From contig NC_088300.1 of assembly GCF_032854445.1 (NCBI RefSeq), forward strand, positions 5,642,001-5,706,000: a stretch of 64,000 nt of DNA. The letters are read 5' to 3'. The notes beneath the pieces are model-generated. The model made no database searches. It was given only the letters and a program-made list of their open reading frames with translations, and was not told the origin of the DNA. Positions 1 to 64,000 of this stretch are shown here, in pieces (positions within the stretch are counted from its first letter, which is position 1; every line of letters starts with the position of its first letter). Source of the stretch: Liolophura sinensis. Taxonomy: Eukaryota > Mollusca > Polyplacophora > Chitonida > Chitonidae. Position numbers and translations under genes: made by a program.

Positions 1-1473
1 GACCACATGCACTGGCTGCAAAACATAGCCCTTATCAAAGATCTCACAAAGTGTGAATATCATGGTTGTATAACTGTGGTCTATACATCTTTAAAAAGAA
101 ATTGTGCATGAAGTTTAGCTAACTCCAAGTTAGCTGTCAAGTGGTGGTTCTACCATCCATCCCAAAGTTAACCAGGAGTTTTGACATCCAGAAAACCTTG
201 TGAGTTCTGTTGGTAAAGTTACCCATCCAAAAAGACACAACAGGTGCAAGACAGATGAAGAAACGGACACTTACTCAGTTAACAAGCAACGTATGAAAGT
301 GTGAAGGCAAACAAATACATCCTACACACTACAGAGCTTCTCTAATCACAAAGTTGATGAATTTTCCCTCTCTGGAAAATAGTGACAGATTTCAAATTAT
401 TTATTTATTTATTTGATTGGTGTTTTACGCCGTACTCAAGAATATTTCACTTATATGACGGCGGGAAGCATTATGGTGGGAGGAAACCGGGCAGACCCCG
501 GGGGAAACCCACGACCATCCGCAGGTTGCTGGAAGATTTTCCCACATACGGCCGGAGAGGAAGCCGGCATGAGCTGGACTTGAACTCATAGCGACCGCAT
601 TGGTCAGAGGCATCTGGGTCATTACCCTGCGCTAGAGTGCTAACCGAGCCACGGACACCACGATTTCAAATTAGGTTATGTTACAACAGTTATTCATGTG
701 ATCAGACTCCTGCATTCTGAATGGACGATTGAGAAAAATATCAAGATGGAATGAAAACAGCTTTGGTTGGTGGAAGCAATTAACATACATACAATATACT
801 TGACTCCGAATGGCTGCAGCTTTGAATGAAGGGAGACATTGAGGTCAAATGTTCAAAAATTCCTTCAAGGAGATCGGGTTTAAAATGCCGGAGCTGCATT
901 CACGGATCAACGACCAGCTCCACAGAAGGTCCAAATGACAGCAGAACACATCGTTTTCTTCTGTGATGTTGCAGCGTGTGTATACTTCACATACGTTTTG
1001 TGAACACATGTACACTGATAATTGTGATGTAATAAGGGAAAAAATAAATAAGTTCATAACTTTGGACCGTCTTGATACAGGCAGGAAGGAGTTTTACGGG
1101 TTCTCCATTACAAGCTATCGGTATTGCTGATGTATTGATAATTGGGGTTGGCAAGACTGTACTGCCAGCATGGTGGTACAAAAACACAGATCTGATAGTC
1201 AATAGGCTTGCACTGATTGGTCAAACACACGTCCACATTAATAAGTACAATATAAATTTGGAGGCCTACATGTGCATTCAGCAGAGGTTTGGAAAGAGTA
1301 CCACATCTCTGCATAAAAGAGAGTAACTAGAGAGCATGATCCACAGCCTAGTTTGAGCATATGAACTGAATCCATGACACCTCAAAAGATGAAACAACTT
1401 GTGACCACTGTAAATTGTTCCATTAATCATAAACTAACACAATTACAATGGTGTAAGTGGAAGTACAGTGTAC
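1..1473 (-). other. GPHN intron 3 (partial)
   Basis: No gephyrin exon 4 is visible on the minus strand (I looked for the expected TTGGTG motif). The stretch contains one full SINE-1 copy (400-661) and otherwise nothing recognised. Confidence 0.6.
400..661 (-). mobile_element. SINE-1 (tRNA-derived), full copy, minus orientation
   Basis: On the minus strand the tRNA-like head at the right end reads TGGCTCGGTTAGCA (A-box-like) and GAGTTCAAGTCC (B-box-like). It is followed by a body carrying CCTGCGGATGGTCGTGGGTT and CACCATAATGC. The tail at the left is a TTTATTTATT repeat. It is flanked by a 12-bp target-site duplication GATTTCAAATTA at 388-399 and 662-673. The same body recurs many times in the window, which supports a transposed family. 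Confidence 0.88.
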
Positions 1474-1531
1474 CTTAATCTTGTCAATCTCGTCAGGGAC
1501 AATAGCTTGTGCCACCACCAGGCCATTGAAT
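1474..1531 (-). CDS. GPHN: GPHN coding exon 3
   Basis: Acceptor CTTTTCAG precedes 1531 and donor GTACAC follows 1474 on the minus strand. It encodes FNGLVVAQAIVPDEIDKIK; the IVPDEI core is conserved in gephyrin. It is 58 nt long and exits in phase 0. The next exon was not found in 1-1473. Confidence 0.85.
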
Positions 1532-4218
1532 CTGAAAAGTACAAATAGAGGGAGGTGTTACTACTTTCAGTGGTACACCCAGGTTTAAACTCTCTCCAGT
1601 ATGTATAGATATATTTTTGAATGAATGTATAGGTGTTATAATCACCTATACAGATGAGTGAGTGAGTGCTTGGGGTTTAACGTCGTACTCAACAATTTTT
1701 CAGTCAAATGACGACGAAGGAATCATTAGGGTGCATGTATGTGTAATGTGCCTCCTTGTTGCAGGATGGATTTCCACCGCTCTTTTATTTAGTGCTGCTT
1801 CACTGAGACGACTTACCGAAGGCAAGTAAGCCGCCCCACCCGAGCCATTATACTGATACGGGTCAACCAGTCGTTGCACTATCCCCTTCATGCTGAACGC
1901 CAAGCAAGGAAGTTACAACTTCCTCTTTTAAAGTCTTAGGTGTGACTCGATCAAGGATTGATCCTGGATCTACCGGTCCCAAAGCGGACGCTCCACCAAC
2001 TGTGCTATCCGGGCCGGTACCTATACAGATGAGCTTCACAATTCACTGTATGTCATTGTATTTTATGTATTTGAGTGGTGTACTCAAGAATATTCCATTA
2101 ATAAGACTGCGGCCAGCATTAAGGTGGGAGGAAACCGAGCAGAATTCGAGGGAAACACATGACCATCCACAGGTTACTGAGAGATCATCCCACATACAAC
2201 CGGAGAAAAAGCCAGCATGAGCAGGACTTGAATCTGGGACTAATGTAACATCTGTTATGTTAGTCCCAGCTTAAACTCACAGTGAGTGTATTGGTGAGAG
2301 GTCCCAGGGTCATTGCGCTGCATTGGCGTGCTAACCACCTTGGCTGTATGTCATTGTATCACATATATAATAATTCCAGGGAAAGTCATCTTTTACAATC
2401 AACTTACACATGTTTCTCTTCAATTAATTTCCGGAGTTTAGGTCCACTGCGATCTTCTGCTGTCTTACTGAAACAGCTATCACTAACTGTAAAAAAGGAA
2501 AACAGATACAGGTATATGTTATACTGATCAAGTCAAACAGACCACTTCTAGCACATATCTTTATTTCGAAGGAAGGATGATACAGTCCTGGAAAAATGTA
2601 TGTTTCAGATCCAAAAGCAATATTTTGTAATATATATTTACTTCTAAAATGATCTTTTTGGAGCAAAATTTTAGGTCAATTACTGTACACATAAATGTTA
2701 TACTTATGCCCATCAGTTTCAAAGGTCCTTCTATATTAAAGGATACATGAAACGGAACTATAAAACGAAGATTATGTTTCTATGCCAAATGAAGAAAATT
2801 ATGCCTGGGAAAAAACGGTCAGATTTTTTCAGACATTTCATCATTGTTGATCTTGCTCGGAGCTCGGTGAACACCCCTGAAGTGACCTGAGCCTGGTGAC
2901 CGTGTCACTACAGCGTGGGCAAGGTGACAAGTACTGTTTGGCTGCTTTGGGCCAGCTTAGCTCCCCCTCTGCGCCCCTACACTTGCCCCCATTCGGTCTG
3001 TTCCAAACAACTGCGTCACCATTCCGCCAGACCCACTTGGTCTGTCCCCCACAGAGTTCTTTTTAAACAGGGATCATTGTTGATGTCACCGCTGCAAGCT
3101 ACTTAATTTTTGGACTGACCACCGTTATATGTTTTTTACACATGATAATCTGCACATTAAGAAATAAAAGCGATTCATGTATCCTGTAATGAAGATGTTT
3201 TCTCTGTGTTTCGCGACGCATACTAGAAAACACAGGTACGTGAAGGCCAAGTTTAAGGGTACAGGAAACTAGGATGTCGTAAGTAAACCTATCAACTTCA
3301 CAAGGTACCTGACAAACCGCTTGACTTACAGCTGCTGCACAACACGATGTGACCATGTAATCTTAGCATAAAGATAAACATAAAAGCACTGGATGTTCTG
3401 GTGGGGCATTGTTCATGTTTTGTTTATTTTAAAGAGGCAGTTCATGAAAGTTCCACACTGTGGTACTTGAGCATGTAAAGAAAGTTGCTTTTCAAATACA
3501 TGTAGTTTTCGTTAAAGTCTTCTGAGATTTGGGGGGAAATTGGGGTGAAAGGCATATATGTCAATAGTTTACATCACAATAAGCCTTTACTATTTGTAAA
3601 ATACTGGTATATATACATAAGTGCCACCAAGCTGAACTAGCATAAACTCTGGAACCCACTCTGGTCATACTGTACTTGCAAAACGACAATGGTATTATCC
3701 TACTTGTGATACAAGGGAACATGGTCTTGATGTGACGGAAATAGTAACACGGAGAGGAACATTAAGTTACAAACAAATAGTACATTTCCAACCTCCACAC
3801 ACACCCCATCTCTTTTTTCTTAACAGTTTTTTTTCTTCCATTTTTTTTTGAAGGGAGTTAGGTCCATGCCACTTATTTATCTTGTTTACAACTGGACTGC
3901 GGGTTGGAGAGAGAGGCATTTCCTTCACGACAATTCTATCTTAAAAGTTGAAACTTATCACCAGGCCTGCAAAACGAAGATTCTGTGCAAAATGTTTATG
4001 TTACTGTTATCTGAGAGAATTTCTGCTTACGTGGAAATATCTAAACACACAAGGGTTTCAAACAAGAGAAAATTAGGTATTGGTAATCTGCCATTCGAAA
4101 TTTTCATCGGATTTTTAAAAATTCTTCCGTAAACTTCAGCAGGTTATCGAGTACCTGTCAAAATGCCCACTTGGATAATGCCAGTGCTTCTGTCGGCAAC
4201 AGCCGAACTCTCCGCCAT
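1474..4218 (-). CDS. GPHN: Gephyrin, 5' part (coding exons 1-3 of a gene running off the left edge)
   Basis: Three minus-strand exons join in phase: 4218-4155, 2486-2408 and 1531-1474. The start is an ATG at 4218. The joined peptide reads MAESSAVADRSTGIIQVGIL.. then VSDSCFSKTAEDRSGPKL.. then AQAIVPDEIDKIK. This matches the N-terminal G domain (MogA/MoaB fold) of gephyrin, where VSDSC and IVPDEI are conserved. By family knowledge, gephyrin makes molybdenum cofactor (the G domain adenylylates molybdopterin) and in animals also scaffolds inhibitory receptors in the cytosol. Only about 67 residues are in the window; the TTGGTG-bearing part of the G domain and the linker and E domains must lie left of base 1. 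All three junctions have clean GT/AG sites and compatible phases (1, 0/2, 0). I am sure of the family; a MoaB/MogA-only paralogue is a weak alternative because no E domain is visible. Confidence 0.88.
1659..2018 (-). mobile_element. SINE-2 (tRNA-related, CACTCACT-tailed), full copy, minus orientation
   Basis: The left end is GTGAGTGAGTGC, the complement of a CACTCACT tail. The right end holds a tRNA-like head, seen on the minus strand as GTAGATCCAGGATCAATCC. A 15-bp target-site duplication ACCTATACAGATGAG lies at 1644-1658 and 2019-2033. Similar copies occur at 8656-8985 and 39344-39648. Confidence 0.88.
2063..2343 (-). mobile_element. SINE-1, old copy interrupted by a short palindrome
   Basis: The body matches SINE-1 in minus orientation: GTGTACTCAAGAATATTCC, GGTGGGAGGAAACCGAGCAG, then GTCATTGCGCTGC and GTGCTAACC. 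The element is diverged and is interrupted at 2234-2269 by an inverted repeat. Confidence 0.75.
2234..2269. repeat. Inverted repeat inside the SINE-1 copy
   Basis: The arms CTGGGACTAATGTAACA (2234-2250) and TGTTATGTTAGTCCCAG (2253-2269) pair with two mismatches around a 2-nt loop. It sits where other SINE-1 copies are continuous, so it is an insertion or local inverted duplication. Confidence 0.7.
2408..2486 (-). CDS. GPHN: GPHN coding exon 2
   Basis: Acceptor TTTTTTACAG precedes 2486 on the minus strand and a canonical GTAAGT donor follows 2408. The exon encodes SDSCFSKTAEDRSGPKLRKL.., the diagnostic gephyrin/MoaB segment. Length is 79 nt, entry phase 1 and exit phase 2. Confidence 0.9.
2487..4154 (-). 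other. GPHN intron 1
   Basis: This is intronic sequence between exon 1 and exon 2 on the minus strand. The short ORFs inside it have no supporting motif and I see no repeats or RNA genes. Confidence 0.6.
4155..4218 (-). CDS. GPHN: GPHN coding exon 1
   Basis: ATG at 4218-4216 on the minus strand encodes MAESSAVADRSTGIIQVGIL followed by T and ends in phase 1 at the donor GTAC (4154-4151). The residues QVGILT lead directly into the conserved VSDSC of exon 2. Confidence 0.85.
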
Positions 4219-5131
4219 GTTGAATAACCGAACTAAGATGTACTTTTAGCCTCGTGAATGTTAAACAATTCCTGCAAGATTTACACCCAAATTTTAATTA
4301 TTTCCCAAAACAGAACTCTTCATTTTTTTAACTGCTCGCAATTCAGGTGCGGGACAATCAACGATCAGTATTCTGGAGGCAATAATATGATGAACGTATT
4401 GGGCAGAGAGTAAAATTGGGTGATAGTTGCCTCCAAATTTCTAATCAAAATTTTAGCCGAAAAGATAGCTGAAAGATAAGAAAACACTGTGCGAGTGATT
4501 TTTACGCAAACTATCCTCTCTTGTTTTATCCTGTCAATATTAAAAGATCACTCAAGACATAAATAATAATTTGCCTGACTTGAGGATAACACTGGTATCA
4601 ACTACCTTCGGTAAAGTTTTATTTTTGTAATGTGAATAACCCCTTGGCGATTGTCATGTGACTGTTCAAAATGGTGGAAGGGGCGGCAAAGATTGTCAAG
4701 GGAAACTCCCACTGACGTGCCTTCATTCCTTGCAGTGTACATTGCTGTTTAGAGAATCGAAAGCTTTCTCTTTATCGGTCACAGAAGGATCACGCATAGA
4801 CCTTATTTGTTGTTTCCTTTTTGTAAATAGCACAGTTATGTTAGCAGCATGTTTTAAATCGCCATAAACTGTGGGCGTAGCCTGGGGGCTAGCAGACCAC
4901 ATATTCATGTGGCGATGTGCGGTTAGACCATGTACGAAAGAAAAAACGATGATTTGACATTGAAATTTGCTGTTTTTGAAGGGGTAGAAAGGGATGCTCT
5001 CACGTTGAAGCGAATGGTTTGCCATCTTTAATGCACAGGTTAAGTAACTCCGTTTCTCCAAGGAAACTCTAACGCCGTAACGGCGCAGTGTTTAGTTTGG
5101 CTCAGTTTGTGACTTTTCTTGTAACATTGAT
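4219..5131. promoter_or_regulatory. Head-to-head GPHN/TPCN3 intergenic region, probable bidirectional promoter
   Basis: The start codons of GPHN (minus, 4218) and TPCN3 (plus, 5132) face away from each other 913 bp apart. No other gene is visible in the gap. A 13-bp palindrome CGCCGTAACGGCG lies at 5073-5085, 46 bp upstream of the TPCN3 ATG. That transcription starts here in both directions is inferred from gene orientation; no TATA box or start site can be assigned with confidence. Confidence 0.5.
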
Positions 5132-5449
5132 ATGTCTGTGATCGAACCCACGATGAACTCCAAAGAAACAGACTTCGCTTCCCGTTTCGACAACAAACCT
5201 CTAAATTCAGCAAGTATAGTAGAAATTAACGAGCGTGAAGGCCCTTATGCGAAATCTGAAGATACAAATGTTGATTCGAAAGACCCAGTGCAAGCTCAGT
5301 CAAATGACAGCCATGGATACAAGAGAGTACCAAGTGAACAGGCTGCAGAAGCTGAAGATGCTCACAGTGGAAATAAAAATAGGCCAAATGTTTCAGTTCG
5401 TTCAGAACCTGGCAATGACCGTGTGCCGGTGACACCATTGTCAAAGGAG
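5132..5449 (+). CDS. TPCN3: TPCN3 exon 1 (aa 1-106)
   Basis: It begins MSVIEPTMNSKETDFASRFD and ends ..TPLSKE in phase 0 at donor GTACGT. The segment is polar and acidic with no membrane helix, the cytosolic N-terminus of the channel. A second in-frame Met lies at residue 8, but the first ATG is kept as the more upstream start. Confidence 0.85.
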
Positions 5450-8400
5450 GTACGTACACCTTAGTTTGGAAACAGTTCCTGATCTTTCTGATCTTTTCCT
5501 TTCTCTTGACATCCACAAGAAGTGATGTAGAAGTTATGTCCTTATTTTTTATGCCTGATGATTATGCAAGGGTTTTGTGTGTGTGTGTGTGTGTTTTTTT
5601 GTTTTGTTTTTTTTTTTTTGTCAGATTTAAACTGTGTTGCCTTAGGCAACCTTAGCTGAACTTGAAGATATATTTTGGGCTACTCGGTTTCCAAAAATAT
5701 CCTCATCCAAGGATCAGACTAATAGGTTCACATTGCAGTCTTAATTTTACAGGAGTTGCTGATTGCTGCCACTGTTGTGCTCGATGCAAAGAAAGGAAGA
5801 AACATGTATTTCAAACCTGAAGGGAAATATGTTAGGTATGACTTCAGTTTTGAAGATTTGACATTATACACTGATACAGCTGTGTAAACTTTCATGTGTT
5901 TAATGCTTTTACTTATGAACAATGTTCTCTTAAAACATTTTCCAAACTAAATAATGTCTGTGTCAAGGGTTTTTTTATGAAGAAGATTGCTGTAATTTAT
6001 ATGTATGTGTATATATATATATGTCAATGTGTGTGTGTAGAGGAAGTTTTATTTGGCTTTCCTTGTAAATATATACTTTATGATTATCCTACAGTCTTGT
6101 GTTTCTGTGATTAAATAAAAGCATAATTAAATTGATGTATGTCTGAAGTCAGATCAATAAAATATGCATTCTGTCTTTGTAGAGCATACTTATTGTACCA
6201 GAAGTGGTATCTGGTCTATGCACTTTACTTTGTAATTGCTGTGAATCTGTGCTTGGCCTTATTTGAGAAACCAGCATTACCTGGTTGGGAAGCTCCATAT
6301 TGGGTGAGTTACCTGCAAGTTGAGTGAGAAACAAATGTGTATGTTTTCATTTTCATTTGCAAATTCAGAACATTTATCATTCACTTGAAAGTAAATACCA
6401 TGTATAGATGAAGGTTTGGTCCATGTAGTCAATAGTCAGAGTACTCAGTGAGTTTCATTTTGTTGTCAGGTTGATAGCACATTTATCAGATGCAAACTCC
6501 AGCTCATGAGTTTTAATTTTGGCTGACTAAGTTTTAAAGCAATAAATTAAATAAGAAAACAAAACATAATTTCATATCAATTCCTGGGATGCTTTAAAGC
6601 AAACATAATTTGACCCTGGAATATATAAGCTATGTTATCTATTAAAATTGAGAAATTAATTTTTATATATAAATCACTTTATTTCACCTGAAGTTTGGTA
6701 TGTAAAAATACACTTTCAAAAGCACATAAAGATCTTGAAATGATACTTTTGATGCTAACACTGAAGTTTATCTGATAGCTTAAGAAATAAATCAAACTTC
6801 ACAAAAAAACTTTAAAAAAACAGCACCATATGGTGGATGAATCGATTAGAATCAAGTGATATGTGTCATTATTATTATTTATGGAGTGATCTTGTGGTGT
6901 TTTCATAGGCTACCATGATCATTGAAGTAGCATGCCTTGGATTCTTCATATTCCGAACAGCACATGCATTTTACTTTGATTCAAAAAGTAAATTTTGGAG
7001 AGATGCCAAGAACCTCATGGTTATTGGTGGCATAGTGGTAAGTACAAAGCAATCATAATTTTAAAATCTATGTATCTTGTTGCTCTTTCTTTGTTTTTTT
7101 TTCTGCATTTAGCAGCACATAGTGGACTGTACTTCCTTGTATCTATCACTTTAATATTTGTGCACATGGTATGTTTGATTCATTTATTTATTTCAGTGGT
7201 GTGTAATGATGTATTCCAGAAAAGTTTTCACTTACATGAAAGTGTATAGGTGTAATGTTGGAGAACACAGGACAAAACCTGCAGGAAATCACCAAACTCT
7301 CAAATGACAGGGCAGTCATTATCTTATGGGGACCAGCTCAAAGTCAAACTGAAGCTGAACTAGTATGAGCTGTATTAAAACTCAAAGACTCTTTAGTCAA
7401 AAGTGTGAAGATTTTGAAGACAGCTAGTCCTCTTCTTGCACATGAATGTTGCTTTGAAACATACACTGTACCAGTGAATTACCATACCATTTACATAAAG
7501 CTATAGCGATTTCAAGTATTATAGCTCTATGAAAATATTTATAATCCTGAGCAGATACAGAGGAGGATGTTAATTTCATGTAACATATTTCACCACAGTA
7601 TGTGCAGTGAATGGTCACAAACAAATGCTAACTGGCAGAACAATTAAGTGATATTGCATTCATGGGTGTGTATATATGTAGAAATCCGTAATGTTTCATA
7701 CTATCATCCAGTCTTTGTAAATGTTTGAATGCTTGAACAGGAAGTGTTTTGGGGATAGGGATGAGCTGTATTTGTATGGTCATGCCCTTATTGTGTATAA
7801 CCTTTTTTTACAGCTGACCTTGATTGACATAATATGTTACATTGCCTGGTTTAATGTGGGACCGGCAGATACAGCTGTTCGTTTTTCCAGACCAATACGT
7901 CCTCTATTCATCATTAACTTTCCAGATGGTCGTCAGGTAAGGTTTAAGGTTTTTCAGATGTATATTTAATTATAGATACCTGGCATTCCATTTGGTTGAT
8001 TTCCTTTTGAAGAAATCAATAGATTTTTCATAGTACCATTTCAATAGACCTCGTATAATTTTTATGCAACTCTGCCTACAGGGTTGATATGATATTTTGA
8101 AGTTATAGGCATATTACAGAATAGTTTTCATTTCTTACTTTATTAAGCTTATGTACACTCAATGAATGGGTATAAATATTAATTACTTCTTGGTGCACAT
8201 CTCATGGTAGTATTGTACATGCATATTTCTCTTCCCCACTGTAACTTGGTTATTCCTTTAGCATTATCAGATAAAAAATGACCATTATGTGATTTAATCT
8301 TCAGTGTGGCAGTGAGGGCCCCTAACATTGATTTGTTCCTTTTGATCTGAGAAGAAAATATTAGAAATGCTTTCTCATGATTTTCTTTTTTTCATTTTAG

Positions 8401-11400
8401 ATAAGGAGAGCATTTCGAAACATCCGGCGAACCATACCAGAAATTGCCAATGTGCTTCTTTTGTTTTTCCTAAGTCTGCTTCTCTTCTCTTTATTAGCTC
8501 TTAAGCTTTTCGTTGAAAAGTGAGTGAATTTATATTCTTCCTTATTTTATTAAGCAGTCTGACAAACAACTAACCATCCAAATGTGTGTCAGGTACTTTA
8601 GAGAGGTACAGCATTCACCTCAGGTCACTTAAATAAACTTGACAGATGATCTTTAGTGAGTGACTGAGTGCTTGGGGTTTAACGTTGTACTTAACAATTT
8701 TTCATTCATATGATGACGAAGGAGTCATTGGAGTGTGTGTAATGTGCCTCCTTGTTGCAGGATGGATTTCCACCGCTCTTTTTCTAGTGCTGCTTCACTG
8801 AGACGACTTACCGCGGGCAAGTAAGCCGCCTCGCCCGAACCATTATACTGATACGTGTCAACCAGTCATTGCACTATCCCCTTAATGCTGAACGCCAAGC
8901 GAGGAAGTTACAACTTTCTCTGTTAAGGTCTTCTGTGTGACCCGACCTAAGATTGACCCTGGATCTTCTGCTCCTGAAGCAGACGCTGATGATCTTTACC
9001 ATTATAGTGTAATATTCTTTGGCAAAGCATAAATCATCACTCAAATAGACAAAATGTATGTAAATATACAAACATATGTAAAAACTTATTGACACTGGGC
9101 CTTAAATATAACAGATTCTGTACTTCTGCAAAAATTCCTTGTCTTGTATGAAGTTATCAGTGAACAGTTACTTGTATTACTGTAGCTGTTCAACCTTTTC
9201 CCATGTTTGCAAAGTGTTTATGTAAGCTTATTCTGAAGGAATTTTTCTGTGCTGCTTGATATTATTGGACTTTCTGTGAAAGTTGCTTTTTGATATGTGA
9301 AAAGGTTGAGGAATTAGGGTACACTGTTATTTTTTCCACCCCAAAGGACCAATCTTCAGTATCCTAATGGGAGGCCTTACTTCAAGAATTACCTTGACAG
9401 TATGTGGGATATGTACATTCTGGTCACGACAGCCAATAACCCAGATGTGATGTAAGTCTTTAGTTTTGTTTTGTTTTTTCAATTCGCTTGCAATATATCG
9501 TGGGTATACCTTAAATTCTCAGCTAATTTAACCAGTAAAGCAAGCAAGATTTTATAGAGTAAAATGAATCAAATGGGAGCTGAAGGACTTCCTAAAAATC
9601 AGAAAAATCAGATCAGATAACACTCCTTGACTAGCAAAACATTAACAGCATACATGTAGTGTATGATTATGGTCAACTTTGCAGAGGATTTAGGGTATTC
9701 CAGTATACGGACAAGTAATATGTGTGCATCAAGGCTGCCTCTTCAGAACACATCTGCTGATCAGAATTATCATGACGTGGTTCTAGGTTAATTTAAAAAA
9801 TAACTATACAGATACGACTGTATCTTTTAATATGAAATAGACCTAAACAATTGCGATTGATGTCATAATCTACTATCCTTATTTGTCTGGTGATTTTTGT
9901 ATGCAGAAAATGATGTTAATGAGTGACTATTATGCCTCATCGATGTTTTGGACAGGATGCCAGCCTATGACTTGAACAACTGGTATGCCATCTTCTTCAT
10001 TGTCTACGTGATTATATGTTTGTACATATTCATGAGTATTGTCCTGGCTGTCATTTACAATAACTACAAGAAAAACTTGAAGGTATGTAAGAAGCAGTCA
10101 AATTTTGGTGCACATGGTTACCTAAGCCCTCTCTCGCTTTACAAATACACTTCACCCTCTTTACATTTATGTACACCTCACCCCTTTACATTTATGTACA
10201 CCTCACCTCGTTTACTGGCATGTACATCTCACCCTGTTTTTATTTATGTTCCCCTCTCCATCTTTACAAGTATACCTCGCCTACTTTACATATACACTAT
10301 TCCATCTTTACATGTACACGTTACCCTTTTTACATGCTCACCTCTGCCTTTTCCGTTTATGCCAACACATACACTTTTTACATGAATACCTATCCCTCTT
10401 TACATTTTTGTACACCTCACCTTCTTTACATGTACACCTCTCCCTTTTTACATGTATACCTCTCCCTCTTTACATGTTCACCTCTCCCTTTTTATATGTA
10501 TAGCTCTCCCTTTTTACATGTACACCTCTCCCTCTTTACATGTTCACCTCTCCCTTTTTATATGTATAGCTCTCCCTTTTTACATGTACACCTCTCCCTC
10601 TTCAAGTTCATGTACACTTCTCTCTCTTTACATTTATACCTCATCTCTTTACATGCACACATCATGCTGTTTACATGTACACCTTTCCATCTTTACATAT
10701 GCACCTCACCCTCTATACATTATTGTAACCTCTTCATCTTTACATGTACACCTGACCCTCTATACATGTACACCTCTCAATCCTTACATGTACAACTCTC
10801 CTTCTTCGAGTTCATTTATTCTTCTCTCTCTTTACATTTATACCTCATCTCTTTACATGCACACCTCTTCATCTTTACATGTGCAGCTCTTCCTCGTTAC
10901 ATGCACACCTCTCCATCTTTACCCATACACCTCTCCATTTTTACATGTACACCTCTCCCTCTTTACATGTACACCTCTCCATCTTTACATGTACACCTCT
11001 CAATATTTACCTATACACCTCTCCCTCTTTACATGTGCACCTCTCCATCTTTACATGTACAGCTCTCACTCTTTACATGCACACCCCTCCCTCTTTACAT
11101 GCACACCTCTTCATCTTTACATGTACACCTCGCCATCTTTACCTACATGTATACACCTCTGCATCTTTACATGTGCACCTCGCCCTCTTTAACTATACAC
11201 CTCTCCATCTTCATATGTACTCCTTTCCATCCTTACATGTACACCTCTCTATTTTTACATATGCACCTCTCCCTCTTTACCTATACACCTCTCCATCTTC
11301 ATATTTACGCCTTTCCATCTTTCCATGTATACCTCTCTATTTTTACATATACACCTCTCCCTCTTTACCTATACACCTCTCCATCTTCATATGTACTCCT

Positions 11401-14400
11401 TTCCATCTTTACATATACACCTCTCTATTTTTACATATACACCTCTCCCTCTTTACCTATAAACCTCTCCATTTTTACATGTACACCTCTCCCTCTTTAC
11501 CTATAAACCTCTCCATTTTTACATATACACCTCTCCCTCTTTACCTATAAACTTCTCCATTTTTACATATACACCTCTCCCTCTTTACCTATAAACTTCT
11601 CCATTTTTACATGTACACCTCTCCATCTTAATGTGTTCACCTTTCCTATTTAAAACCTGCAATTCAGTGTTTGCTAATGTATTCCTCAAAATTCTGACCA
11701 AGATCTTGTAACAAGTGTCTGTATATATTGTCAAAGAAAACTTTAAAATTCTGAATGTTGTACTCACTCAGAAGCTTTTGTTTGCATGTAGTTGCAAATT
11801 TATTTTCACTTGGCTTAAATTTACCATTGAAAACCTTTCACATATAGCATGGCTGTTTCAAGTGATGTGGTCAGGAGGACTTGCCTTTCTATCATTAAGA
11901 CATACAAGGTGCACAAATCTGTGTATAGATACAAATAATTTTGATCAGCATCTAGTCTGTGCTGTTTATTTTCTTTTTTGCAAAACACATAAGTTTGAAA
12001 ATTACCAGAGCTTTCAGTGTCATTATAGAACCCTTCACCTGAAAATATGTAATTGCTACACACAATGTACATAAAGACAGATAAGTACTACATGTGCACT
12101 TAATTTTTATCGTGTTTATGTCTCAGAACGAAGTGAAGATTTCTGTGTACAACAAGCGTCGTAAATTGGCTCAGGCATTCCACATCCTGAAGATTTGGCA
12201 GAATGGCCGTTATGTTGTGCCACAGGACAGGTGGTTAGAGTTGATGAAGCTGGTTGTCCCTGGGAAGAGCGATACCTGTATCGACCTGTTACTCAAGGTT
12301 TTGGACACCAATGGAGATTTGACCATAGGTAATATTACCCATTATCATAGGTGCTAAATTACATATGGAGATTTCATCATAGATAATGTTACCTGATATT
12401 TTCAATGCTAAATTACATATGCAACTTTGATCATAGGTACAGGTAACATTACACATTATTATTAGTGATAAATCACATATGGAGATTTCACCATAGCTAA
12501 GATTACCCATTATCATCAGTGCTAAATCACATATGGAAATTTGACCATAGCTAAGATTGTCATCAGTGCTAAATTACATATGGAGATTTGACCATAGTTA
12601 ACATTACCCATTATCATCAGTGCTAAATCACCTATGGAGATTTGACCATAGTTAACATTACACATTATTATTAGTGATAAATCACATATGGAGATTTGAC
12701 CATAGCTAACATTACCCATTATCATCAGTGCTAAATTATGTATGGAGATTTGACCATAGTTAACATTACCCATTATCATCAATGATAAATCACATATGGA
12801 GGCTTGAGCATAGCTAACATTACCCATTATCATCAGTGCTAAATTATGTATGGAGATTTGACCATAGTTAACATTACCCATTATCATCAGTGATAAATCA
12901 CATATGGAGGTTTGACCATAGCTAACATTACCCATTATCATCAGTGCTAAATTATATATGGAGATTTGACCATAGTTAACATTACCCATTATCATCAGTG
13001 ATAAATCACATATGGAGGTTTGACCATAGCTAACATTACCCATTATCATCAGTGCTAAATCACCTATGGAGATTTGACCATAGTTAACATTGCCCATTAT
13101 TATTAGTGATAAATCATATATGGAGATTTCACCAGAGGTAACATTACATACTATTGCGAATGCTAAACTAGAAATGGTGATTTGACCATAGCTAACATTA
13201 CCTATTATTATTAGTGCTGAATTACACATGGAGATTTGATCATAGGTAACATTACCCATTATTATTAGTGCTAAATCACCTATGGAGATTTGACCATAGT
13301 TAGCATTACCCATTATTATTAGTGATAAATCACATATGGAGATTTCACCAGAGGTAACATTACATACTGTTGCGAATACTAAACTAGAAATGGTGATTTG
13401 ACCATAGCTGACATTACCCATTATCATCAGTGCTGAATTACACATGGAGATTTGACCATAGTTAACATTACCCATTATCATCAGTGCTAAATCACCTATG
13501 GAGATTTGACCATATCTAACATTACCCATTATCATCAGTGCTAAATCACATATGGAGATTTGACCATAGTTAACATTACCCATTATCATCAGTGCTAAAT
13601 TACATATGGATATTTGACCATAGTTAACATTACCCATTATCATCAGTGCTAAATCACCTGTGGAGATTTGACCATAGTTAACATTACCCATTATTGTTAG
13701 TGATAAATCACCTGTGGAGATTTCACCAGAGGTAACATTACGTACTCTTTCCAATGCTAAACTAGATATAGTGATTTGACCATAGCTAACATGACATTTG
13801 TGTTAAAAAATAATAATGAGTCATTTTCTCAAAGAAAATCTTTTACAATAACCGAAGAAGACTGTTGGCAACAAATTTTCTGAATATTGAAGTGATGGAG
13901 TCCATGCATATTACTTTGTTGATGTATTGTACACACCTTGGGTGATGAAAGCAAGGATATGACGTGCCTAATGTCAGGATAATGAGTTTATTTTGAATTT
14001 AAAAAGTGTTCTTTTACATGAGCAAATGTGTAATAATATACAATTTTTGCATGTTTCAGAGTCGAACATTGTTATTTGTCAGCTCAAGATAGGTAATGTA
14101 CAATGAGAGGGCAGCATGAGTTGTACATCAGCTGACGATAGCTGAAATATCATGATGTTCCACTCTGAAACATACAATAATTGTTTAATTATACCTGACA
14201 ACCCGATCACTCAAGACTTTATTTACTTTTTCAACCCATCACTCAAGACTTTATTTACTTTTTCATACATAAATGGGTTAGAGTAGGGAAGTATTGAAAC
14301 ATATAATAATTGTGTTACTAGTATTATACCGGATAACCCATCCATCAGGACATTATTTACGTTTTTACGTGAATGGGTTGCTGTCATTTGCATTCTATAC

Positions 14401-17400
14401 ATGTACAAATCATCAGCGCTCTACACCTTGAACCAAGGTTGGTCTGTCATGTTAACACATTCTCTGTGACTTGTCAAAAGCAATGACTACCAAAACAGCG
14501 ACTGTCAAAGCAGACAGCAGCTGTAACATAATACAGCACAAAGGGAGACTACCTAAGGCATGCCCAAAAATAAATGTGACTTAGTATGGTCAGCGTGCTA
14601 CAGTGCATTTGTTTCTTTAATGACATCACAGTGTGCAACCTCAGGAAATGCTGAACCCCATGTGTTGTGATATGATCCACTGGGGGAACAAAGAATTTAT
14701 CAAAGTTATAATCATGATCTGGTATGATAGTACTTCTCCTTGCAGAAAAGAACGAGTTTCTGACCTTGGCTGACCTCCTGCAGCTGCCCGTGACAGAGGT
14801 GAAGGACAGGATGACAATCATTGAGAAGCACTTCCCAGGGGTTTTTAACCATCGAGCCAGTCAAATTCTGCACATGATTGTGAGACACAGGTCTGATGTG
14901 CAGAAAGTTGTCTTCTTATCATCTTAAGCAGATAAAATCAGTCATGACCTCTTTTTTTAAAGTGAAAGAAAGCTAAAGTAAGGATGAGAACTTTATTCTT
15001 TTAATTATTTTTTTGACTTTAAGATAGTTGAATGCATTCAAGTGTTTGAATGCTATGGTGGACCATTATGACCCATGTAGCTGGGTACATCACAAGGTCT
15101 TTTTCGGACTGGGAACTTATGGGTTAATGTTGAACTTACTCACGATTCATTATTCACGATTAGGGTATGACGTAAATAATGATAGAAACAAATTATCCTG
15201 AAAGGTCATATAAAAATGAAGTGACAAGGGCATCCTTAGTACCTTGCCTTGTCCAGTATGGTCCATAATAACCATCTTATAGTTCAAACATTTGAGAGTA
15301 TTTAATTCAGTGAAAAAACAACAAACCCTAAACCTAAGAAAAAATAATGACAATATATTGACAATTCACAGTGGCCTTTCTGATGATGTTCACTTTATAT
15401 GTTACACCAATTCATACAAGGATTCCAAACTTGGTACTCAAGTTTATTTTGACATGAACTATGTTGATATTTGACTCACCCAATAACATTTTGACTTTGG
15501 GGAGTTTTTGTGGGAATTACATGTAGGGATTACTCGTATGCCAATGAATAACAGCTCACATGAAATGTATGTGTATGGACATAGGTTATTTGTCTAGAGA
15601 CACAATACAAGGTCAGTGTGATGTCATTACATGGATTTCTGCTGCATATTTGGAGAAGGAAAAGATCTGTGGTATAATCCAGCTGTATAATGTGGAAATA
15701 AGAACTGAACTGCATTATAATTAAGCTGCACCAAGTATAATTGAAAAGCTAACTGTGGCATATTTCAGAGTATAGTTTATGAAGATAGCTACAGGTGTAA
15801 AAATAGACTTACATGGACCATCAAGACTGGTACAACCGTTAAAGTTGGAGGACCGTATTTGCGCTAAAATTCAACACAAAAAGTGCATTTTTTAGGGAAA
15901 TAGATGTCATAATATACTGAACAAAAATATAAACGCAACACTTTTGTTTTTGCAATTTTCACAAGATAATGTTGTGATTTTTGTCAACATAGTTTTTATC
16001 TGCTCAGACATTTTGGAATCGCCTCAGAGAAGCGAATTTGCGAGCCCGTGGACCACTCCAAGGTATTACCCTTACGTATGAACAACACCAAAGTCGGCGC
16101 AACTGGGTTAACATTCATATTAGTGGACAATGTGTTTTAGGATGAATGCCGTTTTCAGCTACTCAGATCCCACAGGAGGCAGCATGTTTGGCCGCGCTAA
16201 AAGCCCTATGAGACCTAATTCGACGCCGTTCTCGTGCGTGGGGTGAAATATAGTGGTGGTGAGGTATTTGTGTGGGCGGTGATAAGTCATGGGTATCATA
16301 CTCAATCCGGCACCCAATAGTCGTCCCATTTGCCCGGGGTCATGGGGTAACATTTCACCATGACAATGCCTGTCCTCAAATGCAGAGCATTTCTACAGGC
16401 CGAAAGGATTGAAGTGCTAGACTGGCCAGCATATTCACCTGATTTGTCCCCAATCCTCGACCAGTGTGTTTGTCGACGATATCCAGTTTCAGGTAACATC
16501 ACGGAGTTGTGTTTGGCCCACACACAGGAGTGGGAAAACATTCTGCAAGTCACAAGTGACCATCTCATCAGCCCTATGCGTCAATGATTTGTAGCAGTGC
16601 AGCAGGCCAATGGCAGACATACTGGGTATTGAAGTGTGGAATTTCCCAAACTGACCCCTCCCCTGTCTCCTAACTTCCCTCAGCATTACTATAGGTTGTC
16701 CGTTTCCATTAGTGATGGAAATGTATTGCTAAGAGTCCATTTTATGCCCCCCTGAAAGGCGGTAGTGAAAGGAATGTGATAACAGAGTTAATTTTATCAA
16801 AATATTGGGTGTTACATTTATATTTTTGTTCAGTTTAAATTACTGACAATGAAACTTACGTATTTCCAGTGGGATATCACCCAGCTTCCAAAAAAAACTC
16901 TCCCAGAACAAACCTCAGAACACTCCGAGAACACTCCCAGAATTTGACAAAATGAGTAACATAGTTATAAGGGAAATGCAGGACTTAAGTGCTTGTAGAT
17001 TTATTCTAAACTCCTCATCATACATGTACATAGGCTTTCGTCTTTTCTTCTCTTCCCATACAGATGCTTTCGCTACTTCTTTGATTTCATGATTTTCGTG
17101 AACGCTTTTTGCATTGGATTCAGCCTGGATGAAGCGGATTGGTTTTTTCTGATCATATTTACCACTGAGATTATACTAAAACTCTATACATTTGGAGCGA
17201 AGGAGTTTTTCTCCAGGTTCTGGAATATGTGAGTACTACTCAGAAGCAGGTGGCAAAGTATGCTCTGTTTCCATCACACATAAACTTTCTTTTACCATGG
17301 CTGTTATACACAACTTCTTAATCAGACTTGTTTTACCATTACTTAACTGCTGAATTTCACTGATACACCTGTAAAATATTCTTCATTATGCTATAAAATA

Positions 17401-20400
17401 GTAGTTGGGTGAATAAAAAAATATTTTATTTTATTTTAATATGGCGATTGTCTTGTGTTTTATTTGCAGATTTGATTTTTTTGTGATTGGTACTGCATTG
17501 ATTGCCTCCATTGTAGAGGCCATAATTGGTAATGGTATGTGCTGATCTTCACTTATTATTTATGTTATTAAATATGCAGACTACTTTACTCTGGTTAATC
17601 CGTGTGCATGTAGAACACTTTTGGTTACCATTGGAATTTCTCTAGACATGTATATAAGCTACTGGCCTACATTGGTAAAACTCCAAACAGCCTCTTTTTA
17701 CTTCTAATATTCCTGGTTTATGCTAACACTAAACTGTATCTGAGGCCCTTATAACTTTCAGCATAATATTGTCTTCAAAATTCTGCAAAATGAATGTGTG
17801 AAAGAAATATGTACTGTTATAGAAGCTTCCTGCATATCCGTGAGATCTACATTTTATTGTCTGAAATGGCATGAAATCACTTAGTTTAAAACTGTACATT
17901 AAATGTTATCCGATACAGATTCATATCTGGTGGTAAAATTTGTCAAAATTTTTATTCACAATTTTTTTTCAGACAATGAAGAATTCAGTACCCTTGATCC
18001 ACTGTTGGTGCTGAGAGTAATGAGACTGATCAAGATATTTGGGAGCATTCAGAGGTACTGTACACATTATCTTATACACAATTTACCAAGATATTTGGGA
18101 GCATTAAGAGGTACTGTACACATTATCTTATAGCATTTACCAAGATATTTGGGAGCATTCAGAGGTACCGTACACATTATCTTATACACAGTTTACCAAG
18201 ATATTTGGGAGCATTCAGAGGTACCATACACAGTATCTTATACACAGTTTACCAAGATATTTAAGAGCATTCAGAGATACTGTACACATTATCTTATACA
18301 CAATTTACCAAGATATTTGGGAGCATTCAGAGGTACCATACACATTATCTTATACACACTATACCAAGATATTTGGGAGCATTCAGAGGTACCATACACA
18401 GTATCTTATACACAGTTTACCAAGATATTTAGGAGTATTCAGAGGTACCGCACACATTATCTTATACACACTTTATCAAGATATTTGAGAGCATTCAGAG
18501 GTACTGTACACATTTTGTTATACTTAGTTTACCAAGATATTTGGGAGCATTCAGAGGTACTGTACACATTTTCTAATACACAGTTTACCAAGATATTTGG
18601 GAGCATTTAGAGGTACCATACACATTATCTTATACACAGTTTACCAAGATATTTGGGAGTATTCAGAGGTACTGTACACATTATCTTATACACACAGTTT
18701 ACCAAGATATTTGGGAGCATTCAGAGGTACCATACACAGTATCTTATACACAGTTTATCAAGATATTTGGGAGTATTCAGAGGTACCATACACAGTATCT
18801 TATACAAACAGTTTACCCAGATATTTGGGAGTATTCAGAAGTACCCTACACATTGTCTTACACACAGTTTATTAAGATATTTGGGAGCATTCAGAAGTAC
18901 CGTACACAGTATCTTATACACAATTTACCAAGATATTTGGGAGCATTTAGAGGTACTGAACACATTATCTTACACACAGTTTACCAAGATATTTGGGAGC
19001 ATTTCAAGGTACCGTACACATTATCTTACACACAGTTTATCAAGATATTTGGGAGTATTCAGAGGTACTGTACACATTATCTTACACACAGTTTACCAAG
19101 ATATTTGGAGCATTCAGAGGTACCGTACACATTATCTTACACACAGTTTATCAAGATATTTGGGAGTATTCAGAGGTACTGTACACATTATCTTACACAC
19201 AGTTTATCAAGATATTTGGAGCATTCAGAGGTACTGTACACATTATCTTACAAACAGTTTACCAAGATATTTGGGAGCATTTCAAGGTACCGTACACATT
19301 ATCTAACACACAGTTTATCAAGATATTTGGGAGTATTCAGAGGTACTGTACACATTATTTTACACACAGTTTATCAAGATATTTGGGAGTATTCAGAGGT
19401 ACTGTACACATTATCTTATACACACAGTTTACCAAGATATTTGGGAGTATTCAGAGGTACCGTACACATTATCTAACACACAGTTCATCAAGATATTTGG
19501 GAGCATTCAGAGGTACCATACACATTATCTTACACACAGTTTACCAAGATATTTGGGAGCATTTCAAGGTACCGTACACATTATCGTACACACAGTTTAT
19601 CAAAATATTTGGGAGCATTTCAAGGTACTGTACACATTATCTTACACACAGTTTATCAAGATATTTGGGAGCATTCAGAGGTACCATACACATTATCTTA
19701 CACACAGTTTACCAAGATATTTGGGAGCATTTCAAGGTACCGTACACATTATCTTACACAGTTTATCAAGATATTTGGGAGCATTCAGAGGTACCATACA
19801 CATTATCTTATACACACTTTACCAAGATATTTGGGAGTATTCAGAGGTACCGTACACATTATCTTACACACAGTTTACCAAGATATTTGGGAGCATTCAG
19901 AAGTACTGTACACATTATCTTACTCACAGTTTATCAAGATATTTGATTGTCATTGTATGACTGAAAAATTATTAAGTAGGACATTAAACACCCAGCAGTG
20001 ACTCACTCACTCACCAAGATATTTGGGAGCATTCAGAGGTACCGTACACATTATCTAACACACAGTTTACCAAGATATTTGGGAGCATTCAGAGGTACCG
20101 TACACATTATCTTATACACAGTTTACCAAGATATTTGGGAGCATTTAGAGGTACCATACACATTATCTTATACACAGTTTATCAAGATATTTGGGAGCAG
20201 TTAGAGGTACCATACACATTATCTTATACACACTTTACCATGATATTTGGGAGCATTCAGAGGTACCGTACACATTATCTTATACACACTTTATCAGGAT
20301 ATTTGAGAGCATTCAGAGGTACCATACACATTATCTTATACACACTTTATCAAGATAATTGGGATCATTCAGAGGTACCATACACATTATCTTATACACA

Positions 20401-23400
20401 CTTTACCAAGATATTTGGGAGCATTCAGAAGTACCATACACATTATCTCATACACACTTTACCAAGATATTTGGGAGCATTCAGAGGTACCATACACATT
20501 ATCTTATACACACTTTACCAAGATATTTGAGAGCATTCAGAGGTACCATACACATTATCTTATACACACTTTATCAAGATAATTGGGATCATTCAGAAGT
20601 ACCATACACATTATCTTATACACACTTTACCAAGATATTTGGGAGCATTCAGAAGTACCATACACATTATCTTATACACACTTTACCAAGATATTTGGGA
20701 GTATTCAGAGGTACCATACACATTATCTTATACACAGTTTACCATGAAACACTATCATGATGTAATGAAAACGTCGAGTTAACACATTTGGCTCTTGAAG
20801 CCTGCCTTAGAATCCCAGCATTCAATTGTATACACATGTAGTAAGGTGAAATCTTTCAGTATTAATCAGTAAGCTCTACGCATATGGTTGTTGGATATGG
20901 TTTAATGGTCTTTCTGTGAATACTTATTTTGAAAATACGTGTGAGGTTGAAAGACAAAGTATCTACTTTCATATATGGTTGGAAAAATCTGTTTTTGCTG
21001 AAAAACTCTGTAACGACATGAACTTCGGATATCTGTGGCCCCCTCTTACCATTTTGAAGCTGCACTGGAATAACACTTGGAAAATGTCAAATTAAGTAGT
21101 TCTGTGTGGCTATAGAACTTGATCTATATGTATAAAAACTTGAAGTTTGAGTTCAGAAATTCAGACAAGCTGTGTTTAAGAACAGGATTGTTTGATTGTA
21201 TCGTTTCTGTTTACCATTCTGTTTGAACTTTTGCACTTACTTTTCTGTATCTGTGCATGCATATTTATTTTCACTTGAGCTTTTTGTATTGCTACTGTAT
21301 AACACTGTATTTTACATTGTATTTCTGCAATCTTTTGAACTATTTGTTTTTCTGTATATCAAAAACCTAATCAGCATTTGATGATTCTCGAGTTCATGCA
21401 AGTTTAGGCAACTTGTGCTTGGGGACTCTTGTAAACTAACATGATGAAAAGACATGATATTACAGTAGTTGTCAACTAGCTACATTGTTGAGCCAACAGT
21501 CTTGCCTATGCATGCAAGATGTACAGTATATTCAGTCTGTCAACTAGCGTAAAATCAAACCTTGTAGCCAGGCTAGTTTGGGAGAGACTTCACCTTGTCT
21601 TGTCCAGACCTGCACTAATTTGCCATTAAGACTCTGAAATGCCAAATAGGTTCATTTTAATAGTGTGGATTGTAAAAGGGACTCTCAGAAAGGATAAGAA
21701 AGAGTTTCTGCACTAATGTCTCCACTGTTGGACAAACAATGTCATCATCAATTTTGTGGGACCCAGATATCATTAGAACACCGCAATGTTGCTACTATAC
21801 AACAATCCCTTGCTGCAATTTTTCCTCCCATCCACAGTGGGACATGGGTAGATATGCCTGTTCAACAATTCTCAGGCTTCCCTAAGTTTACAAATCTATA
21901 CAGGTATTGCACTGTCATTTTTCTGTTTCTCCTTTGCAGGCTTTTACTGTAAGCTACTAGTGTTGCTGCCATTTCTTTATTTGCTCCTGTCTTTATTTCT
22001 TTGCTTCAGATTTAAAGTGATTATTTTGACAATTGTCAACATTGGACCATCAATTCTCTCCTTTGGAGGTGTAATTTTTGTAAGACTTCAAATACAGTTT
22101 ATCCTCTCTAAATCCAACCTTCTAGCATTTCCTCTTGCCCCAGAAACACCGCTTTGTATCCAACTTGCATGTTGAATGCAGTATATTTCGGCAGACAAAT
22201 TGCATGCTCGACAAACTAGTTTTTTACTCCTATTTTGACAGTATGCTTGGTGTGCATGGAAAGCTGTTTGCTTATTTTTCCTTTTGATTGGCTGTTAACA
22301 TTTTTTATCAAAATTTAGTTTGATTCCATTACATAACTAGGACATTATTTATGCATGATGCATTTTACAGTTGATTATGGAATTATAAGAGAGTCTCTCT
22401 AGCAGTTTTCAGAAGTTGAGAGGAAGTTTCTAATTGAGTTGGATTATTCTAATCCTGGGAAGGTCTGCCGGCAACCAACAGATGGTTGTGGCTTTTCCCT
22501 GGGCTCTGCCCAGTTTTCTACCACCATAATGCTGGCCACCTTAGTATAAGTGAAATATTCTTGAGTATGACGAAAAACACCAATCAAACAAATGCGTAAA
22601 TAAATCTAAATCGGCACTACCTGTAATTTGTGACATTGCTTGCCATTTACATAAAAGTGCAAATATTTGTAAATATTTTTGTACTCTGGGGAAATTGGGA
22701 GATCTGACTGAGACGGTGCAAAAGAAAAAGAAAAGTCAAGTGTGTCAAGATTAAAATTAGAGTGTAGCTTCTTACTGTGACCTCTTTAAGTGTAAGTTTG
22801 ACCTCTTACATCTGAAGTCTATTTGCCCCCTCCTACACCCTCCCTCCCCCTTCCCTTCAACAGGTGTCACAGCATACACTGATTGTTTAGGAATGTTGTG
22901 GTATGGGGGTCAACAGTGGGAGCTCACAGTTAAATGATTTTATTATGCCAAACTTGATAATGTACTTCTTCAGCTCCATCAACTATAGTTTCCTGAGCAT
23001 TTCTTAAAATTACTAATTATTTTTTTTCTTTCGAATGTTTACTTTTACATACATACATTACATACATTTACTTCATTTTTCCATGCACACTTATACAATG
23101 TTTGATCCCTAATTTCCCACCTGCTAATCTATAAACTATACACCTACAGATCCTTTATTTCGTTCAAAGAATGCACTGACTTAAAATGTTATATTTATGC
23201 AGGCCAGTTGACATCTGGCTGGGAATAATAAGTTTTGGTGACTAAGAGGAGATAACTTTGATAAATGATAGCTATTGGTGTGGTTGAAGGAGGATATGGT
23301 GTTCTTAACCTCCAGTATCATACTAGTACCTTTATGACTGATACTGACAGCATGTTTAATGCTGACTTATTTCCTCTGCTTGGTATGTTGCATGTGCAGT

Positions 23401-26400
23401 GGGGCTAACTCATTATACTTTATAGGTCTTACACAGGTTGATTGATTTGTAAAGTAGCAAATGTTGTTGTAAGTGTTGAAGTGTGTTACCAAATTCGACG
23501 TAAAGTCAGTTTCATATTTGTGTCAGCCATTATACTGTAAATGACCAATATTAAGAACACATCAGTTCCCATATGGGCTGTGGGAATCTTTAAACCAGGT
23601 TGTAAGTGTTCCTGCTGGCTAAATTCCTACAAGGTTCATTGAATTGAATAAGGTGCTTGGTGAGGTTTCCTCCCAATCTTTGATCGGCTTTCTCCTGATA
23701 ACTGGGTGTAGAGAACTAAAACAGGTACTTGGTTAGGTTTCCTCCAAGCTTTGATAAGCTTCCTCCTGGTAACTGGGTGTAGGGAACTAAAACAGGTGCT
23801 TGGTTAGGTTTCCTTCAAGCTTTGATCAGCTTCCTCATGATAACTGTGTGTAGGGAACTGATTCATGTGCTTGGTTAGGTTTCCTTCAAGCTTTGATCAG
23901 CTTCCTTCTGATAACTGAGTGCAGGGAACTGAAACAGGCTCTTGATGAGGTTTCCTTTAAGGTTTGATCAGCTTCCTTCTGAAAACTGGGTGTAGGGAAC
24001 TGAAACAGGCTCTTGATGAGGTTTCCTCTAAGCTTTGATCAGCTTCCTCCTGATAACTGGGTGTAGGGAACTGAAACAGGTGCTTGGTTAGGTTTCCTCC
24101 AAACTTTGATCAGCTTCCTCCTGATAACTGGGAACAGGAAATTGAAACAGGCTCTTCGTGAGGTTTCCTCTAAGCTTTGATTAGCTTCATCCTAATAACT
24201 GGGTGTAGGAAACTGAATCAGGCTCTTGGTGAGGTTTCTCCCAGTTTCCTCCCATCATAATGCTGGCTGGCGTCTCATAAGTAAAATATTTTTGAATACA
24301 GCATAAACTTCCAATGAAATTCAAAATATTAAAAGACTATTTCAGTAGTCAGTGTAAACCACATTATAAATAAATATGGTGAATGTTTTTCACCTGCACA
24401 TGTCTTTCTCTTGGACAGATCATCTACTACATGTTTGCAGTTGTTGGCATGGAGATTTACCAAGGGAAGATTGAGTATTTTGAAAACAGTTACAATACGT
24501 CTTATCTACCCGATTCCAAGAAATTTTGTGGAGCAGAATCTCTTAAGGACAGTGATTTCTTCAGATTCCGCTACTGTAGTAACAACTTCAATAACATTCT
24601 GAAGGCGTTTGTGGTCCTCTTTGAGCTGACAGTAGTCAACCAGTGGCATGGTATCCTTTTATTGTTAACTGGCATATACTGTTACCTTCATTGCTGTTAA
24701 TTTTCAACTAACACCATAACTGCAAACTCAGATGAACAAAAATGACATCCTTTGTGCTTACCATGTAGTGATGTATGCTCACCATATAATCATGTGCTCA
24801 CCATATAATCATGTGCTTACTGTGTAATTGTGTGCTCATTATGCAGTCATGTGCTCACTGTGTAATCATGTGCTCACTATGTAATCATGTGCTCATTATG
24901 CAATCATGTAATCGTGTGCTCACTGTGTAATTATGTGTTCACTATGTAATCATGTGCTCATTATGCAATCATGTGCTCACCATGTAATCATGTGCTCACT
25001 ATGTAATCATGTGGTCCCTGTGCAATCATGTGCTCACCATGTAATCATGTGCTCAATACACATTCCTGTACTCAGCATATAATCATGGGCTACTTTTCCT
25101 TATCCTGATCCAGTGTTATCTTCGGGGTTTGTGATAGTGACTCATAAAGCTGCCAGGCTCTACTTCTTCCTCTTCCATTTGTGCACTGTTGTCATTGTTC
25201 TCAAGTAAGTGAACAACAAATGTTTTAACTCAATTATATTCTCTTATGTGGAGTTGTTTCTCTGGATTTTCGAAAGTTTGATATCATTATAGCCTTTAAT
25301 TGATCTACATGTATGTGACTGTAATGGGTATGTTTATTGATTGCTGTCATATGACATGAATTGATGAGTCAATATTTACACCCTCTTTATAACTGACTCA
25401 TAAAGCTGCCAGGCTCTACTTCTTCCTCTTCCATTTGTGCACTGTTGTCATTGTTCTCAAGTAAGTGAACAACAAATGTTTTAACTCAATTATATTCTCT
25501 TATGTGGAGTTGTTTCTCTGGATTTTGATGACCTTACCATCACACATTGTACCTTTGCATACATGATTTTTCTTATTTCTTATACACAGACAAGGCAAAA
25601 TTTGCATGAACACAGTGCATATGTAAATGACTGCCACAGTAATGTACACATGTTCCACTAATATCTCCTATCTTTAAATGCAAATCTTAATATTAATTGA
25701 CCAAAAGGCATAATATACACCAAAGTATTAAGAAGGTCCTCCAATGCCTATTTTCTCTTTCAGTATATTTGTGGCCTTTATTCTGGAGGCGTTCATCTTG
25801 GAGTACTCTTTGTCAAGAGCCGGGCATCTGGAGTCAGTTGTGGAATCCAAGATTAAGGAAATGGGACTTGGAATTGGAGCGTATGTATTGATGTAGTAGC
25901 CCCTGTTCATTGATTATAGAATGCAGATGTACAGTGGCTAAAGATATTGTTAGACTTTGTTACGGTATGTCTGTATTAGGAAGGTTCAGCACTTCAGTGG
26001 AAGTATAAGGTACTCGTATCCTGTTGTATTAAGGATTCATCTTTATATGTTTTTGTACTGTTCACCAAGTGTTATGTAATGGCAGGAGGAGGTGGCTACT
26101 GACTAATATCATTTAATAATGTGTGACCTTACATAGCTTGGGATGCTTTGTGCCTTCTGCTGCACACATTTGTATACAAAAGTATTCATCCATGTCAGAA
26201 AGGGTCCACCTAGTCTCATGAAGAGTGGGAGGTTGTACAGACCTAACCTTGATGTAAAGGATGTCATTTAAGCCTAAGGATCTGTTGATCTTTGTGTGGA
26301 ACTATCAGTACTCACCCATCCCTTTAGAAGGTTTTCCATATCTGGAGGCTCATGTATCTGAAACTGGTCACTCAGCTTGTAGAATGTACCCTAGCCTGAT

Positions 26401-29400
26401 CATGTGGATCTGTTATGGCTCCTTGACCTGCAGATGACCACCAAGGTCAGTTGATGTCAGTAGAAATCTTTATGGGCTTGTTAAGACATTTGAAAGATTT
26501 CAAGGCCAAAGAGGATCGCCCAGATCTGTTAATGTTGATTTGGATGTAAAGTGTCATCCAGGTCTGTGGAATATCACCCGGATCTGTTAATGCTCATATG
26601 GATGTAAAGTGTCATCCAGGTCTGTGGAATATCACCCAGATCTGTTAATGTTCATATGGATGTAAAGTGTCATCCAGATCTGTAGAAGATCACCCAGATC
26701 TGTGATTGTTCATATGGATGATAATATCAGTAGAATATCACCCAGATCTGTTAATGTTCATATGGATGTAAAGTGTCATCCAGGCCTGTAGAAGATCACC
26801 CGGATCTGTTAATGTTCATATAGACGTGAAGTGTCATCCAGGTCTGTAGAAGATCACCCAGATCTGTTAATGTTCATATGGATGTAAAGTGTCATCCAGG
26901 CCTGTAGAAGATCACCCGGATCTGTTAATGTTCATATAGACGTGAAGTGTCATCCAGGTCTGTAGAAGATCACCCAGATCTGTTAATGTTCATATGGATG
27001 TGAATATCAGTAGAATATCACCCAGATCTGTGATTGTTCATATGGATGATAATATCAGTAGAATATCACCCAGATGTGTTAATGTTCATATGGACGTGAA
27101 GTGTCATCCAGGCCTGTAGAAGATCACCCAGATCTGTTAATGTTCATATGGATGTAAAGTGTCATCCAGGTCTGTGGAATATCACCCAGATCTGTTAATG
27201 TTCATATGGATGTAAAGTGTCATCCAGGTCTGTGGAATATCACCCAGATCTGTTAATGTTCATATGGATGTAAAGTGTCATCCAGGCCTGTAGAAGATCA
27301 CCCAGATCTGTTAATGTTCATATGAATGTAAAGTGTCATCCAGATCTGTAGAAGATCACCCAGATCTGTGGTTGTTTATATAAATGTGAAGTGTCATCCA
27401 GGTCTGTAGAAGATCACCCAGATCTGTTAATGTTCATATGAATGTAAAGTGTCATCCAGATCTGTAGAAGATCACCCAGATCTGTGGTTGTTTATATAAA
27501 TGTGAAGTGTCATCCAGGCCTGTAGAAGATCACCCAGATCTGTGGTTGTTTATATAAATGTGAAGTGTCATCCAGGTCTGTAGATAACCCAGATCTGTTA
27601 ATGTGTAAAGGTCACCCAGATCTGGAGATGTTTATGCAGATCTGAAAAGGTTCACCCAGACTTGTAGGAGATCACCCATATCTGTGTTCATTTAGATATG
27701 TAAAGGCTGATCAACTAGAGGGTAACATGGACCTAAAAGGGATTATCTATGCCTTTAGAAAATCTTCCATGGTGATCCGTCTGTAAGTTCATTTGGCTCT
27801 GTACAGCTTTATCCAGGATATAGGCTTACCAAGGTCTTTAGAAGGCCATCCAGATTTGTGGCTGTTCTGGTGTGGATCTTTGAAGTCTCAACCAGGCCTG
27901 TTGAAGTCACATCCAGGCCTGTTGAAGTCTCATCCAAGCCTGTTGAAGCCTTGTCAGATCTGTGGATGTTGATACAGACCTTGAGGACTCATCCAGACAT
28001 GCAGAAGATGTCCATTCGAATATGCAAAGGCTTATCCGAGTGTGAGTTAGTCACAAATAGAGGCTAAATTTAAACTCATTTAGGATTCATGATAAAGGCC
28101 TTTTTTTGCCAACATAATATTGAGCTGGTCAGCATTTGATGCCAATGGACCAGATAATGATGACCTATAACTCATGAAAAAGTCATTATTGGCTTTGCTT
28201 TCACAGTAAACCAAAAGGTCCGTTTGCTCCGAAGCCTGATAGGATGGATTTAGTAGATAATGAAGAAAACACTGACCAAACTGACCACGCTGATCACGCA
28301 GAAGACTCAGACAATGACAGTCTGCCTGATATCTCCAAGGAAAAAGGATTCCGCTTCCATTTGAAAAAGAAAAGTAAGTGTTAAGAAAGAAAGGCCTGTA
28401 TGTCATGAATAACATGCATTATTGCAGTATCTTTGCAGTTTAAACTGCTTTCATGGACATTTTCTCTTAAAATGCCATTAATTGATAAAGACACATTTTA
28501 TCCTCTGTGGAGTAAAGAAAGAGAAATTATGGTGAAGAAGTGTTAGATTAAAAAGGCAGAAGTTTGTGGTTAGCTCTGTTTGAAACCTGCCATCATAAAT
28601 CAGGGTAATATTGTGTATTGTGTAAAATTGCACGTCTTAACTTTTCTCATGTAAGAAAAGATCTGAAACTTCTTAATTTGTCCACCAAGCAAAAATTATT
28701 TTCTTTTTCTTTTCAGACTTTTTATGCTCTCTAGGCAAACAAATTGAAAAAGATGTATACAATTTTGTATTTTCTTGTCTGCAGGTTACAATACTTAAAC
28801 ATTTTTATCACATTGACATATTATACTGTAGGAATTGTATGTCAAGATGTCTTTTTCATCAGTAATGATGTCGTAACGAGTCTGATGTCATGCAAGGATT
28901 TCTGTAACTGTTACTTTGTAACTGCTTTGGTCAGTTTCTGGCTTCAATGGCAGCACATTGAAAATCAGCTGTTTTAACAATGTGAACTACACTGTAAATC
29001 ATAAATCACTGAGATTTCACTGGGATGCAGGTTCATGTGGTGATAATCTACTTCCACTTTAAACTTGTGCTGAGTAGATCAGATTTCTGGTGGCTAAACC
29101 AACCAACTGAAAAGGGCAAGTTAAAGTTTCACACATACAAGCTGTTAAATATGATGAAATTGTGCGTGTCACACACACTTTTTGTTAGATCTGTAGGAGG
29201 AAAAATCTGTTACACAAGAGAATGTCCAAAAAACATTTTTAACTGCGAAAGTTTGATATCATTATAGCCTTTAATTGATCTACATGTATGTGACTGTAAT
29301 GGGTATGTTTATTGATTGCTGTCATATGACATGAATTGATGAGTCAATATTTACACCCTCTTTATAACTGTTTATTAGGGACAGCATCCATGGTGCAGGC

Positions 29401-29728
29401 AGACCACTTGGATTCCTCAACAGTAAGGGAACATGTTTAATTATTGACATGCTGGCTTGGGAATTTCGTCAGGACTGGTGTCATGGTTTCTTCGAACTCA
29501 TTCGAACCTTTGTCATTTAAGTGAAATAGTTTGAAGAATGGTATGAAATATATTTACAACACCATTTGTTTTATTTATGTCTCAGGTCGCAAGAAGGTTG
29601 AGGTTTTACTACAGCACATGTTTGAGGGTGAGATTGATCCAGAGGATGAAGGCGATGAAGACACTCTGGAATATCTGCTGAAACAGGAGTACAGACCTCG
29701 CAGACTGACCCTCGATGTCGTCTCTTAA
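5132..29728 (+). CDS. TPCN3: Two-pore channel 3 (TPC3-type two-domain voltage-gated cation channel), 19 coding exons, 867 aa
   Basis: Nineteen exons join to 2604 nt in one frame, with GT-AG introns at all 18 junctions. TPCs are dimeric cation channels with two six-helix domains per subunit. The N-terminus (1-106) is polar. Domain I S1-S6 spans about 140-370, with filter I TTANNPDVM at 325-333. An EF-hand-like linker spans about 376-490. Domain II S1-S6 spans about 491-745, with IIS4 charges R582, R585 and K588, and filter II VVNQW at 690-694. A NTS sequon (644-646) lies in the IIS5-pore turret. The C-terminus carries an acidic stretch and KKVEVLLQHMFEGE. The segments VYVIICLYIFMSIVLAVIYN and VTHKAARLYFFLFHL resemble vertebrate and urchin TPC3 more than TPC1 or TPC2. 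TPC3 is known as a voltage-gated, Na-permeable channel often found at the plasma membrane; that role here is inferred. Introns are unusually rich in minisatellites. Confidence 0.9.
5577..5594 (+). repeat. (GT)n microsatellite in TPCN3 intron 1
   Basis: About nine GT dinucleotides followed by a T-rich tract. Confidence 0.9.
5753..5835 (+). CDS. TPCN3: TPCN3 exon 2
   Basis: Acceptor TTTTACAG, donor GTATGA. It encodes ELLIAATVVLDAKKGRN.. and a basic stretch ending GKYVR, just before IS1. Exit phase 2. Confidence 0.85.
6183..6303 (+). CDS. TPCN3: TPCN3 exon 3 (IS1)
   Basis: It encodes AYLLYQKWYLVYALYFVIAV followed by NLCLALFEKP..APYW: helix IS1 and the short S1-S2 loop. Exit phase 0 at donor GTGAGT. 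Confidence 0.88.
6909..7037 (+). CDS. TPCN3: TPCN3 exon 4 (IS2)
   Basis: It encodes ATMIIEVACLGFFIFRTAHA.. with helix IS2 and the S2-S3 loop. It is exactly 43 codons between TTTCATAG and GTAAGT. Confidence 0.87.
7172..7310 (-). mobile_element. Degenerate SINE-1 fragment in TPCN3 intron 4
   Basis: TTTATTTATTTCAGTGGTGT is followed by matches to the SINE-1 body (CACTTACATGAAAG, then ACCTGCAGGAAATC). It is strongly diverged, so an old copy. Confidence 0.5.
7814..7936 (+). CDS. TPCN3: TPCN3 exon 5 (IS3-IS4)
   Basis: It encodes LTLIDIICYIAWFNVG..RFSRPIRPLFIIN..DGRQ: IS3 and a weakly charged IS4, as usual for TPC domain I. Forty-one codons. Confidence 0.88.
8401..8519 (+). CDS. TPCN3: TPCN3 exon 6 (IS4-S5 linker, IS5)
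   Basis: It encodes IRRAFRNIRRTIPEIANVLL followed by a Leu/Phe-rich helix IS5. The basic linker IRRAFRNIRR lies where mammalian TPCs bind phosphoinositides (family knowledge). Exit phase 2. Confidence 0.88.
8656..8985 (-). mobile_element. SINE-2 copy in TPCN3 intron 6, minus orientation
   Basis: GTGAGTGACTGAGTGCTTGG (tail complement) leads into the same body as at 1659-2018, ending near GATTGACCCTGGATCTTC and GAAGCAGACGCT. The tRNA-like head is slightly shortened. Confidence 0.85.
9347..9451 (+). CDS. TPCN3: TPCN3 exon 7 (pore loop I, filter I)
   Basis: It encodes YPNGRPYFKNYLDSMWDMY.. then ILVTTANNPDVM. Filter I residues T326-A327-N328 match the TPC consensus TAN. Confidence 0.92.
9956..10082 (+). 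CDS. TPCN3: TPCN3 exon 8 (IS6)
   Basis: It encodes MPAYDLNNWYAIFFIVYVII.. and CLYIFMSIVLAVIYNNY: helix IS6 and the gate region. It exits in phase 0 at donor GTATGT; the 22-bp array starts about 50 nt further on. Confidence 0.92.
10130..11640 (+). repeat. Minisatellite array R1, ~22-bp pyrimidine-rich unit (TPCN3 intron 8)
   Basis: The unit is about TACACCTCTCCCTCTTTACA plus TG, repeated with variation for about 1.5 kb (roughly 65-70 units). The plus strand is strongly C/T-rich. The array starts about 50 nt after the exon 8 donor. Because 22 is not a multiple of 3 and no frame contains a stop, all three plus frames stay open and translate as an imperfect 22-residue period; this is not a gene. 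Confidence 0.9.
12127..12328 (+). CDS. TPCN3: TPCN3 exon 9 (inter-domain EF-hand linker, part 1)
   Basis: It begins NEVKISVYNKRRKLAQAFHI.. and ends DLLLKVLDTNGDLTIG, with D-x-N-G-D resembling an EF-hand loop. Exit phase 1. The last 18-20 nt and the donor GTAATA are the seed of the 54-bp intronic array. Confidence 0.9.
12311..13796 (+). repeat. Minisatellite array R2, 54-bp unit seeded on the exon 9 end and 5' splice site
   Basis: The consensus contains ATGGAGATTTGACCATAG, then TTAACATTACCCATTATCAT, then CAGTGCTAAATCACAT. About 28 units. The first unit is the true exon 9 3' end (ATGGAGATTTGACCATAG) plus its donor. From about 12.58 to 13.10 kb, copies with TT and CT after ATAG alternate, a 108-bp higher-order repeat. 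As 54 is divisible by 3, the minus strand has a 410-codon open frame with an 18-residue period; this is a by-product of the array. Confidence 0.92.
14746..14890 (+). CDS. TPCN3: TPCN3 exon 10 (EF-hand linker, part 2)
   Basis: It encodes KNEFLTLADLLQLPVTEVKD.. ending MIVRHR, the helical end of the inter-domain linker leading to IIS1. Exit phase 2 at donor GTCTGA, a non-consensus but GT donor. Confidence 0.87.
15914..16837 (+). mobile_element. Decayed Tc1/mariner element in TPCN3 intron 10
   Basis: Imperfect terminal inverted repeats ACTGAACAAAAATATAAACG (left) and the complement of TAAACTGAACAAAAATATAA (right) flank a ~0.92-kb body at TA-rich sites. Inside, a plus-strand frame encodes ERIEVLDWPAYSPDLSP, the Tc1-type DDE transposase block, preceded in another frame by HHDNACPQ, matching the DNAxxH region. 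Stops and frame changes interrupt it, so it is inactive. Confidence 0.85.
16360..16587 (+). pseudogene. Tc1-type transposase fragment
   Basis: The frame encodes RIEVLDWPAYSPDLSPIL before diverging into CVCRRYPVSG. Tc1 transposases have DWPxxSPDLxPIE at the third catalytic block. The expected Glu after SPILD-type sequence is not seen, and there is no full-length frame. It lies inside the Tc1/mariner element. Confidence 0.75.
17064..17228 (+). CDS. TPCN3: TPCN3 exon 11 (IIS1-IIS2)
   Basis: It encodes CFRYFFDFMIFVNAFCIGFS.. and DWFFLIIFTTEIILKLYTFG, the first two helices of domain II. Exit phase 2. Confidence 0.9.
17470..17534 (+). CDS. TPCN3: TPCN3 exon 12 (IIS3)
   Basis: It encodes FDFFVIGTALIASIVEAIIG, helix IIS3. 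It is 65 nt long and exits in phase 1 at donor GTATGT. Confidence 0.88.
17973..18054 (+). CDS. TPCN3: TPCN3 exon 13 (IIS4 voltage sensor)
   Basis: It encodes DNEEFSTLDPLLVLRVMRLI followed by KIFGSIQ, helix IIS4 with R582, R585 and K588 spaced by three. Exit phase 2 at CAGAG|GTACTG. The last ~26 nt of the exon and its donor are copied about 48 times downstream as a 56-bp array. Confidence 0.9.
18029..20745 (+). repeat. Minisatellite array R3, 56-bp unit seeded on the exon 13 end and 5' splice site
   Basis: The unit is ACCAAGATATTTGGGAGCAT, then TCAGAGGTACCGTACACATT, then ATCTTACACACAGTTT, about 48 copies over 2.7 kb. The first copy is the real exon 13 end (ATATTTGGGAGCATTCAGAG) with donor GTACTG. 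Nearly every downstream copy keeps AG|GTAC, and each also carries ACACAG before TTTACC. All three plus frames are open over long stretches because 56 is not a multiple of 3. A short SINE-2 tail interrupts the array at about 19945-20013. Confidence 0.93.
19945..20013 (-). mobile_element. 5'-truncated SINE-2 tail inside array R3
   Basis: GTCATTGTATGACTGAAAAA leads to TGACTCACTCACTCAC, the SINE-2 3' end and tail. It lies between two partial units that both carry CAAGATATTT, which may be a target-site duplication or just the array sequence. By the tail it reads in plus orientation; the strand given here is uncertain. Confidence 0.65.
22010..22079 (+). CDS. TPCN3: TPCN3 exon 14 (IIS4-S5 linker)
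   Basis: It encodes FKVIILTIVNIGPSILSFGG then VIF. It is a 70-nt exon between TTTGCTTCAG and GTAAGA, entering in phase 2 and leaving in phase 0. INIGP/FGG-type linkers are typical of TPCs. Confidence 0.9.
22460..22612 (+). mobile_element. SINE-1 3' fragment in TPCN3 intron 14
   Basis: It contains ACAGATGGTTGTGGCTTTTC, CCACCATAATGCTGGCCACC and GTATAAGTGAAATATTCTTG, then ends CAATCAAACAAATGCGTAAA, in the order of the SINE-1 body and tail. The tRNA-like head is missing. Confidence 0.82.
23645..24240 (+). repeat. Minisatellite array R4, ~71-bp unit (TPCN3 intron 14)
   Basis: About eight units carry GGTTTCCTCCAAGCTTTGAT, CAGCTTCCTCCTGATAACTG and GGTGTAGGGAACTGAAACAG. The array runs directly into a SINE-1 remnant with TTTCTCCCAGTTTCCTCCC, and the unit's GGTTTCCTCC matches the same SINE motif, so it probably grew from a SINE. 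Confidence 0.85.
24230..24318 (+). mobile_element. SINE-1 3' fragment abutting array R4
   Basis: AGTTTCCTCCCATCATAATG, then TCATAAGTAAAATATTTTTG and CCAATGAAATTC match the SINE-1 3' body and tail in order. Confidence 0.7.
24419..24650 (+). CDS. TPCN3: TPCN3 exon 15 (IIS5, turret, start of pore II)
   Basis: It encodes IIYYMFAVVGMEIYQGKIEY.. with the turret, a NTS sequon, then NNFNNILKAFVVLFELTVVN and QWH. The second filter reads V691-N692-Q693, where mammalian TPC1 and TPC2 have VNN. Exit phase 1. Confidence 0.92.
24765..25085 (+). repeat. Minisatellite array R5, ~19-bp unit (TPCN3 intron 15)
   Basis: The unit CATGTGCTCACTATGTAAT is repeated about 16 times with variation, starting about 115 nt after the exon 15 donor and ending about 30 nt before the exon 16 acceptor. 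Confidence 0.88.
25114..25204 (+). CDS. TPCN3: TPCN3 exon 16 (pore II to IIS6)
   Basis: It encodes VLSSGFVIVTHKAARLYFFL then FHLCTVVIVL, with acceptor CAG at 25111-25113 and donor GTAAGT at 25205. The last 67 nt and the donor are repeated perfectly at 25394-25526, but that copy lacks the acceptor and the first 24 nt, so 25114-25204 is the functional copy. Confidence 0.9.
25138..25526 (+). repeat. Perfect 133-bp duplication of the exon 16 end and donor around a 123-bp templated spacer
   Basis: Bases 25138-25270 and 25394-25526 read identical. They hold the last 67 nt of exon 16, the GTAAGT donor and 66 nt of intron. The spacer 25271-25393 is identical to 29246-29368, extending to 29370 through a shared TG. 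Confidence 0.92.
25764..25880 (+). CDS. TPCN3: TPCN3 exon 17 (IIS6 end)
   Basis: It encodes IFVAFILEAFILEYSLSRAG.. to KEMGLGIG, the end of IIS6 and the start of the cytosolic C-terminus. Acceptor CTTTCAG, exit phase 2 at donor GTATGT. Confidence 0.9.
26460..27680 (+). repeat. Minisatellite array R6, ~58-bp unit (TPCN3 intron 17)
   Basis: The unit contains GATCTGTTAATGTTCATATG, GATGTAAAGTGTCATCCAGG and TCTGTAGAAGATCACCCA, about 20 copies with variants that lack the middle block. Degenerate relatives (CATCCAGGCCTGTTGAAGTC and similar) extend on both sides, from about 26200 to about 28060. Confidence 0.88.
28207..28373 (+). CDS. TPCN3: TPCN3 exon 18 (acidic C-terminal segment)
   Basis: It encodes KPKGPFAPKPDRMDLVDNEE.. 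with a run of Asp, Glu and His, then DISKEKGFRFHLKKK. No membrane helix; cytosolic. Exit phase 1 at donor GTAAGT. Confidence 0.85.
29246..29370 (+). repeat. Source-like copy of the exon 16 duplication spacer (TPCN3 intron 18)
   Basis: It starts CGAAAGTTTGATATCATTAT and ends CCCTCTTTATAACTG, identical as read to 25271-25395 and in the same orientation, 3975 bp away. Confidence 0.92.
29586..29728 (+). CDS. TPCN3: TPCN3 exon 19 (C-terminus and stop)
   Basis: It encodes RKKVEVLLQHMFEGEIDPED.. and ends RPRRLTLDVVS with TAA at 29726-29728. The short amphipathic C-terminal segment resembles that of TPC2 and TPC3. Confidence 0.9.
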
Positions 29729-31721
29729 GTCTGTCAGTCCAGTACCAAAGACTCCAGAGAATTGGGCATTAGAAACATACAGCCCTACTGTGGGGAATGC
29801 AGTTATTCATTGTGATATAATATTATATGGGATGGTATGCATTTCCTAAACAATGGCTGAATGGCCAGCTGGTTTAGGGGAATATTCTTTTATGGCCAAC
29901 AGAGTTGGTGAGTTTTCTAACAATGCTGTGTTGAATTTTTGTTTAGAAAGCTTTTCTAAAATTCATTTAGCCGAGATTTTAATCTGTGTGGCTGTATGCC
30001 AGTATTATTCAAATGTTTTAATCTGTTCACATATTTTAGGTGCTTGTGGAGGCTAGAGAGCATATTGTTAGAAGTCGGTTGACTGCAAGATATTCAAAAT
30101 TACCAGTACACAATTAAAATATTACAATATTTCACAGGGCACGCTTTGTACATCTTAGGGTTAGGGGCATGTGACTACCTGTTTGACATGTTATGAGATT
30201 ATAACACATGAAGGAGTGAGAACTTTTTCCCTAATATATACTTCTGAAGAATTCCACTCTCATGAACAAAATCTTACATTGATATTCCTTTTATTTTACA
30301 GTTTATTATGTTACTTTTAAGATCATCACTATTTGAACCTGATGTGAAGAATTCTGTGTTTTATAAATTTCTTAACCTATCCAATCATACAGGTAAGAAT
30401 ATATTCTTGTTCTCTTGTATCTATAGTCGTCGTCATATGACTGAAAAATTGTTGAGAACGACGTTAAACCCCAAGCACTCACTCACTCTTGTATCTATAG
30501 TATTAATATATAATCAAAAGAGTGACTTTCCAACTCTTTGTTGCATCAGAGTTATTCAGATATATATTTTGCAACTTGTTGTACTAGCCAAATGCTAACG
30601 TTTATTTGTTTTCCTAGAATCCTTTATTAAGAAAGTTATTAAGAGCTATGTCCTGTTTTGTTGTACAAATCTATATTGCATGGACTAGTTATTGGCCACC
30701 ACTGCAGACTGGTTGTAGGGTGTAAAACCTATCAGCTCACACAATGGTATATACTAGTTGTCAAAATGTAGAACAGATTCATGGATGGAAACACTAATAA
30801 TTAACTTGGTGTCATGTTGAGATGTTGCATTGGTAATGTGGTACAGTGAGTCTAGTGTATTACAGTGGGGCTAAATAAACATTGTTCCATGATGAAAATG
30901 TCAGAAAAAAAGGTTGTCGAGTTATATTGCTTACAGAAGAAATAAATAATTTACGGGTTGAGTTGGGCGAATTCCCTTTTGTATGTATATAACATCTGTT
31001 TTCATATTACATCATTTGATTGGTGTAATATACATTACCTGAGAATACTTCAGCTTCGAGGTGGCAGCCAGCTTTGGGTTCGTAGGAAACCGGCAGGACT
31101 TTGTAAGGAAACGACTGCACCTTGCCAGCCACAAACCCAGTCTCCAGATAAAGCACAACAACGAAGTATATGTATGCATGTTCCCGTTTTACTCAGAAAT
31201 TCACATGTTAAATAGTCACTTTATTAAATTGTATTGTTCCAATACATATTGCTGTCAGCTAAGAGAATTCTTCAACCCGATTGGTGTAAAATGTACCCGT
31301 GGCTTTTCCTCTCGTACACCGATAATTCGCCACAGCTTTGCACTGTCTTGATGCAGGCGTGAAGAGTTTTATGAGTTCCCCGTGAGGAGGTTCGCTTTGC
31401 TTTTGGCTTTTTTTTTTTTCAACGTAAAACATGTTGCGTGCCGCGAGTTTATCTTCGACCTATGTGGTCCTACTGTGACGTCGTGCTGTTGACGCCGCGG
31501 TAAGACGTTGAGCGTCGGTGAGGCAATATATTCCATTTCAGCATTCTGCCGGTATCCCCCCACACAGAATAACGTTACGTCATAGTTGGAGATGGTGTTG
31601 TCATGGTATATTGTCAACAAACACGATGCCATTTAAACAAACGGTCGCACGCAATAATGCATTGATAGAAATGTATGTTGTTTAGCTGTGAAATGGGGTT
31701 AGACGATCCACCTAAGCAACT
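29729..31721 (+). other. TPCN3 3' flank and intergenic region
   Basis: It should contain the TPCN3 3' UTR. A possible AATAAA lies at 30874-30879, but others nearby are as good. Besides the 58-bp SINE-2 insertion nothing is recognised. A CpG-richer patch at about 31440-31510, including TGACGTCG near 31476, precedes the next gene and may belong to its promoter. Confidence 0.45.
30428..30485 (+). mobile_element. 58-bp 5'-truncated SINE-2 with a 16-bp target-site duplication
   Basis: The insert CGTCGTCATATGACTGAAAA.. ending CCCCAAGCACTCACT is the SINE-2 3' end. It is flanked by exact copies of CTCTTGTATCTATAGT at 30412-30427 and 30486-30501. Confidence 0.88.
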
Positions 31722-33284
31722 ATGGATAACCGCAAAGATTTGAACTCAGCAACGACCAGAACGCTTCGGAAAAACCTGGGCATCTCAGTGAAAGTGTGTT
31801 CCGCTATCAACGCATACAGGCGTCGAAAGGGAAGCTTTAAACATATCGACGAGTTGTGGCGTATTCCAGGTATGACAAGGAAAGTCTATGATCAAGTGAC
31901 GCAGAAATATTTTGTCCCGGGACAAACGCCCCCAGAGCTTGGCGAGGCTGCGGCATTTGAGTGGACTTCCCTGTCACGATCGACTATTTTTGACAGCAGA
32001 TCTTTCCCTAGTCTCAAACATGGTTGGCGAAAACTCAAGACAGCATCACCAAAGCCAGGTCCCAGTAGATCTGTCAAAGATGAGTACGTTGTGGAGAATC
32101 TCCGAATGACTCGTTCATCCTCCACCCAACCCACCAAGGACGACAACTTGAGCGTAAGCAAGACACCTTCTCCTTCTAGAGCAAGACGTAGTTCCACGAT
32201 AACACCACCAGTACAACAAAGTTTGTCGTCCCCAGCAATAACAGGAATGATTCCTGCTCAGTTTCCGACAAAGTTTGCCAGCCAATCTCGACTGATGGTG
32301 CCATTAAGTGTGCAGCAGTCCCCGTCAGGTAACAAACTTTGCATTATCTACAGCTGTTCTCCCCAAGAGACCTCCTCCAACAGAGGTACACAGACTCCCA
32401 AGAAGGCCAGGAGCAAATCCTCCACACGCAGCAGTCCAGGCACCACCCGGTCCAAAAGCCCCAGTATTCTTAAAAGGCCCATCAAAGGTGGTTCCAATGT
32501 TTCCAAATCTCAGCTTGAGGAACCTCGTAACTCTCCAACCAGAGACAAACGAGTAGGTTTCACGATGGGCAATCCACCAAAGGCTGTCTCAATACCTGGC
32601 TCATGCAGTTCGGCGAGACAAGAAGCTTTATCCAAGACATTGGCACAAAGTAGTCGGGTTTACAAGGAAGATGGGGGGCTCAGAACAGAGACGCTTACGG
32701 AGACATATACGGCACAAGGGCCCTCGACGTCAAGAGCAGTGGAGAGCACAGTTGCTAGCGGCGAGAAAGTAAGTGAGTGGATAAACTCGAACAGTGATTT
32801 TATGAAGACTCCTGGTGTGTTCGGAAACATGGTGGCGCCCCTAGACCTTTCACCTGGCGCTAAACTAATGGATGGAAAGGACGTTGGAAAAGCCGTGGCA
32901 AGAGGTCGCATTCCACCGATACCCATTTCTCCTCACACGAACGGTAAAGACATGCTGCTGCGACAGAGAAAGAAACACAAAGGTATTTGTGCAAAAGGTT
33001 CTAAGAAGCAACGTTCACCAGGTGGCGCCACATCGAGCACCAGTCCGGACAGAGAACCACTGGGAGGACAGCTAGAGAGCCACCAAATGGCGCAGCCGGA
33101 AAACACGGCTAACAGACGTGACCGACTAATTCGCGGGGAGCCGCCCAAAGAATATACGTTTCGGCGTAAACGGTATCGGCGCGAGAAAAGTAGAGAAAAA
33201 ACAGTAATTCTTCCTAAGAGAAAGCGCTGCAGGTATCCCGCTAAGTCCGGAAATAATTCTTCTATGTACTGCACTGTAATTTAA
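31722..33284 (+). CDS. Uncharacterised 520-aa protein with N-terminal helix-hairpin-helix and C-terminal CaaX-like motif, single exon
   Basis: The ATG at 31722 has an in-frame TAA 9 nt upstream, which fixes the start. Residues about 6-64 (LNSATTRTLRKNLGISVKVC.. GSFKHIDELWRIPGMTRKVY) look like a ComEA-type helix-hairpin-helix pair, usually a non-specific DNA-binding fold. Residues about 85-430 are Ser/Thr/Pro/Arg-rich and probably disordered. The end is strongly basic (FRRKRYRREKSREK, LPKRKRCRYPAK) and finishes MYCTVI, fitting a CaaX box, where X = Ile would favour geranylgeranylation. No catalytic domain is visible. The base composition is higher in GC than the flanks. The length and lack of stops over 1.5 kb make it very likely a real gene; the family is unknown to me. 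It could be a nuclear DNA-binding protein (basic NLS-like runs) or a prenylated membrane-bound one. Confidence 0.8.
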   Translation: MDNRKDLNSATTRTLRKNLGISVKVCSAINAYRRRKGSFKHIDELWRIPGMTRKVYDQVTQKYFVPGQTPPELGEAAAFEWTSLSRSTIFDSRSFPSLKHGWRKLKTASPKPGPSRSVKDEYVVENLRMTRSSSTQPTKDDNLSVSKTPSPSRARRSSTITPPVQQSLSSPAITGMIPAQFPTKFASQSRLMVPLSVQQSPSGNKLCIIYSCSPQETSSNRGTQTPKKARSKSSTRSSPGTTRSKSPSILKRPIKGGSNVSKSQLEEPRNSPTRDKRVGFTMGNPPKAVSIPGSCSSARQEALSKTLAQSSRVYKEDGGLRTETLTETYTAQGPSTSRAVESTVASGEKVSEWINSNSDFMKTPGVFGNMVAPLDLSPGAKLMDGKDVGKAVARGRIPPIPISPHTNGKDMLLRQRKKHKGICAKGSKKQRSPGGATSSTSPDREPLGGQLESHQMAQPENTANRRDRLIRGEPPKEYTFRRKRYRREKSREKTVILPKRKRCRYPAKSGNNSSMYCTVI

Positions 33285-33510
33285 ATAGAGGAATCGATGT
33301 TTGAGACTATTGGATCTCCAAGCATGAACAGTTTCAAAATGACTTTCCGTGACTATTATCAAATCATGATTTATAACCATTTACTATCATTCCACCTATA
33401 AAGGTTGTGAGATATTTAACTGTTTTGGATGAAACGACGCCCAGGGGGTTTAATATGTGAGTGTGACGTTTATCAAGCAAAGGTTCATTTCTGACACATC
33501 ATTGGAGAAA

Positions 33511-33516
33511 AATAAA
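33511..33516 (+). terminator. Poly(A) signal of the helix-hairpin-helix gene
   Basis: AATAAA lies 227 nt after the stop codon, the first canonical signal downstream. Confidence 0.5.
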
Positions 33517-33600
33517 TTATTTCGACAAATTAATTATTCCATATACTTGCATTATGATGTTATTTTACACTGTGGAGTAGAATTTTGATTTTCGAAATCC

Positions 33601-34270
33601 GTAAAAGGGACATGGCGGTTTTCTTTTTTAACTGTACGTGTTTTATTTTTTGCACTTTGGCAGTCGAATTTTTATTTAGGTCTGCCACGAACCAGCGGAT
33701 GGTGGTGGGTTTTCACCGGGCTCTGCCCGGTTTCCTCCCACCATAATGCTGCTCGCCGTCGTATAAGTGAAATATTCTTGAGTATTGCGTAAAACTCGAA
33801 TCAAATAAACAAATAATCACGCCCAAAAAAAAGAAAGACTCCCAGAAAAAAAGAGATCGGGTTGAATTTGTTTTTTTTTTTAAGCAGACGAGAAAAAAGA
33901 AAAATTTCCAGAAAAAGATCTCGGGCCCCGAGATAATAAGCCAGTCGGATTACGTTTTGCTTCGCGCTTTTGTTGAAACACTCATGTATGTGGTGACACT
34001 ATCATTGGATGATTATCTCGGACCTCGACATAACATTGCGAGTCCCGAGATAACCAGCCAATCATTTGACCACAGGTATCGCAATTTTAGACCAAACCAC
34101 GAACCAAGTTTTAATCCGATTGGCCGATTATCTCGGCACCCGAGATCTTTTTCTGTGGGCTTTTATTTTCTTTGGGCCTGCTTAGCAAAAGAAAAACTTC
34201 GACTACAAAAGTGGAAAAATAAAAAACGCAAAGTTAAAAAAAAGAAAGAAAACCACCATGTCCCTTTTAC
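33601..34270. mobile_element. 670-bp foldback/MITE-like element with long imperfect inverted arms
   Basis: The left end GTAAAAGGGACATGGCGGTT and the complement of the right end, GTAAAAGGGACATGGTGGTT, begin long inverted arms (TTTTATTTTTTGCACTTT-like, AGTCGAA). After a SINE-1 insertion in the left arm, the arms continue with GATCTCGGGCCCCGAGATAA against GATCTCGGGTGCCGAGATAA. The motif TCTCGG/CCGAGA recurs near the centre. The open frame 33957-34280 falls in the element and is not a gene. Confidence 0.8.
33680..33818 (+). mobile_element. SINE-1 3' fragment nested in the foldback element
   Basis: GGATGGTGGTGGGTTTTCAC, CTCCCACCATAATGCTGC and GTATAAGTGAAATATTCTTG follow the SINE-1 order and end CAAATAAACAAATAA. 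The homologous right arm of the foldback has no such segment, so the SINE inserted later. Confidence 0.82.
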
Positions 34271-34431
34271 AGCTCCGTAGCTAGCTGTTATTAATTGTAA
34301 TTGCGTTCACAGCAGTCTGGATACATTTTTGGTTATGTTATAGAACGAATTCTATTTGCGCTTGTACTCATCAAAGCGTTTTCTCTCAAAAGACAGCTAT
34401 AGTCCAACAATAAAAGTGCGTGTTTGAATCA

Positions 34432-34562
34432 AGTTATGGTTGAACCTCAGGTATGGTATACCTTACAAAGGGCGTTGGTTTCCCTCGTGTTCTGCCCAGT
34501 TCCCTCCACCCACATAAATACCTTGCTGTTGTCTTATACCGGAATATGCGAAAAATTGAGTA
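34432..34562 (+). mobile_element. Degenerate SINE-1 fragment
   Basis: GTTGGTTTCCCTCGTGTTCT, GCCCAGTTCCCTCCACCC and TGTTGTCTTATACCGGAATA follow the SINE-1 body with many changes. Confidence 0.55.
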
Positions 34563-35709
34563 GGTCAACGAAATATAAAAACGTCAGCAATATTGTCAAG
34601 AAAGCAGCTTAAGACATTAAAATACAGCAAGCTGTCCCAAAGCGTGCAAGACAAATTAGCAATAGCTACGCTGTGTGCATGGCTTCAAAATTCACAATGT
34701 ATGGTCCACAAGAATATTGTATGGAAGCCGAAAGAGGGCTTTTCCACTTCGCTATCTTACCCTTTCAAATTCAATGTGAGGTAACGAGGCAGTGTGATTA
34801 TGAAGCTAGGCAGCGAGATACACAAAACGAGGAAATGAGTTAATTAGCGAGATATGGAAAACCTGGGAATAAGATAGACGGAGAGATATGAAGCTCTGTT
34901 GTTCTCTCTAAGTCAGGCTGAGAATCAGTCTATCTTAATGGGGGGGGGGGGATTAAAGCTAAAAAATCAGGTTAATTTAATGCAGTAACGCTTTATTATC
35001 TATACTTTTCCGTTCAAAAAAAAAACAAAGACAAATGTGAATGGTTCATGGATAACATGTAATTTAATGAGGGCGTGTGTTTGTTTCATGGATTTCACCC
35101 AAAAATTGATCGAAATCATCTCTCGAGACCGTATAGGGCTAGGATAAGGATAATCCCCGGCCCGCTGGGGGAAAACCAAGCGGATCCCGATAAAACAGCC
35201 TTTCCTAATTATATAAATGTTCTTCGAATATTATGACCTGATATTTTGGCTGATTTTTTTAATCATTACTACTATTAATAATATTACTTTTTTTTGCTTA
35301 AATGAACTGTGATTGTCTGATAATTTAATGTGATCACCATTTTTTAAAACGTCCTTGATTCTTACAGGCTGTTAGGCCTATGTTTTGATTTTGGGCCGTA
35401 ATTACGAAACAGTTTCCTACTTAACTCAGGTTGATTCCTATAAATAAGTAAAGATGCATTAAAACACTTCAACTTGCACGGTACCGGTACCCTCTGACGT
35501 AGTTCTATACTGGTTCCTTCCTTTCTTAATTAGAACGAAATAAGTTTATTGCTAGAGTGAAGCTGCATGACAACACCACATAGGCTCACCCTTCTAGAAG
35601 TCACAAATCTAAAATATATGTAATGAAAACAATAAGTGCAATCATTATGTTCACAATTCATGCGAGTCAATCAATATTAACTGGGACTAATACAGCTATT
35701 ATATTAACT

Positions 35710-35818
35710 AACAACCTGCGGATGCTCCGGGGCTTTCCCCATGCTCTTTCCGGATTTCTATCACCACGCATAAGTCGTATAACTGAAACATTCTTGAATG
35801 CGGGTAAAACACCAAAAG
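35710..35818 (+). mobile_element. Degenerate SINE-1 fragment upstream of TOMM20
   Basis: CAACCTGCGGATGCTCCGGG, then CTTTCCGGATTTCTATCACC, ATAAGTCGTATAACTGAAAC and GGGTAAAACACC, in SINE-1 order. Confidence 0.7.
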
Positions 35819-36019
35819 GTAAGAAGGTTGATATTAACGTGACTGTTGGCTGACCGACAACAGCCTGCCTGGTTCAGGCGGTGAGTTCAGGCGGTGAACA
35901 ATTTGACACCCGTCATTTCCCATCACGCCCTCCTGGTGGGTTAATAGTCTTTCACTTCCGGTAACTCCACGCTGGTTTGAGGTGCTTTGCGTCATGTGGT
36001 GACTGAAAACTTGTGCAAA

Positions 36020-36143
36020 ATGATATCTAAAGCTACTTTAGGTATCGCTGCTGCTGGGGCAGGAATATGTTTTATTGGATATTGTATATATTTTGACAAG
36101 AAAAGAAGGAGTGACCCGTTATTTAAGACAAGGTTGCGAGAAA
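36020..36143 (+). CDS. TOMM20: TOMM20 exon 1
   Basis: It encodes MISKATLGIAAAGAGICFIG.. to FKTRLRE, the membrane anchor and basic stop-transfer. Donor GTGAGT, exit phase 1. Confidence 0.9.
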
Positions 36144-39100
36144 GTGAGTGCGTTTTGCCCTTTACAACAACAACATTTATTATACTGTAATTTACATCAC
36201 ATGTGGGTGCTTTACCAGTAACGTGTGTTGTTTTAATTGTAAATTGCGATCCTTCTACTGGTTTTGTTCGCAGATTTGCACATATTTATTGAATTTAAGA
36301 ATTTATTTTACGCTCAAATTAGAGTTAGGAACTCACCCAAGCTTCACCTTTATGTTCTCTGTTGCAGGAAGAAAAAGGGCTAAAGAACACAAACCTTCTA
36401 AATCATCATCCACTGAGGTAAATTATTGTAAATTCTGTTGATAATATAGAAAGTGGCTCCAACTGCCCTAAGGTAATGCGCCATTTTCACAAATGTCAGC
36501 TGATTTATAGCTGGAATAAGTTCAATTTAGCGAGTGAGTTACACCCAAGGAACAAATTCTCTACCACTCGCCCATGGTCATGTCACTGAAAATCATGTTG
36601 GGAGTTTCACAAGTACCTAATCACAAGTCAATATTTAAAATGTTTTTTTCTAATCAAGCTGCATATAAATTTGTGGTGGCTGAGGTGTTTCATGTGTGAC
36701 TGATGCATTAAACCAGAAACCTCTCGTCAATATGTGTTTCAGTCCAGCTCATGCTGACTTCCTCTCTAGCGATATGTGAGAACATCTGCCAGTGACATAC
36801 GGATGGTCATCGGTTCCCCTCGGACTCTGCCCGGTTTCCTCACACCAAAGTACTGGCCATTGTCATACAAGTGAAATATTCTCAAGTACAGTGTAAAACT
36901 ACGGTCAAATAAACGAATCTTACATGTGTATTTGTGTTTCTGTTTCAGTTTCCCAACCTGTCTGATCCTCAGGCAATGCAGAGGTTTTTCTTACAGGAGG
37001 TGCAGTTAGGGGAAGAACTGCTGGCTGGAGGTAAATCTGCTTTGGGGTGCCATTCTCATCAGCGCACATGTATGAAGTTCAAACTTCTGATATCATTTAC
37101 TCACTCCAGATGTTCCCATCGTGATCTTATTAATTTGGTTGAATGTACTCTTTAGTGGTGCACGTTTTCCTGTAGAATAGTGATTGCTGTTCAAACCTAA
37201 GTGACCCTTGTTCTCTTGTATTACACAAGCATAACCTTGAGAGCTTGACGACAAAGGCAAGAATCACCAACAAAACATACATTATGGGCAGAAATTACTT
37301 TAGGGAGAAAGGTTTCCCAGTGAATCAATGTAACTTTTTGTGGATCAATATTTGGATGTGGATCTGTACTACAACTGGGTGAAAAATTAACTTACATACA
37401 CTTATGAACTGAAATGAAACTCCGTATGTACATTTACATGTATGTTGTTAACAGTTTATGTTCATACACGGTTGTGCTTGTTTTAAATGAAGATTATTGG
37501 TTTCAGGAGAGATAGAGGATGGTGTAGAACACCTGGCCAATGCTGTAGCAGTGTGTGGTCAGCCTCAGCAGCTTCTCCAGGTGCTCCAGCAGACACTGGC
37601 TCCTCAGATATTCCAACTACTTCTGCAAAAACTTCTGCTGTCAGCCAGGTAGACACATCTCACTTCATTAAAGGACAAGGACATCACCTGGCTAAAACAT
37701 ATTTCAATCAGGAAAGGCAGGATATTCAACCTTTCTAAAAAGTATCACATCATAGTATTTTAATGAGATTTCACCAAATAACACGTAGAACAAAATGACA
37801 ATACTGTACAAACGGCTGGTGTAAGTCAAGGCAGCCATTTTTCAGGCAGCCAGAATTGTATCCAATCAAACACCTTGCTATCAGACTGTGCGACCTAAGC
37901 TGTGACATAGCCTTTACCCATTCATGAAGTGGGACATATGATAACATAGAACTACTGCACAAGTGTGGTGGGACAGTTACAAATTTCACAAAGTGAGGTG
38001 GGACAGGTCTGTACCATTCACAGACCACAGATGTAAAATCAGTTGATTCACAAGCCATGTAATGTTTGACGACGATGTCAAAAATGGTTCCATTTTATCC
38101 GTTTCTAAATAACAGATGTCAGAGTCAGTGCAGACTTCATTAGGGATGCCACGGGTTTATGGGAATAAGAAGCTGGCATCTCACCGGAAAATGCTTGATA
38201 TAATTTTTTTTCTCTGAATTTATTAAGACTGAAGAATTTAAATTTGCTCCTTCAGTTTTTCTCATAAGTAAGGGATGTTTTTTTCTGTTTTCCTCTATAA
38301 AATACAGTAAAGTTATTGGAACGCGGTGTTCAAGCCAATGGTGCTTTCTCTGACGTCCGTGATGACTATGTCATCACTGCTTTCAACTTAGAAGCCCCCG
38401 CTACAAAAATTGAAGCTACAACCTGAACCAGGAATACCCGGGTCATGCATCAGCAGACTAAAGCTGTTTAAACAGGGTCACTGGAGTTCCTTGTAAATAA
38501 TTACTGTAGGCCTACTGTGTCAACAGTTCAAGCAGTGGAAGAAATTTCTTCTAGTATGTCTGATATCTAAGAAAACAATATTTATCACTTAGGCCAACAG
38601 CACGGAAGTCTAGAACTTTTATCTTCCATACACTACTGCTCAGACTTTTATAGGGAAAATACCTTCAAACATTAGAAAACTAGAGTAAACATGACATCAC
38701 CTTGCTCTAGATGTTTCAGACATGCTGAAGCTGTGTCAAGGCCGAAGTTTTCACTAAACTTTTACTCAGTTGAAAAAAATCTAAAAAAATAGTTAATGCC
38801 AGTTTTAAGATACTTCGAATGGTTGTCTTCATGGACATAAACATCAGTCAGGTGGCTGTCTTCACTTTAAAATACATACAAATAAAGTAATCAAAGAAAA
38901 CACAAATACTCGCATTCCATCAAATTTAGTCAATTTAAGGCATTACGAATGCTTTGACACTTAATATATTTAAGTGCATTAGTGTAAGTGGAACGATTAG
39001 TAGAGTTCATCGGAATATATGGTGGCATCATCAATTTGGCAAAGACATTACATGTCAACAGGTTAGTGGATCAAGAAATTGGGTATACTATATTTGACCT

Positions 39101-39858
39101 AAAATTTCGTCCATGATTGAGTCACTCATTTTGTCCAATTATCAGAGATCTTTTAGCCTTTGAAAAAAGATGCCATGAAGAAGGTTTATATGGATGGTAG
39201 GATATTGTTCTAGTGTGAACAGTAAGTTTCAGCAGCATGCTATGTTTTGTAACATTTATTTACCTGTAACTGCACTTTTTAATGCGATTTTTAGAGCAAT
39301 CACAGTATGAGACAACGACTGTATCATACTTCACAGTAGTGTGTGGGTAGAGCGTCCGCTTCGGGACCCGTAGATCCAGGATCAATCCTTGATCGAGTCA
39401 CACCTAAGACTTTAAAGAGGAAGTTGTAACTTCCTCGCTTGGCGTTCAGCATGAAGGGGATAGTGCAACGACTGGTTGACCCGTATCAGTATAATGGCTC
39501 GGGCGGGGCGGCTTACTTGCCTTCGGTAAGTCATCTCAGTGAAGCAGCACTAAATAAAAGAGCGGTGGAAAATCCATCCTGCAACAAGGAGGCACATTAT
39601 ACGTACATGCACCCTAAGGATTCCTTCGCCAAGCACTCACTCACTCACTCACAGTAGTGTGCATCTACACTGTACAGTAAAAGATGACAAAAAACTGAAG
39701 TATTTCATGTTAAGAAACATATACATGACAGTTACTGCATATTATTTGGATGTATTTCCCTAACCCTTTCTTCTTTGTTTTTTCAACAGAAACTGACATC
39801 CCTAAATGCTGTCCCAAAAGAAGCCACTATTACACCACTGGAGGATGACTTAGAGTAA
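36020..39858 (+). CDS. TOMM20: TOM20, mitochondrial import receptor subunit, five exons (frame break at last junction)
   Basis: Exons are 36020-36143, 36368-36417, 36949-37030, 37507-37648 and 39790-39858. TOM20 is an outer-membrane receptor that binds mitochondrial presequences and hands proteins to the TOM pore. An N-terminal anchor (GIAAAGAGICFIGYCIYF) is followed by the conserved basic DKKRRSDPLFKTRLRERRKR. The TPR-like receptor core has FFLQEVQLGEELLAGG and CGQPQQLLQVLQQTLAPQIF. The C-terminus TPLEDDLE matches the acidic end of the family. Length would be about 155 aa against 145 in human. The first four exons join cleanly. At the last junction the split codon AG|A is the family's position, but the sequence then reads AGA AAC TGA; one more A would give the expected acidic tail. 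The annotated start is the ATG at 36020; an in-frame TTG upstream is not used. Confidence 0.9.
36368..36417 (+). CDS. TOMM20: TOMM20 exon 2
   Basis: It encodes RRKRAKEHKPSKSSSTE, the linker after the anchor. Acceptor TTGCAG, donor GTAAAT, exit phase 0. Confidence 0.88.
36740..36922 (+). mobile_element. SINE-1 copy in TOMM20 intron 2
   Basis: CAGTCCAGCTCATGCTGACT (end of the tRNA-like part), CTCTGCCCGGTTTCCTCACA, ATACAAGTGAAATATTCTCA and GGTCAAATAAACGAATC appear in order. It is diverged and lacks the head. Confidence 0.8.
36949..37030 (+). CDS. TOMM20: TOMM20 exon 3
   Basis: It encodes FPNLSDPQAMQRFFLQEVQL then GEELLAG, the first helices of the receptor domain. Exit phase 1. Confidence 0.9.
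37507..37648 (+). CDS. TOMM20: TOMM20 exon 4
   Basis: It encodes EIEDGVEHLANAVAVCGQPQ.. to LLLQKLLLSA with exit phase 2. It holds the conserved GQPQQLLQVLQQTL presequence-binding core. The donor is GTAGAC, weak but GT. Confidence 0.92.
37649..39789 (+). other. TOMM20 intron 4
   Basis: Besides the SINE-2 at 39344-39648 nothing is recognised. I searched for an extra exon that would enter in phase 2 and leave in phase 0, which would repair the frame, and found none with sensible splice sites. Confidence 0.5.
39344..39648 (+). mobile_element. SINE-2 full copy in TOMM20 intron 4, plus orientation
   Basis: The tRNA-like head TAGAGCGTCCGCTTCGGGAC with GTAGATCCAGGATCAATCC is at the left, and the tail CACTCACTCACTC at the right. 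A 13-bp target-site duplication TCACAGTAGTGTG lies at 39331-39343 and 39649-39661. Its internal open frame is nearly identical to the one in the copy at 1659-2018, which reflects the repeat, not a gene. Confidence 0.9.
39790..39858 (+). CDS. TOMM20: TOMM20 exon 5 (C-terminal tail; frame off by one base)
   Basis: After acceptor TTCAACAG the frame KLTSLNAVPKEATITPLEDD followed by LE and TAA (39856-39858) fits the family's acidic end. It is reached only from phase 0, whereas exon 4 ends in phase 2, so the joined CDS is one base short of a multiple of three. Confidence 0.75.
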   Translation, partial: KLTSLNAVPKEATITPLEDDLE

Positions 39859-40590
39859 CTGACCAACAGGCATGCTTGAAAAATCTGGTAAAACCTGTAT
39901 CCATGGCAACCAGATACTCCACCTGAGATACATGATAATGTTACGAGGCGACATGAGAGAAGAGTGCAGTTAAAAGGACATATACCCTGGATAGATCTCT
40001 GAAGAGGTGTTCGCCTGGTATTTTATGTTCTTACGTGGGACAGATCATTGCATCATATTAACAGGAGTGTGAACAGCTTGCTAACATGATTCACTGATCT
40101 GCTTTCTGCATACCGTACAGTCCTGTTTTGTGGTAGAAATAACTGACATGCATGTATTTTTATGTCAATGACTTGAAAATGACAAACCTCATTTTGTGTT
40201 CGATCATCACTCTTATATTAACACCTTTTCTACTCTGGGCTATACCGCATATATTTTAAATACTGTATCCTCTGAGGAAGTGTACTTTCCTCAACCTGTC
40301 CACTGGATAATTATGAAGATGTGATATTCTTTGGATGTCCAATATCACAAGAAGCTCAAAAGATAAAATATTGAAAAGAACATAGGGAGTTTGATGTTTG
40401 ATGTTGGCAAGCTGCCAGTATGTATTGGAAAGAGCTGTTTTTGTATTGAGTCAGTAATATAGACTTGCATTTTAGATGAACATAAGCATCATAGAATAGA
40501 CCATCAAGACAAACGTTTCATCTTATTATAACAATTTTATTGAGTGAATGTTTGCAATAAGTTGCACTTGTATACTGTATAAAGAATAAA
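39859..40590 (+). other. TOMM20: TOMM20 3' UTR with poly(A) signal
   Basis: AT-rich sequence without ORFs follows the stop. AATAAA at 40585-40590 is a good poly(A) signal. Confidence 0.55.
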
Positions 40591-41824
40591 GGTACTGGGT
40601 GGTAATGTATTAATTTTGCTTTTTACTTTTGCTGTGTGTTAATTTAAATGGGAGACAAAATTAACCTATGTCATATTAGCTGATAAACCACTTTACAAAG
40701 TGGCAAAAATAAAAAGTTTAACGTGACATGATTTGAAAATATTAGTTTGTGCTATATTGTTTGCTTGTTGGTTTTATTTCATCTTTTTTCTATCCCATAG
40801 GCATATTGCCATCACAACATCCGTCCATATGAACAAAGTGATCGCAATACAGCTTCAGGTGAAGACTTGATATATAGGTTCATGTGTAGATAGACTAAGT
40901 TCCTATTTAAACTGCAGGTGTTTGAATCAAATTTCTGGTTTCCATGTAACAAAATGAAAAGAGCTAGCTTCAACGACATGATCACAACCAAAGTTAAATT
41001 GCCTGAGATAAGGATTTCATATTTGGTATTGAGGTTCATATTGAGTTGAGCTTGGTTCGCATTTAAACCTTGCCAGTTTTGGTCACATTTCTGGTTTCCA
41101 TGTCAGCTAACTGGCTATCAAAAGTTTTAATGATGGGAACACTGTACAAGTCATTCCCTTTAACACAGGAACGGAGTGGATTAAGTTCCCCTGCAAACCA
41201 GAGCAGTTTTGATAAAATTTCAAGTTTCCTCGTCATCACCCGGAAAATAGTCATGTTCAAAGACGTGTGAGCACAATAAATCATGGGTCTCTCACTGGGA
41301 TTCCATTTTTGGTGCTCATGTTCACGTGGACGTAACAAACTTCATATTTAAAAAGATGATATGGGAAGATTTTTGGCAAAATATCGATCATCGCAATTCC
41401 AGACGATTTTTTGACTGTTACAAAATATCAGTTTCGTCTGTGCACTTCTTATGGTTGAAAATCAGTAATAAAGTTCGTCGCTTTGGACCTTTTGCAAACA
41501 TTGGAATCATTTCAGCACTATAAATATTACAGATAGTTGTCTTATACATTCCCAAAGGTAATATGGGCTATTCTTACCATAGAGAAAACTTGATTTGATT
41601 AGCGACTATGGATCTTTTCCAAAAAATATCTGCTAGAATCTCTAGGTGTGAGGCAATCCGATTTCTAGTTTCTACAGCAACCAACAAAATTATTATTTAC
41701 GAATTTCGCACATACAAAGCTGTCAGATCGATGGGATAGTGTTTATCACACTCACTTATTCTTCTGTGTTGTAATCCACTTGTGTGGTTCTGTTATCCAT
41801 TGCCGAGTGATTAGAGTGTTAGTG

Positions 41825-41945
41825 CAACCTGCGGGTGATCGTGTTCCCGGGGTCTGTCTGGTTTCCTTCCACCACAATGCTGGTCGCCGTCGTATAAATG
41901 GAATATTCTTGAATACAACGTAAAATACGACCAACCAAATAAGTA
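41825..41945 (+). mobile_element. SINE-1 3' fragment
   Basis: ACCTGCGGGTGATCGTGTTC, CTTCCACCACAATGCTGGTC, CCGTCGTATAAATGGAATAT and ACCAACCAAATAAG in SINE-1 order. Confidence 0.8.
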
Positions 41946-42550
41946 GTTTACTTGATGTCACAGGTTGTAATTCAGCCTTCGCTGGTTTGAAAGTAGCTTT
42001 AAGTTAAAAAAGGTTTGTCAGGTATCTGAAACAGTAATTGTGCATAGAAACAACCATCTGTCATGTAAAGAAAGGTGGGTGGATACTTCGGGCACTTTCC
42101 ACTACCCACAAACCTCACCGTCTGTGTGTACAAGTGAAATCTTTTTGAGAGTATTTTAAACTGCAGTCAAAAAATAACACGTGATTCTTAACCTCTCTAC
42201 CTCATTCAAGCAAAATATTTTGACAAAATTGATGATATGTAGTCTGCCGGCTCAAGTTGTAACATGCAAAATGAGCACACATTGGTCACCGAGATAACAC
42301 TGCAGAGTACCGACTTATCAGCGAAGATGGCACTTCTATCAGCGACGAGAACGAAATTAGTCTACAGTTACCTGAGGAACAGGACGATAGAGATTTATGT
42401 CGTAGATGTCCCAACTGCAAGTGCATCCGCCGTCGAACACAAACAGGTCGAGTAATTGTTATTTATTTTTTCAGGAAAGTCTTAGGAGAAGCATGTGGTA
42501 TATGCGTGGTGCATTTCGCTTTTCGTTCCGTATAAATCATTTCTTCAAGC

Positions 42551-42579
42551 ATCATGCATGGTTGAAAACCATGCATGAT
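42551..42579. repeat. Perfect 13-bp inverted repeat
   Basis: The arms ATCATGCATGGTT and AACCATGCATGAT flank a GAA loop with no mismatches. Confidence 0.9.
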
Positions 42580-42993
42580 TTTTTGTATTTCAAACGGCAA
42601 TTATACGGCTCCGTAGTTTGGACATTATATCTAGATGTGTTGAAGACACACATGGATGGCAGAGGGTTTAGTTGACAACAGCATATCCATGAACATCTTT
42701 CGGAATGGAAGAATGTCTCCATGCAATGTTCATGGGGTTAAATATGTGTAAATTTTGATGTACATTGTCCACATTTTTATGCTCAAAGCTCATACTTGTA
42801 ATGAGCGTAAATTTTGATCTTTGAAATTCCGGAATGTTGTACTCGAACTACGACACTCATGAGAGTAGTGTGAGCCAGTCCAAGGAAACCATCTCATCTC
42901 AACAGAAATGTGCACGAAGCCGTCTTCACGTTATGAGCACGTTACCGTCATGGCGACGTATACAGCTGGTTGCATGGTTTAGTTATGCTAAGA

Positions 42994-43257
42994 TTTTTTT
43001 TTTTTTGATTGGTGTTTTACGCCGTACTCAAGAATATTTCACTTATACGACGGCGGCCAGCATTATGGTGGGTGGAAACCGAGCATAGCCCGGGGGAAAC
43101 CCACGACCATCCGCAGGTTGCTGTCAGACCTTCCCACTTACGGCCGGAGAGGAAGCCAGCATGAGCTGGACTTGAACTCACAGCGACCGCATTGGTGAGA
43201 GGCTCCTGGGTCATTACGCTGCGCTAGCGCGCTAACCGACTGAGCCACGGAGGCCCC
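42994..43257 (-). mobile_element. SINE-1 full copy, first of a tandem pair
   Basis: Minus orientation. It ends at the right with the tRNA-like head (minus: CCGTGGCTCAGTCGGTTAGC). It is flanked by AGTTATGCTAAGA at 42981-42993 and 43258-43270. The poly(T) at the left is the tail. Confidence 0.92.
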
Positions 43258-43270
43258 AGTTATGCTAAGA

Positions 43271-43536
43271 TTGATTTTTTTTTTTGATTGGTGTTTTACG
43301 CCGTACTCAAGAATATTTCACTTATACGACGGCGGCGAGCATTATGGTGGGTGGAAACCGGGCAGAGCCCGGGGGAAACCCACGACCATCCGCAGGTTGC
43401 TGACAGACCTTCTCACGTACGGCCGGAGAGGAAGCCAGCATGAGCTGGACTTGAACTCACAGCGACCGCATTGGTGAGAGACTCCTGGGTCATTACGCTG
43501 CGCTAGCGCGCTAACCGACTGAGCCACGGAGGCCCC
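43271..43536 (-). mobile_element. SINE-1 full copy, second of a tandem pair
   Basis: Nearly identical to the preceding copy, differing at a handful of positions such as GGCGAGCATT for GGCCAGCATT. It is flanked by AGTTATGCTAAGA at 43258-43270 and 43537-43549. Confidence 0.92.
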
Positions 43537-45073
43537 AGTTATGCTAAGAGGGCTTTTGGGTGTGATTGGCGCTGGCAAATTTCCTGACGTAATGCCACGT
43601 TCGGAGATGTAGAGTGGGACCTGGACTTAATCATTAACATGTCAAGCTCTGAAATGATGACGATTTGCTCGGTATTGTTCAGGATTTACTTTTACTTACA
43701 AGATTGGAAACAGCCTCAGAAGATACCTTACCACGAAAAATTAAATCGTACATTTTCAGTCTTGCTTTGTTGAAGCTTTTAGTGGTCAAATCCAAACAGT
43801 TCAAATTTGGATTACATGTACCGTACAACCTTTTGACATACATTTTTGGCGGCAATCCAGCGATAGCTTGACGCGAAATATGACTTACTTAAATACCTGG
43901 TTTTTGTCCAATGTCCACTCTTCAGAATTTAACCCTCTTCCACGATGCAATCGCGGCTAAGTTGATAGTTACTACCACACAAGCTGATAAATATTAAAGC
44001 CTTATGGGCTGTGATATTATTGTTATAATCAACTTATCCTATATAGGCCTACTATAGGATGTTCGAAATATTTTCGGCTACAACATGACGTGCATTAGTT
44101 TGTTAATATTTGTGACATATTGTAAGAGTTATACAGCGCTACATAACTGCGCCAGTTCTAGCTGCCAATTAGTGTTTCATGAAACTGACCACGCATATAA
44201 CACGTGTACCCTATTTTTAACGCGTACATGTAACATGCTGAGCAGACATTATCTATAATGTCAATGTATACATGCGTCACTCTTTTCTCCAGTCTGGTTA
44301 CACCCATATAATGTGTCTTTGCTTCTCTACATGACATAACCATGCTTTAACTCGGTATAGTTTCCTGGAAATTCCTTAATCCAGAATATGAAGTCAGTTT
44401 TCTCCTTTATACCTTCGGTCCTCTAACGATATAATCGCTCTGTATTGCTTCTGGGAAAGCGAACATAAAAGCGTTTGACATCGGAAACTCCTGCAGATCC
44501 GCCAACTACACAGAGAGATAAGAGGGCGATGGTGGACAGGTATGGCGAGTCGTGAACGCTGGCACTCGTGGTGCACTCTACATGTGTGTACACGTGTGCA
44601 GGTGTGCAGCCATGCAGTACATGCATGTATATATCGTAGGCTATTCATCCGTCTCATCCTGCATATATGACGTCTCTCTGTTCAGTATACGTGTAACAAT
44701 ATATAGGGCGTGTTGCAAGATGCTGAATCACAACGTTCTCTATTTTCTGCGTGGTCTCAAGACGCTGGCAGGTGGCTAAGACATACATGCTGCGAAGGGA
44801 GAGCGGCTAAAAGAGGAAAAGAAATAAATTTTTTAAAAAAGCACACATACACACACGACTATTTGAGCAGGGCAAATACCTGGACATTTTGTCTTCCTAG
44901 AAAAACACTTTGACAGGTGTTGAGTATATCAACCAGAACTATTCCAGTACAGGCTTTCCCCTTCATCATATGATTGTCTAAGCTATGATATAGCATATTA
45001 CATTAATGTGAGTTAACACTCAACACGCGCAATAGGCCTACCTGTAAAAAGGATTCTCGATCGTTTGTAGTAC

Positions 45074-45108
45074 AAACAATAACTATATATATATTGTAGT
45101 TATTGTTT
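45074..45108. repeat. 12-bp inverted repeat with TA-rich loop
   Basis: The arms AAACAATAACTA (45074-45085) and TAGTTATTGTTT (45097-45108) are perfect. Confidence 0.85.
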
Positions 45109-46569
45109 ATAGTTAACGGATCGAAATTCCTTGTTCTACACCCCACTACACCCGTAATGTGTATCAGTGGTATATAAATCATTGGGGTTGCAATTTTGTA
45201 CAGTCGTTTTATACAGTTGGTTGACTGATGACAGTTTACATTACAGATGGTAATTATTATTGATGCAATTTGATTAATAATAGTGGGTGGCCATTTCAAG
45301 ACTGTATGTACATATGGAAAACTGATTAATTGTGCAGTTTTATAAAAGTTTATTTATTTAATAAGTGTTTTGGGTTTTTAAGACCACCCGTTTCCCTATA
45401 AATTTTCATTGTTTTGCAGCTTCCACATTCTCATTGGTCGGTTGTCTCTATGCACAATTACTGTTTCATTTTTGAAATTATATGAATATATAACCTGGTG
45501 ATCTATTATCACTGGTTAATGCGGAATAAGAAACATTACGATGGAGGCATGGAGGATCGACCCATGCACATGCATAAGTGACTCTTTAGCATCACAGCTG
45601 GCTGATTTTCAGACATAATGATGGCCTCTATAACTCACCCCCATCATGCAGCCAGTCACACAATCAACACAATTATATGTGAATCCATCCTGTCTATTGG
45701 ATGTGATGTTATACTTTCATTGCATGTGGTCGTGATTAGCTTTCATATTTCGCATGCGATTTTGTACGTACATTAACTAGAACAAAAACCTCATTACAGG
45801 TGGTAACAGAAACCATTAGCTGGGTCCTTTAATTAACTGTAAAAAAATGTCCGTTTGTACACATGGAATCGGGCTACACATTTCATGACATTCCATTTTA
45901 TTCACCAAATAGATATAACAGGAGTATACAGATACATATATTAGCTTTTGACGGGACTAAAGTTCCGAAGAACTTGTTCCATCCCAAATTCAGTTAACTT
46001 TAATACTGACCTGCACTTATACAATGGGAATAATTCTGATATGAAACAATAGAGTAGGGTAAAAAACGTTAACAAGTAAATGTTCTGTCAGTTTAGATTT
46101 AAATAGTGGAGTAGGCCTGCAGTATATAGACCTTAGACACAAGGATAATTTGATCCACTCTCGCGGACATTTAATTTTTGATGTGTGAATTGATGATGTG
46201 GAGCAATAAATTGGTTCGTGAAGACTGCAGTTTAGGGTTCTAATTTGGCAATTGTGCATATCAGATTGTCGTGTAAAAATGCTTCTAAAATTGACAGGCA
46301 CTTGTTCCGGATGATGAATAAATTTACGAGCATTGACGATACAACTGAATTGATTTTACTTTAAAATATTCAAAATTTGTTATTTAAGCACTACCAAAAA
46401 ATACTCAGCCGGTATATAGATCAGTGACTTTTGATTCTGAAAAATTCACTTGTCAAAATACTTTATTATGTTCTCTGAAGTCATACAGTTTATGCAGAAT
46501 CATGCGTACAGCTTCTACAAGAGATGCGTTTTTCTGGAGATGTGAGCGCTATGTGCAAATTAAGTCGTG

Positions 46570-46765
46570 GATATGCAACCAATAAACTCAGGTTTCATTT
46601 GCCTTCTTATGCCGAAGACACCAGACTTGACACCCAGCCCAATCAAATTATACTGAGACCAGGCCAACCAGTCCTGTTTCCTTGGTCTCATCCATTGGAG
46701 ATTAGAGCTAAGCGAGGCAGCAGGAAGTACAATTTCTTAAAATCTTTGGTATGACCACCCGATTT
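46570..46765 (-). mobile_element. SINE-2-related element (variant family)
   Basis: CTTATGCCGAAGACACCAGA, TTATACTGAGACCAGGCCAA, GAGCTAAGCGAGGCAGCAGG and AAATCTTTGGTATGACC align in order with the SINE-2 central region (ATTATACTGATACGGGTCAA, GAACGCCAAGCAAGGAAGTT, AAAGTCTTAGGTGTGAC). It is a different subfamily sharing the core. Confidence 0.65.
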
Positions 46766-48408
46766 ATATGTAGGAGGCTGTGAGTTCTGATTAAGTAGAC
46801 CTATATAGAGGTAGCCCTGTTGATAACAAACATTTTTTTTTGTTCGCCCCCTGTCAGTTTGATTCTGATCATGACATTTTATCAGCACTTCACCCCATGA
46901 ACGTTCAACGTCGTAAGGCTTACAACTCAAAATAGAGAAAAAAAATGAGCTTCCGATTATGTCAATGAAAGAAATTCGTGTGCAAACGAAATTTTTTTAT
47001 TGGTAAACCTTAGTAATTCCAATTAAATTATTTGTTAGTTTTAATACTGCTTGATTTCCGCCTAACAAACGAGCCGTGCTAACAATCTTACTAAATCCAT
47101 CCATAACGATAATGTCTATGCAAATTAAAACATAGTTATCCCCCTTTGTCCGTCAGTAGGCATATTCACAAAAGGCAGAGCGAGTGTTGTAATCAAAGAA
47201 CAAAATGAAATGTCACAACCATGTTACAGTGATGTCATTGAAAATTATGATTTTTTCCAACCTCTGATTTTATAAATCGTATGCAATTTAATAACATTGC
47301 ACAATTTGAATGTTGCAGACCCCCCCCCCATCCCAACACACACACAAAATAAATAGGCCCTAAATAAATAAAATAAAAGATGGTAAAGGGTAGGGTATGA
47401 CCAAATAAAACACAAGCGATGTGTAAAGACGGGTCTCTAGGCCCGTGTGTCGGTATTTTATTTTATTTATTTATTTAACAACTGTTTTACATGTGGCTAC
47501 GCTTGTGACCAGTTTTGTGGGTGAAAGAAATCGTATCGTGATGTTCGGGGTAAACCAACCACCCACTAACGAACATTTCCACCCCATGGTAGCCGCCTTT
47601 CTCTGTAATAAAATAATATAACTTGTACTTGATACTCAGCTGATAGGTATGCAAATAACATAAATAAGGCCGGTAAATGTCGAATATTTAAACACATATG
47701 ACTGTATATACTAAATTTGAATGAAAACTCCAGGTACATGAATAGTTGCATCGTAGGCTGATAAGCATTGAGTTGATTACATCGGTTGTTATACTTTAAT
47801 TACTTATCTGTCGTAAGCTGTGTCATTTGTCTAATACTGGTGTAACAATTATTTTGAGTACTCCAGGTTTAACTTCGGATATATATCCTCAATGAAAACG
47901 AAAACCTTCTCCACTTAAAGTACGTAATAACTGTTAGATTCCTTAATATACAACATGTTCAGCTGGGCAGCTAAGGCTTTTGTGCAGTAGAGGTCACCGA
48001 GGTCAACTTCGTCGTTTCTCGTCAGAAACCACGTGCCGAGAAGTGTGTACTGGAAGAGGGTTAGCAACCTTGGTTTGGAGTCTTGAGAGAGGTACCAAAG
48101 GAAATATCGCTCATATTTCGTTGGTTTGGAATAATTCAGCTGTCCAACGTGTTCAGTGGTATTCGCACAGTGTTGAAAAATATATCAGCTGCTAATGGGG
48201 ACTAGAAATCCCCGACAAACCGACACACGGTGGCTGAGGTTGCAGCGATTACTGAAGTAAAAACGTATCCACGGTCATGAAATTTTACATGGTGATCCTT
48301 GATTTTGAATGATATGCTCGTAGATCCACTCGGAGATTTCGGAGAGTTAATAATTACCCTAGGAAGTACATTCAGGCGGGGTGACTGGAATCACAAGCAG
48401 ACCACAAC

Positions 48409-48550
48409 ATGACATCGAAAGTGGTCGACAGAATCGATCCCTTCACTAACAAAGTGTCCATCAAATCGAAAAAGCAGAAGAGATCGCAGGGGTCGTCTCA
48501 TTATAGAACTAAAAATGCCCCTGAATTAAAGCAGTTACCGCATCTGAAAG
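48409..48550 (+). CDS. PPP2R5: PP2A B56 regulatory subunit (alpha/epsilon type), first coding exon
   Basis: The ATG at 48409 opens MTSKVVDRIDPFTNKVSIKS, continuing KKQKRSQGSSHYR.. LKQLPHLK and a phase-1 donor GTAAGA. The KQKRSQGSS motif followed by xxYR/FR and a PLPxLK-like end is the N-terminus of PPP2R5A/E-type B56 subunits. These target the PP2A phosphatase to substrates. The HEAT-repeat core must lie beyond the window. Isoform assignment between alpha and epsilon cannot be made from 47 residues. Confidence 0.82.
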
Positions 48551-51500
48551 GTAAGACTTTCTTGTCCTTCGTGTCTATTCATTAGTCTTGTATTTGTTAT
48601 TCAATTGATGTTTCCAAAGGCCGACATTATCATTTTAGTGGTTCAATGTTGAGACAGCCGTTATGGAAGCCGGAGGACGACCCCCTGTATAAGTTCAGCT
48701 GATACTATTGCCTTTGCCTGGAATTTACCAGCCTTGGAGCTTATGCTGTATGAATACAGTAGTGATCATCCGGTCTTCGTCTGTTTCGTAAGCAGCAGCA
48801 TCAGAAGCAAAGCTAAAACCAAAATCAGTGTGCGAGGGTGACATTAACTATTCAAACATAAACTGTAGAGAAAAGGATGTAAAATCTATTAAAAGTGAGT
48901 ACTTTGACTTGTTCTTCTACTAGCTGTAGTAATGAAGAAGAGACTGAAACTTGATGCCGCACCATGTTAAGGCGCATCTCTTTCACATACTTCCCATACC
49001 AAGTGTATTCTATTTGTTTATCACCAAAACCCAAGTTTTCTTTTACAAAATGGTTTATGAAGGCAGTTAGAGGGTGTGGACAGACTATAATGCCAAGTGA
49101 TAGATGAAGTAAGATGATGAATCTGCTGTACCACAACACTGTTGGACCATACTAAAAATACATCTCCTGCTCAACATACAGACACTGGTACTTTTAGTAC
49201 AGGCACACGATCTAGTTGTAGTGAACCTCTGGCCTATCTAGTTCAAGCCCATCTTCAACTCAAAGCACATGAGTGTGCATGCTACTTTACCTCATCGTTT
49301 CAGCTCAGCCTGTCTGCTTTACTGGCTCCCCTTTTTAGGTCAAACTCATACTGGAGAGTTGATATTGTGGTTAGCCTTAGTCATGCGTGGATCATACATT
49401 TATGTATTTACCGTTTTAACCTTTTGTATAAAATAAAGAAATGTATAAGACAGGTAATTACACATTTTATTTTATCACACTTCGTACATATTAGGGAGAA
49501 GAATTGTGAACACGTTTAGTTAAACATCTTTCATGTAATGGTTGTCAAAATAGCCTTTATAAGCAGAGTGAAGCCACATGAACTTGTCTACAGCATATAC
49601 ATTTATAATTCTCAAACGGCTGTACTGATTGTTGCATGTGTATCTGGAATGCCTGTCTATCACGTTTTGGGCGTGTAAGTGATGTATATTGTAACATTAT
49701 GTTGGCTCAGGTACTGTATGCAGTAGACATTACACCCACAAGTAAGACACTTCACCAGGATGAGTGACCTAAATATTTCTCTCTCTGGACAGATATAAAT
49801 AGACAGTGGTAAACACAATCTTGTTCTGGGACTTGACATTTTCATCTGGTACAGGTTAGGCTTTCTCACAGTGTGTCCAGTGTTTGACATGGCTTTGTTC
49901 ATTGATTTATTTGTACTACATTGAAATTGACACTTACAACATTCATCATTAATATGTAATGTGAAACTCCATGCTATTGAAGCCTAATACCTGAAAGGTC
50001 CAGGAAACTGTCTAATTTCTGATGATGTGTTATTTATGAAGCTGACCCAAGTACAATTCATTAAGCATCTTGGAACTTCATATTACAGTGATCAGCATTG
50101 AAAGGTTTTGTGTTGTTTCTCTCAATGTACTTTTAAGAATGCTTGCACAGGTAGAGCATCAGTTGTGTAAGCTCATTTCATTGTAGTTAAGTTTAGAATA
50201 AAGTAATATGACACATTACATTGTACATATATGTGCATAAAATTATATCTTGCTTCAGTGATCACATTATCTGTGTGCATGCAATTGATGGTACATTTAA
50301 TCACTTATACTTTTTATGCCATTAATTGGGGATGCAAAGTTCCTCGTTGGATTATTGGTGGAGAAATATGATATGTGGAATATCTGAGCTTTATGGTATT
50401 TCTATGTTGTAAGCTTGTGTACTGCAATGGATTTTCCGATCACAACATGTATGTGTATTGGTAGTGACCATCTTGTGAGATAACATTGATCCATTATGAT
50501 ATACATATACATGTAGTTCCTACAATGTCAAAAGTAAAAGTTCTCCAGGCCTCACTGTCACATGTATGTAGAGTAAAGGTAAATATTACAATGGATCATC
50601 AACTTTTTATTATACAATGTGTTGTATATTTTTGGAAGGTTAGTCTTTCAGCTCTTGTGGAAAAGTTGAGACATGCTTGGAAAAAAACAGAATTAACAAT
50701 ACTGGGTTGTAAAATTGCATGGAATGTAAAAGCTTGTACATTTACTAATGCAAAGACAGGTATTTATAAATTTTTTTAGAGGCATTAAACTTTACACAAT
50801 AAAACTTTTGATGATCCGCACCAAAGGTAGCTTGTACTCAGGTAAATGTGTATATCTTACCTGTATTCAGGACCTTGTGTATATACATGTATTTGTACAT
50901 TACTTCCAATACAGTGTCAGCCAGAGAACACATTCACCAGGTCATGTCAGCATCACGATACCTGTAAGACAAAACGCCTTGTCTTTGGCTTACTGCCAGA
51001 CCAGGGCTCCACAGTAAATTTCAATGATTTACTCTGGCAATAACAAGCATTTTACAATCTGTGCCATTCTGGTTAATCACATACATGTACTGTACTTAGA
51101 CTTAGTCTGCATTCTCTTACACATGCTTTTAGCTTCTACTGGAAGCGGGCAAAGGTGTATCGTTCATTCTTTCTGTGTCAGCCAGAGAACACACTAACCA
51201 GTCATTATTCTATATTTTGTTTATCATAATGGAGAAGGACAAATTGTGATCCATTAAAGAAATAAAAACATTTTGTGAACGTAAAAGAAGATAAGGTAAA
51301 TGATCTTAAAAAGTGTAGAGGCAGATAAATGTCATGAAGTATTAGATTTAGGGCTGAAATTTACATATCTGCCAGACTTCCAAAGAAACCGTAACATATG
51401 ACTTGATATTTGCAAAATGTATTACATGTACACATATTTCAAGATGGTGATAGATTTATAAGCAGTTAGAGAATTTCTTTGACAGGTTTTGCCTGTGACT

Positions 51501-52164
51501 GACTGCATACTTTGACCATATGTGGTGATGGTGTGTGTGTTCATTACTTCTGGATCTTTTAGTGAGGCAGCATTAAAATATGTCTGATTATCTTGTTGGA
51601 ATTGCCCTGCCACAGTGAGAAGATGTTGCAAAATGGGCATACATGTAGCATTTTACCTGTGGGGAAGCTAGTAAATATATTTGTACAGTAGTAGTTTAGA
51701 TTGAATGGTTGTTGTGCTGCTGATATTTCGTTCATTTTTTCATAGCTCTGTGTTTTTTCTTATTTACTTGCTTCATTGATACCTACATGTATGAATATCA
51801 GTATGCATTTCTGTGAGAATACAGTGTGCACAGTACAACATAGGCGTGCAACTGACCTGAAATACACTCATCTTGTCCAAATAGAAGTTATAATGTCAAG
51901 CCAGGCAGCAGCGTAAAACAAGATCTACATGTACATCACATCATGTTTGGAGACGTGAATTTGGGACTTGCATATTTCCCTGATCACTCTTCATTTATCA
52001 TTCATCTGTACATGCATACATGTACTCCAGTATTCAGTCTCATTCCTACATTATAATATGTACACAGTCTTTGTAAAGCTTACAAGTGTAATTGTATGTA
52101 CATGTGCATGTATATTTGAACTGGATATAATGAAATTTGACTTCCTCGCTGGTCGTACAAGGGA

Positions 52165-52300
52165 GGATCTGCCGGGTATCTGCAAATGGTTTTGGGCTTC
52201 CCTAGGCTCTATTTGGTTTCCTCCCACCATAGTGCTGGTTTTCGTCCTATAATTGAAATACATGTATTCTTAAGAATGACGTAAATCACCAATCAAAGAA
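52165..52300 (+). mobile_element. SINE-1 3' fragment in the PPP2R5 intron
   Basis: GGTATCTGCAAATGGTTTTG, TTTCCTCCCACCATAGTGCT, CCTATAATTGAAATAC and ATGACGTAAATCACCAATCA in SINE-1 order. Confidence 0.78.
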
Positions 52301-55300
52301 AAAAAAAAGCAATGGAAACTTGAATAAGTTGCATCAAAGCTAAACTTGGCTCAAGGCAATTTAACCTCAAGAACATTAAAAGGTAATTTAATCTCTTGTA
52401 AACATGTATTTTCATGTCATGGAAAGTCATACATGTTGCACCCAATAATTGTCATGTCTGTTATGTTTTAAAATACATGTATGTATATTACACTAAAAAG
52501 AATGATTGACAAAATCGCTATTGATAGAATCTGACCCAAACACACAAGTGCTTTGATGATTTCACTTCAAAACTTTACAGGTTTACGTTATCTGGATGGT
52601 GGTAGTTCTTGGGCTTGGAAGACTATTGAACACTGTACAAGTGCATGGAATTAAGACATCTGATACGCTCTATCTGCCTAAACATGCATATACATACACA
52701 AAACATGCATATCCGATCAGCAGGCTTGAAACCCTCTGTTTTGTTGTGTTACAAACATGTGCAAACACATAGGTGATTTTGTAACCTTTAGGTTCCAAGA
52801 CAGGCATTAGTCAGCAGAAGTCAAGTATGTTTCGAAGTAATCCATTTTGATTTCATGAATTTCTTTTTGTGCGTAGTAATATATTCTGGGATATAAAAGC
52901 ATACAGTACATTGGGGTGTGTTTTAAAAGGCTTTCAAACTGCCTCTTGAAATGTATTTACACATACCTGATATGTAATTGCATATATCTTTTTCACTGAG
53001 AATTTCACTGAGCTATAGTAAAGCACCGAAACTGGTCCTGAAACTTTGCTGATTATTTTAGAGAATCGAGATTTTATTTTAATATGATATCATAATATCA
53101 TAAACCCTGCATGTCGAGTGTACTTTGTGTAGTGCAATGCTATTACCACTTACAGAATTCCATTATTTCATCACCACGTATTAAATTTCAAAAATGTTGA
53201 CAGTGTCTTGGAAGTACATGTAGTCCAAGATGACCTGTATACATGTACATGAAGTGATATTTCTGATCTGGACCATGGATTAGGAATATTGTTATTATGT
53301 CTGTCATTTAAAATGGACCCATGAAGCGGCTGATGTTCATGTGTGATACATATCATTGTGTTTTATGTTAGGGATTCATTCATGTCGAGAAAAAAAAAAA
53401 AGTACAGGTATGTAAGTGACCTACAGTGTAGCTGTCATGACCCAATTACATGTACATGTAGGCATGTTTCGTTGGTGATAATTGTACTTTGAGATTTGTC
53501 TTTAAATGAAGATTATATTAATTTATGTAGAAATTAACATGCAGTACTCAAACTAGTACCATATACCATGTAGTTACTGACTTTAATCGTAGATTAAATT
53601 GAAGTATCACAGTCCAGAGCAATGTTCTTCCAACAATGAATTTACCGCTTTGGCAGTGTCAGGAATTCTGTAAAATATTCCCCTGTAAGTTGGTTTCTTT
53701 TGCTCTTAGCTCACTTTCTCCTCCAACTTCCCACGACTTCTTAAATGAATGATTACATGTACATAGTGGATCTGCTATATCAGTATATCTGTATCTTAGT
53801 TTATTACTTGTGCTAACCATTGCGACTGCTGAACACTGTGAATGCCCACCAGATGCAGAGTGATTGTCCCTTTCACATTTGCATGTGGAAGCTTTGGTAG
53901 CATACATGTTTAGTGTTGTGGCTGTGATGATGCATATGTCTTCGTGTACATACAAGTTGAAATACAGTAACCTGTACAGTTTCTGCTGGTGACTAGTCAA
54001 AATCAATAGGATTTTGCTCTTGATCTTTTCAGTGGGGGATTTACATGTATGTATTGATTAAAATACAGGAATCCGCAAGAATCCAAAGCATCTGTCGATA
54101 GGGAAGTATTTGATTTGTAGAAACATGGAAATGGTTTCTGGGGCAGTGGGATACATGGGATATCTGGAGTAAGCATTTGGTTAAGGGAGGAAGATCAGCC
54201 CATTGCTGACTGGGACAGGCTAAAGGTGGCTGGTGAAACCACATTCCACAGCTGGCCACTGGTCAAGGCACACTCAGTAACTGACCAGTCTGATCTGCAT
54301 CTACAGTGTGGTTTGGTTTGGTTTGGCTCAGCCTGAGACTGGCAGTGTAGTAGCACCACATGGCTGAATGGTGTCTAACTGCCTACCACATGGCCCTGGC
54401 GTAAGCTGGCATGGCAAGGTTGAATATTTTATTGATCTGGATTTCAGAACAATTGAGAGTCGACCAGATATACACCTTCTGCTTTGCCTGTTAGCAGTGT
54501 GCACGGTCTGAGGGACAGACTGGTAACAGTGGTCTTTATATAATATCTTCCTGTACTATCCGGTGGCCTGGGGGTATTTGGAGACAGATCTCCTACCCAC
54601 AGCAGTCTTGGGCAATCCTCCAGCTCATCTCCAATCTCTAGTATCTCACAGGCTGGTGATGGATAGTAACAACTAGGGATTAAGACCAGGCGTATTCCTT
54701 GGCACACCTTAACACTGCCTGCACATGTAGCCATGGGTATTCGTGCTCATTACTGACAAGTAGTACTAGAGTTACAATATTGTGCCACCTATCGTGCATC
54801 CACAACATGCACACAGTGGTATTGTTTAGTGCACCAATTGCGTGTACATTTACACGTAGCTCTGGTATACAGTGATTATGCGCTGCACCTCAGACATGGA
54901 TGCATCTATACTCTACACTGAACACAACAGTGGCTGCTCAAAAAAAAGATAGAGATGTACTGTTTCGGTGTTGGAAGGAAAGAACATGCAGCTAATTAAT
55001 GGATACAAGTAAATTTCTGTTTTGATTGGTTCACCTGAATTGTTAATATAAAAAATACTTTGAATGTATGTGAGCATTTGACTGCTTAAAACCACTTTCA
55101 TAACATGTATAGGTTGTGTTGCATTGCTGCGAATATCAGTTAAATTACATGAAAGTGTATCATATAAACATATAGTCAAATTCATGTGAGTCAGGGTACA
55201 ACTTTCAACTTGAAAAAGGTTTTAGACTCTCTGCAGTAGGTTGACATACATGTAAATGAGACAGTCACACTCTAGGAAGGAAAACTGTAAGGTGTTGGTA

Positions 55301-57680
55301 ACATGCATACACATGCACATTTCAGAGAGTGGATTACTTATTTCAGTGCAGGCTAGTATAGGGTACAGGTAACATGTAACACTATGAAAAAGACCACAGT
55401 GATGAACTTGTTCAGTTGATTTTGAGTTTCTTGACTGTAGCACTTGAACAAACAAAATAGCAAAACTAATAGCAATACAGTTGTTTCTAATCTTCTGTTT
55501 TGTGTATTTTCTGTGTAGATGCATTTTGTGCAAATTGTTAGTGTGAAAAAGTAGTGCGGTGGAAAAATACCTGTGTGAACAAACAGAGGGTGAATGACAA
55601 GAAAAACGACATGAACTGAACATGAGCTTGTTTATGATCTGACCCAAAAAATATCAAGGATTGTTAAACCTCAAGCAGTCTAAAGAAAGAAATCAGTCCA
55701 AACAAATGGTTCACTTTAGGTTCCTCAGAAGGCTTCCTAGCATTTTTACAAGTAAGAATTATCAGTATGTTTTGTATTTTGACTCATTCAAAGAGCAGAT
55801 AAGTGAAGTATCATGAAACTTTGGCCAGATATGTGATTTAGGATAAATAAAATGGGGAATTCAATATAACCTGCCTAAGAGCCTACAACCAGATCGCTTA
55901 TGCAGGAAATGTTCTCTGAGTACTGATACAAGCTGTACAATTTATCTAACATGTGTATACAGGTGTGAAGGTTTATTAAGGATAAGGAAACAGATTGTTT
56001 TGGGTTTTTTTTTGTTTGGAAGCAATCTGCAGCTTTTGTTCTTCATATACATTAATTGTTTTGGACCAAAACTTGAAGTGAAATGGCCAGCTGCCTTGAT
56101 ATCTGACTTTCATCTAAGTGTATATGTATGGCTGTCAGAGCATGCTAACTGAAAGAAAGCGTTATTGTAGATTGTAGATTTAGCTCAGAATGTGCTTTAT
56201 TTATTCATAACAGAATTATTTGATTCAATTGGAGTTTAATTATGTTTGGCTTCAAGTAAATTTTTGGCCATAATCAGGGTCACTGAATCTTGACTTCTAT
56301 AGATACTTTGTGGTTGGACCGTTCTCTGTAGTGTGAGGGCTCTTATATTTTATGTACATGTATGTCATCAAGGACATGTATGATATTTATAACTGTACTG
56401 TGCACGTATTGTCACTGATATTAATAGAACCAGACAGAGGCCCAGGTCTTATTGTTGGAGTATAAGAGGCTGTAACTTACATGTAAATACACAGGCATTC
56501 AGCATACATCTAGGTCTGATTTCTTACCCTGACCTTTCATAATGAGTGCCATCAAAAGATTTGCTAAAATTATGATCAGCAGTTAATTGACAAGGTGTGG
56601 TCTTAAGAGTTTGTGCATATGTGTATATGTGTGTGGATTCAGTAAAGAGTACTTTTTGATGGTTTGAATGGATGTATACATGTAGCATGTGAATCAGTTT
56701 AAATGTGTTTGTAATTCTATTAATAATTTGGATGTTATTTCTTGTTTATTTTATGTCACATTTGTAGGCAATGGAGTTGGAACTGTGTGCTTGGAATAAG
56801 CTTCTGTATTGAGTTATTCCCCTTTTATTCTGATCCGATTTACCATTTGATTGATATTGATTTAATCACCCCAATAGGGGTTTGTGGGCTTATGCATGGA
56901 GGGAAGACAACAGAACGCAGCGGTGGGTATTGATCTGGCCAGTGCCATAGATAGGTCAGGATGTACGCCGCAACCCAGGGAAAACCAGACGCCAATATGT
57001 GGCTGACACCTAGCATAATCACCAAACATAGCAGCAGAATTGCTAGTCCAACTAAGCACATCAAGCTGATCAGACATGTAAATACACGCTGTCTGAGAGT
57101 AGTCATCTGTACTGTCTTAAGAAGTCTGCAAGTATGTCATCATACATGTACATAGAAGTACAAAAAATGCAAACTTAGCTTTCCTACAGACTGAAGTATT
57201 GTTAATGAACCATGCCACTTTAATTTATTAAACAGTAGGCCTTTTCTGACTGCCAGATTTGGAATGTGGTATCAGTGAACATCACCTAGCCTAAAGGGAC
57301 CTACATGCAGCCTGATGTGACCCAGTTGTGGATGCCTGTACATGTACACTGTGGGTGGGATCTTCTCTCTAGCAAATTCCACGCCTACTAAAGGTCAGGG
57401 GTCAAGTATGGTTGTCATTGACACAATCAAGTACATGTACATGTGCATGTAAACATACATGTATGATGACTGCTCTCACCTACAGTGGCCATCCCCACAG
57501 AATAGAATTAAGGGGATCAGGTATATGTAAGCCATCTCACATGCATGCGTATAGAACATCCTTTAAATTTACAGCAAAGCTGCATTCTTCTGCTGTTGCG
57601 ACGTGATATAACTTTATAATACATGTACATGTATATATTAATGTCTTACGTCATTTGATGTCAGTCAGCAGCTGTACATA

Positions 57681-58756
57681 TACAGTCAATCTGTAATCAG
57701 CGTCCATCTGCCGTAAGCGGCCACTCTCTGCCGCGACCAAACAATTTTCCATGTTAAACGACCTGTAATATGCGGGCACCTGTCCAACGCGTCCAGCGGC
57801 CAATATATTTTGCCACCAAATTCTATATCAGCCTGTCCTGAGCGGCCGAGACTTTCAACAGTAATGATGATTGCAGCATCGGACATTCAAAAATTTCAAA
57901 ATGGCGACCACCCGACTTCAATAGATTTTGTAAGTTACAACCTGCCACTTTGTGATGAGAAATGAAGTGTGAACATTACTGGTCAATAGCAGTGAATTCT
58001 ATTGTTCTTTAATCAGGCCTAGCTGGTTATTGTCTGGACATCCCTGCACTGTGGCAGTGGATTTGCTCCATGCTGAGGTCCGCACTGTGAATGTCATAAA
58101 CAGCGGGCAGATTCGAATATAATCTGACCTCCTGTGGTTCCTTCCATGAATGGTTTCTTTGACAAATTATCTGGCTTACTTGGCCATTATGTTTGCAGGC
58201 AAATGGTGCTGTGTTTTCATTTGGCGTGGCCAAAATATTGCCTGTACCGAACACATGGAAAAATTCATCTTCCTTCACTTGTACATGTTGTTGTTGTTGT
58301 TTCACCAGTAATGGCAAATATGATTGAAAATCTCAGCAGTCTGCCATTTACAGTCCAAAACTTTCTTAGAATAGTCATTTATAGCTACGTAGGCCAAACT
58401 AGCACGTTTAGGGCTTGACAGTGACGGGAAGAAAGTTCTCCTGTCATGCGTGCCCTCACCTCTTTCTGTAATCGGCTGTTAAATGCGTGAAATCCATAGG
58501 TCTACCCCACAAAAATTATTGAGTTATTATTTTACTACAATTGTTATATTTCTATAAAATTTATGTAGCTGTCCAAATTAGTGTTTTAACAATTATGTAT
58601 AAGATTATTATGTAGGCCTACATGTGTAGATTTCCTGAAACTTAATTCAGTTGTGATTTGGCTTGGTCTTCACAACCTGACTTATGTGGCCAACTGTCAT
58701 ATGCAGCCACTTTTTACGTGTCCCTTCACTGGCCGCATACAACACGTTTGACTGTA
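57681..58756. mobile_element. Pogo/Tigger-like non-autonomous DNA element
   Basis: The left end TACAGTCAATCTGTAATCAG and the complement of the right end, TACAGTCAAACGTGTTGTAT, share TACAGTCAA, with TA at both edges. Inside the left end GCGGCCACTCTCTGCCGCGA, CGGGCACCTGTCC and CGGCCAATATATTTTG follow the spacing familiar from pogo/Tigger termini. No transposase frame is visible. Confidence 0.7.
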
Positions 58757-61700
58757 CGTATAAACCTGCGAATGGTCGTGGGTTTCCCCTGGGCCTCAAG
58801 TAATTTAAGTCTCTTTGAGTTAGGCATCTGTGCACGTAGATTATCTCTTATCTTTGTCCATGCCATTAAGTATGTTCAATAACAAATATTTGTTCCTTTT
58901 ATTGTCAGCGACACATTTACTTGTTCAGAAAATTTTTGGTATAATGTGGAAGTCAATGTGGACGAGTTTTGGAATGTACAGTGCAAATGTAGGGCACGGG
59001 TAACATTCATGTACACGTAATAACTCCATGCCAAAAATACATGGACATATATTTATGCTGTTTGAATTTCTTTATTTGAATTTCAAGAAATACATAAATG
59101 TATGTACATTTAGGTAGGTGAACAGGTCTATTAAACACACTGTGTACATGTAATATGATACACATACTCTTATGTATAAATAAGGTTAATAAGGTTACTA
59201 TTAAGTTATCTTTCATTCGCTGATGATTTGAGTTGGTGTAGTCATTTTATCATGGTAGTGTGCCACATGTACATGGGACTGCCTTTATGACACACCTGTA
59301 TTCTTGTCACCTGAAGGTTTACATAGGCCTATGCACAGGTTATGCATGTAACCTGGGTTAGCTGGTAGCTGTACATGTACATGTATGACCCAGTCATGCT
59401 TTTAGTCATGCTTTAGTCAAGACGAGTCGCCTAGTCAGGGCTATACTCTTGTGCATGTACAGGTGGGTATATCCAAATTTATCCGCTACCGGTACAAGTA
59501 CTTAACATTTCAGTCGGTCACTGGCCCACAACAGTAATTATATATACATATATGCAATTTTATGTAAATATGCACAATGATATATTAACCTAATAATTTA
59601 AAGGTACAAATAGTTTGCAAGATCAAGCTGTCCAAGGTAATCTAAACTCTAATAGAGCTTCATTTTCTGCACGTTTTGTCTCGTAGAACAAAATTGAAAA
59701 TATAAAGAAGGTGTAACATGAAAACTTCCTTAGTTTAGTTCATGTACATCAGACTTTCTTAGAGTTTATCTACATGTGAAAAAATATTGACGGCAGTAAG
59801 TTAGGCCTTGTGGCCTTTAAAAAAAACACATCACACTGTAGTGTAGATAATTAATGATAAATTATTATCCAGAATTCTTTACATGAATTGAATGATCTCA
59901 GTCCTTCCTAGAATCTACACGTGTTTAGAGTAAGAAGGTGTTTTTTGCCTTTTTGTTCTGTGAAAGGACAGGGAAGGAAAGGTAGAGAATTTTGTCAGTG
60001 CTTCGCATGGCAATTTACTGCTTCATAAGATAAGCCCTGTGTTACCTTTGCATCATTCAGAATAATACACATATCTTACTTACATGTAACTTAGCGCACA
60101 ACTTCAATACTGCTGCATAGAAGTGTTGTGTTTGACCTTTGTTAGATGAACGTATACATGTAATTGGAAGTTTCCTCTTGGTTATGCTGCCATAAGCAGT
60201 GCACGGACCAGAAGTAATATGCTTGTCATGACATACTGAAAGGACCATATTGAACAGTTTATCGTTAAATTTTTTTTTTCTACATGTACATCTTCACTTC
60301 CTTACTTCATACAGAAATACTAGTTTACTAGTTTACTATTGAGAGTTTGATCCAGTATAACATTTAAACCTAGTAAAAACCAAGTACATGTAAAAGTATT
60401 TCAAGGGAAATTCTTTATATACTATATAATGTAATAAGATTAGTGATGTATGAGGAACTATATAGTTTGTTGGTTTGTGTTCTTCCAGTAACCAAACTCT
60501 GAGTTCTCTTCTATTCTGACCATCTGCTATAGTCTAGTGGATTGTGTCAAAAGATAAGATTGGGGCACGGTCTAAATCCTTCCTGTGCTGCCTGTTTAAT
60601 CAGCCAGGCAGTGGCAGAAACTGTTCTAATCATAGTCAAATTGTTGGGTGCTATCCCACAGGTTTCCATGACGATACACTGCTCCTGCAGTCGACTCTCT
60701 AACTTTCTCTCCTGAGCACATGCAAGCACTATGTACAGGGTGTTATAAATACATATAGCGCTGTGTGCTGGTGCTGAGGGAGTCGGTGCCGGTGTCAGCT
60801 CGGTGTAGGCTGGATCGGATATACAACACATGTACCTGAACCAGTGATGAGAAAACCTTTTGTGGATTTTCACCAGTAAATATCTAACATCAACTAGCAC
60901 TGCTTGGGGCTTCCTTTTAGTACTGTTCCATGTTTTAAAGATCAGTATTTCTTAGTTTAACAACTCAACTGTACATGTAAATAGCCTCAGCAACGTTTAG
61001 CGAATCTAGTGTACATGTAGTACTCACTGAAATACAAAGCACCCTCTCAAAACAAACTAGCACTTGTAGGTACATGTATTTGTCGCTTTATTTCCTATTT
61101 TTGTCTTACACCTGCATGTTTCTTGAGTTTCCCAGTTAAGAAATGAACAATTATTTAACAGTATGTGTTTCAAACAACTGAGTTTTTCTTTCTCTATGTA
61201 TCAAAATATTGATCAACTTGTAACTCTGAGGATGACCTGAGGAGTTTTATTTTAGTGGTAATGTTCAGTCCACTATTTGTTGATTCTTGCACCAAAAGCT
61301 GTCATTTCAGGAGGTTAAGCAAGCAAATTTGACACTTTTAGTGGTCTTTATAATACTTCAGAATGTACTTGTGATTAATGTGGTAAGACATGCATGCCAC
61401 AAAGTTCAACAGTTACACCTTACTTGTAGGTAAAAATGTGTTCCAGTGTAATGAACATTTGTACAAACATGCATGAATTGATTTCATGCAATCACGTTGC
61501 TACTTCAGATACTACTCCCGCAAGAGCTGATGTGTGACTGCAAACAAATTCTTGAGTTTCACTTGGGGTATTACAATAGGCTGCGATTGATCAGTAGATC
61601 GCAGTAAATCATGGAGGTCAGAGGTAGTTGTACAGTAGCTCTGGTGTGACTGGGGCTTGTTATGGTGTATACATTGTTCATGCACATGTACTTTTAGTTA

Positions 61701-64000
61701 CATTTTTGTACATGGTGACTGAGTGACAGGATATGGAAATATATGGTGTCAGGAATCGGCATATTGGGCAAGGCTGAGTACCCATGTAATGAATTGGTCC
61801 TGCGCAGAAGACCGATGTATTGGTAAATTGCTTCAGCAATGTGACCATTGTTTTCACAATCGAACAAAGGGAGATAACCTACTCAACAGACACATTTGAT
61901 GTCGTCTGCAGGATACTGGTATATGCACGTCCTGCACGTGACTCTTGTTGTCCAATGATGCAGAATAAATAGATGTTCAATGCATGTTTGTTTTGGTCCA
62001 CGCAGGCTATGCCATAAATGTATGTATACATACAAAGGGCATAACTAATCACTAGATCTCCCAAGATTGCCTTGGATAGGAAATTTTCTGGATTCTCCTG
62101 CCTTAGCTGTACTTGGGACTTGGTGACCCAAGGCTCTGTTATGTGATCTAACATGAAGCTAGCTGGAGACTGGTGCTTGTTGCAGACTAGGAAAGTTTGT
62201 CAGTAACTAGACAAAGGGTCTGAGATTTAGCTCTCCATAGTAATTTGTGTAACTCCAGCTACATGTACAAGGTGCAGTTTCAATCCCAGCCTTGGGCAGA
62301 GATCCTCCTGTGCGTTTATAAGCAATCAATAGCGTTTCTTATGGAGTCATTTGCCCAGCATTAAGGTCCTTGAAGATAATTTTTCTTCCACCATATGAAG
62401 TGAAAATCTTTGTCATGTGTGGGTAAGTTGATCAGTATATTGTCATTGAATGGCAGTTTTCCCCTGGTAATGGTAATATGTTGCATCAGTCCATGCATGC
62501 ACACAAATGGTATTTTAGGTACATATAATTGATTATCCACAACATGCCTCCTGTACATGACTGTGGTATAACAGCTTCTATAAAATGTCCAGCCTGTACA
62601 AAAACCTCACAAGGATTTTTGTCCTGAGTTGCAATCATTTCTTCTTTGCTCTCAGAAAGTGTTAGTGATCTGTAAGGGTTCAGCGTACAGAGCTGGTATA
62701 GGGCCATAAATCTTTACCTAAACGCTGCCATTATTGGCCCAATAGCCTTCGCCCAACTAATAACACATTCTTATTGTGCAGTATGGGGCTTGCTAAGTTT
62801 GCATTTCTCTTGCCTGCTCCCTTGCCACTTCAGCCTTGATAAAGGCAGGTCATGCCCTCCTTGGCTGGTAGTGTAAGCCTTAGCCTAATGCAAGGTCACC
62901 TATTCATTCATGGACTTCATTTGGAGTCTGCACTGCTGTCACTACTTAACATACATACACAAAGCATAACATTTAATTACATGTTTGTTATCTTAATGTT
63001 TCTACGTGTATCTCTTGAAGCATACATGTATATGATGTACGTGTACCTTCACAAATTGGACCTTAAATATTTTTACCCAGTCATGTGGCACAATCAGGAA
63101 GAAGGAACTGTAGTTTTGATGGTGACCTCTAATTTTGTTCAAATGTATTGCTGAATGTGTCACAAGTCATGATAGTTGTATTTTTCTAAATCATACATGT
63201 TTATACGTGTGTGTTGAGGTGATCGGTGGAGAAGGATATTATTGTACATGTACACATTAAAGAGAGTTACAGCAGTTTACCTTTTGGCCTTTGTTCGTAT
63301 TTTGCAGAACAGAGCTTAACTTAGTTTAGGGTTTGCCCAACTGGAGAAAAAAAGTAGAAATATATACTTGCATCAATAACAGACTATGTGTAGCTGTGCA
63401 TGAGTTGTTCTCTATTGTGTGAGTTTCTTACCAGATCAACAAGCTGTAACATGTAGATGTAGTTGATGTAGACGTACATGTATATGTAGTTACAATATGA
63501 CCACCAGAAATCTCAGACCTACATGTACATACATGTACATTCCATGATTGCAGTTGGTCTAGCATGATTAGTGTGAGTGAAATCTCTGTTAACTTTTAGC
63601 TGTTGTTTGTAACATGAACTAACATCTTTTTACATTTTTTTCACATTTTGCTTTTATTTTCTATGATTCATTTATGCAAATGAATAGATGGAAATAAACT
63701 CATTAATGTGAATGGTTTGTAACTTCCTCAAAATGCCATGGGTTGTTTCGCTTGTATTTTGGAAAAGCCATGACATCAAAGTGGAAATGGTTTATGTATT
63801 CATCTCCATTAACAGCATCACCAAAACTATGACATTTTTTAAAAACATTAATGATAGGACATTTCAAGAACAAAGAGAGCTTTAGAAGTGATGGACATTT
63901 GATTTTTCTTTACAGTACTACATTTACAGTTGTAAAGATTTATATTAAAAGTTCTTCCCAGTGACAACTTCCACATTCTTATATAATATCAGAAGCCTGT

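What the first reader, a model, noticed from the sequence alone, without database searches (positions are those of the whole stretch)
17973..20745. Exon 13 end and its 5' splice site amplified about 48-fold into a 56-bp intronic array
Seen: the last ~26 nt of TPCN3 exon 13 plus donor CAGAG|GTACTG form the first unit of a 2.7-kb array. Nearly all later units keep AG|GTAC, several identical to the true donor over the visible context. Each also carries ACACAG, so every unit has an acceptor-like and a donor-like site about 28 nt apart. The encoded segment is the IIS4 voltage sensor (KIFGSIQR), so use of any decoy would shift the frame (56 is not a multiple of 3) and likely end the channel before IIS5. 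The spliceosome must choose the first of dozens of near-equal donors. This also bears on AGGT tandem-duplication models of intron gain.
Basis: partly seen in the sequence, partly recalled or inferred. Interest (0 to 1): 0.78.

Follow-up and report, generated by a model that had tools for sequence, protein, structure and literature searches.

The report
Splice-site tandem arrays in chiton introns
In a chiton ion-channel gene the end of an exon and its splice signal have been copied about 46 times into the following intron, and sampling the same genome shows this at roughly one exon edge in twenty, so cells must keep picking the copy next to the exon.

Summary
Exon 13 of a two-pore channel 3 gene ends inside the first unit of a 56-bp array (18031-20744): one true donor and 46 donor-equivalent copies, 39 of 46 with AG|GT. 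The assembly matches the chiton Liolophura (published as L. japonica, corrected to L. sinensis). The array is not unique. Exon 9 of the same gene starts a second array (12311-13792). Among 59 ion-channel exons fetched without regard to arrays, 4 donor and 3 acceptor edges (7 of 118) lie inside arrays. One NAXE intron has a donor array at one end and an acceptor array at the other. Protein continuity points to the exon-adjacent copy as functional: first donor, last acceptor. In 11 of 11 donor arrays scored, some GT in the array scores at least as high as the true donor. Best explanation: tandem duplication across exon edges, tolerated because exon definition favours sites closest across the exon. 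Arrays fall on exon edges more often than a crude uniform model predicts (7 of 13 against 1.8; 7 of 27 against 2.4 with short repeats included), which is suggestive only. No RNA data were available; splice choice is inferred.

The parts
17973..18054 (+). TPCN3 exon 13 (82 nt), end of the IIS4 voltage-sensor segment; its last 26 nt (18029-18054) belong to the first unit of the array
   Evidence: in-frame gene model; gapless to zebrafish TPC3 across the 13/14 junction
18055..18060 (+). true 5' splice site of exon 13, GAG|GTACTG
   Evidence: 4.2 bits, second lowest of 27 donors scored
18031..20744 (+). 56-bp array: exon 13 end + donor + first ~30 nt of intron 13; 46 decoy donor positions, 39 AG|GT, 45 GT
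19946..20014 (+). 69-bp insertion resembling a SINE tail, flanked by 11-bp repeats CAAGATATTTG (19935-19945 and 20015-20025); it interrupts a unit, so the array is probably older than the insertion
   Evidence: likeness to a SINE tail is by eye and recall
22010..22079 (+). TPCN3 exon 14, whose 3' splice site is the expected partner of 18055
12127..12328 (+). TPCN3 exon 9; its last ~18 nt (ATGGAGATTTGACCATAG) encode part of an EF-hand-like loop DTNGDLTIEKNEF completed by exon 10
   Evidence: the EF-hand name is recalled
12311..13792 (+). second exon-end/donor array in the same gene, 54-bp units; most decoy donors are dead (AG|TTAAC, AG|CTAAC); 5 of 25 full decoy units keep G|GT
5132..28373 (+). 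TPCN3 gene model, 18 coding exons found (3' end of the coding region not reached), 820 aa

Best explanation
A short stretch spanning the end of exon 13 and the start of intron 13 was tandemly duplicated, and the copies multiplied into a 2.7-kb minisatellite by slippage or unequal exchange. The array grew into the intron while the exon copy is held by coding constraint. It is tolerated because exons flanked by long introns are recognised across the exon: the acceptor of exon 13 pairs with the nearest donor, which is the first copy, so the downstream copies stay intronic. The same process has hit many exon edges in this chiton genome, at donors (first copy functional) and at acceptors (last copy functional). 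Shown here: the anatomy, the recurrence, and that protein continuity fits the exon-adjacent site in the cases where both exons were found. Inferred: the duplication mechanism, and that the spliceosome picks the exon-adjacent site by exon definition.
For: Direction: the exon copy lies in a conserved channel segment, so the exon is the source. Recurrence: a second array in the same gene. Of 20 C1 arrays holding three AGGTAAGT, 15 showed their start, and 8 of these 15 begin at a coding-like exon end; database matches for 3 of the 8: PF02485 1.5e-6, GH31 7e-13, RPC1 9.8e-8. A downstream exon continuing the protein was found for RPC1, GH31 and a DERA-like gene. NAXE intron: 20-copy donor array, and an acceptor array of roughly 27 copies (estimated from its span) ending at the exon start, E 1.4e-20. 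59 Ion_trans exons: 4 donor and 3 acceptor edges inside arrays. Splice choice: PMC9225289 (passages) reports exclusive use of the upstream of two identical 5' sites in exon-defined minigenes. In 11 of 11 donor arrays scored some GT in the array scores at least as high as the true donor, so strength alone cannot pick the first.
Against: No RNA evidence. The same paper reports that without a strength filter the downstream 5' site is preferred overall, that near-equal pairs favour the upstream site in only 60% of events, and that competing 3' sites favour the upstream one, a preference only reduced under exon definition; so its rule supports donor arrays better than acceptor arrays. The exon score was trained and tested on one gene (15 of 17 true donors, 2 of 23 intronic negatives pass) and its cut-off was set after seeing the scores. 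The DERA-like exon had no Pfam or PDB match; its name rests on recalled motifs. L005, L011, L020 and L022 rest on the score alone, and L011 could end at the next copy. The donor matrix has 27 donors including those tested, and RPC1, DERA, GH31 and GCNT were found by asking for perfect decoys, which favours strong decoys there; L005, L011, L020 and L022 were not scored.
Confidence: 0.74

Rival explanations
1. Chance overlap (a rival to preferred seeding, not to tolerance): this genome is full of tandem arrays seeded uniformly, and some necessarily start at exon edges.
For: On C1 up to 72 Mb the listed hits make 16 arrays for AGGTAAGT and 15 for the reversed motif TGAATGGA (my count). Tandem hits per single occurrence are of the same order: 626 of 26,582 and 468 of 29,090. 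Two of 12 control arrays whose start was visible begin just past what looks like an exon end (L090, L091). With a laxer exon score of 2.0 the donor excess is not significant (8 of 15 against 10 of 40, P 0.06).
Against: 7 of 13 arrays near 59 exons span the edge against 1.8 expected, simulated P 0.0007, or 7 of 27 against 2.4, P 0.006, with short-period repeats included. First donor coding-like in 8 of 15 arrays against 4 of 40 isolated single AGGTAAGT, P 0.0015; at cut-offs from 2.5 to 5.0 P is 0.0015-0.015. Null crude, cut-offs set by hand, samples small.
Confidence: 0.42
2. The decoys are functional: retained as regulated alternative donors, a poison extension, or a U1 sponge.
For: 45 of 46 decoys in the exon 13 array keep GT; the T at +2 is invariant in the 45 full units; all 39 AG|GT decoys would give a stop.
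Against: The G at +1 ranks only 25th of 56 columns and many other columns are invariant too. In the exon 9 array 5 of 25 full decoy units keep G|GT; in NAXE 8 of 19 decoys have lost GT and 8 more read GTAATG. Array age explains retention equally well.
Confidence: 0.07
3. Assembly artefact: the array is misplaced or its copy number is wrong.
For: HiFi depth is only 14x (PMC11068029, passages).
Against: Mean HiFi read is 8,347 bp, three times the array; units differ (mean pairwise identity 0.90); no N in the window; other loci show the same anatomy.
Confidence: 0.03
4. Intron gain by AGGT tandem duplication (Rogers model): the array is making or has made a new intron.
For: Units carry AG|GT like the model's duplicated segment.
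Against: The unit contains the donor of an intron that has its own distant acceptor at 22010, not an exon-internal AGGT. Whether intron 13 is old was not tested.
Confidence: 0.05

Closest known systems
Variable internal tandem repeats at exon-intron boundaries of human segmentally duplicated genes (PMC2812944, passages)
   Same: Minisatellite units overlap exon-intron boundaries and bring extra splice signals.
   Different: There the repeats change exons or form new introns in young primate paralogues (27 intron modifications); here the copies lie in introns of old conserved genes, the mRNA is predicted unchanged, and arrays reach dozens of copies, on donor and acceptor edges.
Intron gain by tandem duplication of AGGT segments (Rogers 1989 and Hellsten 2011 as cited in PMC4974935, passages)
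   Same: Tandem duplication across a splice signal; the potato case of PMC4974935 duplicates an intron-exon boundary.
   Different: Those make a new intron from exonic sequence; here an existing intron is extended and its original site is predicted to stay in use.
Exon-centric proximity rule for competing splice sites (PMC9225289, passages)
   Same: Predicts that the donor nearest the upstream acceptor wins among equal donors when flanking introns are long.
   Different: That work used pairs of competing sites in human data and minigenes; these are natural cases with up to 46 competitors. Its support for 3' sites is weaker.
Intronic minisatellites / VNTRs (general knowledge)
   Same: Units of tens of bases with moderate divergence.
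   Different: The unit includes a coding exon end plus a splice site.

Membership tests
Two-pore channel 3 (TPCN3) | similarity to TPC3 over most of the protein, better than to TPC1 or TPC2 | tested here: met
   6v1q TPC3 E 7.1e-176 over residues 97-764; TPC1 6.6e-67; TPC2 1.7e-49
Minisatellite array | tandem head-to-tail units of about 10-100 bp | tested here: met
   period 56, 34.2 and 13.1 copies in two stretches, 89% and 94% matches
Exon-edge (donor-spanning) array, as defined here | first unit contains the 3' end of a real coding exon and its 5' splice site | tested here: met
AGGT intron gain (Rogers model) | the duplicated segment is exonic and its AGGT supplies both ends of a new intron | tested here: not met
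   the unit already contains an intron start, and the intron has its own distant acceptor
AGGT intron gain (Rogers model) | orthologues lack the intron | not testable with these tools
   says no relatives of this genome are held
Exon-centric splice-site proximity | exon-adjacent site is the one used in RNA | not testable with these tools
   no RNA data; only protein continuity
Variable internal tandem repeat at exon-intron boundary | copy number varies between individuals or paralogues | not testable with these tools
   one assembly only

The most novel reading that the evidence does not exclude
In this chiton lineage splice sites are preferred seeds of minisatellites: about 6% of exon edges (7 of 118 sampled, 95% interval 2.4-11.8%) carry arrays of the exon edge itself, on donors and acceptors alike. 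That would be a standing genome-wide experiment in which the spliceosome chooses the exon-adjacent member among many near-identical sites, and a main route of intron growth.
Probability: 0.37. Interest if true: 0.78.

Novelty: new variant of a known kind. Interest (0 to 1): 0.6.

Why it matters
How the spliceosome picks one site among equal neighbours has largely been studied with pairs of sites in minigenes. Here one genome appears to offer many natural cases with several to dozens of copies, at both edges of exons, so existing RNA-seq could test exon definition directly. If the rate holds beyond ion channels, tandem duplication at splice sites would also be a substantial, little-noticed source of intron growth, and of errors for gene predictors and short-read aligners.

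Tried and rejected
Functional decoys: rejected as the main reading because the +1 column is no more conserved than many others and other arrays have lost many of their donors. Preferential amplification of the donor octamer genome-wide: not clearly supported by the counts. Larger samples with CAGGTAAGT x3 and AGGTATGT x3 were dominated by a few huge arrays and not pursued. Acceptor arrays found by TTTTGCAG x3 (20 arrays fetched): one proved by homology (NAXE), L044 and L025 possible, the others not exon-linked as far as I could see by eye. Four other larger arrays in TPCN3 (22, 71, 19 and 58 bp) do not contain exon ends, by eye. PDB search with the L011 exon gave nothing. In one search the line 'GT at +1+2: 11 of 26' for the exon 9 array is off by one base because that unit was cut one base earlier; I used the hexamers printed there. 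Hand-set choices: the exon score cut-off of 3.2 was set after seeing the scores (one search gives other cut-offs); the 13 arrays of the seeding test are those with period 20 or more and about 2.4 copies or more, L143 taken with its unit of about 56 bp as read by eye although TRF reported 169 x 2.0, and L115/L119 counted as one array; one search repeats the test with 14 further rows (short-period repeats and one 36-bp row of 1.9 copies), leaving out three rows inside the matches. Rows dropped: L162 duplicates L127 (59 loci kept). Of 110 Ion_trans matches 59 were fetched, mostly those under about 450 nt; longer ones and several short ones were not.
Full report
What is there. The window is G000:C6:5642001-5706000 of a 609,464,459-base assembly in 632 contigs. 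This fits the chiton assembly of PMC11068029 (609,495,693 bp, 632 scaffolds, HiFi mean read 8,347 bp at 14x; passages read), whose species was corrected from Liolophura japonica to L. sinensis (PMC12441733, whole text). The identification rests on those numbers.

The gene. Eighteen coding exons on the + strand join into an open frame of 820 aa; the 3' end of the coding region was not sought. The best solved relative is zebrafish two-pore channel 3, E 7.1e-176, ahead of TPC1 at 6.6e-67. The exon 13/14 junction falls in a gapless part of that alignment, so exon 13 ends at 18054.

The array. From 18031 to 20744 the exon end and intron start recur in 56-bp units. There are 47 donor positions, the true one and 46 copies; 39 of the 46 keep AG|GT and 45 keep GT (counted). 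Mean pairwise identity is 0.90 over 45 full units. Where one unit meets the next, intron TTTACCA is followed by exon AGATATT, and the sequence after the array reads TTTACCATGAAAC; this fits a first duplication at a very short shared CA, an inference. A 69-bp insertion like a SINE tail, with an 11-bp flanking repeat, splits one unit, so the array probably predates it.

Consequences of decoy use. All 39 AG|GT decoys give a stop; in the six cases printed it falls at residue 617 once and 621 five times. Eleven of 39 keep the frame in length. The true donor is weak, 4.2 bits in a matrix built from 27 donors of this genome; of 125 GT sites in the array 11 score at least as high and 40 come within 1 bit.

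It recurs in the same gene. Exon 9 ends ATGGAGATTTGACCATAG|GTAATA, and that segment begins a 54-bp array at 12311-13792. Here most decoys are dead: 5 of 25 full decoy units keep G|GT (hexamers).

It recurs in the genome. A search for three AGGTAAGT in tandem gave 626 hits against 468 for the reversed motif. The listing is capped; the places listed, all on C1, make 20 arrays, all fetched. In 15 of 20 the array start was visible; in 8 of these 15 the first copy is a coding-like exon end with a codon-and-acceptor score of at least 3.2. The same score passes 15 of 17 true TPCN3 donors (its training set), 2 of 23 intronic negatives and 4 of 40 isolated single AGGTAAGT. One of the failing singles, L047, is a guanylate cyclase exon (Pfam 8.3e-13), so the single rate is somewhat underestimated. 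Three of the eight have a database match. For RPC1, GH31 and a DERA-like gene the next exon after the array continues the protein, judged by recalled motifs.

Acceptors too. Of 20 arrays with three TTTTGCAG, L038 ends in the exon start GYKPTVFYPKK, matching apolipoprotein A-I binding protein, 1.4e-20; that this is NAXE is recalled. The same intron begins with a 20-copy donor array of 43-44 bp: of its 19 decoys 8 have lost GT, 8 read GTAATG and 3 keep GTAAG. Protein continuity needs the first donor and the last acceptor.

Frequency without selection for arrays. Of 110 Ion_trans matches in the genome I fetched 59 with 300 bases either side. TRF reported some repeat in 26 of 59, many of them short. 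Arrays containing the exon edge were read by eye at 4 donor edges (L123, L125, L143, L160) and 3 acceptor edges (L110, L124, L144): 7 of 118 edges, 95% interval 2.4-11.8%. L160 has about 2.9 copies of a 154-bp unit that includes much of the exon. Several exons come from the same genes, so they are not independent. TPCN3, which was picked because of its array, gives 2 of 34.

Preferred seeding? If array starts were uniform within 300 bases of an edge, 1.8 of the 13 arrays chosen near these exons should span it; 7 do (simulated P 0.0007). With 14 further rows, mostly short-period repeats, it is 7 of 27 against 2.4, P 0.006. In the AGGTAAGT comparison 8 of 15 against 4 of 40 gives P 0.0015, or 0.014 with unevaluable arrays counted as failures; at other cut-offs P runs from 0.0033 to 0.015 (2.5 to 5.0) and is 0.06 at 2.0; with unevaluable arrays as failures it is 0.11 at 2.5 and 0.25 at 2.0. 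This points to preferred seeding or retention at exon edges, but the nulls are crude, cut-offs were set by hand, and octamer counts show no clear excess of donor arrays over the reversed motif. I call it suggestive.

Mechanism. PMC9225289 (passages) reports that for exons with long flanking introns, sites closest across the exon are preferred among near-equal competitors, and that two identical 5' sites in minigenes gave exclusive use of the upstream one. It also reports a downstream 5' preference overall before filtering for strength, and an upstream preference among 3' sites that exon definition reduces; the rule therefore supports donor arrays better than acceptor arrays. Exon 13 has flanking introns of 438 and 3,955 nt. 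In 11 of 11 donor arrays scored at least one GT in the part of the array seen scores as high as the true donor, so position or context must matter; four of the eleven were found by asking for perfect decoys. No RNA evidence was available.

Literature. Seven searches of the held library (listings seen) showed no report of exon-edge arrays of this kind; that covers open-licence papers and those terms only. Closest are human boundary tandem repeats (PMC2812944, passages) and intron gain by tandem duplication (PMC4974935, passages).

Noticed in passing
window 25138-25270 and 25394-25526; 25271-25395 and 29246-29370: A 133-bp stretch covering the end of TPCN3 exon 16, its donor and intron start is repeated identically 256 bp downstream; the 125 bp between the copies recurs identically about 3.9 kb further on. 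A recent second kind of exon-edge duplication, or an assembly join.
   Followed up: partly
L102 (C1:26354000-26358000), about 386 and 589: The GH31 exon after the donor array is itself present twice in tandem (FQLFGIPLAGVDICGF and FQLFGIPLVGADICGF), as in mutually exclusive exons.
   Followed up: no
C1:2078160-2083994 of the genome: A 54-bp array of about 5.8 kb whose unit has acceptor-like TTTCTGCAG directly followed by donor-like GTATGT.
   Followed up: no
window 10146-11629: A 22-bp array starts about 60 nt past the donor of TPCN3 exon 8 without including the exon; control arrays L090 and L091 likewise seem to start just past exon ends.
   Followed up: no
window 42981-43549: A 279-bp repeat (with TGATTGGTGTTTTACGCCGTACTCAAG) present as a 96% matching tandem pair.
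   Followed up: no
L011 (C1:3804600-3806200): The exon before this array may end at a GC donor (ACAG|GCGAGT) with AGGTAAGT decoys downstream, or at the next copy.
   Followed up: no
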